The position numbers and the translations under genes were made by a program. A stretch of 64,000 bases of DNA, from NCBI RefSeq assembly GCF_026151205.1, contig NC_087076.1, positions 8,780,902 to 8,844,901 on the forward strand, read 5' to 3'. The notes under the pieces are model-generated. The model did not search any database and was not told the origin of the DNA. It saw nothing but the letters and a program-made list of their open reading frames with translations. Below are positions 1 through 64,000 of the stretch, piece by piece. The DNA comes from Bolinopsis microptera (Eukaryota; Ctenophora; Tentaculata; Lobata; Bolinopsidae). The stretch's first letter is position 1. Each line of letters opens with the position of its first letter.

Positions 1-457
1 AATTGTTATATTGTATTCAAGTTATGTGATGGGGAGGGGTGACGGTTTATAAATTTAGGACATGTACTGTGCTCTGTTTAAATTATGTAGCCTTAAAACG
101 TAACACATCACACTCTGTATTACTGCAACATTTCATTATCGATTTCAGCCTTTTAAGTATACTGTGAAGTGAGCAGCAATTCCAAATTAATTGTGAATGA
201 TTATTGCAGACTTCATTAGTCAACAAAGTTTACAATCTCAGATAATAACCTAAAAAGATTTGAGCTGTTTGGTATGTCTCTACTAGGTTAATCTTGTCTC
301 ATGTCGCAACACCTGATTTTTGCTAAATTTCGTGACAATTTGCTGCAAAATGGCCGCGTACCTGTTCAACGCAGGTGTCACAGCATGGAACAAGGTTAAT
401 CAGAAAACCATTATAATTGTGATCATCTTTTTAAGTTCACTAACCATATTTAAGAAG

Positions 458-3400
458 TTAGACTTTTATTTGTTCTGAAAAATTCGCCATTTTCCCGGTG
501 ACAAATCCTAGTATACTTTCGGGACTACTTTGAACACGTTCCATTTCTTGCTCGATGGTAATTGGTTTCCTAAAATTATATGTATAAAGCAGTCTTACAT
601 GGTCCGAAAGTCACCTCACCAACTGCACCCCCCTTACATTCATAGATAGCCATACTGAGATATATTAAACAGCTCAAATCAATTCGGGTTCACTTGTCCT
701 ATGATATTATTTCATACATAATTCATATTCTTCAAAATGTCAGGTTATATACTTGATTCATTTTTATATTTAAGTAGTTAGTTTATGAAATATTTAACTT
801 CCTTTATTTGAGCCAAGCCATTTATGTTTGGAATTATATACTCACACTGGTCTGTTACGAAGATATATCACCCTCACAACAACAATTGCAGCAATGATAA
901 CGAGAACTGCAATGACTGCTCCAGCAATTGTAGCTGCATGGCTAGCTGAAGATAATTTGAAGATAACACATTCCATGTAGTAAATTTTTCTTTAGTCTCA
1001 AAAATAATATATTGAAATTGGAACTCTAGGTACTGAACAGTCCACAAATGTGAATGGTATAACAGTCGAACCCATATTCATAGTAAGTCCCTAATTTTTG
1101 GTGAGCTTAGATTTACTGTTGGGCATTATTATATGCAAGTGATCATAGTTTAAGCATATATTGAATCTCTTTAGAAACCTATCAAATTATCAAATTTTGC
1201 CATCAAATTTTGTCATCAAATTTTGCCATCAAATTGGGGCTGGATTTTGACTGTACAAAATGATTAAATCCTCTTACTTGGACATGATATGTCATACAAA
1301 TTTCCTGCTCCTGCACATTGTACATTAAACATATCTTTGTCTTTATTTGAGCAGGTAAACTTTAGCTCCTCTTTGTAGGATAACATTGATCCAGCTTTCA
1401 AAGTTGTTGTTTGCAATGTGGCTCTTTCATCAACACTTTGAATGACACATTTTTCTGAAACACAAACGTTGACAAAACATGAAATAGTGCTTGAATTTAT
1501 ATATATGTTCTAATTGTGTACAACATTATTGTCACTTTAAGCTATTACTGATTTAATATAAAAAAGTGTTATAGATAAACTGATAAACTGTATTTACTGT
1601 GCATTAGGAATACTAGGCAAGCTATGTAAAAAATTGAATAAACTTACTATAACATGTTGGTTGAGTATCAGTCTTACATAGAGCCTTGTTAGTTGTTTCA
1701 TATTCTAGACTGTAATTTGAATTACAAAATGTTGTTAGCGTTGTTCCCTCAGATACAGTATATCCAATGGTAGGAGAGCGGAAACCATTAGCCACATCTT
1801 TGACAGTGCATGTGACTGGAATATATAAATTATTAACTGCTCTACCAGGGTATAAGTTCGGGCATAAAGTCAGTCTTACAATTTAGTGTTCAGAGAATTA
1901 TAACCGAGTCAAATACATTGTATTATGTTTTTACCCAAACAATCAGAGACACTGTCCGAGCCTGTTGTGATAGTTTTCAGAGAATCTGCACAGTCAATGC
2001 ACTTTGTACTTCCAACAGTATCTGAGTATGTGTTAACAGCACAGGCTGTACATACACCATCTTTTTCATACTCTCCAGCAGGGCACTTTACTGATAAAAT
2101 GTGACAAAATAAGATTATTTTCACACTGTTGTGATTCGCACTGACATTATAAGATTTAAACAGAATGAGATTAATGCTTAAATATGTTTCTCCTTTCTTG
2201 TATTCTGTTTAATGAACGAATTTAATGTTGAAAGTTAAAATCAGGGACATACTGCAAGAAGTTCCTACAGTTCCAGACCCAGCAGCACAGCCCGATTCCG
2301 CTGTTGACACAACAGTTCCATCTGCTGTGAGTGTTGTTGCCCTCGTTTTTCGTCTCTTACCACCAACAGTCAAAGTAAAAGTCTTTGCAGCTGCATCAGT
2401 CTTCAGTTGAGTGTTGAATGCATCAATAATAGCTGATGTCTTGAGGTCTCCTCCACTTTGTTTTACAACAAATTCGAGAGACAATTTTCCATCAGAATCT
2501 GAGGAGCACTTCGCACTCTGGTTGAAAACTATTATTATCGAACAACATTATTTCCACCAAAAATACTATTATGTTAATCGATCTGGTATCCAAGATAACT
2601 GTTTGATCCTGACAGGTTTTAGTTACCCTCATCTCACTATTAATGGCTGTCCCGTAACACTACTGTGTACTAGGCCGGGATTAAGTCCGATAATAACTCA
2701 CCCCTGATATAGCACACTGATTGTTATCCATACAATTATAAGCTTCATCACTACTGCTCTCCAAAGCAGTTTGTAGTGCAGCTGTTAAGCCATCAATACA
2801 ACTGTCTGAACCAGCCAGGCCTATCTTTGCAGTAAGATGGTAGGACGTGGGGTCTGTTTTGTCTGAAATATTGTGTCTTTAATTATTATGAGATAACTAC
2901 ATAGAATAGGCAGTATTGTACATTTAACTAAAAAAATATTTAATGAAATAAAGAGTGTGAACTGTGAAGTGTTCGAAATGTCCACATTGAAATTGCTATA
3001 AGAATCCTCATGTATATATTATGTTGGATGAATAGTTGCTTGAATTTCTTACCAGAACAAGAGGGTAAAACACCCAGTGGGTTACTGGCTGACATGTGCG
3101 ACCATTCAGCAGTTGCTGTGTTACAGGTGACCTTCTTTGTGGATGTCAGTGCACCGCCACTGTTAAAGAACTGGTCACTTGGACATGAATAAGTGCACGC
3201 TACAGGAGTTACTGATGTGTCACAGTCCATTGTACCGAAACCAGTATGAAGTGTCGGGCATGTCACGACATTCAGATCTGAAAGTGTAATACATATTTGG
3301 TTTGATTAATAAACATTTTTCAGAGCCAAAAAAGTTCCTGTACTCTGGTTTGGTTTTATAAGTTATTAATTATATGGTCTATGCCTTACCGATACAAGAA

Positions 3401-3707
3401 ACATTTCCACTGAAAGATTTGTCAACCTGGCAGGTCAACTTGTCAGGTCCTTCCCTTTGGAAACCATCAGCGCACGAAACTTTAACCACTGTACTGTACA
3501 GAATTCTGAAAATCTACAGTTACAAATGTGCTGGATTAATAACTACGAATCAATATGTAACAATGGACAATTGTGAAGTATTCGAAATATATAGGCAAAC
3601 TTTTTACTAAACAAATTATAGGTCTTTAAATTCATACTTTTCAGGTGCTTCTTTGTCATCCACAGTGTAAAGGGTTGCATTAGCCACCGTTGGAACAACG
3701 CAGTAAA
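458..3707 (-). CDS. Gene A: type I membrane protein with CCP-like, GCC2/GCC3 and TM segments (5' end missing)
   Basis: The product is probably a cell-surface receptor or adhesion protein; ligand unknown. Exons in transcript order: 3638-3707, 3390-3505, 3053-3277, 2702-2862, 2253-2517, 1935-2090, 1648-1815, 1278-1454, 846-945, 458-569. All junctions are GT-AG and the phases close, giving about 515 residues. Order: a CCP/sushi module (exons 1-2), a second CCP-like module with extra cysteines and a W...LPxC end (exon 3), a roughly 130-residue domain ending in the polybasic stretch GGKRRKTR (exons 4-5), a GCC2/GCC3 cysteine module beginning KCPAGEYEKDGVC (exon 6), a CCP-like module (exon 7), a Cys module (exon 8), one TM helix (IAGAVIAVLVIIAAIVVV, exon 9) and a 37-residue tail. 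No signal-peptide exon was found upstream; the first exon here starts mid-codon. Gene B downstream in coordinates is a paralogue with matching exon sizes. The specific family is not recognised. Confidence 0.72.
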
Positions 3708-4217
3708 CTGTAAGAGAATTTCGTATTTATACAAAAAGTTTCTGATTTAGTTTTCATGATAAACTCCCTAAAGATGAAATTATGATAAGTGTGAACTGTG
3801 AAATCATGTGAAAATAATGCTAATAGTTGTGTTGAAATTGGATTATAGGGTTTGTTAATCGTAACAGTTGCCATGCAAAACATCCTGCGGAAAATTTATT
3901 TTTATTAAGAATTTGCATGAAATATATTCTAAGAATGGTTTAAATCAATCAACTTTGAAATGTTGTATACAAATATTTCAGGAAATTATTTGTTCATCAA
4001 AGAAATTATAAAAACAAGAAAATAAAATATATCACATGCACATACATTTATGAAACAGCCATTCTGGCTCCGAGAAGTAATTTTGGGCAAAATTTAACAA
4101 TACTGTAAATTGTACACAGTGAATAAAAACGCATATCACAATAAAAATATACATAATTTTAGGAACAACATGTTTTAATTCATGATAGTTAAAATTATAG
4201 TTTAAAATATATGGCTG

Positions 4218-7200
4218 CTAAAAACTAGTTTCCTTCTTTTTATCTTCCGATTCATCATCTTCATCTGACCTGAAAATGTATTTTTTACGCAGTGATTTTC
4301 ACAAAACACCTTGTAAACATCAGTTTGAAATTCAGCAAATCCACGAGTTGACACAAATAACAAGTTTTGGTTGAATTATAATAGATGAGTTTGTGCTTGA
4401 CAAAAATACCGTTGATCTGCCAGATTGTAAGTTTGTTCATCAAGCCCTCTGAAGACTCCTCCCAATCCTACATTTAGTTTTAACATAGGCTCTACTGCAG
4501 TTTCCTCTCTTCGTGCCATCCTGGCAAAACAGATATATAAAATATGTGATATTGTACTATGTGACTGATTACATCTTATCAATAATTGCATCCGTAATTA
4601 TTACTTATTATAGCTATCCTTTTCTTACAAACGACATGACATATTCAACCATCAAGTCAGAACAAGAAAGCTCATAAACTGGACGTTTCTTATCTTACCC
4701 CTTCTTTTTACCAGATATGCAACAAAGGAAGTAGACAGTAACCATAGTAACTGTCAGTAGTAATGTTCCTCCAGCAATTATTGCCAGCAATAGTATGATA
4801 GAAACTGATGGAAGAACGACGTTTTATTAAAGAAATTAGCGATTTAAAAATCCTATGTTATGAGGTGATTTTAGAATGTAATACCTTTGATATGAATGCT
4901 GCCTACGCTGTGGTTAAGTAGTTAGCAAATGCACAAGAGAAAATAGTTGTGAGGAATTTTTTGCGCTAAAATAATTGTTCTATTAATATAGTTACCTTTG
5001 TTACAGTAGAGGGAAACATTCTGCCCCGCATTCGCACAGATTGCAGTGTCTTTCTCATCATTACAAGTAAAATTAGCTGGCTCTTTATAAGCTAGCAGAG
5101 AATTAATCTCCACTGATTTATCCGTCACTGACATGCTGTCACTTATGTGGACTATCTTGCACATTCCTGGAGGATGGAGAGTATGTTGATTATGCGGTTG
5201 TTTATCCTTTATTTGGGGTAAGACTAAGTATGGCATGGAAATGTGCATATTAAAAGAGTTATGAAACTTGTATTTTGAGGCAGTAGCTGCTGCTAGCGTT
5301 GTTTGCAGTTCTGAAAGTGCGGATTTGGATTGATGTAATTTTAATATTTTTTCGCTCTTTTCAGTGGGTCGATCATATAATTTGACAAGTGATGTAACTT
5401 TAATTAAAATTGCTAAGTTCTACCAATCTAAAGAAATTTAAAGGTAACAACTAATAATTACACCCATCAGTTGTTACTTACTGTAGCAATTTGGGAAGTC
5501 TGGTTTGGTTGAATCAAGCTGTCCGCAAGGGCGGGATTGCAATATATTATGTTGAACTGAATAGTAGTCCTTACAATGGGTGTAGACAGTCGTCTTATCG
5601 CTGACTGTATAACCAGATGCAGGATAGCTGTACCCATTTACCATATCTGGTACTTTACATAATGCTGAAATAATCAAGTAAGTTCTTAAATCTTCTTTGG
5701 ATGTGGACATACAACTATCAAATTTCATTGTATTGAGGATGCTAAATTCAACGTTTTTATCAGCTGTAGCATCGCAACCCAGCTGTGGGGAGTTTGAATA
5801 TTTTTCACAAGTCATATTAAGACAAACCTGTACAATCAGATTCACTGTCAGAGCCGGTAGTGATGGTTTTCAGATCGTCTGAACAATCATTACACTTTGT
5901 ACTACCGACAGTGTTTGAGAATGTGTTTGCAGGACAGTCGGTACAAACACCATCTTTTTCATATCGTCCAATGGGGCACTTTACTGAAGCATCAAAGTGT
6001 TTAAGTTTTAATGGTCATTGGTCATCGGTTTGTACTAGTGTGGTCATTTAGTACATACTAAGTGGGAAATCCTAAAATGCATATTTTAGAAGTCAAGTTA
6101 TTGAAAGTTTAAATCTATGGCATACCACAGACAGTTCCAACGTATCCTGCCCCAGCTTCACATCTAGCGGTGGGACCGCTTATTTCGGACGTGTCACCTG
6201 TTAACTCTATCGCTCTCTTCCTACCTGTAAAAGATGTTTTAAATTAGGTATAATCGTATCGAAAATATAAATCGTCATTCCCTTTTAATATAACCCCTTT
6301 TTTAGCATTTTTAAGCTGAGACTTATTGGTATACTACCGTATTAACCTTATAACTAACGTTTTACGGTATTGACAGTTAACTTGAGGTTTTTGCTTTTTA
6401 CATCAGCAGTGATCTGTGAGCTGAATGTTTCTACCGGTATCTTCAAGTCACCAGTCTGCTTGACGTTGTATGTTATCTTTAACGAGGTTGAAGAGCTACT
6501 GCATTTTACCTGTGAAAAATGAAAATTTATGAATCATTGGAAATTTAAGCTAATCGAGAGCAATCTTGGAATTTTTACCGTTCGAGCCGGCGAAAAATCG
6601 AAAATTTCTGTGGCATATAATTTTACCTCAGTTATACTGCACGCTGGATTTTCGCCCTTAATACAGCTGTAAGAGTCACTAGAACTACCAGAGAAGTACG
6701 TTGTCAGAGCAAGCTGTGTCTTGCTAATATCTGGACAGGATTCTGATCCCAGAAAACTCATATCCACAAACGTAAGGTAGTGTGTTGGAGTTATCGACGC
6801 TGAAAAGTGGTTTTATAATGTCAATGAGCTTATTTCTTTCCATGAATAGTTCATAATGAATTCCACATTTACAGAAAAGTGGATCCTAAACTGTCAACAA
6901 AATATTCAAATCGAGGAAAAATCAAAACCTAATTTGTATATCGCTAGTATTGAGCACTAAGCACTAAGTACGCACCTGCACATTTTGGTAGCTCCCCCAA
7001 AGGGTTGCCCCTCGACATGTGGGACCACTGTGCTGTGGAACTATTACAAGACACACTCCCACTTGTCTGCAAGGTTCCATTTAACTCGTACAAATACCCG
7101 TCTGGACAGTGATGTGTACAGGAGATAGGATCAGCTGTCATGTCACATTTCAGTGTTCCAATCCGTACTTCCAACACAGGACACGTGACCTTGCTTATAT

Positions 7201-7723
7201 CTGAAGTGATGAAGTGATGTGTTGTTGCTTGATGAATGCATAGCAATGTGGTCAATCGTCATATCACGTAATCATGTACTTCGTGATGTTAATGCGATAG
7301 TATTTATTAATACATTACAAGTGTCATTTACGCGTTTGCTTTGTTATACTGATCATTAATTCTGTTTGTTCCATTATTTTTGGTTGCTTTCATAATTTGT
7401 TTTAACCTGTGCAGGCAGGTGTTTTTGAAAATTCTCCGCTTGCCTGGCAGTTGACTCTTTCCTCTCCCTCATGTAGGTAACCAGCATTGCAAATCACTGT
7501 CAGTTCAGTGCCAAAGATAAACCTGTACATTTTAAATTTAGATTTTTCCCCAGCTGTTAACATAAAAATGTTTGGCTTCATTCCATCATTTCCTAGCCAG
7601 ACGTTTACATTACGATCGTGAAGTACATAAGGTCTGAACAATGAGCATACCTGCTTGTAACGATAGCCGAACCATTCTTGAATTGGACGGTCGCATTCCC
7701 AATACTTGGCAATTCACAATATA
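4218..7723 (-). CDS. Gene B: paralogue of gene A, with a one-base frame conflict between exons 5 and 6
   Basis: Exons in transcript order: 7651-7723, 7407-7522, 6976-7200, 6627-6799, 6366-6509, 6126-6224, 5828-5983, 5482-5664, 4996-5166, 4699-4804, 4410-4520, 4218-4269. The domain order is that of gene A: CCP split over two exons, a second CCP-like module, an unnamed domain, GCC2/GCC3 (KCPIGRYEKDGVC), a CCP-like module, a Cys module, a TM helix (IILLLAIIAGGTLLLTV) and a longer cytoplasmic tail ending SDEDDESEDKKKETSF. Exons 2, 3 and 7 have exactly the lengths of their gene A counterparts (116, 225, 156). Gene A has no intron where B has 6225-6365. At that junction the upstream frame (ending LTVNT) and downstream frame (RKRAIELTG) differ by one base with the only visible GT and AG sites, so B is either a recent pseudogene or carries an assembly indel. 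The 5' signal exon was not found. Confidence 0.68.
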
Positions 7724-8451
7724 CTGAAATTGATTTATTATAAGATACAAAACCGATAGCAACAAAGTAGATGGATAGTACAGTTCGAATAAAATTCCTT
7801 CAAACCCAACCAGTCCATACCCCAAGCTGTAATCCTCTAAAATATTTATCTGAAATATTTTCCTCGGAATATATTATGTGCTTACTGCTTAGTACGTAAT
7901 ATGATAACCTCCCTGAAATATTTTAGTACATGAGATGATGCATGAACTGGCATATAATACCATTTAAAAGTAAAGGTGAATCGTTAACTATTATTAAAGC
8001 AATTATAAAGCAATTATTGAAACACCAAAACTGTTCCTTGAAACATATAATTTTCTCATTTTTGAGATTTCACTTTCGAAAGCATGGGTTCGTACAAAAA
8101 CATAAAATAATCAATTAAGCAAATATTTAGCCGGCATATACAATATACATGGCTCCTAATAAGTCAATAAATCGGTTTAATCAATGATACATCATGATCA
8201 ATCAAGATACGATCCAGATACAATGAAAAACGGTATAGTAAGTGACCCCGGATGCATTGTTCAAACTGTACACTGCCGTTTACACTTCACAGCAAACAAA
8301 TAAAAAGAGAACTGGAAAATGTAAGCAAATTATTGCCTACAGGAAGTGCAAGCAGGCGTAAAGCCCATTTTAGGGTAAACTGGTGGGAAACTACACAAAA
8401 AATTATCCTGTAATATCCTTTGCAAGATGAACATTCACAAATATTTCCTGT
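7724..8451. other. Intergenic stretch between gene B and the SVOP-like gene
   Basis: AT-rich sequence with no supported exon. It should contain the missing first exon or promoter of gene B and the 3' UTR of the SVOP-like gene. I could not place either. Confidence 0.5.
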
Positions 8452-11150
8452 TCACTGGCCAGCAGGTACCGCAGGAGAGTTTTCAGGGCCTTGTTCGTTA
8501 TTGTCTACAGATCCATAATGAGAAGGGTAATTTTCCCTGACTGAGTCTCTGTCATCTTTCAGTAGGGTTCCTCTAGTCTCATTTCTCAGGGCCAAAGTTG
8601 TCAGCGCCGCTACAGACATGATGATGATGTAGGTGTAGATTGTGTAGACGATACTTACTGTGTCCAGAAGTAAAGTTGTTAACACTCCTGCCGCTGCTCC
8701 GAATTTGCTGAAATGTTTGTCAGATTTTATGGCCGTCTTGATATTTTATGGAAGTGAATATGTTATATTACCCACGATTAAAATAGAGACATGAGAGGCC
8801 AAAATATATCTTCCCTAATAGTATATCATTACGTGAGAGCAAGTGAGCTAAGACAACTAATAATAGGGCCTACCTTATACCGTTGATAAGTCCAACAGCT
8901 GTAGAGCGAATATACGTTGGATAATACTCCGGGGAGTATATCCACAACACAGCATTGAATATAGTGTAAAACGTCATGGCTATGAAGAGTTCAGTGTAGA
9001 TGACGATACTCCCGAAACAAAAGAGTAAGAGACATGTTCCAACAAGACCACCCCAGGTGGAGTAATAGAATGTTATGAGTCTACCCAGTTTGTCACAGGT
9101 CCAGGGGCCTATCATGTAGCCGGGTATTCCCAGTATTGTTATACACAAGAAGAATATGTACTCCGCCTGTAGGAGGGGGAAATTGTATTTAATTCTTCCA
9201 ACTATATGTTTTGCTCTAAACTAAACAATTAGAAAACAGTATGACACGAGATTATCCATGTTATTTAACAATTGATATATTCCGGAAAAGAAGCTGAATG
9301 TTAAGCTTTAACCTTGTCCATTGTCCCTACATACACATAACTCACCCTTGTGTAGTTTATACATCCACTCTCAGTGATGTAGATAACGTCAAACCACTCT
9401 GACATTGAGCAATAACCATGAGACATCATGTCAGGAACTAGAAACAGAATACCATAGCAAGTCCACATGTTACAGATAAAAAGAACCGTCAGGATCACTG
9501 ATGTTCTGCGAGTATTTATCACGTAACTATTTCCTGGCCACTTAAAGGTGTGGCTTTTACAGGTTCAGATAGAGGGCCCTTTAAAGCTTTGGGTCCCTCA
9601 TTGAATTGGCCTATGTCAAGACGTGATGAAATATCCATCATCCTGTGCAGTGTGCGACTCTTTAGAATAAAATAAGGCAAAAGTAAGATGTTTCAATTCG
9701 CTTATTCACTGAATTAAATTTTTTATAACAAACATATTTTGTCGTCTGACCTTGTATGAGGCTGTTGGAATACGGCCATATACTCTCCACAAGTTTCATT
9801 CTTGACTGTAAGGTGACACTCAACTGGAGGTTTTCCATTAGCCTCACACATCTTGTTTACAACGATGAAAGCCTTATCTTCTTGACCTGATAGAAATCAT
9901 TATAGAGCACAAATATAAATCCAATAAGTCCAATAACCCGGCGTTGAGTTTAATGAAATAACTAACCGTTAATAACAAGATATCGTGGAGACTCCTCACA
10001 GAAATGCAGCATGATCAGAGTAAAAATACAGGGGACAACAGTGCCCAAAACTTGGATCCTCCAACCATTCTCTAGTCCCATAACTGCGATGGCCAGTAAA
10101 CACTCGTAGATACCACCCAATACCCACATTAGATTTAGAAGGAAACCAGTAAAGGCTCGGTCCCCCTTGGGAACAAATTCTTGTGCATAGACCACTGATA
10201 CACCATAGCTTGCTCCAATACCAAACCCTAAAGATTTGGAAATCATTGGTCATTGGCCCATAGTATCCTAAATTATAAATAAGACCAAAGTTATGTGAGA
10301 AATTTTGTTGTATTTGGCAGTTGGCTGTGTTTGGCTGTGATAAATACTTTACCTGTGAGAGATCTGAAGATGATAAACATGACATAAGAAGTAGCAACAG
10401 CCGAGGCTGTTCCGGTCACACAGATGACGTAGTATGCAGCCAATAAATTAGGCCATCTCCCAAATTTATCAGCTAGTTTTCCGGAAATTATGCTTCCTAT
10501 GGCATAAAAAAACAGGACGCACGACGGTATGAGTGCCATCTCGATTGTACTCAGATTCCATTCACATACCAGCATCTCTGCGAAAGAAGTTTTCATCATA
10601 AAGTTGTACCGAGTAACGATGCCCCCACCTAAGAATTAAGAACCTAGCAAAATTAAAATCAATCCTTTTAATTGCCGATTACTCCAGTCTACACCTTGTT
10701 TAGGCACCTCAACTAACAAATTCAAACGTTTGTGATAGTACAGTTTTTAAAAAAAAATTTTAAATTTCAAACCATACTTATGATAACGGAAGAGAGCCAT
10801 ATTTCACAAGAGTCTGCAAAAGACATCATCCCCATTACAAGTATAACCTTCCATTGGTACCTCCCAAATCCAATCTCCTCTATGCACTGATTAACATCTG
10901 TGGTTTGTTTCTCTTCTCCAGAAGATGAAGGCCGCGATTCTGTTGAAGGTGATTCTGTTACGTGCCCATCAGTTAATTCTTCCACAGCTGACTCAAATGG
11001 TGTTTCTCCCTCTGTTTCATTGTCAATCAAATCATCGTTAGGTTGTTCTAAAGTTGCTAAAGGTTCTAAAAGTAAAGGTTCTTGAGGTATTTCAAGAATG
11101 TTTTCCTCATCAGAAACCCTTCTTTTTCTAAAAAACTGGAGATTAACCAT
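8452..11150 (-). CDS. SVOP/SV2-like major facilitator transporter, multi-exon, with one frame conflict
   Basis: A 12-TM MFS protein of the SVOP/SV2/SLC22-like group; substrate unknown. Exons: 10778-11150, 10353-10628, 9967-10227, 9751-9886, 9346-9657, 8874-9166, 8452-8707. The start is the ATG at 11150 (MVNLQFF...), followed by an acidic, Ser/Thr-rich cytoplasmic N-terminus. Then come CIEEIGFGRYQWK and TM1, the MFS signature GKLADKFGRW after TM2, ESPRYL after TM6, GPWTCDKLGR between TM8 and TM9, and IYSPEYYPTYIRSTAVGL near TM10-11, all typical of SVOP relatives. The expected length is near 635 residues. Within exon 5, the frame carrying ...KATPLSGQE and the frame carrying NTRRTSVILTVLF differ by one base near 9530-9550. 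The exon lengths sum to 3n+2, so one base appears to be missing there. It is either a pseudogene or a sequence error. Confidence 0.78.
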
Positions 11151-11938
11151 GAAAACTGCACTAAAAGCTAGACGGAGTGTGCTACACGTGAACAACAATG
11201 AAAATTCTGCTGCATCTGCAGTATTTTGTGTACACCAAGTAAACTTACTCTCAGTTATATGATGTGCTTACAAAGAATTGCTTAGCTCTGACTATTATAT
11301 AAGCATTTCCAATGATTTATTTCGATAAGGCGTATTATTAATTATCCAATTCAATAATTTCCACATCGGTCAAGTAACATTAGAGAATTAAAATGCTTAA
11401 GATAGAATTTTCAAGTTCAAATTATACAATTATTAAATGATTATACATGATTATGCCTAACATATCAATCATCGAATTAGTAGGCTTCCAGTAGCCACGT
11501 TTAGCAGTTGCTTATGCCGAGCAACCTATTAGTGTATCACTTGAACAATTATTTAAAGATATAAATACTCCAAACTTACATAACAATTATAGCCACCAAT
11601 AATATAACTTAGACCAGGGCTAAAAATGACGATCAAACCACACACTTATTCTTGAGTTTACAAAGAATGTTAATTCTTTTAACACGAACATTAAATCAGA
11701 TATTAGGAATAGTGAAACTAGTATTAAATCATATATTAGAAATAGTGAAATAGTAAAATAGTGAAATAGTATGTATCAGACAATATCAAGGACAAGACGC
11801 CTCGCAAGATTTCCTAAGTGAAATTGATATACATAGTCATTTACAAATTTTCAGTTTTTAAGCTTTGTTTGTCCGAACAGTTTCCAACAGGTTTCTTAAA
11901 CGAGACAACGTTACAACACACTTATCACCAGCAGGTAT

Positions 11939-12895
11939 TTACAATATCAAGGCAGAAGTCTGTCTCGCTCCCTCCTGCATTATAACTGGGTTGGGAACGA
12001 AACATCTCCCAATTGAAATAACTACAATCCTAATCCTGGAGTTCAGGAAGTCACGGAAGCCCGTCACACTGACTGTGTAGATGTAGAAGTTTGAGATGAT
12101 GTTCAGATAAACTATGTACTCTGCAAACCTAACATAATAGCGTGGCTGGTTGTTTGCACTTTCTAAGAGGCTAACTGCAAACGGAACATTTGCTATGACA
12201 TAGACAACGACTGTGAGAAGGACTGTTCTGACCCCCTGCCACTGGAGTCCCCCTGTTCGTCTATCAGCAATCTTCTTTGCAAGAAATAGCAGCATTACAC
12301 TGCTGACTATGGTTATTGCTGTAGCGATGATCACGACTCCTCCCAAAATTACTCCAGATACAATAGGATAACGGTTCCTATTGAAATAATCACAATTGTA
12401 GCTCATGTAACTAAAGTAAGCACCTCTTTCATAAATTGCCATCACTCCGAAACAGAACCAGATTGTCCATATCCCCAGTGTCGTGAGATTGCCAATCTTC
12501 CTTGAGAAGTTTACTGCTCTTAGTGGATATTTCACTATTAGAAGCTTGGCAAATGCAAGTGCACTTATAAGAAGACAGCCTGTTCCCCCAAAGATACCTG
12601 TCATGAAGATACTTGCAGAGCAAAAGATATCACCAAAGATCCAGTCATTAGCAATGAGAGAAACTGCACCAGGCAGGACTCTGAAAATAGAGATGACCAA
12701 ATCAACAACAGCAATGTACTGGATGAAGACCACCATGATCTTGTGGAGTTTTATAGCGTTGTACCTCATGGAGCCAATGAGAATGAGGGTGTCTCCTATC
12801 ACGGATGATAGGAAAATGAAGGACGTGTATGCAGAGAGAAGATACCTTTCAGTTTTGTCGTGGATTCCATATCTGGTGTAATTATCGTACTTCAT
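11939..12895 (-). CDS. Class A (rhodopsin-like) GPCR, intronless
   Basis: A seven-helix receptor of about 318 residues at the plasma membrane; ligand unknown. The ATG at 12895 (MKYDNYTRYG) is preferred because it puts an N-glycosylation site NYT in a short extracellular N-terminus. TM1 contains SVIGDTLILIGS (a GN-like motif, with D replacing N). Extracellular loop 1 has the class A pattern DWIFGDIFC. The DRY position is degenerate (AKLLIVKYP). TM6 has VIANVPFAV instead of CWxP. TM7 has SNFYIYTVSVTGFRDF, a variant of NPxxY followed by helix 8. The lack of DRY and CWxP suggests a lineage-specific receptor family; melatonin-like and other cnidarian orphan receptors show similar TM1-TM3 sequence. 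The frame is open throughout and there are no introns. Confidence 0.82.
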   Translation of the reverse strand: MKYDNYTRYGIHDKTERYLLSAYTSFIFLSSVIGDTLILIGSMRYNAIKLHKIMVVFIQYIAVVDLVISIFRVLPGAVSLIANDWIFGDIFCSASIFMTGIFGGTGCLLISALAFAKLLIVKYPLRAVNFSRKIGNLTTLGIWTIWFCFGVMAIYERGAYFSYMSYNCDYFNRNRYPIVSGVILGGVVIIATAITIVSSVMLLFLAKKIADRRTGGLQWQGVRTVLLTVVVYVIANVPFAVSLLESANNQPRYYVRFAEYIVYLNIISNFYIYTVSVTGFRDFLNSRIRIVVISIGRCFVPNPVIMQEGARQTSALIL

Positions 12896-13945
12896 TTCAA
12901 GACTGGAAATCCTAGCAACCACCGATACGAACACAAGGGACTGTCACAGAGAATTGCACAACCATTGAGCAGACTTGGTCTGAGAGTGGGTACGTGTATT
13001 TAATACAGATGTATAGTGTATAATAAGAAGCCCCCTCCCAGATTGCAACATTGCCGTGTTACAAAAATATTGTATCATTTTGCATTTGAGAACGGTCATT
13101 CAAATTAATATCATTTCTTTTTGTTTGGGAAAGGGAGACACTGGCAGCGGTCCATTATGGGTTTTGGTCAAATGTATAACAATAAAATACGGTAACATTT
13201 AAATTATTGTAAGATGAAAAACATTGAAAATAAAAGCTTCTTCAAGTAAAATGTATTTACTTGCAGATGCTGCAAATTATGAAATATACCAAGGGCAGAT
13301 GTTGCTGTTATCTTTAAAGACTAAAGCACTTCCGGGTAACCTAGCGTAATGAACTATTAATAACCCTAGGGGTCAGCCATTACCTTGAAAAAAGGGCAAA
13401 ATTTGGATTCAAGTAGTTAGAGACAGTAACGAGCTGGAAAATGATCTGCTGTAAATGTCATAACTTCAGACAGATTATGGTATTTTTTTTCTGTGGAAGT
13501 TGAAGTGGCAATTATTTGACAATTCTGAGAGTTCTTGCGCGGCAGTCTCATCACGTGACAGCTAATGGTACCTACTCAATATCATAGTGTGATCTCATCA
13601 ACAAATATAGAGTCGGGCCTACTTCCCTATGTTGTTCAAATATTCGAGTACATGTTGTGCACGTGATGTTAGATGCCATGGTGGAGAGATAAAGCACTTG
13701 TAACACGTCACGTGTCATACGTGTCACTTATTGCCCAATCACCTTGCAGTGTAGGCCAGTCAAAACCTACAATAACAGCCGTGTTTCGAAACAGATTGGT
13801 TAACTTGGTAAATATCTGAATCTTATTCAGCAGATCAACAATCATTAATAATTAATTGGTGTTTAAGGTTCAAATTAGTCACTTTTTATCGAATAGAATA
13901 GAATAGAAGGTAATATTGAAAAATGTCATTAGATGCGGATCGTTT
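12896..13945. other. Intergenic stretch upstream of the class A GPCR
   Basis: No coding sequence was seen. It contains one arm of a MITE (13074-13174, listed separately) and a short run of GAATA repeats near 13884-13903. The remainder is AT-rich and featureless to the eye. Confidence 0.5.
13074..13174. repeat. Solo arm of a palindromic MITE family
   Basis: This segment matches one terminal arm of the elements at 36590-36918 and 37969-38484: TTTGCATTTGAGAACGGTC, then the block GAGACACTGGCAGCGGTCC, ending GGGTTTTGGTCAAAT. The opposite arm is absent here, so this is a half element. Confidence 0.75.
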
Positions 13946-14700
13946 TCATTGCCCTTTATTTTCTTGTGGACTCTCCGAGCCGTTTTCATTATTTTCGATT
14001 GAGCTGTACATTGGATAATTGTTCTGGGCCTGATCCTTCTCATCCTGCAGCAGCAGCCCCCTTGTTTCTTTGTTCAGTGCCAAAGTCATTAACGCAGCAA
14101 TTAGAGTTATGATGATGAATGTAATAATGGTGTACACTATGCTAATTGTGTCCATCACTTCGGTTGTAAATACTCCCGCTGCTGCCCCGAACTTACTGTA
14201 ATAAGAAAGGATCTAGTTTTAAAGATACAAATGTAGCATTATCATATTTTAGTACTATATTGTAGTATATTATAAGAGGAGGTATGCGCGAGTTACTATC
14301 AAATAATCAAGTATCATCAAACCTAATTCAAGTAAAATTAAAATCCTGAACTTTTAATCGATAGAACTGTTGGATAAGATCACTTCAGTCCGTTACCTGA
14401 TGCCGCCTTTAACCCCGACTGATGTGGTGCGGATGTAGGTAGGAATAATAGGATAATACTCGGGGGTATATATCCACAAAACAGAACCCAGAATACAGTA
14501 AAAGGTCACTGCAACAAGTAACTCTAGGTAGATGAGTATACTGCCCAGACAGATTAATAGCAGGCATGTCACACCACAACCTCCCCAAGAGGAGTAGTAG
14601 AAGGTAGTGGTAGTGTCCCTAGTTTCTCACGGGTCCAGGGTCCGATGATGGAGCCAGGGGCAGAGCATATTGTCATAGCAAGCATCAATATATACTCCCC
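13946..14700 (-). pseudogene. Partial duplicate of the last two exons of the SVOP-like gene
   Basis: Two exons, 14397-14700 and 13946-14195, parallel the last two exons of the gene at 8452-11150. The second reads SKFGAAAGVFTT...ETRGLLL and ends in a stop, as in the parent. The first begins GEYILMLAMTICSAPG and retains GPWTREKLG, then goes out of frame at about 14610. A changed frame continues TFYYSSWGG...YIRTTSVGV. It also carries a short in-frame expansion near the YYP motif (YYPIIPTYIR). The exon is 11 bases longer than its parent (304 against 293), which is not a multiple of three. No 5' exons lie between it and the FBF1 start at 15048, so it is a truncated copy with a broken frame. Confidence 0.8.
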
Positions 14701-15047
14701 CTGAAATATTTCCAATTGGAGCAATCTAATTAAAGGTATATGAGCGTATTGAAGTGGTGATAAAGTCACAATCTGAAACAACCATCATCTGCTTATCTGA
14801 TGAATTACTCATTGTAAAAGATTGTCCATATTTTTTTAATGATATTGTGTTAAAAACTTAAATTTCCTCCTTTAGGTACCTCCATATTATAATGATAATA
14901 TGTATTACACAATATGATGACACATTTGATAGAAACTGTTGGTCAAATTACAACAGCAAATTTATTTGAAAATTGAGAATATATAATCTTAATACTACAT
15001 ATATCATATGAGCATATGATAACTAATATCACGACCTTGTTTAGGAG

Positions 15048-17589
15048 ATGGGTGACAGCTGGGATGAGACGAGTGTGGATATAAGTGAGGCTGATACCAG
15101 TACTTTTGGGAAGCACACTGATTCTGATGACCTCGACAAGGCACTTTTCGGAGGTCTAGGCAATACCAACAACAGCAAACCATCCCTTTTACAAGCCATG
15201 AAGAAGTCCACTGGTAAATCCATGTTTGACGACGAAGACAATAAACAAGCAACGTCCAAACCAAAACCATTCACCTCCCCCAAACCTGAAGTTAAGAAAG
15301 CTACCTTCCAATCAACTCCAAAACCTAAAGCTAAACCAGCCAGTGAGGACGATCTACTTGCAGATCTTCTTGGAGACTCGGACTACTCAGAAATCTCGTC
15401 AGCAAAACCTCTACCCAAACTCCCTGCTAAACCAGCCAAGCAATCATCTGCTGCTCCTTCAGCAAAAGCAGCTCCAAAAAGACAGACACCTGCTCCCAAA
15501 GCCAAGAAAGAAATCTTGTTTGATGATGATGAGGATGATTTGTTGGGTATGTTGGATTCTGAACATGAGACTCCAAAACCTTCATCTAAACCTGTTACGC
15601 CTGCCCGGGGGAGAAATGCCCCTGCAAGTAAACTCGATTCCACTCCAAAATCAAAATCAAAATTTGATCAGATTTTAAATAGAACTTCTCTGATGAAAGA
15701 AGAGCCATCTAGAGACACTTCCACGCCAGTTAAACGTGGTCCAAAAACCGATGACTTTGAGAATATGGGCTTTACTCCGAGGTACTTTATTATATAAGCT
15801 TATAAGTTTCTACATAACAATAATCATTGAATCCATACAATTTATATTATCTAGGTCATTAACAACTCTAAATAAATAACCTTTTAAATTATTTTGCTCA
15901 GTGTTACTAGTCAGTTGCTAATTAAATACGTTCTACTTGCATACAGGAGCTTCTTTAACAATTGAACTAAGTGAAAACAAAATCAAATTATTTCAATTAT
16001 TGGACTCATAGTATTGCTAAAAGTCAAATGTTAGTTTCTTCAGTTCGAGTGGTCCAGGAAGATCAAGGCGTGGTTTAAACAGTGGTGCTAACAGCGGTGC
16101 TAACAGTGGTGCTAACACGCCTAAATCTGGCTTACAACCTGACGACACTTTCAGTATGCTTATGAAAGAGGACAAGGATGATATTTTTGGAGGGTACATT
16201 TTTTCTTTAACACTTTAATTACATATGAGTTTTATGTTTTTGCTGTAATGTCCTTTATTTGAAAATTGAATCAATCTCGGCTGCTACATTAATGTTGACA
16301 CAGTACGCATTATACCCTTTCATTAGCGTATTTTAATATAAAATTATTCCTAATCATACTTATCTGTTATACCGTTTTAACTGGATCACGGTCTTCAGAA
16401 CACCGGCAAAGTCTTCTACCCCGGCAAAAGCATCAAGTATAGAGGATATGTTTAGAGTTGACCGTACTCCAGGAAGTCGTCATGGTACTCCTGCTAAACC
16501 TTCTGCTGCTGAAGATATATTCAGGTAAAGAATAAAGGGTGAAATAAAAACTTTGCAACCACAAGATTATGTATACGCAGAAAATCCCTATATTTTGCAA
16601 GTTAAACGTCCACCGTTGCAGATCTAACTTTACTCGTCTTTGTTTTAGGGTTGATAAACCAAGCACTCCCGCAACCAAAGCATCGAGTATTGACGATATG
16701 TTTAGGTATTTCTTCAATTAAATTTTTGCAGATATCCCTCGTTTCATCGATTTTTTAATCATATTTCTTTATTAAATGTGATCAGACAACAAACACACTC
16801 TGTAATGATGTGCACTGCCACCCCGCTGTAATCCCACATTTCCCAGGGCAGATCGCCAGAGTAGACCAGGAACAGCTAGATTAGAGGGACGTTCACAGAC
16901 CTCAACCCCAATTAACATGGACAAACCAGTCAACACATTCTCTGATGTTAGACCGCATACTCATGCTGGTCATCCAGGTTTTAATACAGTGTGGGCCAAA
17001 AGTCAGTACCCATACGTCAAGGACAAAAGAAAATCGCGATTACTTTTGTCATTGACGTATGGGTACTGACACATTTTTACTTTAATGATTAAAGTTATTA
17101 ATGTTAATTTTTGTTGAAATGAACACGCTGACACAATCTTTTATTGTTATTTCAGGTGAGGGTGATATTTTTACACAAAATAGACCACCTTCAGCTGGTA
17201 GACGGGCCAATACGGGACCACCAAACAGGTATAACCCATTTTATCAGGGTCATAACAAAACTAATTCCAGATTATCATCCTTTTATGCAGTTAAACAAAT
17301 ATTTCGTCAATGAGGTTTACTGAGAAAAACTAACAGGGGCGGTGGACAATCAGAAACACCACGACGAAGACGATCAGAGGACAGTTTGTTCGCAGACGAG
17401 GACATCCCCAACAAGTCTATGCCCTGGGAGAATAACGAGAATAAAGCCTCATCAGCGTTGCCGTGGGACAAACCAGCAAGTCCACCTAACCAGGTCCCCG
17501 GACCCGGTACCCCAGTCAGTCAACCCCCTGGTACCCCAGCTAGTAAGACTCCTCTTCCTTGGGAAAGCAAGACGTCAGACACACCTCAG
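15048..17589 (+). CDS. FBF1: FBF1 (Fas-binding factor 1), exons 1-7, disordered N-terminal half
   Basis: FBF1 is a coiled-coil protein of centriolar distal appendages/transition fibres, needed for ciliary gating and ciliogenesis. Exons: 15048-15781, 16044-16193, 16399-16524, 16649-16705, 16847-16977, 17156-17228, 17337-17589, all GT-AG with matching phases. The ATG at 15048 opens MGDSWDETSVDISEAD; an AG just before it could be the acceptor of a 5' UTR exon. Residues about 160-250 contain the conserved acidic patch ILFDDDEDDLLGML and DDFENMGFTP, followed by an SRRG run. Exons 3 and 4 each repeat a KAS-SI-[ED]-DMFR unit, and exon 7 has repeated PWE/PWD motifs (SMPWENN, ALPWDKP, PLPWESK) with RRRRSEDSLF. 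With the two 3' blocks, all 18 exons total 3429 bases, exactly 1143 codons, close to the usual length of vertebrate FBF1. Confidence 0.9.
17004..17070. repeat. Hairpin in FBF1 intron 5
   Basis: Arms GTCAGTACCCATACGTCAA (17004-17022) and its exact reverse complement (17052-17070) flank a loop containing GACAAAAGAAAATCGCGATT. The loop motif recurs near 25462. It is probably a small foldback insertion. Confidence 0.75.
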
Positions 17590-18387
17590 GTTTATTTCTT
17601 TTCACTTTTACAGTCACAATGGGGTTTAAAATAGTCACAAAGACAAAGGTACCGTAGCAACGAAATTCGAACTAATTAACAAGAGCAGGATTATATTTTG
17701 TTGGCCGCGACAACAACTTTACATGTAAAACAAATATTGTTACCTCGCAGTGTAACAGTTCACGAGCGCGCGCGCCACACCACATATCATATAATGAGTG
17801 TCCACCGCTTTTAACCGCATGGCCAGAATGTGACAAAGTCAGTGCCATATTCTGATCTACCAGACACGGGACACCTGGACACCAACCATATTATTCTGTT
17901 CACAACAATCCATGATTTACTATACGCTAATAGGTGTAAAATTGATCGAGCCTGTGGGTCAATACTTTAAGCGTTAAAGTTGTATTTATGATTAAGGAGT
18001 TAAGGTAGGCGATATATAGGAAGCAGATCATATTCAATATGAAAATTTAAGAAAATAAAACTCATAACATTTTGTACTTTATATAACTAATTCTTCTAAG
18101 AGATTACGAACACCTGCGTAAAACACGAAAAATCACGGCAACTGCATAGATATACACTAAGTAGATAACAATACAAGCTGGCATCAGAGCTGCGAGGGAT
18201 TAGCATCAAAAGTTAAATGAGTGCGCTATTTTACCCCCTTCCTTTGATATCTTAGTTATTGATATTTAAATTCTGGAAACTGGGTGTTGATTGCTTTGCA
18301 TTTGTGCTGGAGAATGATCATCGGGTTTCAGTAGGAGTTTGGGTATGGGTTTGGATTTGGGTTAGGCGTTAGGGTATAAGGGTACTT

Positions 18388-18407
18388 GGGGGGGGGGGGG
18401 GGGGGGG
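18388..18407 (+). repeat. Poly-G run (20 G)
   Basis: A homopolymer preceded by degenerate GGGTTT/GGGTTAGG sequence. The duplicate block at 30 kb has a longer run at the same place (30081-30107). Confidence 0.95.
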
Positions 18408-18458
18408 ACAATAATGCCATATATATAGAATATATTATATATTATATAATATACATAC

Positions 18459-19334
18459 CTATAATGCTATATATCTTGACTTCAGCAATGTTATGGCCGA
18501 AGTTTTCATTATAATCCAGGTCTGTGAGGTACACCATGTCCCCTTCAGCTCCGTTACAGTACAGAATGAATGTAAGACCTTCAATAGTTCTTCGATCCCC
18601 AGTATTATTCTCTGAAGAAAGGTGAAATAAATTCCAATTAACAAATATAAGACTCATTAAGATGCTTATGCCGTATATAGATTTGGTTTCCAAATAGTTC
18701 CTTGAAGGACCTGCTACGATATTTCATTTGTTTTTCTTACAGTTTTACCATAAGCGTCAAATAATAGATTTAATCTGACCTACCAGTAATTATCCCACAA
18801 CTCCCGGTCTCCCCGTTTACTGTTGAGTAAACCTTTGCTTCTGTACTCAGCATCCTAAGTCTGTAATTTATATAACCATCATCTGATCTTCTTGAAACCA
18901 TCTCCACTTCTCCGATACTGTAAACTTTTGAGAGATACAGTTTGAGAAAGTTCCCAGCCACTGCACCATCCTTGACACTGTACCAGGTATCGTAGTTTCC
19001 ATCGTGTGCTTTGTTAGGAGTGTAGTTACTGTGATAGTTGTGCGATTCCGATCTCGTGATGGCCAATTGCAGGATTGATATTTCTGAAATCAACCACATA
19101 TTAACATAGAAATGATATTTTTATTTTCAAAACCTATAATCATACTGATAGTCTGAAGATAATTATATCAGAGGATTACTGTCATTTCATCTATAGTAGA
19201 GTGTATCGTGTATTGTGATCTACATATGCATGATGAAAAGCTCACAGTTGCAAATAGCAAATAGCAAAATGCTTACCGGCTTGAAGAGGAATCAAGAAGA
19301 TCGCGGTGAAATGTAACAACTTGTGAATACACAT
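18459..19334 (-). CDS. Secreted lectin-like (F5/8C/fucolectin-type) protein, 3' end not found
   Basis: Three exons with good splice sites and consistent phase: 19277-19334, 18784-19083, 18459-18611. Exon 1 encodes a signal peptide, MCIHKLLHFTAIFLIPLQA. Exon 2 encodes a galactose-binding-like/discoidin fold typical of fucolectins: LQLAITRSESHNYHSNY, KAHDGNYDTWYSV (the KA.DG...T.Y pattern), FLKLYLSKVYSIGEVEM and VYSTVNGETGSC. Exon 3 continues with EGLTFILYCNGAEGDMVYL and AEVKIYSI, matching the end of this fold. A donor follows at 18458, but no further exon is evident before FBF1 exon 7, so the gene is incomplete here or truncated. The product would be secreted and could bind sugars or phospholipids; this is inferred from the fold only. 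It lies antisense within FBF1 intron 7, and a deleted copy lies at 30 kb. Confidence 0.68.
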
Positions 19335-20240
19335 TTCACATAATCTGACCAGATAATGTTTTTGAGTAAAGAATAATGCAATCTTACAAAAAAATCCAAT
19401 TTATGCAAGATCGTTGGAATTTGGAAATATAACAACAACATCGAGTGCAGAGAGTCTTTATTGTTTCTAAAATTAACTATCATTAACTAACTATCATTAA
19501 CCATCTCGAGGCTATATCTTGACGGATTATATCCCTCTAAATTTTATTAGACGGCTTAGCAGCTCAGACTATAAGCACAAATAAATTAAGGGTGTGAATT
19601 GTTGCGTGCTTGCTCTTAACTGGGTCCTTCGCTCTTGCACGATTGGAACTATATTTTATACTGTTGGACATGCTCTCGTGTAGTAGGTTCTATATAAACA
19701 TATCGCTCAAAAGAGTTCAAGCTGGTCAAGTAATGGGTGGAGCGTAGCCACTATCAGGTCATGATTCTGTTGAAGTAAGGGTTGGTAGGTCAACGAATAA
19801 TGTTCATGGTCTATGAAAATAACGACTTCCAGATTCCAACAATGCGGCTATAGTTAAATAGCAGTTGCTTCAAGTCATTGACCACTGTCTTAAAGCTTTA
19901 AAGAGTTATTTTGCGCCCCGTGCGTTCCTTCGCCCACGAATGATTTAAAAGCTTGGTGTAGACGATTATTCGTTGACTAAGTAATCCTTGCTTTTACAGA
20001 ATGATGACCTTTGCCTTTATAAAATCAAAATAGAACCCTGTGACTTAGTCCACTCGCTCAATTCTTTTTGATCGTCATGTTTGTATATAACATAAACAAA
20101 CACTGTAATTTGCATCCATATGGACTTGGAGTATACTGTTAGTCTTCAACAAGCTGAAAATAAAGAGATCCAGAAGATGAATCTGAGATTGTGAAAACAT
20201 TTGTGACAGATTTGGAAACATAATTTTTGGCTGTATAATA
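19335..20240. other. FBF1 intron 7 sequence, no gene seen
   Basis: The proximal part (to about 19480) is shared with the duplicate upstream of 30649. Nothing coding is recognisable. Confidence 0.45.
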
Positions 20241-20870
20241 TGTCCGTGAACTGAGTTAGATTTGTCCTGGTATGATACAGTGGCATGAGTACTAACATTT
20301 TAAGCCTCCTGTGAAATATTTCCCTGATTCATGGAATGAATGAAATGAAAAACAAATGGACATTGCCGTAGAATGCCCTGTACTGAGCTGAAACCGATTG
20401 GTATTGATACCAGAAGTGTCCCTGGGAAGGGCTGTGGGGCAATGTTTCCATTCTGGTTTCAGAGTAGTTGAGATTGTGGAACATATGTGACCGATTTGGA
20501 AACATACCCTTGTGGCTTGTAGCTGCAATTATGCCTGGACTGACTTGGAATCGATCAGGTATGGTAGAGGAACATGTGCACTAACATATGAGTCCAGGCA
20601 TAATTGCGGCTACAAGGGTATGTTTCCAGATCGGTCACAAAATAAGTTTCCACAATCTCAACTACTCTGAAACCAAAATGGAAAAATTGCCTCAGAGCCC
20701 CTTCCTGTCGGTTTCAGCTCAGTTCAGACGATTCTAGGATAATGTTCATTTTTAGTTCATTTCGTTCATTCCATGAACCAGAGCAATATTTCGAACTTAT
20801 GAGTGGCTATAAATGTTAGTACATATGTCCCTCTACCATACCAGATCGATTCCAAGTCAGGCCAGGCTTA
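20241..20870. repeat. Foldback (inverted-repeat) element
   Basis: Two arms of about 290-320 bp face each other around a short centre near 20575. Shared blocks include TGGTTTCAGAGTAGTTGAGA and its reverse complement, GACTTGGAATCGATC, and ATTCATGGAATGAA. Arms are diverged and there is no coding capacity; it is MITE-like or foldback-type. Confidence 0.8.
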
Positions 20871-20989
20871 AGGGGGCCGGGGGTCTTCACAAAAATTCTC
20901 TCGAAATGGACTTTATAGTTGTTTCTGATAGAGAGGAGTGACATCTATCAGATGCTTTTAGTCCCATGTAAAATATTGTTCCTAGCCGA

Positions 20990-21252
20990 AATTATTGTCG
21001 GTCAAAAGTCAGCGCTTTAAATGTATAATTGTATTGTGCAAGCGATTTTCAATCGCGCGTCCTGAAAATCGAGTCTAAAACTCTATCTCCTCCTACATTT
21101 TTTGAGCAATCACCCTGAAACTATCAGGATATGTTCTAGGGATCATTTAAAAGAGATGAACCGTACAGAATTTTGAGATAGGCCTTAAAACATTTTTTAT
21201 TCGATTTTGAAAATCTTGGACCTCAAAGCGCTGACCTTTGACCGGCAATAAT
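20990..21252. repeat. Small inverted-repeat element
   Basis: The terminal inverted repeats are ATTATTGTCGGTCAAAAGTC at 20992 onward and the complementary GACCTTTGACCGGCAATAAT ending at 21251. The interior is non-coding. A MITE is likely. Confidence 0.6.
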
Positions 21253-22177
21253 TTTTTCGATTCATGAACTCAAAAGATAAAATATATGTTATACAATTTT
21301 GAAACATTAAAGAACCTTTGTCCTTAGAGGTGTCGAACACAAAATGTCACAGCAACTATTTACATCGGCATTCGGCAACCATATTCATAAATATTTGTCC
21401 ACGCTAAAAAAAATCAATAGTTTCTGAGGAATAATTTCGGCAGTCAATTTCGCTGGTGAAAATAAGAAAATAGTGGAAATAGTGGAATCTGCGATCATTG
21501 TTGTCAGTTTGATTGATCATGACAACCACGCAGTTTCCACTGCAGCTATACTTTTATCTACAGAGCTCGTATCCTAAAAGATATTGTAGCTATGAGAACT
21601 ATGATATTAAATAATTAACTTTAATCTTATGTCGTTTTCATAACATGGTCGTGAATCCCAACTACACAACCCACCTTTTATGGTAATAATTATATAATCT
21701 TTGTGATAGAATCTACCAGTGTCTATGTTGTGCTGGTTCAGCAGTGTCCTGTACTGGTATAGCCACTCACACCTTCCGACAAGTCTCCCACATTTCCTGC
21801 TACCAAGTTCTATTCCACCTGACATATTTTATATTTTTTTTGCTTGAAAAATCCATTTGAAAATATATCTTTTTGCTTTGGTTTCAGTTTTTACTTTCAG
21901 TTTTTTTGGAAAGCAACTTCGATGTGGGCATGGCTGTTTAACAAAACATTTGTCGTATATGAGTAGGATAGTAGATACAAGTTGGATTCTTTTCCTTTTT
22001 CTATTGACCGAGAAAACAGTGACTACATGTTCTAAATAAAACTGTTGTAACTAAAATATGTGTTTATAATCCATGCTCCCAATATAAACATTTAAATGAT
22101 TATACTTTACTATCACTCAAAACATTACTATAAATTGTTCTACATTTTTGTCACCCAAAAGATCGTCTTAGTCCATG
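21253..22177. other. FBF1 intron 7 sequence, no supported gene
   Basis: A 72-codon minus-strand frame (21607-21825) with several cysteines is present but has no recognisable domain or clear splice sites. The right part should hold the 3' UTR of the SVOP-like gene. Confidence 0.4.
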
Positions 22178-23608
22178 CTATCCTTTTTCCAAACAACAAT
22201 CCTCCTTACTGTCAGTCAAAACGTTGTTTTTAGTCTCAGTATCCCATAGCATCGCCAAAACAAACTGCACCACCGCTGATCCGACTATCAGGGAGACAAC
22301 CCCCATGGGACTGACAGGGTAAATACTGTACGTCAGCAAACTACCCAGAATTGCTCCACTCTCTCCAAAACAACTGGTGAACCCTGAAGAAGTACTTCTC
22401 ATAACTGTAGGGTATGCCTCCACAGCGATGTAGAATAGTGTTTGTCTGAATGCTGTAACGGACAATCGAACCATCATGTTGAGAATGTTTTTCAAGATTG
22501 TGTTCAGGTCAAAGTAGATCGAGATTGTAGTCAACAAGGTTAGAAATCCAAGACTCTTCAACATTAAAATTCTTCCTATTTTTCTTCCAGCAAGTCCTGC
22601 CAATATACTTCCGAATGCATCACCTGAAAATGCTACCAATGTTTCAATCAGAGCTTCTTGGTTTAGACTATTACTACATCCAACGGGAACTTTTGTCATT
22701 GATTCACGATTTTTGTATAAATCTAATGGCAAGTAAGATGCAAATGTTAACCAGATAGAGTAGTTCAGAGTAAACATTGCAGTAACGATAATTGTAGTTT
22801 TAGCATAGCCCTGACGGAATAATGCACAAATTTCCGCTCTTTTTTCGAGTTTCACTGCATTCTCCCCAGAATACGACTACGGAAAAGATCTGTAGTTCCA
22901 TCTGTACAGCGTCCTTAAGCTTAGAAGAGCATCTTCTGTGCGTCCTTTTACAAACAGATATCGCGGAGATTCGGGGACAACTAGCAAGCCAAGAAGCCCT
23001 GGTAGCAATGGAACCACAAGAGCTGCACACAAATAACGCCAGCCTATTTCGTTGAGAAGAAAGTATGCCATCAACGACAGAAATAATCCACCAAGTTGGG
23101 TACTGAACGAAATAACAGAGACTGCAAGTTCCTTATACTCAAACCCGACAATCTCTACTGCAAGCACATACGAAACGTGTCCACTTACCCCATTGCAGAT
23201 CCCCTGTAACATGCGAACAAGTAGAAAGACACTTGCATTGGGCGAGAGAGCTGCCAAAACACAACACAGAAAATGGATTATCGATGTGACAACGAGAATA
23301 TATTTACGTCCATAGTTGTCAGCGAGATTGCCAAGAAAAATACCACTCAGACAAAAAGTAATAGAAAGTGAAGATCCGATAGCAGATTCAAAAGGGCTAC
23401 TCAATTCCCATTCACAGCTCAAATAAGGCATTAAAACAGTTGTCAGCATGTATACCATATTTTGAATCATCATAATGGAGGCGAGGCTGCTCCAAACGAG
23501 ACAGTGAGCCCTTCCTAGGCCCAGTTCGTGGATAAGTTCATTAAGGCTTTTGTCCGGGCTTATCCTATATGGTTCGTCCTCGATTAAACTTCCGTATTTC
23601 ATTGTCAT
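22178..23608 (-). pseudogene. Intronless SVOP-like MFS transporter interrupted by one in-frame TAG
   Basis: A single continuous minus-strand frame of 477 codons, including the stop codons, from MTMKYGSLIEDEPYR (ATG at 23608) to LEKG-stop at 22178. It is broken only by a TAG at 22877-22879, between RWNYRSFP and SYSGENAVKLEKRAE. The N-half has ELGLGRAHCLVW, the MFS signature GNLADNYGRKYIL, LVRMLQGICNG, EIGWRYLCAAL and PESPRYLFVKGR; the C-half has AGRKIGRILML and EAYPTVMRSTSSGF. Length and motif order are those of a full 12-TM SVOP/SV2-like protein. A paralogue at 8452-11150 has seven exons, so this copy may derive from retroposition. It could be a recent pseudogene, a polymorphic null or a base error; a short intron spanning the TAG was tested and does not keep frame. 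Confidence 0.75.
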
Positions 23609-24615
23609 ATCTGAGTATGTGTTGCTACGTGTTTTTGAAAATGAGAATTTATCTGATGTTATTTTCGCCCCCAGGCAAATATACATGCCAAAGTGATTAT
23701 GAAATAGACCAATCAGTGACAAAAAAGGAAAAAAAGACCCTAACCCTGACTCCTGTACTTGGTACCGCCATGTATACTGTGTACTATGACTATGAGATCA
23801 GATCGATATGGAATTAACTGGGCGGCGCTCGGCCTGTCACTCTGCCATATCTGCATGCTTTTAAACAGTAAAACCTGGGGTCCTCAGGTTGTATGGAATA
23901 TGATAAAATACGCCATCACGGTCGGGAAATTGAGCGGCCATCCACAAAAGAAAAGCGGCCGCATTTCTTGTTGAGTTCGGCCTTTTTAAAAAATTTGGCG
24001 GGCAAATTTTTTTTAAAAGGCCTTACTCGATTACCCGAAACAAAACGTCAATAGTTATAATATTTATTTGAAAACTTTTGAAATTTCCCACCCCTGATTA
24101 AAGGTTAGATAATTAACATTTTTGATTGATTGATTGGGAATCGAGCGGTTTACTCGATTAATGTTTACTCAAAATTATAATACAAACAGTAATAGATAGA
24201 AAATAGTAACGTTAAAGAATTCTTAAAAAAAAACCCTCTGGAAAGGACACTGCACACGGTTTATCAAAAAGTACACAGTGATCATGAAGTACTATGAACT
24301 ACAGATTTAAAAACACAACGCTTCACGCTACACATGATACTACACATCCATAATATCGATCCTATAGGTTAAGAAGTTTAGACTTGCACTGAACAGCTTG
24401 GACTATTGTTTTTAAAATGTTGTGCAAAATTTTACCATCAGTGATTAATGATTTTGGCCGGTAACTCAGCGCTTACAGTAATTATGAGTGCGCGATTGAG
24501 ATTAATGTATGGAAAAAGAATTTAGCGGCAGTGAAATGCTTGCTTATCTACGCTAAGTGGGGGTAGTTATGCGAGCGGTTATTATATTGGTAGTCAGTAA
24601 TTGCAAGTTGTTATT
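23609..24615. other. FBF1 intron 7 sequence with a palindromic patch
   Basis: No gene was seen beyond the 5' flank of the SVOP-like copy. At about 23975-24035 a palindromic segment (GGCCTTTTTAAAAAATTTGG and its near-complement) resembles the centre of the inverted-repeat element at 60591-61829. Confidence 0.5.
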
Positions 24616-24617
24616 TA

Positions 24618-24708
24618 AATTTGTGTCATTTAGTGTAGTTTTGTGTCATTTAATGTAGTTTGTGTAATTTGTGTCATTTAGTGTAGTTTGTGTCATTTAG
24701 TGTAGTTT
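24618..24708 (+). repeat. Short minisatellite, TTTGTGTCATTTAGTGTAG units
   Basis: About five imperfect copies of a roughly 19-bp unit built on GTGTCATTTAGTGTAGTTT, lying just outside the large inverted-repeat transposon. Confidence 0.8.
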
Positions 24709-24715
24709 CTATGTG

Positions 24716-27247
24716 CTGGGTTCCTAGGGCCTGTCATGATATCATGGATCGCTTAGGTTCCACCAGGAACTGGTAGTCCTCATAATTCTGCGGCTTCTAT
24801 GTATCGTCATCTCGCACAACTCCGTAAGACCCTTGTGAGTTTGGCATGTGAAAATTTGCAGCCTTCCAGACATTGATTGGGTTAACGAGGTTTCGTACGT
24901 CACCTCAAGATCGGGTGACAGGGGGCTGACCAGGCCAGAACCCAATTGATTGGGTCTGTGGTAACGTTATTATGAGCCTGAGGTCACGTGACTGTGAGGT
25001 CACGTGACTGTGACGTCACCAGAGCTTGTTCTCCGTTTTTGCTTGTGAATGTGGGTGTAAGTACAGCTGTACTGTAGTTTATATCTAAATTATAGAAACG
25101 GTAAATTTATTTTCTGACAGAAAGCTAGAAATTTACCAAAATATCGACATTGTTATAAACTTATTTTGATGAACATTCCTGAAGCTGACCTAAATTGCAC
25201 GAGAAATCGATTAAACTTGGTTTCAGAGCTCAACAATGCTTCCTTATAGTTATATCTTAAAATCCATTTTTTATCGATACAATCAACATTATGATCCTGT
25301 TCAAGATTAATTATTAACAAGTAACAATTTTATTTACTGATCCTCTTATTTGTAAAGCTATCCTCAATACATATGCAGTTACAAAGTGTGATAACCGTTT
25401 CAACAGGGGTCGAATTCACAAAAATAACGTAAACCATTGATTTAAAGCAACCGCCTCTCCTCAAGGACAAAAGAAAATCGCGATTATTTGGGCCAAAAAT
25501 CGCGGCGCCGCGACAAGTCAAACTAGGCAAAATCGCGGCGAATTTGCGGAGCTAAGCTAGATGTCATAAATTCGTTAACTAGCTTGTTAGTATAGATAGA
25601 TTAGGGAGCGACAGGCTCGTCAGGCAAAACAATAGCATCTATATTAATAATCTTAAGTGTTAAGATCGAATCTAAACAGACTCTTCTTCATGATGTTGTT
25701 ACACGAATTATGAATTAGGGATGCACTGGTTCATTGGATTAGGGTAATGAAAATTACTAGTTGGTTTGTGTGTAGAAAAACTGGTTGTCATGTGTCCGGG
25801 AGGATGCAGCAATCTTCACAGGTGTCGATAACATCACGATAGAAGATGCAGAACAACAAGCTACAGACAGGGTTCACTGGAGAGGTCTAATACACCGGAG
25901 AAAGGAGTTACTATGTGGTGCAGGCCACTCCAACGACTAGGAGGAGACCTTTTCAAGTACAAGTAAGTAAGTTGTGTGTAGATAGTAGGTCTGTGCGGCT
26001 TCTAGTGATAATAGAAAATTATTATAATTATAGCGTAAGAATTATTATAAAAGTTATGTTTATATAGAAATAAGGAGAGTAACTTACATATTGAGGCACT
26101 TTCCTTACCCTAATTGTACCTATCGAGAATGACTCAGACCGAAATTTTCTAAATCGAAATTATTTTCAAAGTTTTTCTGGAAACTACTTTTGTTCATGTT
26201 TCATGCTTCCCTGAGCATTGTGAGCCGAAAATACTTTTTCGGTCCGTACCTACATTCGGAAGGCTGTGGATGTGATTAGTTCCATATAATTATAAAGAAC
26301 GTGATATTTGGCCCTCGGATTTAAAGGAGAATGCGGAAATTTGGTCCTCAGAGACCTGGAATAATCGCAATTTGTCGCGAAGATCTGTTTGTCTCGGCAA
26401 ACGTCAAAAATCGCGATTTGTCGCAGGGAATGGGAAAAATCGCGATTCTGCAAGTGCCGTGATTTCCTTTTGACCTTGCCGCTCCTGTCTCTTGATTGCT
26501 TATGATGATCAGGAACAGATGACGTATCATCACGACGATTATTGGTCACTCGAAATCGACCCGTTATTAAGAATGTAATGTAGGTGTGATGGTTGTTTCT
26601 GCGTATTTATATATTTGTTACCTGTTACTAAATACTAATTGATAAACAGGATCATAATGTTGATTGTATCGATATCAAATGGATTTTAAGGCATAAGGAA
26701 GCATTGTTGAGCTCTGAAACCAATTTTAATCGATTTCTCGTGCAATTTTTGGTCAGCTTCAGGAATGTTCATCAAAATAAGTTTATAACAATGTCAATAT
26801 TTTGGTAAATTTCTAGCTTTCTGTCAGAAAATAAATTTATGGTTTCTATAATAGTGGGTAATTGGATATAAACTACAGTAAAGCTGTACTTACACCCACA
26901 TTCACAAGCATGCAAGCTCACCTGGTCCAATGAGCGGGAAATGGAGAACAAGCTCTGGTGACGTCACAGTCACGTGACCTCAGGCTCATAATAACGTTAC
27001 CTCAGACCCAATCAATTGGGTTCTGGCCTGGTCAGCCCCCCGTCACCCGATCTTGAGGTGACGTACGACACCTCGTTAACCCAATCAATGTCTGGAAGGC
27101 TACAACTTTTCACATGCCAAACTCACAAGGGTCTTACGGAGTTGTGCGAGATGACGATACATAGAGGCCGCAGAATTATGAGGACTATCAGATCCTGGTG
27201 GAACCTAAGCGATCCATGATATCATGACAGGCCCTACTGGGTTCCTA
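24716..27247. mobile_element. 2.5-kb transposon with about 600-bp terminal inverted repeats and an 11-bp target duplication
   Basis: The left arm starts GGGCCTGTCATGATATCATG at 24727 and the right arm ends with its exact reverse complement at 27234. Similarity continues inward to about 25334 and 26616. The direct repeat CTGGGTTCCTA flanks the element (24716-24726 and 27237-27247), as a target-site duplication would. The near-identical 67-codon frames in both arms are mirror copies, not evidence for a gene. The interior has no transposase; it contains a possible LINE remnant. The superfamily is unassigned; long TIRs suggest a foldback or Mutator-like non-autonomous element. Confidence 0.78.
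25797..25960 (+). mobile_element. Possible non-LTR retrotransposon C-terminal remnant
   Basis: One frame reads DAEQQATDRVHWRGLIHRRK then GAGHSND-stop, resembling the A-x-DR-x-x-W-x-x-LI tail of LINE reverse transcriptase ORFs, followed by AAGT-rich sequence. It is short and isolated within the inverted-repeat transposon. Confidence 0.4.
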
Positions 27248-29940
27248 AAGATTTTGGAATCTCTGATCTCAAGCGACGATCCTTTACGAACTTGAAGTCT
27301 ATTTTAAACTATTTTTACAACTACAAAAAAATCAATGTTTACTTTTTAGGCTGATGAAGAATGAAAATGTCGAACATCGTCGTGTCAATTGTTAAGATCG
27401 CAACTACAGAGGAGAAATAAAATGTGCATATAATTTTTGTTAATTCTGTGTGATGGCAATCGATTTCCACTTATCTCATGTTGTAAACGCAAGAGTCATC
27501 ACATACTCACTCACTAATGACCACTCCTAGCCCACTAGAGCGCCTAGTTTGTCGTAAAGGTTATCAAATTCAAATATAAAATTCTAGCACAAAATGTACA
27601 ACCACTATACAAATTTAAGGTATCGTTTGCGCTTTGCAATACAATTCTTTACTGAAAATTTGCTCACTCCGCTGTGTAGCAAATATTTGGAAAGCTTCAG
27701 TTAATTTGAGGTATGACTCACAAGTCATCTTTGTGATCAGCTTACCAGTAACAGTGTCTGTAATTAGTTCGGCCTTCAGCAGTTCCTTATCAGTTCCTCT
27801 TACTTTTGATAAGAACAACGATAACCACTATTTCTACAAGTAATTATTATACTAATACTAAATCACATATTTCAGTGCTGCAAAGTGCAGATTCTGGAGT
27901 TATGAATTTTGCGCTATGATTTTTTCCCTACTCTTGCCGAAGGCAAAAAGATCGTAGGGAATAAGTAATCGGGTTTGGATATATGAGGTGGCCCGATGGA
28001 CCTGCGATGACGACAAAAGTCTGCTCCTTCGCAATATAGACCACTCCCCTATAATTAAGTGTATAGGAAGCGTCTGTTATGCTGCGCGTGACGCTAGCCA
28101 TGTGTTAATTAATTGCAGTGAAATTCCTCCTTCGCAAAGTTATTTTCCGCAATTTTCTGGATTCATTTATTGTTGATGCGCGGCGCTTCATTGGTCAAAT
28201 AAATCGTCAATTTTTACCATGCACGAATCCCACTTATTTATAAAAAACATAGTATGTAAATATGGTGCACTTTTTTTCCAGTCACACTTTTCACTCAAAA
28301 GAATTAATGGTACAAGTACAACTACATGGTAGGGAAAATTGATCGTGCGTGGTTTAACCGCGGCGAAATTCTTGTTATACAATGGTTTTTATACACAGAG
28401 TTCTATATGCACCTAGTGCCTTTGAGTATCAATATATTTACCAATTAATATGATATTGTTGACATGGTATTCTCAATTCTTTATACTACTAAGAAATTAA
28501 ACACTATTGAGGCCGAATGAAAAAAGAAGAAAGTTTTATGCTTCAATTCCGTCATCTTTATTTCGATCAACTAATGATCCTTTTAGGAGGATGTTGTAAT
28601 AGTTCATTTGAAGTTTCAGTAAACAATTGGCCCAATACCTTTAAAAATGACACCAAAATTGATATTATAGTGGCAAACAAATTATATAAAAATATAATAG
28701 TTAATACAGTAGCATGCACTGTTGTTCTTTACTTTATAATGCTAAATTTTCGCTAACTGTAAAACCAGATTTCATACCTTAAAACCCAAAATTGAGAGAA
28801 ATTCTGTTCCCAAAAGTTGGATATGATCATCAGAAAGAAAACGTTTTGTTTTTCGAAAGTGCATACTCCCAAAAAAATGTTTAATGTATCAAATCATATT
28901 GTTTTTATCTATATTTTCATAATATGAGGTCAAATCGCGAAAAAAGTTTTGGTGTATGTCCCCTTAACCTTGCATATAATGACCGGTTCTTAACATTTTG
29001 TTGCTCTCACCTTGATTAAAAATTGAGGTTAAAACATTTTTTCAATAATCAGTCTTTATAATCAGTCTCAATAAATAGTCTCTGTTCCATCTCAAATTTG
29101 TAAAACATGATAGAATTTTTGTTTAGCGTACTCTACAATCTAGATCTATAAAACGGAGTACGAGTTACTTGGACCACCAGGCCACAATAGCCTTTTATCT
29201 CTCCGATTAGTCTACCATTGTACATTGTAGTCTACCATTGTATGGTGATCAATTGTCTCAATCAGTTCTCCTTAAGATTGCATAATGTGCATATGCCATA
29301 TATCAGTTATTAGAATATATATTCGCATATATCCACACTATATTTACATAACACGTTCGGTGACCGACAACTAGGAACCTCTCATTTCGGCCTTCCACAG
29401 GTATCACATCACATGAAAGGTTCCTAGTTGTCCGTTCCTAGTTATCATTATCAGTGCAGTGTGTACAACACCAACTACACCGATCAATTGTCAATCTGCG
29501 AAACATTTAGTTTTTCAGAATTAATCATCACCTATAGACAGCATGAGAGTAGGCCTTGCCATCTCGAAGTGATAATAATGTGCATATGGTATTGGTTAAG
29601 CACAGCGCTAATTCAAATTGAAATAATATTTTATATTGTGGTATTTTTCTACGGTAAGTTTCAAGTGATTAGGGGTCGTTCACATATCACGTAATCATTT
29701 TTTGGAACATTTAAACCCCCCTTCTCTCCGTAATCAGTTTTACACATAGCTATTGTGTCAAAATTACACTAGCGTAATCAATTCGAGTGAAATTAGATTG
29801 AGATCATTGAACAAAATGTTAAATGCGTTTTGGACAATCGATTAAATTATTTGAATTATATAAGGGTAGGTGTCATTATTTTAATGAATGGCAAGGTGTC
29901 TCATTCCCCGTAGCAGTTTCCAAGGGATGAGCAGCATAAG
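27248..29940. other. FBF1 intron 7 sequence, no supported gene
   Basis: There are small open frames at 27615-27818 (minus) and 28517-28756 (plus) without domains or convincing splice sites. A hairpin at about 27923-27960 has arms TTCCCTAC/GTAGGGAA and an inner TTGCC-GAA-GGCAA stem. Around 29150-29175 a block (ATAAAACGGAGTACGAGTTAC) recurs inverted near 32740, and the pair of GTTCCTAGTTGTC-like motifs near 29370 and 29425 suggests another degenerate foldback. Confidence 0.45.
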
Positions 29941-30080
29941 TCCAATGAGTGTGCTATTTTACCCTCCGTTTGATATCTTAGTTATTGATATTTGAATTCC
30001 GGAAAAACACCCATAGGGTTTCAATAGGGGTTTTGGTCTGGGTTCGTATTTGGGTTAGGGTGGCCGGTGGGGTACTTAGT

Positions 30081-30107
30081 GGGGGGGGGGGGGGGGGGGG
30101 GGGGGGG
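30081..30107 (+). repeat. Poly-G run (27 G)
   Basis: A longer version of the run at 18388-18407, at the equivalent place in the duplicated block. Confidence 0.95.
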
Positions 30108-30139
30108 TGGGGGCTGGGTAACAATTATGCCATATATAT

Positions 30140-30649
30140 ACAAAGTAAACCTTTGCTTCTGTATTCAGCATCCTAAGTCTGTAATTTATACCATCATCTG
30201 ATCTTCTTGAAACCATCTTCACTTCTCCGATACTGTAAACTTTTGAGAGATACAGTTTGAGAAAGTTCCCAGCCACTGCACCATCCTTGACACTGTACCA
30301 GGTATCGTAGTTTCCATCGTGTGCTTTGTTAGGAGTGTAGTTACTGTGATAGTTGTGCGATTCCGATCTCGTGATGGCCAATTGCAGGATTGATATTTCT
30401 GAAATCAACCACATATTAACATAGAAATGATATTTTTATTTTCAAAACCTATAATCATACTGATAGTCTGAAGATAATTATATCAGAAGATTACTGTCAT
30501 TTCATCTATAATAGAGTGTAATGTGTATTGTGATCTACATATGCATGATGAAAAGCTCACAGTTGCAAATAGCAAATAGCGAAATGCTTACCGGCTTGAA
30601 GAGGAATCAAGAAGATCGCAGTGAAATGTAACAACTTGTGAATACACAT
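30140..30649 (-). pseudogene. Truncated copy of the lectin-like gene
   Basis: The signal-peptide exon (30592-30649) is retained at the protein level, and most of exon 2 is retained with its acceptor (right edge 30398). After EAKVY the sequence jumps at about 30140 directly to sequence corresponding to about 18430, so the end of exon 2, the following intron and exon 3 are deleted. One codon is also missing (DDGINY against DDGYINY). Flanks on both sides match 18.2-18.4 and 19.3-19.5 kb, so this is a segmental duplicate with an internal deletion of about 400 bp. Confidence 0.8.
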
Positions 30650-31851
30650 TTCACATATACTGACCAGATAATGTTTTTCAGTAAAGAATAATACAAGGAA
30701 GGGTCCAAGAAATTACGCATTTTAATATAAATACGTACAAATACAATGACTAAAAAATCCAATTTATGAAAGATCGTTGGAATTTGGAAATATAACAAGT
30801 AATAACAAAGTATTTTTTAATATCCCGCTCATATTAGCAACTAGTAACCAAGAATGGTACTAGCTACTAATGTCAGAGCGGCTGTCCAAACAAAGATAAA
30901 ACTATAATAATTTAGAATTCTCCAACAATTCTCATTTTCCTTTAAACTGCTTATTAGTAACACTAACGTCTAAAAACTATATTTTACGGCAGACATGGTG
31001 GTACAATCAGACATCAGATGGAATATACTATAAGAGAAAAATAATAATCTCGACACATATTGGTTACCTTTATTTATTCAAAAGAATTTAATTAATTGAA
31101 CTTCATTATACACTTTTCTTTATTTGTAGATCAAAACAACAAACACAAACTGTGGCCTGTATCCCCGTCAATACCACACAATCATTTAATGAGTTGCTCA
31201 AGGTAGTAGACCAGGCCGACGGATCCCCAGTCCGATTTCCCTGAGTAAGTGAGTATTGTCACACCCAATTAAGGGAACTCGCACACTACATCACCCTGTA
31301 CCAGACAGCTTGCAAGCAAGCTGCCGTTCACCCACCGGTTCACTGAGGTACAGGTAGATTGCCGAAGCATGTGCTACCAACTCTGCAATCATGTGGTACC
31401 GGCCAAGGATACAGGTTATAAAAATAAAAAATAAAAACAAGCCAGGGCATGGCAAATGGCAGTGTAGTCTCTCCGGACTCCATGTAAGTGTACCTAACTA
31501 TACAAAAAACTCATGGCAGTTAAAATATCCCATGGAATAATCTACAAACTAAGGCCAGGTTCTAGGAACTTTCTAAAAAAGAACACAAATATAAAATATA
31601 CGACTACCTTCGAAAAATATTTGGAATTTGGCCCCCCCATGAAGAAAATCATTCCTACACCCCTGGTCGTGTACTGTCCAAGGTACTCAGATTCAGTCCG
31701 TAGTAGAATCTGGTATCTTTGCATTTTGCACCAATACCGCCCATCAGCGCCATCCAAAGCAAAAACAGAGCGCTCACGCCTTGTATTAATTCGTCTACCG
31801 ATATCCCAACAGATACTTATCTTACAGAATCTTGATATTTTTATAATACTC
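30650..31851. other. FBF1 intron 7 sequence, no supported gene
   Basis: The first 150 bases are the tail of the lectin-block duplication. At 31130-31420 a GC-richer tract (around CAGACAGCTTGCAAGCAAGC) looks like an old repeat but I cannot classify it. No gene was seen. Confidence 0.4.
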
Positions 31852-32555
31852 CAGTAGCAAGGTGTAGTTGAGTGTGCACTACGATGGACAGAGTTTTTTG
31901 CTACTGAATTGGGTTAAATATAGGTCTTTGGTAACTCAAATCACTTAGGTGCGCATGTTGTGTCACTAGTCCCAACCCTGTGGGACCACGCCCATATTTA
32001 TATTAGGCGCGTATATGTGAAATTTGTATCTCAGCTTCTGAAAGGCTTAAAGACTTGAGCTTGGCCTAAAATGACCGCAATGCACATGTTTATATTAGCA
32101 CTGTGAAGGGTATGAAGGCCCAAAATGCTCACTTTTGGAAACAATCCAGAAAAACTGAGTAACAAATCTACTCTTCTAAGCTATAAAGTGAAATCGAGTA
32201 TGCATTTTGGAGTCTACTACTTTTCTATACACAGGGTCCTTTTTAAGGTCATTCTGGATCAGTATTGATGAGGTACGCAATTTTATCAGTAGTTCAAACC
32301 CTAGGAGCAAAATTTCTAAATTACCCTCAGGCGCAAATATATGAATTTTGTATTTCGGCCTCTGAACGTTGTAGGAGCCTCTCTTTTATGCGATCCAGCT
32401 TGACTAGTTATTCATTTCATAATCACCCTCTTTCCTTTTTAATTAAATAATAATATAGCATTAAAAGTCACTATATTTATATTAGAGTTACCAATTCAGT
32501 AGTTAAAAACTCTGTACAACGTAGTGCACACTCAACTACACCTTGCTGCCGGATT
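31852..32555. mobile_element. MITE with about 60-bp terminal inverted repeats
   Basis: The left end AGCAAGGTGTAGTTGAGTGT and the right end ACACTCAACTACACCTTGCT are reverse complements. They are followed inward by further pairing (ACAGAGTTTTTTGCTACTGAATTGG against CCAATTCAGTAGTTAAAAACTCTGT, split here by two gaps). The interior is non-coding. Part of it is present inverted at 33966-34385. Confidence 0.75.
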
Positions 32556-33403
32556 AACTGTAAATACCTTAACAGATTGAAATCGAGTCACTTTAGTCAC
32601 TTTATCTTGTACACACAATGTGTCTGAATGTAAACAATGATGTGGAATATGATGTTGCTTATTGCTAAGTTACTTTAAAGTTAGCACAACGAGAGAGACT
32701 TTGCAGAGAAACGATCAGGGGCTTTCATGGCACCCCAGTAACTCGTACTCCGTTTTATAGATATATATTATAGCGTACGCTTAGCTGTATATATACAACA
32801 TAACACATTTGATACAATCACATACGACTAGGAACTCATGAACCGAATACCTGTCTAGGGATTTGGCTGCAGGACTGGAATCGGTCAGATATCAATCAAT
32901 CTTTTTTTTTTCAGACCGGAACCGAGTGGCAAACAGGGGAATTAAAATCTTACTAAAAAGTTACAAGATTTCTGACCACTTGCTGCTAAATCTCAGAAAA
33001 TTAAAAAATGTATCCTAACAGTTTTGAAATTTCCGATTTCGTGCACTGCCATTAGACCTTGTGATCCTATGCTAAGTACCCGGCATATAGACTTTTTAAC
33101 TGGATCAGATCTCGAGACATGCTTTTAGGTCTCAAGATCAGACTGTGAGGACCTGGAATGTTACCTGAAATCCCCTGATGAAGTTTTTTTAAATACAGAT
33201 TGCCTGAAAAATCTTGAAATTTCCAGTTGATATGCAGCTACGCAACCTAAACCAGACCGGAACCGGGTATTAAGCCATATAACCGGCCGGAACCGTACTC
33301 AATATTCATCCGGATATTCGGCAAAATTTAGTGAGGGAGCGGCCTACTGGTACGTTTCGCCACTAAGCGAAGGTAAAACAGTTTTTAATGAATATCTCTA
33401 AAA

Positions 33404-33960
33404 ATGAGCAATATATACCCTATGTTGCCTTATAGCTTGAAAATTAATATAAATATGGCGATTGCAGTTAGTTTGAGCCTTAAGATTAGATTGTTCATAG
33501 CGGCTTGTGAGTCAGTACTGCTCTACGGATCAGAATCCTGGACACTAACAAAGGCTCAAGAGAAAAGTTTGGACAGGACATACACAAAGATGCTGCGTAT
33601 GGTGCAGGGTGCTGGGTATCTCATGGAAGGACAAGGTCAGCAATATAACTTTGTATGGTAGCCTACCAAGGCTGTCAAACAAGTTACGAAGCAGGAGATT
33701 AAAAAAGGCGGGACACTGCATCAGATATCCTGAGCTACTTGCCAGTGATTTAGTCTTATGGGAACCTATGAATGGTAGAGCACAGCAAGGCCGACCAAGA
33801 CAAAGCTACTCGTCTATGTTACTGAAGGAAGTTGGGACAAACTCTAAAGAGGAACTGTGAACCCTGATGCGGGACAGGGATATACGGAGGGGGTTATCTG
33901 GCGTAGATCGGACTTAGTACGTCAACATAGTAGTAGTAGTAGTAGTTAGTAGTAGTAGTT
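33404..33960 (+). mobile_element. LINE reverse-transcriptase C-terminal remnant with (TAG)n tail
   Basis: Two overlapping frames encode LLYGSESWTLTKAQEKSLD...MLRMVQ and then LGISWKDKVSN...LPRLSNKLRSRRLKKAGHC...GRAQQGRPRQSY. This is the characteristic YGSE.W..T......R.....R......W.D and R.L...GH..R tail of non-LTR retrotransposon ORF2. A frameshift separates the two parts near 33610. A TAG trinucleotide run (33930-33960) follows the stop, like a LINE 3' end. Dead copy, 5'-truncated. Confidence 0.85.
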
Positions 33961-33965
33961 AGTTT

Positions 33966-34385
33966 GAGCTAAAAGAGATGCTCCTACAACGTTCAGAGGC
34001 CGAAATACAAAATTCATATATTTGCGCCTGAGGGTAATTTAGAAATTTTGCTTCTAGGGTTGGAACTACTGATAAAATTGCGTACCTCATCATGAATCAT
34101 GATCAATACTGATCCAGAATGACCTTAAAAAGGACCTTGTATTATATAGAAAAGTAGTAGACACCGAAATGCATACTCGATTTCACTTAGCTTAGAAGAA
34201 TAGATCTGTTTATTCGCACTCCAGTGAAAATCAGTTTTTCTGGATTGTTTCCAAAAGTGAGCATTTTGGGCTTTCATACCCTTCACAGTGCTAATATAAA
34301 CATGCGCATTGCGGTCATTTTAGGCCGTCCAGAAGCTGAGATACAAATTTCACATATACGTGCCTAATATGAAATATGGGTGTTG
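33966..34385. repeat. Inverted partial copy of the MITE interior
   Basis: Blocks such as CTCCTACAACGTTCAGAGGC and GAAGCTGAGATACAAATTTC are reverse complements of sequence at about 32000-32380. Together with the MITE this makes a large interrupted palindrome with the LINE remnant in its centre. Confidence 0.75.
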
Positions 34386-34604
34386 GACGCTGGAGGCCCT
34401 AGCGTTCATTTTAATGTCCATTAAAATAAAGTCCAACAAGGTAGTTATAAGTACATTAAATGAATGCCTTTGAGTGTTCATTTTAATGTCCGTTCAAAAT
34501 TATATCCGTTCACGCAATGTCCGGTCAAATAACGTCCGGTAAGGCATTTTTATGTATGACCTGAGATATGCAACATGTACATTACAAATTGTTGGTTAGC
34601 TATT

Positions 34605-35560
34605 ATATCACAGTGCTGGCAAGCACGAGCGGTGTCTTTATTGGGGGTATACTATGTACCCCCTTTACTATTGTACCCCCTTTACTATTATACCCCCTTT
34701 ACTATTATAACCCCTTTGGTACTCGTCGGAAGCCTCTTTCGTGCACGCGAAGCGTGCACTCCAGCCGGAGGCGGCGGCCGAAGGCCGCCGCCTCCGGCAG
34801 GAGTTTTTCAGGCATTAAAACTCATCGGAAGTCATTCAGCAGATTTATTTTTAGTTCAAAACATTCTAATTTGATGTCAAAGATGACAGGAATAAAAAGT
34901 AGTTATGTTGAGATTTTTAAGAAATTTGCATAAAATACTCGCCAGCACTGTTATACGAAATTCGGTAAAAAACCCAAAATCGCCATATTCAGGTGCCTTA
35001 AAAACCATGTTAAAATTGAGTTAGAGATCTGAAATTTTTCAGGGCGTCTAGACGTTGACCAAATCGACTGCAAAAAAAGTTTCAGGTTTCAGGAGCATCG
35101 GGAAACGGGTTTTCTAGAACCCCTGTTTTACGATAGATTGTCGTGATCACAATGCTGGCAAGCATTACCGTCGCCCTTATATTCACAACACTATTTACCC
35201 CCTATACGATTATATCCCCTTTATTGTTTTCCAGGCATTAAGACTCATCGAAAGTAGTTCAGCAGGTACATTTAAGTTCAAAACATTCTAATTCAATGTT
35301 GAAGATGACAGGAATAAGAAATAGTTGTATGGAGGTTTTTAAGAAATTTGCGCAAAATACGCGCCAGCATGTTATACGAAATTAGGTAAAAAACCCAAAA
35401 TCGCCATATTCAGGTGCCTTAAAAACCATGTTAAAATTGAGTTAGAGATCTGAAACTTTGCAGGGCGTCTAGACCTTGTCCAAATCGACTGTAAAAAAAA
35501 TGTCATGTTTCAGGAGTATCGGGAAGTGGGTTTTCTGGAACCCCTGTTTTACAACAGATT
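34605..35560. repeat. Diverged direct duplication, unit of about 450-550 bp
   Basis: 34605-35130 and 35150-35560 share GCTGGCAAGCA, the CAGGCATTAA-ACTCATCG block, GAAGATGACAGGAATAA-like sequence and AAAACCCAAAATCGCCATAT in the same order. The first unit has an extra stretch (about 34710-34800) containing GC-rich hairpins and repeated TACCCCCTTTACTAT motifs. Confidence 0.8.
34741..34798. repeat. Two adjacent GC-rich hairpins with GAA triloops
   Basis: GTGCACGC-GAA-GCGTGCAC (34741-34759) has an 8-bp stem. At 34764-34798 a perfect 16-bp stem (GCCGGAGGCGGCGGCC) closes on a GAA loop. Both sit in otherwise AT-rich DNA, inside one unit of the direct duplication and absent from the other. Confidence 0.9.
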
Positions 35561-36589
35561 GTCGTGAAGATATATATGTATGTATAGACGCTTTTTGCAG
35601 TCAATTGTAGCCTACATTTAAGTGTCCGTAGATTCAAAAGTATAAACGATACAGTCATTTCGAACCACAGGTTTTAAAGATAATTGTTTAAGCTTTAGTT
35701 TACATTGTATTGAAAAATAATTTAACGTCATCATCATCACTTGATGACGTCATCAAGTTAAGTGTTTTTAAAACTTGACTTTTGACAAAGTAACAACTTT
35801 TTAAATCGATTTTACACTATTAAGGAGTAATTTTATTCAAAATCTGAGGACATTTTCATCTTAGATAATTGTTCAAGCATTCCGAAAATCTACCGGAATA
35901 GTTTCCTACCTTGCTCCTTCATAAAGATATTTGCTATTGAAGTTAGTGCTTTTTTGAAGAATAATTTTATAAAAACACAAAAGTTGTGAATTAGTATTCT
36001 CTGGTGTTGGGCCATCCCTTGGGTTGTGGAGCTCAATTTTGCTTCTTAAAGGTGTAAATTGTGTTATAGGCTAGTTTTAAAGTTAAAAATCGAAAAGTTG
36101 CACACGTGGGGACACGCCCAAATTCATTTAAAATCGCTAAAATCGCTAAAAATTTTGATTTTCACGATTTTTATCAACTTTGGAGTCCCGCTGTGATCCA
36201 AGTTCTTTTTGAAATCTTCTGAAACTTTGCATGCTTATCAAACTATATATTAAATACCACTATGCAAAAATTTACGGTGATTCAATATTGTATGCGCACG
36301 CGACGTCCGCTCAAAGTTTGCACGTGCGAAAGGTGAGAAATTTGCTCATTCGTGATTTCGAATATATTCTGCTTTCCACGATATTTAAATGGCATTATAT
36401 ATGAATTTAATGCCAACTTGAATGAGTAAAAAGTGCCATATTCAGTCGGTTATCGACAGAAATACCTAACTAAACACAAGGAAACGTTTTCAAAGGCAGA
36501 ATTTCGAAATCGTCGAAATTACCTCCTTGTTAATGAAGTTTCGACTAGCTGTGTAAATTATCCTGACATTATAATCAAAAAGAGATGAT

Positions 36590-36918
36590 ATTTGACCAAA
36601 ACCCATAATCATGGGTAGAGTGTACCGCTGCCAGTGTCTCTCTTTTCCAAACAAAAGGAAATGATATTAATTTGAGGAACAGTCCGCTAATGCAAATTGA
36701 TACCGAGAATGAAATCGGTCGCTCGCTTTTTCCATTCGATCACGGCTTACGAATTGTAATAAAGCTTATTGATTTGAAAAAGCGAGCGACCGATTTCATT
36801 CTCGGTATCAATTTGCATTAGCGGACTGTTCCTCAAATTAATATCATTTCCTTTTGTTTGGAAAAGAGAGACACTGGCAGCGGTACACTCTACCCATGAT
36901 TATGGGTTTTGGTCAAAT
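36590..36918. mobile_element. Palindromic MITE, copy 1
   Basis: A nearly perfect inverted repeat from ATTTGACCAAAACCCATAAT to its complement, with arms of about 150 bp including GAATGAAATCGGTCGCTCGC. The centre is CGATCACGGCTTACGAATTG. Confidence 0.88.
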
Positions 36919-37968
36919 ACATATATACATATATATATATATATATTATATATATATTCAGGGATAGACGCTTTGCCAGTCAATTGTAGCCTGTATTTAA
37001 GTGTCCATAGATTCAAAAGTATAAAAGATACAGCCATTTCCGACCACAGGTCTTGCAAATAATTGTTTACACTTTAGTTTACATTGAATAAAAAAATTAT
37101 TTGACGTCATAAACACCCCTTGATGACGTCATCAAGTTAACCGTTTTTAAAACTTGATTTTTGACAAAGTAATAACTTTTAAAATTAATTTTAAACCATT
37201 AAGGAATAATTTTATTTAAAATCTGAGGAAATTTTCACCTTAGATAATTGTTCAAGCATTCTGAAAATCTACCGGAAAGTTGTTCTAGCTTGCTCCTTCA
37301 TAAAGATATTCGTCATTGAAGTTTGTGCTTTTTTGAAGAATTATTTTATAAAAACGTCAATTTTGCGATTTAGTATTCTTGGTGTTGGGCCATGCCTTGA
37401 ATTGTGGAGCTCAGTTCTGCTTCCTATAGGTATAAATTGTGCATTAGGCTAGTTTTAAAGTTGAAAATCGAAAAGTTGCACACGTGGGGACACGCCCAAA
37501 TTGATAGAAAATTGCTAAAATCACTGAAAATTGCTGTTTTCGTCATTTTCTGTCAACTTTAGAGTGCCGTTGTGATTACAGTTCTTCTTGAAATACTTTG
37601 AAACTTTGCATGCTTATCAAGCTATATATAAAACAATTACATGCCAAAATTTACGGCGATTCAATATTGGATGCGCACGCAACGTCCGCTCAAAGTTTGC
37701 ACGTGCGAAAGGTGAGAATTTTGCTCATTCGTGATTTCCAACAAATTCTGCTTTGCCACGACAGTTTAATGTCATTATATATGAATTTAATGCCAGTATT
37801 AAGTGGCATATTCAGTCAGTGATCGACCGATATGCTTCCCTAAACACAAGGAAATGTTTTTAAAGGAAAAATTTCGAAATCGTTGAAACTTCCTCCTTAT
37901 TAATGAAGATATCAGTTTATATTTCGACTTTATAAAGTACCCTGACATCATAATCAAAAAGAGATGAT

Positions 37969-38484
37969 ATTTTACCAAAACCCATAATCATGGGTAGAGT
38001 GGACCGTTGCCAGTGTCTCTCTTTCCTAAACAAAAGGAAATGATATTAATTTGATTGACCGTTCTCAAATGCAAAATGATACCGAGAATGAAATCGGTCG
38101 CTCGCTTTTCCCATTCATTTACAATTGCAATAGATTAAGAAGATCTACCCAAAGGCAGCTGTACTCGGCAATGAAGATTCAGTAAACTTCAGCTTGTTCA
38201 ATAAGTAATAACTACCACCCTTGTCCCTTACCCCGAAATACTAGGTATCGACCCGAACGCAACCCAAAGAGATTTTTACAGCATCTGATTGATGTAATCA
38301 ATCGAAACTTATTTATACAATTCGTAAGCCGTGAATGAATGGGAAAAGCGAGCGACCGATTTCATTCTCGGTATCATTTTGCATTTGAGAACGGTCAATC
38401 AAATTAATATCATTTCCTTTTGTTTAGGAAAGAGAGACACTGGCAACGGTCCACTCTACCCATGATTATGGGTTTTGGTAAAAT
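37969..38484. mobile_element. Palindromic MITE, copy 2
   Basis: The same arms as copy 1 (ATTTTACCAAAACCCATAAT at the left end) but a longer, unrelated 200-bp centre containing CCCTTACCCCGAAATACTAG. It ends 60 bases before FBF1 exon 8. Confidence 0.88.
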
Positions 38485-38544
38485 GAGGGATAAATAAATA
38501 CTTCGATCGTTTTGAATATAAAATTCTAAACCAGCTATTTGCAG

Positions 38545-40567
38545 GCGGAAGCTACAGGAGGGAACGCGACACAGATGATACTAAAGCAAAACGGTGTTCT
38601 TGAAAAGAAAATCTCCGAATTAGAGGCAGAGAAAGAAAAGTTGGAACGAAACTTGAACGAATCGACAATGAAATACTCAGAAACTTCCGGCAGTTTAAAC
38701 AATGAATTAGAAGAGCTCAGAGCGAAAGTAGGAGACTTAGAGATGAAACTTAGAGAAAAAGAAAAAGAAGTTTCTTCGGCCAAATCGAGGTTAGCTTTGA
38801 GGCTTCTAATCAGAATAAGAAAAGCGTTTTATATATTATGTTCGACTCGATAAATAATCACAAAAATGGCGATTGATACGGAAAGATATTGATGTTTTTG
38901 CATACCAAATCTGAGATGAAATAATTTTAATATACTTTAATCAGACTGCACGAAGCAACAGCAGACTTGGAGACAGTAGAACAGAGAACAGAAAGAAAAT
39001 ACAAGGACTCTATCGGTTCATTAGAAAAGCATCACAAAGATAGGATAGATGGCTTAAATTCCCTTCTTGACGAGAAGGAGAGAATAATTCAAAACGAAAT
39101 TAAATCAGCCTCCCAAAGGTATCAAATAAGATTGTGGGCGCTTCCAAAAACATCTGTCACGAAAAAAAAAAATTAAAATTTGCCAAAAATCAGTTTCTTT
39201 TTGCATAATTTGATGGATAATTTTTGGAACGGGATGAAACTCCAGGATATGGTGTGCAATACCCTAACCTTTACTTTCTGCCCCTTTTTGTTTTGATTCA
39301 GGGCTAAATCTGGTGGGTAAAAGTGAAACAGACCAATCCACTTCAGGTGGCCTTAAAAAATATTTAATTCCATCCAAACTCCTAAAATATGATGGAGACT
39401 GAACAATAATTGATATAACTTCACAATCGCAAACTTGTAGATGTCACATGTTTGATCAAAATATTGAGTATATATACTCATTTGGTGGATATATCCACCA
39501 AATGAGAGCTTCTAGAAGATGACATTTTTTCCGTGACAGATTCGTTAACATAGTTTTTGAAAGTGCCCTTGTCTAATTTTGAGTATTAATGTTTTTTAAT
39601 CAGATCTTTTTTAACAGCGGCAATCTTAGAGGTAAAACGTTATGTAACCATACCCCATCATACATTTCCTTACATTGTAGTGCAAAAAAACTGACAAAAT
39701 GCCCCACAGACATAATTTTCACAGATTCACAGCATGAATTAACTTCACAATATGAATCAAACCTCCTTCCGAAGGTTAAAAGACAAAGAAGCTATGTTAG
39801 TGGAAGAAAACTCGTCCCAACTCCGGAAATGGGAGATGAGAGTAGAAGAAACAGAACAGAGATACGAAAACAGACTCCAATCTATGACGTCATCACATGA
39901 AAGTGAGCTGAGTTCACTTAGACAGAAACACGAGAGGGAGCTGGAGGAGCAGCAGAGACAGAGAAAAGATGAGCTGTGTGCGGTTTTGAGTGTTCAGCAG
40001 ACGACCACTAAGTTGAAGGAGTTGACTGATAAAGTAAATCTCAGTGCGGATGAGATTGGTACTCTCACTGCCAAGTTGGATATTAACAGGTTGGTTAATG
40101 GTTACTGGTCTTGGAAAAGTGGAAATATGAATTTGCAATTTTTACATTAGACTTTGCCTTGTGTTCGTACAACGAATATACGTCAACGCAATATTCTCCT
40201 CAGGACTTTTCCCGTCTTGATTCGCTTTTGAATCTTAATCAAGCTATCAAAAGTTCTTACATGGTCTTCGTTGTTATAACGGGCCGATAGTGAATGCATT
40301 CAAGCAAGCCCCTGAGCTCCTGCTAATCGTTTTATTTAAACAGATACTCATTACTCAATCTCAAAAGCAAGGAAAAATATTTTCTATCACCCACTGTTAT
40401 AGACCCAACTACTCCTCCATCTTCTCACTGTTTTCTCTCTTCTCAGGACAGTGACGTTGGAGGAGCGGGAGAAGGCTGCTAAAGTTATGAGCGAGTACCT
40501 ACACGATCTGAAGAGAGCTCTCGACAAACAGGAGATGGACATCAAGGATGAGAGATCTCGTCTTCAG
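38545..40567 (+). CDS. FBF1: FBF1, exons 8-11, start of the coiled-coil half
   Basis: Exons: 38545-38789, 38945-39118, 39775-40089, 40447-40567. They encode a long, charged heptad-rich helix: VLEKKISELEAEKEKLERNL, ELEELRAKVGDLEMKLREKE, EKHHKDRIDGLNSLLDEKER, LSSLRQKHERELEEQQRQR, MSEYLHDLKRALDKQEMDIK. This matches the C-terminal coiled coil of FBF1, which docks on transition fibres. Exon 11 ends DERSRLQ and continues directly into exon 12 (DVVGKMESHLREQ), the best-conserved FBF1 signature in the window. The exon 10 acceptor is uncertain: 39774 keeps frame, but an upstream segment (39725-39774) encodes a plausible coil (HELTSQYESNLL) in another phase and may be part of the exon if there is an indel. 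Confidence 0.88.
39477..39506. repeat. Perfect 30-bp palindrome
   Basis: CTCATTTGGTGGATA is followed immediately by its exact reverse complement, within FBF1 intron 9. Confidence 0.9.
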
Positions 40568-40640
40568 GTACTGTTGTTGTGTTTTTATATTTCGCCTTCA
40601 GGTACTATTCTTGTGTTTTTATATCTCCCCTTCAGGTACT
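40559..40640 (+). repeat. Three tandem 34-bp copies spanning the FBF1 exon 11 splice donor
   Basis: CTTCAGGTACT recurs with the donor GT at 40568, 40602 and 40636, and TTGTGTTTTTATAT lies between copies. The exon end and donor have thus been copied twice into the intron. Confidence 0.85.
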
Positions 40641-40921
40641 ATTCGGTTCTTCTGTTTTTTACTGCGGTGCTTCGAATGCGGCAAATGTAGTTTATATACC
40701 GCATGGACAGTGGACACACATGCTTATATAATATATTTTAAGTGCACAATGAGAAAGGCATGATCAGTAAGGCATGAGTAAGGCATGAACATAAAGTTAA
40801 TTAACAAAGATAAAACAAATGGTATAAAACTATCGGATATGAAGCATAAACCCCTGAATCATTAAACATTAACAATTAATATGGAAGTAGTGGTAGTGTA
40901 TTTAAATATAATGACAATGTT

Positions 40922-43900
40922 TTACTTAGCGTTCTTCTTCCTATTCGAAGACGCTATATTATCTAATTCGACAATATCAGCATTCATGTTTTCTGTTGCC
41001 AGTTCTGTAGGAGCCAACTCAGTCCCATAACCCACCACAGAAGCATCTATTTTTGGAGACTTAGTGATACCAACTTTGTTGGACATTTTAGTGCATAACC
41101 TTTGAAAATAGTCGATAATGCCACTGTTATCGTACAGTAGAGGGTTGATTACTGAGTTCAGAGGTAGGATTACTATAGAGAATATAGAATAATATTCAGT
41201 CGCATCGATCACTTCTAAATAGTGGAGAGTACAAACAGCTATGAAGGGGACCCAACATATGAAATCAGTGAGGATCATTAAGGTTATCTTCCGATTTAGT
41301 ACACTGGTTCTGCTAGACTGCTTCCCTGATGCTGTGGGTAACGTCTTCTTGGCAACTACGGATGATGTTGGATTGGTTCCTTTCGATACTCTTTTGGAAG
41401 ATTTGTCCACAGTGATATAGACTATTATGTATGATATTGTGATAGCTAAGAAGCACAGAGCGTTTTGTATGATAACAAACCAAGTGAACAATTTCTGAGG
41501 GTCATTTTCTCTTACGAAGAACTTGAATAGACAAACACCTGAATTTCCATAGAAGTTAACTTTGCTGCCAATCACTGGGCTGTTGTCAAACCTTGAAAAC
41601 ATGTCAGCGACCATATCCATAATCTGTCTCCAGCTGAGACTTTGTACTTTGAATTTACCGTAATGTTCTCTGAGAATGGCAATATGTTTATCTTTATCAT
41701 GAGATCCTGTGAGCATTGGGTTGTTAAAATAAGCTAGTCCATTGACAAAGTAATCTTCAAGTTGAGGAAGCAAAGGAATTAACGCAATAGTTGCAGCTGA
41801 GAGAATCAAACTGAAACAGACAAGTACTATCACTGTTTTTCCTTTCCAGGCGATGTCTCCCCTTAAACTTGAGTTCTTGATACAAAATACTCGAAGCATA
41901 CTTAGTAAGGTCATCGAGTAAAGGGAGAGTTGAGAACCAAATGTATTGAGAATTCCCAGGGCAGAGCAAGTGTCAGAAGTGAGCCATTTATAGAATTCTT
42001 GACAAAAGTTGGAGTCTCCATTCTGATAATTATATTTATGATCGATTATAGATATTGCAACAAGATACAAACCTACACACAGATCCCCTAATCCTACGAA
42101 GACAACCATAGCAAGGTTACTTATTTTAACCATGGATTTCTCCTGAAGTATTTGAAAAATCGTGGCTATTATCGCAATCAGGTTTAAGATAGTAGCCAAT
42201 ATGCCAAAACACCAAGAGCAGCCTACCAGAAACGACCCTTCTATAATTTCATGGTAATTCGAGCAGTCTTTTCCACATTCATCACTGTGGTCTGAACAGT
42301 CGAATACTCCGTCACAATATCTATTCCAAGGAATCCTCTCTCCTGTTTCACTTTCATTGCAAGAAAACTGATTTGAGCAGTCTTGTTCGTCGGACCAATC
42401 CCCACAGTCATTTGCAAGATTACAAACCTTATCGTAGCTAATACAAGCACCACTTTCACATTCAAAAAGATTTGGGTTTATAAAATGATATCCAACTTCC
42501 GGAGATCCTATTTTTTGGACCACAGTTAGGAATGTGTCCCCCCGCTTGGGAGTGGCAACTGTGTATATCCTGTCAGTGTCTACGATCTCGTTTATGCAAG
42601 AGTCATGACTGAGTGTTTTCAATTTACAGATCGTGTTCTTATCATCGCATTGGTTGTTACAAGCGGCCATCACATACGGATTTCCAAACAAAAATTTGCA
42701 GTTCAAGGTTTTGTTCGGAAGTATAGCCATATACTGTTTCACGCCGAAGATGAGATCGCTTTTTGATGTAGTGGTGACATTGATGTCCTTACATGCGTGG
42801 TCAAGAAACGCCATGTTTTCCATCCCTGGAATACAGTAGCTAAGTCTCGGCATTTGTTGTAAACTAGAGATAGAATACAATTTTGTTTGGAGGATGTCTT
42901 GGTTTCGAGCAACTCTACAGACCCGTTCCTCACTTCCACACGATGGAATTCTGTCACAGAGCTTTTTGTAATTAACTTTTTCTCTGGTGCCATTTGAACA
43001 AAAGTAGAACTTTTCGTTTAAGCAATTGTCTGATCTGACTGAGCTCCAGTCGTTTTCGTCGCCATGACAGTAGGTGTAATTTTTTGTATGATTTTCCCAA
43101 AATTCTGTGTTCTCATCTTTTCCATCTTCACAGTCCTTAACACCGTCTCCTACCCATTTTGAAGGAATCGACCAGTTTATTCCCCCAACCCGTCTGGTAC
43201 AATTCACTGTTTCCATGTCATTACAAATGTCATCAATCTCGTCTCTTCTAGTTAAAGGACAATCTGTATGATTATCACACATTTTGTGTTTGTGAACTAT
43301 GCAGCCATAACCTAGATTGTGACATTTAGCGTCTATAGAGTCAGTGCAAAAGGGTTTCAAACTTCTCGTGTCGTTGATAAGAGTATTACTGTTTTTCCTG
43401 ATTGATATATTAATCCTTTGCCTCGTTTTGCAATTTACCAAGTATTTTGACAAACTTATTGATTTTGAACCGTTTATTTTCAAGCATTTTAGTCCAATTT
43501 TTGCTTTGTTAGGACAATTAATCTGATCAGAAAAGTCATTGCAGACCATCTTAACATCGGAGTTCCAAAAGTTGGGAACCGAACACTTGTGTATTGGTAC
43601 AAGTGGACGCTTTTGGAGTCTGAACAATCTTGGCTTTGTATTGACGTTGAAAAAAGTACAGGATTCTTCACTTTCTTCTTCACAATTGAGTTCGTCCGCT
43701 TCGTTGTCACATTGCGTGATATTGTCACAAACCATTCTAGGCTCAATATATACTTCTTTTATAATCGTTTTGAAAGTTTTGTTGCAAAACATACCGATTG
43801 GATTTTCACTTTCACACCGATTATTGCCTAAGAGTGATTCATCAGCACAGTTTGAACAATCGCATTTATCGTCACATAAAACATTTTCTGGGACGAATTC

Positions 43901-44826
43901 CTTTTTCCATGGTGAGTATACTCTGCAGTCAAACTCAAAGTCACATATGCTTTCGTCTATTTCTGTGTTCGGACAATCCTGCTTTTCATTGCAAGTTACG
44001 CGCCTATTAACTATGCCGTTCCACAGACTGTTAGTTTTACATGTAAAGTCTCCACAAAGCATGTCTTCCCGATTCTTCTGGATGTCATTTTCGCACCTCT
44101 GATGGCCACAAATCTGATAAAATCCGGTATCTTTTTCACAGATCTTATCAAACATAATTTTATTTTCTCCTTCCGAACAATCAAGTTCTTTTTCAGGTAG
44201 GTGTTTTACTTGATATTGACCGTCATTCTGACTGCATTTGAAATAAGTAAGGTTGCTAGTATCCGTACATTTAAGTTTCAAGAACCCTCTCAATGCCACT
44301 ATCTTGCAAGTCCCACCCGGCTCTATCTCTGAAATCAAAGATGATGATGTTGGGTTTTTATCGCAGATGAATTTTTCGTGACCTTGCCAATTATAGTTTT
44401 TATCTGCTTTACCGATGTGGATTCTGGTGGGGAGGTGAAGCATATGATAGTGATTCTGGGGTTTGATTGCTCTAAAATAGTGAAGATGATAAGTTAATTG
44501 ACATGTCACGTGTTCAAAAATATGCCTCACCAGAATACACATCGTAACTTGTTTTTTCTTGTCAAAATAATCGTTATTGTGTCCTAAAAATGTTCTTGGA
44601 ATCTATATTTGATATTATGTGTGACTAATGAAAATTACTTATCGAATATTATATGCCTATTGGTAGATCAATCGATAGAGATAGAGACATAACCCATCCA
44701 GTACTCACTATCGGGTGGATTTTCTTCCTCCATTTTCTCCATATCTTGTACATCAGGATTAGTTCCTGGGCTGGATCTAGACTTTGTCACCAGTAGACTT
44801 ATTATGAATATCCACTTCCAGTTCAT
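40922..44826 (-). CDS. LDLa-repeat 7TM receptor 1 (GRL101/RXFP-like), intact
   Basis: A cell-surface GPCR with a very large Cys-rich ectodomain; ligand unknown. Exon 1 (44709-44826) encodes the signal peptide MNWKWIFIISLLVTKSRS and an acidic stretch. Exon 2 (40922-44328) starts after TTGATTTCAG. Lengths sum to 3525 bases, giving 1174 residues. The open frame extends upstream of 44328, but that part is intron. The ectodomain has degenerate LDLa-like units (CNEKQDCPNTEIDESIC, CDDKCDCSNCADESLLG) and two clear LDLa repeats before TM1 (CNLANDCGDWSDEQDC, CDGVFDCSDHSDEC). The 7TM part (about 41100-42235) has the family marks VNGLAYF, KVNFYGNSGVCLFKFF, DFICWVPFIAVC, SIVILPLNSVINPLLYD; there is no DRY. 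It is related to the leucine-rich-repeat/LDLa receptors (snail GRL101, relaxin receptors), but no LRRs are seen. First of three tandem copies in FBF1 intron 11. Confidence 0.88.
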
Positions 44827-45110
44827 AGTCAAAGAGATTGACCGATCTGTCTAGAGATACTGATATGTATGTTAGAAAGTATGCCAAAATAAACAAGTAA
44901 AATTATTTGTTTGATTTTTATTGGGAGATGATCCTTGTAGCTGTGGCTGATACGAAAATTGATTTTCGTGCCAGTGCAGCTATTACTTGTAATAACCATG
45001 ATAACGATATAATCAGCGAACATATAACAACGACCTTAAAAACGATCGGCTACCCTAAATATCCCGGATGTACGGTGAACGTGTGCATTGTCATGAAGTT
45101 TAATTTTTTC
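44827..45110 (-). promoter_or_regulatory. Upstream region conserved with receptor 2
   Basis: Sequence 5' of the receptor 1 start closely matches that 5' of receptor 2 (51870-52135), including GATTTTTATTGGGAGATGAT and TATTACTTGTAATAACCATG. Probably promoter plus 5' UTR. Whether conservation reflects function or simply recent duplication cannot be told by eye. Confidence 0.45.
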
Positions 45111-45198
45111 TAGTTCTACAAATGAAAATTAGATTTTAAACTCAAAACATTTATTAAAGTCGAACACCGAAGCGTTGGGCCCCAAGATGTTGTGCAAT

Positions 45199-45579
45199 GT
45201 ACCCTGACCCTGACCCTGACTGTGACCCTGACCCTGACCCTGACCCTGACCCTGACCCTGACCCTGACCCTGACCCTGACCCTGACCCTGACCCTGACCC
45301 TGACCCTGACCCTGACCCTGACCCTGACCCTGACCCTGACCCTGACCCTGACCCTGACCCTGACCCTGACCCTGACCCTGACCCTGACCCTGACCCTGAC
45401 CCTGACCCTGACCCTGACCCTGACCCTGACCCTGACCCTGACCCTGACCCTGACCCTGACCCTGACCCTGACCCTGACCCTGACCCTGACCCTGACCCTG
45501 ACCCTGACCCTGACCCTGACCCTGACCCTGACCCTGACCCTGACCCTGACCCTGACCCTGACCCTGACCCTGACCCTGG
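45199..45579. repeat. (CCCTGA)n / (TCAGGG)n hexanucleotide array, about 63 units
   Basis: Almost perfect hexamer repeat, with one variant (CTGTGACC) near the left end. On the minus strand the unit is TCAGGG, one base from the metazoan telomere repeat TTAGGG. The long open frames through it (Pro-Asp, Gly-Gln, Thr-Leu, Gly-Ser) are artefacts of the 6-bp period. Confidence 0.97.
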
Positions 45580-47157
45580 TACACTAACCCAAACCTGAAT
45601 CATACTCTGCCGCTTCTTGGCACGAGATCAAAGCTGGGCATATTGCTCTAGGGCACGATGCTCTGGAGCACTTGGTGGTCACTTGGGCAACTGACGAAGT
45701 CCTGCAGCTGAACGATGGTAAACTTTTTATTGTTGAAATGATAAAGCATATTAAACACTATACAGCAGAGAATAACGGTACAAAACAACGGTACCTGGAA
45801 ATCACACAAAGAGAATGAGGGAAGAGGGTACCCATGCTCGACCCGAGTAAGCATGAACATAACAATGCCTGATTTGCATTAAGTTTCTAGGTTAGGTCAT
45901 TGTATTTGTGTAGTTAAGATAGAACGTTGAGCTCTAACTTTAAGGAGTGTTGCTCTCACTTGAGAAGATTAAACACAATACAATGCTCTCAGAGTTTACA
46001 TACAAAAAGAGCTCCAGTGCGTATAACATCTAACAGAGTTATAAAGGGACCCCAGCAGATTAAGGTACTAAAGGAGCCTAATTACCACGGCAGTGCTGAG
46101 TGCACTGTTCTACGATATAATTGCATGTACATTATCGGTCATTTTCTTATGAATTACAGACCAGAAGAAGTATTGTACACATCTTTTCACGTGTACACTG
46201 TACTGGTGTTAGACAAGTTACTGGTCTCTAGCTCGCTTCTTCTCGTGCTGGGAGAGCGAAGTGAAACGAATACGTGATAATATTAATAACCATTTAAAAT
46301 GAAGTTGGACTATACAACAGTATAAATGTGTTGACTTGTCTACACAGTTCGTAAAATAACTGAGAGCGGAATTTATTGTACAATTACTGAATCATTTCGT
46401 GGTCTTGTGCCCACTACAATCCATTGTGATCCAGGGTTTGAGGGTTAATCGAGCAGGTGTTATTGTTCCCAAATACTCAGGACCATTGCATTACTATTAG
46501 TCCATATCTAAGTCACCTGCTAAAATAAGAGTGTGGCTAATGATCAATCCTAACATTCAGCGTGTGAAGCACAACAGATTTCAGGAATTTTTACTTTTAG
46601 GAGCTATTCTATATTAATACAAATATATTGTGCTCCGGGGCTTCTCGAACAGGTGTGATTTCAAAGTTTTGCTGTTCTCATATAGTCAGGACCAGGAGTT
46701 CCTATCGAAGTCAGGATGATCAATTTCAGATTTGGGTAATTTTTAAATTTAGGAACTATAGCATAAGCTCGCGAATTTATGAATTATGATCGCTGGCGTT
46801 TACATTTTGGTATTCATCTCTTATATTATATATTAACCAACTCAATATGTAATTATTGGTGTGAATCTGAGCAAATCTATATCTTGGGACTTGAATACAG
46901 GAGAGCATTGATAATTCCTTTTTTTCCTCTAGAAAATTCTGTTTTCTCCTAAACCTTCACTCGTGCCAAATCCATACATAGAACAACACTGAAGAGTAGA
47001 AATCGACCAATTTCAAGGCATATCTAATAATAAAATAATAACTAACAATTAAAAATTCAAATGCATTTTAAGAATACAATCTTCCTATTACATAAATAGA
47101 TTTGTAAATAGTAAATATCACTTGTCCGAAAGTTTCAACCTTTAGGAAAGATTTTTC
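45580..47157. other. Intergenic stretch between receptors 1 and 2
   Basis: No gene seen. Parts (about 46600-46660) resemble sequence at 52520-52580 downstream of the next unit (TATTGTGCTC-GGGGCTTCT), showing that the tandem duplication included flanking DNA. Confidence 0.55.
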
Positions 47158-50100
47158 TTAAGCTTCTTTCTTGCTAGTAGACGTCATATCATCTAATTCA
47201 ACAATATCAGCATTTAATTTTTGTGTTGGAACCTCTGTAATACCCAGTTGAGTTCCCTGACTCACCACAGTAGCGTCTCTTTGCGAAGATCTAGTGTTGA
47301 TTACATAGTTAGATAGCTTAATGGTACAAGACTTTCGAACATAGTCGATAATGCCACTGTTATCGTACAGTAGAGGGTTTATTACTGAATTCAGAGGTAG
47401 GATTACTATAGAGAATATGGAATAATAATCAGTCGCATCTATCGCCTCTAAATAGTGGAGAGTACAGACAGCTATGAAGGGGACCCAACAAAGGAAATCA
47501 GTGATGACCATTAAAGTTATCTTCCGGTTGAGAGTGCTGTTTATTTTCGAATGTTTTACTTGAGATACGGATGCTGTGGATGCTTTCCTCATGGTTGCTT
47601 GAGAAACTCTTCTTGTTGATTCCTCCACAGTGATATAGACTATTATGTATGATATTGTGATGGCGAAGAAGCACAGAGCGTTTTGTATGATAACAAACCA
47701 AGTGTACAATTTTTGAGGGTCATTTTCTCTTACGAAGAACTTGAACAGACAAACACCTGAATTTCCATAGAAGTTAACTTTGCTGCCAATAACTGGGCTG
47801 TTGTTAAACCTTGAAAACATGTCAGCGACCATATTCATGATCTGTGTCCAGCTGAGACTTTGTATTTTGAATTTACCGTAATGTTCTCTAAGAATGGCAA
47901 TGTGTTTGTATTTATTGTGGGATCCTATAAGCATTGGGTTGTCGAAATAAGCTAGTCCATTGACAAAGTAATCTTCAAGTTGGGGAAGCAAAGGAATGAA
48001 CGCAATAGTTGCAGCAACTAAAACCATACTCAAACAGACAAGTATTATCACTGTTTTTCCTTTCCGAGTCATACTTCCTCTTAGGCTTGAGGTCTTGAGA
48101 CAGAATACGCGAAGAATACTCAGTAAGGTCATCGAGTAAAGGGAGAGTTGAGAACCAAATGTATTGAGAATTCCCAGGGCAGAGCAAGCATCAGAAGTGA
48201 GCCATTTGTAGTAATCTTGACAGAATGTAGAGTCCCCATTCTGGTATTGATAGTTGACTATTGATATTCCGACAAGATACAAACCTACACACAGATCCCC
48301 TAATCCTATGAAGACAACCATAGCAAGGTTACTTATCTTGACCAAGGAATCTTCTCGAAATATCTGGAAAGAAGTTGATATTACAGTTATCAGATTTAGA
48401 AAAGTGGCTAGTAAACCCAGTGTCCAAGAACAACCTACCAAAAACGTTCCGTCTATGACTTCTTTAGAATTCCGGCAGCCATCCCCACACTCATCGCTGT
48501 AATCAGCGCAATCGAATATTCCATCACAATGCTTGTTCCAAGGAATCCTGTCTTCTGTTCCATTACAAGAAAACTGATTTGAGCAGTCAAGTTCGTCGGA
48601 CCAGTCTCCACAGTCGTTTGCAAGATTACAAACTTTATCAAAACTAATGCATGTCCCACTTGTACATTCGAACAATTGCTGAGTTTTGAAATGAGATCCT
48701 ACGTTTTGGACCAAAGTAAGATATGGTTTTCCATGTTTTGGAGTTGCCATTGAATAGACTTTGTTTTTCTCTTCAATCTCTCCTGCACATGAGTCATGTT
48801 TTAGTTTTGTCAACTTACAAGATGTTTCGTTGTCAGCACAATTATCATTACAAGTGGCCAATAAATATTGGGCTCCAAACAAGAAGTTGCAGTTCATACT
48901 TTTGTTGGGGAGAATTGCCACACCCTGTATTACGCCAAAAACTTTATCTCTGTTGTGAGAAGTGGTGATGTTGATTTCTTTACAGCCATTGTCAAGAAAT
49001 GCCTGATTCTCCAATCCTTGGTGACAGTAGCTAATTCGTGTTTTTTTATAGTTCCGCGAGCCGAAATTAGTTTTTGTTTGGAGGATGTCTTGGTTTCGGG
49101 CAACTCTACAGACCTGTTCCTCGCTTCCACAAGATGAAATTCTGTCACACAGCTTTATGTAATTCACTTTTTCTTTGGTACTATTCGAACAGAAATAAAA
49201 CTTTTCGTTTGAGCAGTTGTCTGATCTGACTGAGCTCCAGTCACCTTTGTCACCACAGACGGTGTAATTTTCTCTGTGTTTCCTCCAAAATTCCTTGTCT
49301 TCATCTTTTCCATCTTCACAGTCCTTAACACCTGTCTCCTACCCATTTTGAAGGAATCGACCATTTTATTCCCCCAACCCGTCTGGTACAATTCACTGTT
49401 TCCATGTCATTACAAATGTCATCAATCTCGTCTCTTCTAGTTAAAGGACAATCTGTATGATTATCACACATTTTGTGTTTGTGAACTATGCAGCCATAAC
49501 CTAGATTGTGACATTTAGCGTCTATAGAGTCAGTGCAAAAGGGTTTCAAACTTCTCGTGTCGTTGATAAGAGTATTACTGTTTTTCCTGATTGATATTTT
49601 AATCCTTTGCCGCGTTTTGCAATCTACCAAGTATTTTGACAAACTTATTGATTTTGAACCGTTTCTTTTCAAACATTTTAGTCCAATTTTTGCTTTGTTA
49701 GGACAATTCATCTGATCAGAAAAGTCATTGCAGACCATCTTAACATCGGAGTTCCGAAATTTAGGAACCGAACACTTTTGCATTGGTGCAAGTGGACGCT
49801 TTAGGAGTACCCTATCTTTAACTACCGGTCCGAATAATCCTGGCTTTGTATAGACATTGTAAAAACTACAGGATTCCACACTTTCTTCTTCGCAATTAAG
49901 TTCGTCCGCTCCATTGTCACAGTGCATGATTTTGTCACAAATCATTCTAGGCTCAATATATACTTCTTTTATAATCGTTTTAGACTCATAAACCCATGAA
50001 GATACTTTGAAAGATTTGCTGCAAAACATACCGATCGGATTTTCACTTTCACACCGATTATTGCCTAAGAGTGATTCATCAGCACAGTTAGAACAATCGC

Positions 50101-51869
50101 ATTTATCGTCACATAAAACACTTTCTGGGACGAATTCCTTCTTCCTTGGTGAGTATACTCTGCAGTCAAAGTCGCACATACTTTCATCTATTACAGTGTT
50201 CGGACAATCTTGCTTTTCATTGCAAGTTACACGCTCATTATCAATGGGGTTCCACAGATTTTCGGTTTTACATGTAAAGTCTCCACAAAGCATGCCTTCC
50301 CGATCCTTCTGGATGTCATTTTCGCACCTCTGATGGCCACAAATCTGATAAAACCCGGTATCTTTTTCACAGACCTTATCGAACATAATCATATTTTCTC
50401 CTTCCGAACAATCAAATTCTTTTTCAGGTAGGTGTTTAACTTGATATTGACCGTTATCCTGACTGCATTTAAAATAAGTAAGGTTGTTAGTATCCGTACA
50501 TTTCAGTTTCAAGAAACCTCTCAATGCCACTATCTTGCAAGTCCCACCTGGCTCTATCTCTGAAATTAAAGATGATGATGCTGGATTTTTATAGCAGATA
50601 ACGTGACGTGACACTTGCCAATTATTAGTTTTTATCCAATTTACAGATGTGGATTCTGGTGGGGAGGTGAAGCGCATGACAGTGATTCTGGGTTTTGATT
50701 CATCAATAGTGCAAGGTGATTAGTAAATAATAAATATGCCTCACCTCCCGATAGAAATAATATCCACATCCAAAAATTTTGTCTTGTCAAAATAATCCTA
50801 ATTGTGTACTTTCCAATCTATATTTACCCTTATCTTATGTGTGCATAATATATATAATATGTGAGTGATAAAAATCAATTAATTAATCCATTCAGTACTC
50901 ACTATCGGGTGTATTTCCCTCCTCCTTTTCCTCCTTATCTTGTCCATCTGTAGGATTCTCAGTAAAATCCTCAGTAAAATCCGTGTTCTTCTCTTCTTTA
51001 TCTGATCTGCCTTCATCGCTATCAGTTGCACTTTCATCGTTATTAACATCATTTGCATTGTCGTTATCTGAAACCATTTATGTAACACCATGGAATAGGA
51101 ACTAGAGATATGAACTAGAGATAGGAAATAGAGATAGGAACTAGAGATAGGAACTAGAGATAGGAACTAGAGATAGGAACTAGAGATAAAAACTAGAGAT
51201 AGGAACTAGAGATAGGAACTAGAGATAGGAACTAAAGATAGGAACTAGAGATAGGAACTAGAGATAGGAACTAGAGAATCAGAGATAGGAACTAGAGATA
51301 GGAACTAGAGATAGGAACTGGAGATAGGAACTAGAGATAGGAACTAGAGATAGGAACTAGAGATATGAACTAGAGATAGGAACTAGAGATAGGAACTAGA
51401 CATAGGAACTAGGGATAGGAACTAGAGATAGGAACTAGAGATAGGAACTAGAGATAGGAACTAGAGATAGGAACTAGAGATAGGAACTGGAGATAGGAAC
51501 TAGAGATAGGAACTAGAGATAGGAACTAGAGATATGAACTAGAGATAGGAACTAGAGATAGGAACTAGACATAGGAACTAGAGATAGGAACTAGAGATAG
51601 GAACTAGAGATAGGAACTAGAGATATGGACTAGAGATAGGAACTAGATAACGAAGCCCTTCCCATGTGTCATCTATATTTGATAGAGTTGACACGGAGTA
51701 CACTACTACAGATCATGCACCAGAGAATTGATCGAATTCATTTTTTAAATCTTGGCAAATATATTTATTATTTGATACCTGTATCCTTATTTGGATTAGT
51801 TCCCGGGCTGAACCAGGATCTAGACTTTGTCACCATTAGACTTAGTATGAATATCCACTTCCAGTTCAT
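47158..51869 (-). CDS. LDLa-repeat 7TM receptor 2, with one single-base frameshift
   Basis: Exons: 51779-51869 (signal peptide MNWKWIFILSLMVTKSRS), 50903-51067 (an extra acidic exon absent from receptor 1: DNDNANDVNNDESATDSDEG), 47158-50559. The main exon parallels receptor 1 throughout, with LDLa repeats CNLANDCGDWSDELDC and CDGIFDCADYSDEC, then the 7TM domain with CLFKFFVREND, DFLCWVPFIAVC and NSVINPLLYD. At about 49333 an extra T (plus strand) sits where receptor 1 has CACCGTCTCC; it converts WVGDGVKDC to WVGDRC-stop. Exon lengths sum to 3658, one more than a multiple of three. Ignoring that base, the product would be 1218 residues. An 0.5-kb minisatellite occupies intron 1. Confidence 0.84.
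51098..51645 (+). repeat. 13-bp minisatellite (GGAACTAGAGATA)n
   Basis: About 42 tandem copies with scattered variants (GATATGAACT, GACATAGG, AACTGGAG) and one short interruption near 51280. Higher-order pattern: a block at about 51300-51390 recurs at 51480-51570. It lies wholly within intron 1 of receptor 2. There are no unique spacers, so it is not a CRISPR-like array. Confidence 0.95.
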
Positions 51870-53186
51870 AGTCAAAGAGTTTGACTGATCTGTCTATAAA
51901 TACTTATAAAGCATGTTAGAAAGCATACCAAAATAAACGATTACAAATATTTGTATGATTTTTATTGGGAGATGATCGTAGTTGAAGTTCAGCGATACGG
52001 TTAATAAAACAAAGCAGGAAATTCACGTTAGAAATTGATGTCAGCTATTACTTGTAATAACCATGATAATGACATAATCAGCAAACACATAACGACGACC
52101 TCAAAAACGACCGTTTACCATAAATAACTCGGATGTACGTTGTACGTGCTCATCGATTGAATGCCAAGTCGAGACTTTAGCTTTAAATCTCCATAGATCA
52201 TACTGTACGTTATAAGTATGTGCAGACAGGTTAAATGGCATGCGCAAGCCTTGAACCCCCGGTGTGAGGCAACACTGTTATCGGCTATAATGGCATTGTT
52301 CTCGGTGTGTACCATCTACAGTTGCTCCTGACGTCATTAATTGGATCTCACTTCGTAGAATCATACAATTATCATGGGATTGAATGCTAGCATTCATTAT
52401 TTGTAGGAAACAGCCGAAATTATCATTACTAGTAGTTCCTTAGTTCATAAGAGCGCGGTTAAGGATCAACTCAAACACTCACTGTAAATAATGAAGCATA
52501 ACAGATTTGAGGCATTTTTAAATTTCAGGAGCTATATAATACTTATTGATACAAATGTATTGTGCTCTGAGGCTTCTGGAACAGGTGTAATTTCAAAGTA
52601 AAGCTGTTCTCATACACTCAGGACCATGTTGAGCAATGCTTTAGTTTAAAGAATAATTTGGTATTCATCTCTTAAACTAAAACTTATGTTATTATTGGTG
52701 TGAAGCTGAACATATGAAGATATCAGTATCTTAGAACTCAACTTGGTTACAAGATCATTGACAATTCCTAGGTTTTTCTTTTAGAAAACTCTGGTTTCTC
52801 CTAAACCTCCACACATGCCAACTTCATCATAAACACAGGAGAGTGGAGGTAGACCAATTTCAAGGTTTATAAAATTAAAATAACAACTAAACATGTATAT
52901 TCAACTGTGATATTTATAATTATAGGAGATTCTATACACAATATTATATTCAATTCTTCATTTGCCGGGTTCTTTTCATAACAGAAGTAATTTCCATAAC
53001 CCTATTCTTGGATATCAAGAATGAATAGAGATTAGATAGAATTTCAATGCTATGAGGCAGTAAAACTACAATTTTAATAATAATTCTTGATCTTAACATT
53101 TTGAACATCTTACTAAAGTACTAATACTATAGAACTCATTTTTCCCTCAGACATTCCAATTAAAATTATATGAAATCATAATTATA
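51870..53186. other. 5' flank of receptor 2 and intergenic DNA to the Helitron
   Basis: 51870-52135 is conserved with the receptor 1 upstream region; a TATTTATAG motif about 30 bases upstream of the ATG is a candidate TATA element. 52480-52800 is related to 46560-46960. No gene was seen. Confidence 0.5.
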
Positions 53187-53665
<479 letters not shown>

Positions 53666-53774
53666 TGACATAGTGTACAGATTTGGCGTTACAATGACCG
53701 ATATAATTCTTCAAAATTAACTAAAAACATGGTTAAATTGAAAATTCAATTAAAAACAACTGTGAAGTCAGGAC

Positions 53775-56700
53775 CTAGAAGGCAGTCTCTGCCACGATGT
53801 CTTTACTAGCGTCAGGTCTGATATTTTCTAGTTCCACCGGTTCAGGGTTGATGGCTTGTGCGGGAGTTCGGCTTTTAGTCGTACATGATTCTGGATCCGC
53901 TCGGCTGTTCATGTTGGAAGTTTTATTGAAAATACCAACCCTTCTGCAAATTATCAGACACTGTTCAGAAATATAATCTAGGACTCCACTAGTGTCATAT
54001 AACAGAGGGTTGATGACAGAATTCAAAGGGAGAATTATTATTGAGAATAGAGAATACAACTTAGTCGCATCCATCACTTCAAGATAGTGAAGACTGCAGA
54101 CAACTATGAAAGGGACCCAGCAAAGGAAATCAGTCAGAACCATCAAAGTTATCTTTCGGTTTAGTGCACTGTTCTTTTTTGGTTTTTTCACTCGAGATTT
54201 TGACTTATTTGCTGTGCTGCCTTGTGATGCTTTTCTTGAATTTTCTACTTTCATATGAATTAACATATAAGATATGCTAATAATGAGGAAACATATGGCA
54301 TTTTGGATGATGACGAACCAACTGAAATTCTTTTGAGGATCGTTCTTCCGTACGAAGAACTTGAACAGACAAACGCCAGAGTTTCCATAAAAGTTAACTT
54401 TGCTGCCAATCACGGGACTATTGTCAAATCTAGTGAACATATCAGCTACTAACTCCCTGATCTGATTCCAGCTGAGACTTTTTACTTTGAATTTACCATA
54501 ATGTTCTCTGAGAATGGCTATGTGTTTGTTTTTATCATAAGATCCTGTGAACATTGGATTTTTGAAATAAGCAAGTCCATTGACAAAGTAATCTTCAAGT
54601 TGGGGAAGCAAAGGAATGAACGCAATAGTTGCAGCAACTAAAACCATACTGGAACAGACAAGTACTATCACTGTTTTTCCTTTCCAAGTCATACTTCCTC
54701 TCAGGCTTGAGTTCTTGAGACAGAATACTCGAAGAATACTCAGTAAGGTCATCGAGTAAAGGGAGAGTTGGGAACCAAATGTATTGAGAATTCCCAGGGC
54801 AGAGCAAGCATCAGAAGTGAGCCATTTGTAGTAATCTTGACAGAATGTAGAGTCCCCATGCTGGTATTGATAGTTGACTATTGATATTCCGACAAGATAC
54901 AAACCTACACACAGATCCCCTAATCCAATGAAGACAACCATAGCAAGGTTACTTATCTTGACCAAAGAATCTTCTCGAAATATCTGGACAAACGTGGTAG
55001 TTATAGTTATGAGGTTTAGTATCGTGGCAAGTAAACCAAGGATCCAGCAGCAGCCACTCAGAAACAATCCCTCCACAACTTCATAAGGATGTCTGCAGTC
55101 ATTTCCACATTCGTCGCTGTGGTCCTCACAATCAAACTTCCCGTCACAATATCTACTCCAGGGTATACGGTCTTCTGTTATTCCAATGCAAGAAAATTGA
55201 TTTGAGCAGTTATTTTCGTCGGACCAATCCCCACAATCGTTTGCAAGATTACAAATTTTATCCAAAGTTATACATGATCCACTATCACATTCAAACAACT
55301 GCAGTGCAGCATAAGTTGATTCTAATGATCCTATTTTTTGGACCAAGGAAAGGTAAGGATTTCCACTCTTTGGAGTGGCCACCGAACGAATTTCATTTTT
55401 ACAAGAATCGTGTTTCAATTCTTTCAACCTGCAAGATGTTGCTAAGTTATTGCAAATGCCATGGCACGATGCCTCCACATAAGGCACTCCGTACAAAAAT
55501 CGACAGTCAATCGTTTTGTTTGGAACAACAGTGATCCTTTGTTCCAGAACGCCGAAAACCTGGTCACTTTCGATTTTTCTACATCCATTTACAAGAACTG
55601 CCAGATTATGTAATCCAGAGATGCAATAACCTGGCCAAGTTGTTTGCAAACTTCCTGTTCCGGAGGGTTCAGTCCAAAAGATGTCTTGATTTCGGGCAAC
55701 TCTACAGACCCGTTCCTCACTTCCACAGGATGGAATTCTGTCACAGAGAGTTTTGTAATCTAGCATTTCCCCAGTGCTGTTTGAACAGAAGTAAAACTTT
55801 TCGTTTGAGCAGTTGTCTGATCTGACTGAGCTCCAGTCATTTTCGTCGCCATGACAGTAGGTGTAATTTGTTGTATGATTTTCCCAAAATTCTGTGTTTT
55901 CATCTAATCCATCTGAACAATCTTTAACTCCATCATTTATCCAATCGCTAGGAATGAACCACTCTACATTTCCTACCCTTCTGATACATTTCTCTTCTTC
56001 CATTTCTTTACAAATGTCATCAATCTCGTCATATTTCGTGTCCGGGCAATCTATGCGATTATCACACATTTTGTGTTTATGAATATAACAGCCATGATCA
56101 AGATTACCACCATTATAAAGATCTCGACACTCTGCATCTATGAGTCATTGCAAAACCCAGACCTGATCTTACGGTTGAATAATGATGTATATTTATCTAT
56201 CATATAAGCAGAACGAAGTTCGCAATCTACTAGATATTGCGATAAATTCGCTAACTTAGTACCCCCTTTGACTTTTATATAGCATTCTACAGCATTCTTT
56301 GATTCATCGGGACAGTTGATCTGATCTGAGAAGTCGCTGCAAACCGGCTTATACTTACCTCTCGAAAAGTTTGGGACCGAACACTTTTGGCGAGATTGCA
56401 ATGGGCGTTTTTTTACCACTACCTTCCTTTTTGATCTATATCGATAATTACAAGATTCCTTACTATGAGACATACAATTCTCTTCGTCAGCTCCGTTGTT
56501 ACAGTGTATTTTATCATCGCAAATCATGTGTGGTTCTATATAAACTTCTTTTGTTACACTTACAGTCTTCATTCTTTCTTTAAACGTCTTTTCACAAAAC
56601 ATGCCTATTCGATTTTCACTTTTGCAACGCTTATTATTGTTTCTTGATAACGCCTCATCAGCACAGTTGGAACAGTCGCACACGTCGTCGCATACCAAGC

Positions 56701-57582
56701 GATGTGGGACCGATTCATATTCAACAGTATCATGCAGTTTGCAGTCAAAATCTGACGTAATGCTGCAGCTTTCTTCATCAATTGATGTGTTCAAACAATC
56801 CTCTTGATCATTGCAAGTTATGTCAAAGTTGTCAACGGGGTGCGAATCACCTATGCTTTTGTTGTAGTATTCCACGAGTATGTTGCGGTTTTTTCTACTA
56901 CACACATAATCTCCGCAAAGCATGCCATTCCAGCCATCTTGAACGTCATTATCATAGCCAATGTCATACATCTGCGTATGACCACAAATTTGATAGAATC
57001 CAGGATCTGAGTCACAGATCGTGTCAAATAAAACTATACCATCAATGCTGGATACTGAATAACTTCCTTCACCCTGAGTACATTTGAAGTACGTTTGGTT
57101 GTTTGAATCTTTACATTTTAATTTTAGGAATTGTCCTACTGGAACAACCTTGCAGGTTCCAGGATGGATTGCATGATCTGAAAATAATTTAGTATTATAA
57201 ATAATAATATGTATATCACCTTTTTTCAGTTTCAGCACAGTAAGAAGTGTTCTACACAAATCTACTTGAAAAACAGCTCAGGCCACCGATAGAAAAAAAA
57301 ACGTTTTACTTTCATAACAAATTGAAAATCAATACAAAATGTATGTAAATTTACATTAAAAATTGCTGACTGCATCAGCTAGTACGCACAAGTTGTTGTA
57401 GCACTGCTGGTAGTAGTATAATTGTAGTACTCATGGTCATCCTGGTTGGTAGAGTTTGTAGCAGGAGAGGTTGTAGAGGTTGTAGCAGGAGAGGTTGTTG
57501 CAGGAGACGTGTTCACTCTTGCCAATGTCAGTAGAGTGTATAAGAGCAGACGCTTCCAATGCACGGTAATGTTCTGGTCCAT
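53775..57582 (-). CDS. LDLa-repeat 7TM receptor 3, with one single-base frameshift
   Basis: Exon 1 (57390-57582) encodes a signal peptide (HWKRLLLYTLLTLARVNT) and a Ser/Thr/Pro-rich, probably O-glycosylated stretch (TSPATTSPATTSTTSPAT) unlike the first exons of receptors 1 and 2. Exon 2 (53775-57177) encodes the Cys-rich ectodomain and 7TM region, with LDLa repeats CNLANDCGDWSDENNC and CDGKFDCEDHSDEC, and DFLCWVPFIVVC and NSVINPLLYD. The ectodomain is more diverged than between copies 1 and 2; the 7TM part is strongly conserved. At about 56141 one base is missing relative to the other copies, so CNDS runs into TAG; the next frame continues DAEC. Exon lengths sum to 3596, one base short of a multiple of three. 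The repaired length would be 1198 residues. Confidence 0.84.
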
Positions 57583-58000
57583 TTCCTTGAACAGTTCAAT
57601 TTAACATTCAACAAAGGTACAAACTTGGCTAAATTAGAAATGTATTTATCCAAAAAATAAGTGCGAAAACATCATAATTAAACATTTATATTCAAGTTCA
57701 ATTATGTTCCTATAGCACATAATATTGTCAATTGAAGACTGCTATAATAGATTGATTGATATTATTACGAATATTCAATACTCATGTCTCATAAGTAAGC
57801 ACAGTGAATCGTGGGGATAAAATCATTTAGTGCTAACTGCTGACTAGACGTTTTTTCGATTGACCTCTAAGGTATCTATGATTGATTAAACTAATACTAT
57901 AAATGATAACCAAGATATAATAATACATATCCTGCCAGATATCAAGTATGTTACATGTTCTAACAAAATTGAAAATGTCTAACTTATCCCACTTTATCAG
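57583..58000. other. 5' flank of receptor 3 and end of FBF1 intron 11
   Basis: AT-rich, no gene seen. It does not show the upstream block shared by receptors 1 and 2. Confidence 0.5.
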
Positions 58001-61000
58001 GACGTGGTGGGGAAGATGGAGTCACACCTTCGAGAACAGACTCGACAGTCAAATGCAGCACAAGATAGGATCATTGCTGACGAGGCCAGATTAAGGAGTC
58101 TTCAGGTAATTGTAATTGAAACTATTTTATCAAATTCAAAAAATCTTTAATAACGATGAGCCCCAGCTCATGATCACACTGTGTGCGTTATGTAAAGAAG
58201 CACGCTAGAGCTGCACGCCATATATAATGTCCAGGTTCATTATAATATATAATGTAGTACTTCTAGTTCTAGGCAATGAGCTTGGTTGTGTCCCACAACC
58301 AAGCTCATTGCCTAGAAGTATTACATTACAGCTTGGTTCATGGGCATATGGCGTGTAGCTCTATAGTCTATACACCAAAACACAAAAAAAAGCAACCTAA
58401 AACGAGGTGCTCAGTGCCGCACTCATTATGGTGCTCTGTGTGCTGTGGCTTGCAGCAATATTGACACTCACTGTCATTATAAACTAACTTGTCCACACTC
58501 ATGACAATACAAAATGCATACCTAATGATAGACTCTCATTAAAATCCTCGAATTCGCACTTCGCAGGGATAATCACACATCTGACGAAACGTTTAGTAAA
58601 CGTTTTGTATATACAGTCTGGAACGTTCAGTCGTCCCCAGTCCTTATTGAATATATTGTTAGCAGTTTTCTCATTTACATTTCTCTCATTAGCTTTTCAC
58701 AAAACTCAGGCATCTTGGGAAGCGGACAAAGCAGAGGAAGAGAGGAAATTAGAGAAAGGTCGGGAGCATTTAGAGAGATCTAAGAGTTCCCTCCTCTCCG
58801 AACAAAGGGAACAAATGGAGCTTTTGTATAAGGAGAGAAAGGACATTTCCAGGGAGAAAAGTAGGTTAGCTACTGCATCACAAAAAGCTACGGAGAAGGT
58901 AGCTCAAGGTGGGTCACTAGGCACGTTTTCTAACCCGCTATAAGTATAACCTGTATCTGTTTTCAGGATCATTTGTCTTGATAAGTTTTTAAATGCTAAT
59001 TTGGAGTACCGCACCTGCGCCCATGCATCAATTTTGTAAAAGTTAAATGTTGAGAAAGATATATGATCTGAGACCTCTAATTTTATCAATATTATTGCGC
59101 CTCTATTTCACACGGCTCAATCCTTAAAACTATAACAGGTGCTGTGAAGCAACTCGATATCGAAGCACAAGCCCAGTCTATATTTGATCAAACGAAGAGG
59201 AAAGCCACCAAGATAACCGCAGAAATGGAGAGACTTGACAACGAGAAGAAAACTTACTTTAGAGATAGGGATGATTTAGATGCTGAGAAGGAAAGGTTAG
59301 CTCCTGCTCAAATTGGGCCATCATTGCACGGGTGGAACCTTTTTAATGAGTAACGATAGAAAATAACCTTATCATATTATGTATACATGGTTACTAGTTA
59401 TCAACATTCGCTTATTGACCTTCGCAAGTGAATAAATATGTACAAGGTCGTAATACGGTTCTCTGAACTAGATAACAAAAGATGAAAAAGTTGTACGCTT
59501 GTTAACTTTAAAATCTGGAGATCTTGTCATTTCAGTTACAAGATTTTTAAATTGTGTTTTTTGTGGACACTACAATAATATACTCCAAAGGTTGACAAAG
59601 TTAGCAGAGAAGTTGTCAGCCCGGGTCTCAGAGACGGAACACTACGGAGAGGCCCTGAATAAAGCTCGAACAGAATGCTGTGTTGTACAACAACAGCTAG
59701 CCAAGCTGGAAACCGAACTAAGGATGAGGGAAGACGAGATTAAGATTAGAGAGAAATCTTTGAAAGTAAGACTACTGTTCTTCTTAATTAAATAAAATCT
59801 TTACTGCCCTCATGAAAAAAAATTCCATTTATCAATGACGAAACCGAGTAAGAAACAAACATGACATACATGATACACAGCATTGAACAATAACAGCATG
59901 TATATTACTATCAGAGAGCTAAAAGAGAGCTAAATCCTAAAAGAGAGCTAAAAATCATGTTGCAGGACGCCACCAGCTCGATCACAGCTGAGCGAGACCT
60001 CCTGAAACTGGACCGACAAAGTCTGAACGCGGAGGGAATACAGTGTCCCGCCTGTCAGATGTACCGTCCCAGAACCAGACAAATATCAGGCAGTCCCCTA
60101 AGGTAACAGTCAGCTAATCACCATGTTCCCAAGTTATAAGTGCCAGTTTCAGGAGCAGCATTACCATACATCTCAGACTACCCCATTGTTCTCCTGGAGC
60201 AACAGACCTTCCTGGTATCTTACCACTTACCAGTGTGCTAATAAGAACACTGTATTTCGGTATTACACTTTGTGACGGCACTAAAGGGAACATTAGGGGA
60301 ACAATCATGGTCTAGAGATGCACCTCAACAGTAACCTCTGTAACCCAGATATTATCATATTCATTTGATTACATGGTCGCCTTTCATTCATGGAGTTCGC
60401 GTAGATCAGAGGTGAGAGGTGGTTCGAGAGTTCAACAAATTAATGTTAGCTCGCACTGTTATCATATCACCTCATGGTCAATTGGTCATGTTAATTATCA
60501 GATCTGGTAATCTGTACATCAAAATTTTAATACTCTGAGCAGACTCTACTGCAAGTGTAACTCACAATGAAGAAGGTTTGTTAAACTTAAGGGGGGGGGG
60601 GGGGGGGGGGGGTTCACCCTGATTTTTTGTGGAACATGGTTTCGAGATAGCAGTTGACCAACAAACTAGGACCGCGACCGGTGACCAAACTTTTGAGGGG
60701 GTCCCGGACCCCAATTACCGCCAAACGGTGCCCGCGGGGCAGCCACGCCCATATTTGGTCCAAATTAGGCCCAATTTAGCCAAATACCCTGGACATGCCC
60801 AAAATCCAGATTTTAGGTGCTCTACTTGTAGCTAGTGGTCCCTTGAACTCGTACATGAATTTTCATCAAATATCAATATTTTTGAGTGAAACCAACTTTA
60901 TATGAAAGGTAAGCCTATATTACACATTCTCTATATGATTATCAGCGCTGTATCTAACTAACTGTGTATTCTGTGTTCAAATAATCGCAAAATGTGAACA

Positions 61001-62691
61001 AAATCGCCCATATCTCAGTTCGCGATATTTGCAAAACTGATTTCGCTCAAAACAATAGAACTCAATAGGGTTTCAATATTTTTACATGAAATTTTCAGAA
61101 TCAACGTAGAATCGCATGTCGATCTTAAGTTTTGGGACAGAATTTTAAGTTAGGCCTTTTTAAAAATTGGCGGCCAGCCACTAGCCAGATTCTGAATTTT
61201 GCATTGCAAATTTTGGAATTTGGCCGCCAAATTTTTTTAAAGGCCTAACTCAAAATTCTGTCCCAAAACTTAAGGTCGAAATGCGATTCTACGTTGATTC
61301 TAATTCTGAAAATTTCATGTAAAAATATTGAAACCCTATTGAGTTCTATTGTTTTGAGCGAAATCAGTTTTGCAAATATTGCGAACTGAGATATAGGCGA
61401 TTTTGTTCATTTTTTGCGATTATTTGAACACAGAATCCACAGTTAGGTCCATAAATTGGTCAAATACACAGCCCATATTTGACCAATTTATGGGCTAAAA
61501 TCGATCAAATTTGGTGCGTATGCCCAAATATGGTCATATGGTTTTTGGATCATTACTCAGTCATTTTTTGTCCAATCTTGATGAAAATTCATATACGAGT
61601 TCAAGGGACCACTAGCTACAAGTAGAGCACCTAAAATCTGGATTTTGGGCATGTTCAGGGTATTGGCTAAATTTGGCCTAATTTGGACCAAATATAGGCG
61701 TGACTGCCCCGCGGGCACCGTTTGGCGGTTGGGGTCCGGGACCCCCTCAAAAGTTCAGTCACCGGTCCTAGTTTGTTGGTATCTCAAAACCAAGTTCACA
61801 AAAAAATCAGGATGAAGTGTGAACCCCCATTAAGGTATAAAACTTAGCTTATAGACTCCATGGTTATTGGTTTATGGTTGTTAACGCATATGCTTCCAAC
61901 GATCGTTACTCATAGATGTAGTCAGTAAACTTCAGAGCACTCAGCACAGACCATCAATTTAAAACCTTACCGGTCTTTATTTGGTCAGACATTAAGTTAA
62001 TGTGGGCGAGCTCAGTAATTTAGGTCCGATAAGGTACATTTTTATTTTAAAGCTTCCAAATCTCTTGTGCAAGAAATGAAGTAAACAAGTTTCTACTGTA
62101 ACATTGAACTCCAATCATGTTGAACTTAACAGGTCGAGTAGTCCAATACGACAGAACCAGATCTCACCGACCCCTGGAGGAGGACACAGTCCAATTAGTC
62201 CGCTCAACCTGAGTCTACTCTCAAACGGCTCGTTTCTTGGCTCCAAGTAAGACAAAGATATATATATATATATATATAATATATATTATATATGCACAAT
62301 AGCTTTCCACCGGCCATTTTGGGTGTAAAAATATGACAAAGTATTCGATATACAATGCAAAGACCAAATCTTTGACTGTAGAACCTGACGCAACTCCACA
62401 GTGTACGTTCAATGTTGCTCAGGATCTTTAAATTATTAAAAACCACCTATTTTTTATAATTCCACCATATTTTGTATTTACAATTTTACCTGCTATTTTA
62501 AAAATCCAAACAGGAACCCTTCTTTCAGGTATAACAAATACCCGAGTCCTTCTGTCCTGGAACTGACAGGAAGCTTACAACGATTTAACGCACTCTCGGT
62601 ACTAGACAGACAGGCACTTCAGCATCAGAAGGAGAAGTTATCACGGTTCAAGGATATGGACAGACAACTCCTCAACCCTTCTTACTCCTAA
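58001..62691 (+). CDS. FBF1: FBF1, exons 12-18, C-terminal coiled coil and end
   Basis: Exons: 58001-58105, 58710-58908, 59139-59295, 59591-59765, 59966-60102, 62133-62246, 62529-62691 (TAA at 62689-62691). Exon 12 opens DVVGKMESHLREQTRQ, following DERSRLQ of exon 11; this block is a strong match to vertebrate FBF1. The coil continues through EKGREHLERSKSSLLSEQRE, EMERLDNEKKTYFRDRDDLD and LAKLETELRMREDEIKIREK. Exon 16 has a CPAC pair (EGIQCPACQMYRPR), exon 17 is Ser/Pro-rich and exon 18 ends in a short helix (LSVLDRQALQHQKEKLSRF). All junctions keep frame, so the gene looks functional. Intron 16 contains a 1.2-kb palindromic transposon. Confidence 0.92.
58197..58368. repeat. Foldback in FBF1 intron 12
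   Basis: The core TTCTAGGCAATGAGCTTGGT pairs with its complement across a short CCCAC-type turn near 58293, and pairing extends outward (GAGCTGCACGCCATAT against ATATGGCGTGTAGCTC). Confidence 0.85.
60591..61829. mobile_element. 1.2-kb palindromic element flanked by TTAA
   Basis: Two arms of about 560-600 bp pair across a centre near 61200. Matching blocks include GGGGTCCCGGACCCC, GCAGCCACGCCCATATTTGG and TTGAAACCCTATTGAGTTCT with complements. Left edge TTAA (60587-60590) then a 22-base G run and TTCACCCTGATTTTTTGTG. Right edge GTGTGAACCCCCA then TTAA (61830-61833). TTAA duplication is the mark of piggyBac-type insertion. Non-autonomous, no transposase. It lies in FBF1 intron 16. Confidence 0.75.
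62257..62292. repeat. (TA)n microsatellite
   Basis: Imperfect TA dinucleotide run in FBF1 intron 17. Confidence 0.9.
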
Positions 62692-63903
62692 GTCCTACTG
62701 CATAAAATGAGACATATGTAGCCTCCGTTGTCGCACTTCGAGAGTCATAGATTATTACAGATTACAGAACTCCAGCCCACGGGAGTACTACTACAAGTAG
62801 TACCGGCCACGAATTTCGTGTGTGACAGGGAAATATGGTCCGACACCGCGAACTATACTAGGCAGCCCCGGTGGACAATATAATGAACTTATAGTGGACT
62901 AGTGTACTACTAGTGTACTACTATAGTGGCGACTAGAAAACGACTTTGTATATCACGCATCTGCGGGTCTAAAACAAGATACTTTTGTGTACATAGCTTG
63001 TTAATCTTTGTGAAGTTAAAAGCAGAAGTCAATGTAATATTCATCACTTTGAGTGCCTTCTGAAGGACGATCGCGATGGTATCAAAAATGTATTTATGTT
63101 ATTATATCTTAACTTGGAGTTAGGACAGAGTGATCGGTTGTATCATAATAAAATCATCCATCAGTGTTTCTATTTTTAACTTTTAATATCGATTTTACCA
63201 CCTGGATTACTTTTGTACAATAACGGGGATTGATAACTTTTTCAAACAAGTTGTGTCTTCATGTAAATAAGCACTCCCTTTACTGCTCACAATTGAAATA
63301 GAGACTTAAGACGCAAAAATTGACACCTTGTTCTTTATTCAAGACCAGAATGATGATAGAATTCAACTGTGTATACTGTAATTAGCGCCAGGATAATGCT
63401 AGAAACAATAATGATGGTTCTCCTAGGACCGAGTCCACAGGTTGATTTAGAAAATTAGGTCTCTATTACAAGGTCAAATATGACAGGAAAGGCGTTGTTC
63501 TGATTTTCAACAGATTTATTTTGATTTATCAAGTGAAAGAATCGTTTTTATTTCACAATGAGATATACGGTCAAATAGATTTTACAGCATATACAATAAA
63601 AAAGAAATATCCCTTAAAAATATAAAAACAATTTTCCGGCTAATAAAATCATCTTTAAATTGGTTCCGTTTACGTTTCTGTCTTCCGTATCAGACGGGAG
63701 TTGGGAGAATTTCAAATTAGCTATTTTTGACATTTGATCCAGAGGAATCTATCATTCTATGGTAAACTGATCGTTAATTCAGTGGTCTTCATTGAGCAGA
63801 CAAAACGTTCACTACTCAAGGCGGAGGACAGTTTCTGTGGTGGATTTACTCTATAGAACTTGAAGGTTGACCCCCTTAAATAACACCGAAATTATTTCCA
63901 CAG
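62692..63903 (+). other. FBF1 3' UTR and intergenic DNA
   Basis: The 3' UTR probably runs to the AATAAA at 63148. After that no supported exon appears until 63904; a clear promoter for the next gene was not identified. Confidence 0.5.
63148..63153 (+). terminator. Candidate polyadenylation signal of FBF1
   Basis: AATAAA in CATAATAAAATCATC, about 460 bases after the FBF1 stop; the first canonical signal downstream in a suitable setting. Confidence 0.5.
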
Positions 63904-64000
63904 AAAAAGCGCAAGACTACAAAACTACAATTGAATCTCTCTCAATCATCATCATACTCCTCCTCATCGGAATAATAACAATCACTGTCGTTATAATCAT
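63904..64000 (+). CDS. Partial exon encoding a membrane helix, next gene
   Basis: After the acceptor ATTATTTCCACAG the sequence reads, in one open frame to the window edge, KAQDYKTTIESL followed by an Ile/Leu-rich helix (IIIILLLIGIITITVVII). A TM segment with a good acceptor suggests an internal exon of a membrane protein continuing beyond the window. Upstream exons were not recognised, so family and exact frame are unsure. Confidence 0.4.

Follow-up and report, generated by a model that had tools for sequence, protein, structure and literature searches.

In the window that we analysed (the whole 64-kb stretch of DNA given above), one intron of FBF1 holds three tandem receptor genes on the opposite strand, which combine LDLa modules with a 7TM region. 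The history to which we give a probability of roughly 80% is that a reversed LDLa-7TM gene came to lie in the FBF1 intron, was duplicated in tandem and underwent gene conversion between its copies, with the nesting itself being probably neutral.

The FBF1 gene and its long intron

We modelled FBF1 with eight plus-strand exons and exact splice junctions, which gives a stop-free protein of 497 residues (Table 1). This protein matches the Pfam family FBF1 (PF21007) with 137.7 bits (E 6.1e-40, cut-off 45) over positions 11-421 of the 524 in the profile, and has the conserved C-terminal coiled-coil by which FBF1 proteins are recognised. The host intron, whose originally predicted boundaries turned out to be exact to the base, measures 17,433 bp, whereas the model's six other introns range from 155 to 656 bp.

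The claim that the exons on both sides join at the signature DERSRLQ|DVVGKMES also holds. The four exons before the host intron cover PF21007 positions 11-203 (52.7 bits) and the four after it positions 204-421 (71.2 bits), both above the curated cut-off; the profile runs on from 203 to 204 across the intron and not a single position is lost. Taken alone, the exon after the intron matches positions 204-238 (E 1.8e-5, under the curated cut-off), and the in-frame stretch 40442-40567, slightly wider than the exon before the intron, gives a weak match to positions 164-203 (E 0.0087). Because the profile positions are contiguous on both sides, the join is sound at the sequence level, and FBF1 most likely still splices across the nested array. 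A version of the joined protein with a stretch of another frame before RLKDKEAML scored 100.2 bits, against 137.7 for the splice-exact model, and was dropped.

The donor of the exon before the host intron lies within a 34-bp tandem repeat (2.6 copies, 40555-40644), and the string CTTCAG|GTACT therefore occurs there three times in a row. The repeated strings are possible alternative donors of FBF1, which would shift the frame.

Table 1. Coordinates of FBF1, of the nested receptor genes and of the repeats in the host intron
Feature	Positions	Strand	Remarks
FBF1 exons upstream of host intron	38545-38789, 38945-39118, 39775-40089	+	In-frame splice model, stop-free
FBF1 exon before host intron (exon 11 of the original prediction)	40447-40567	+	Splice model; donor CAG|GTACTG
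FBF1 host intron	40568-58000	+	17,433 bp, phase 0; splice model
FBF1 exon after host intron (exon 12 of the original prediction)	58001-58105	+	Acceptor ATCAG|GAC
FBF1 exons downstream of host intron	58710-58908, 59139-59295, 59591-59765	+	Splice model
Receptor A exon 1	44709-44826	-	Leader (signal-peptide-like by eye), phase-1 donor; splice sites
Receptor A exon 2	40922-44328	-	LDLa-bearing ectodomain, 7TM, stop; frame unbroken
Receptor B exon 1	51779-51869	-	Leader; splice sites
Receptor B extra exon	50903-51067	-	165 bp, phase 1 at both ends; splice sites only
Receptor B exon 2	47158-50559	-	Single frame break near 49,33x
Receptor C exon 1	57390-57582	-	Leader; splice sites
Receptor C exon 2	53775-57177	-	Single frame break near 56,14x
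Putative conversion tract A-B	B 49365-49597 = A 43176-43408	-	233-bp identical run
Putative conversion tract B-C	B 48110-48345 = C 54730-54965	-	236-bp block, three differences
ACCCTG x63 tandem array	45201-45578		FBF1 host intron
13-bp unit x43 tandem array	51095-51647		Inferred intron of receptor B
GA x55 tandem array	53345-53454		FBF1 host intron

Three receptor genes on the opposite strand

Receptors A, B and C lie head to tail on the minus strand, antisense to FBF1. Their coding parts fall wholly inside the host intron, as in opposite nested genes. Each gene is built from a leader exon, a phase-1 intron and one very long exon; the splice choices follow from GT/AG sites, phase and homology, and the leaders were judged signal-peptide-like by eye. 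On this basis, the expectation of three minus-strand paralogues, each with its own leader exon, was borne out. Together their start-to-stop spans take up 71% of the intron, and a tblastn search of the window with exon 2 of receptor A (E up to 0.01) returned A, B and C only. The intron also contains three tandem arrays of more than 100 bp (Table 1).

The coding frame of A is open throughout (44826-40922). The large exons of B and C each consist of two overlapping frames, with a switch at the positions given in Table 1, and we refer to the N-terminal pieces as B1 and C1 and to the C-terminal ones as B2 and C2. Only A is unbroken in this assembly, so that the description of all three genes as complete has to be given up for B and C, which have one frame break each.

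Affinities of the receptors

Pfam scans placed LDLa (PF00057) above its cut-off in A and in both C-terminal pieces, B2 and C2, the latter two also matching 7tm_1; A had no 7tm_1 match even at E 5, and B1 and C1 matched no Pfam family at E 0.01. When solved structures were searched, the best 7TM-bearing chain was RXFP1 for both B2 (whole-chain E 2.5e-7) and C2 (1e-9), and the best match of A was LHCGR (2.6e-8, with RXFP1 at 1e-4). The receptors have a long, cysteine-rich ectodomain that ends in LDLa modules, and a 7TM region nearest to the LGR/relaxin type. Scanned singly, six of nine fragments of A matched LDLa at E values up to 0.12 and three did not; one exceeded the cut-off of 24.1 bits (44.8), two fell below it (23.9 and 22.2) and three were weaker. 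No Pfam family of leucine-rich repeats (LRRs) was found in the five receptor pieces at E 0.01, nor in A at E 5, a result that does not extend to degenerate LRRs, because the filters of HMMER discard most matches above about 0.1.

With a 7TM region like that of LGR/relaxin receptors, at least one LDL-A module in the ectodomain and no detected LRRs (degenerate ones being outside the scope of the search), the predicted architecture is that of the LDLRR-GPCRs of Ciona. According to the passages of PMC2396169 that describe them, these 14 receptors have LDL-A modules, single or in tandem, and a transmembrane region like that of the relaxin/INSL3 receptors, lack LRRs and represent a lineage-specific expansion. 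Nesting in FBF1 and gene conversion do not figure in those passages, and the receptors of the window differ further in that most of their LDLa-like modules fall below the Pfam cut-off. Within the collection of papers searched, the term LDLRR-GPCR led to no source beyond PMC2396169.

GRL101 and the type C2 LGRs also combine multiple LDLa modules with a 7TM region like that of type C LGRs (PMC4079206 and PMC11863921), but they are classed as LRR receptors (PMC11863921). RXFP1 and RXFP2, the type C1 LGRs (PMC11863921), resemble our receptors in their ectodomain LDLa, and RXFP1 is the top 7TM hit among solved structures for both B and C; the receptors of the window differ in having a long cysteine-rich ectodomain in place of a detected LRR domain. 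The LRR-containing ectodomain of the GRL101/RXFP group (type C LGRs) was not detected here, within a search that left degenerate LRRs aside. The C-terminal piece of receptor B gave 14 pattern matches in bacterial and archaeal contigs and 5 in viral contigs, none of which was confirmed; these searches are uninformative on animals.

Uneven divergence and probable gene conversion

Identity among the copies is very uneven along the genes, and the closest partner of a copy switches from one part of the gene to another. The identical run of 233 bases between A and B was reached in 0 of 2000 shuffles. The 236-bp block of B and C is made of identical runs of 38, 66, 88 and 41 bases, and a run of 88 was likewise reached in none of 2000. 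The stretches adjoining these near-identical tracts are strongly diverged. The longest identical run between A and C, of 37 bases, was less extreme (4 of 2000 shuffles). At 4-fold degenerate sites, the longest runs were 43 for A-B (reached in 1 of 5000 shuffles), 29 for B-C (0 of 5000, with the 67-codon middle piece of B left out) and 17 for A-C (21 of 5000). Because the partner changes along the gene, this mosaic points to repeated gene conversion between neighbouring copies. The case for conversion rests on the shuffle and 4-fold-site tests, both begun at exon 2.

Over seven pairs of pieces, dN/dS was 0.14-0.41, values that serve as a rough guide: dS was saturated for A-C1 (1.88) and B1-C1 (3.15), the row of A started 92 codons ahead of exon 2, those of B1 and C1 also held upstream sequence, so that A-B1, A-C1 and B1-C1 include some non-coding columns, two codons of B1 were misaligned, and a sliding window that crossed a frame break drew on a single piece. 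This range suggests that the protein function of the receptors has been under selection for most of their history. Blocks common to A and B were also found by blastn upstream of the start codons, with none in C that matched A or B; this difference suggests a more recent split of A and B from each other.

Origin of the frame breaks

Since B and C both have a broken frame, these two genes might be decaying pseudogenes and A the sole working copy, and another minus-strand gene of the window, the MFS transporter described below, also has one in-frame stop. We hold this to be possible, though we would sooner bet against it. There is just one break per 3.4-kb exon, the pieces flanking it are stop-free, and the comparison of B with C gives a low dN/dS both before and after the breaks (0.245 for B2-C2; 0.143 for B1-C1, where dS is saturated). 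The break in B lies within a recently homogenised, A-like tract and so should not be old: it is younger than the tract, or else an error of sequence or assembly. The apparent breaks of B and C would be either recent, as argued for B, or sequencing errors. A reading of raw sequence can label genes as complete although two out of three carry frame breaks.

Collapse, swapping or misjoining of similar receptor copies during assembly could produce mosaic tracts, frame breaks or even the nesting. It would fit with the position of the break of B in a near-A tract, which over about 300 bp departs from A by a single substitution and a single 1-base difference in length, and with the presence of the three tandem arrays in the intron. 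We nevertheless consider such an artefact unlikely. The window is free of N, and mosaic tracts turn up in two pairs, A-B and B-C. Per window of 100 columns, identity among the copies ranges from 40 to 100%, with many values below 90%, so that long reads should be able to tell them apart. Finally, the two halves of FBF1 flank the array in the correct order, orientation and phase.

Relation between the receptors and FBF1

It is very improbable, in our assessment, that transcription of the receptors controls FBF1, by interference or antisense pairing, and was selected for a role in ciliated cells. The array does come near both ends of the intron, with 354 bp from the stop of A to the upstream FBF1 exon and 418 bp from the start codon of C to the downstream one; the first AATAAA or ATTAAA past the stop of A is at 40336, beyond the FBF1 exon, and in C. 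elegans induction of a host by the gene nested in it is on record (PMC12274878). However, these motifs occur at 1.70 per kb on the receptor strand, a density that makes their absence from 354 bp unremarkable, and poly(A) signals were for this reason dropped as evidence of antisense overlap. In the surveys cited in PMC3786989 and PMC4394429, moreover, most hosts and their nested genes showed no correlation or had unrelated functions. A link of the receptors to cilia would be speculation. We give next to no credence to the intron as a sheltered nursery, in which frequent conversion would shuffle segments of the ectodomain and 7TM region, transcription of A and C would enter FBF1 exons, and a fast-diversifying set of chemosensory or recognition receptors would be tied to the expression of a ciliary gene.

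Other frames in the window

An intronless frame of an MFS transporter (22178-23797, minus strand) carries an in-frame TAG at 22877-22879; its first part matches Pfam MFS_1 and its second part no family. It has the candidate FBF1 exons of 15-17 kb on one side and the FBF1 exons at 38 kb on the other, so that it is possibly one more nested gene in antisense orientation. The open frames 18770-19120 and 30076-30435, both on the minus strand, are near-identical by eye for most of their length, which suggests a duplicated gene or a mobile segment; the first has an F5/8 type C match below the cut-off. The window also includes an open, intronless frame of 334 aa for a rhodopsin-family receptor (11939-12943, minus strand; Pfam 7tm_1), and open frames at 33392-33860 (plus strand) that look to us like part of a non-LTR reverse transcriptase.

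Discussion

As far as the sequence goes, the FBF1/receptor nest is real and a further case of known kinds of nesting. The original prediction called the growth of genes inside an intron unusual, which is too strong in view of NF1, of MOB2 with KRTAP5 (PMC4394429) and of TipE in CG18675 (PMC3240667). About 6% of Drosophila genes are nested, often in the opposite direction, and this is seen as largely neutral (PMC3786989, passage on nested genes); C. elegans has 567 opposite nested pairs (PMC12274878, likewise). One intron of NF1 contains three antisense coding genes, OMG, EVI2A and EVI2B, as the FBF1 intron does, and MOB2 is host to an array of KRTAP5 paralogues; in contrast to the present case, the NF1 trio is not described as one family in the corresponding passage of PMC4394429, and both host genes are far longer. 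Among the matches listed in our search of the literature on FBF1, nested gene and intron, none reported by title a gene nested in FBF1.

C21orf59 is the cilia gene CFAP298. It is the human orthologue of CG18675, whose last intron houses the TipE family (PMC3240667). In that cluster, as in ours, a conserved gene unrelated to the paralogues carries several of them in a single intron, but they are sodium-channel subunits of insects and have an unrelated gene among them (PMC3240667). The same paper cites GMC oxidoreductases inside Flo-2.

In the history that we favour, a single LDLa-7TM gene, LGR/relaxin-receptor-like and with no detectable LRRs, would have landed reversed in the FBF1 intron, and tandem duplication there would have brought the intron to 17.4 kb. 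The copies would be independent minus-strand genes for cysteine-rich, LDLa-bearing 7TM receptors with a leader, kept mostly by purifying selection and patched by the gene conversion to which the mosaic points, and the nesting itself would probably be neutral, without a dedicated link to cilia. The outlying length of the intron and the visible conversion tracts make the locus a clear case of a receptor family grown in a host intron, one that can be used to ask whether nesting affects gene conversion, the decay of copies and the splicing of the host.
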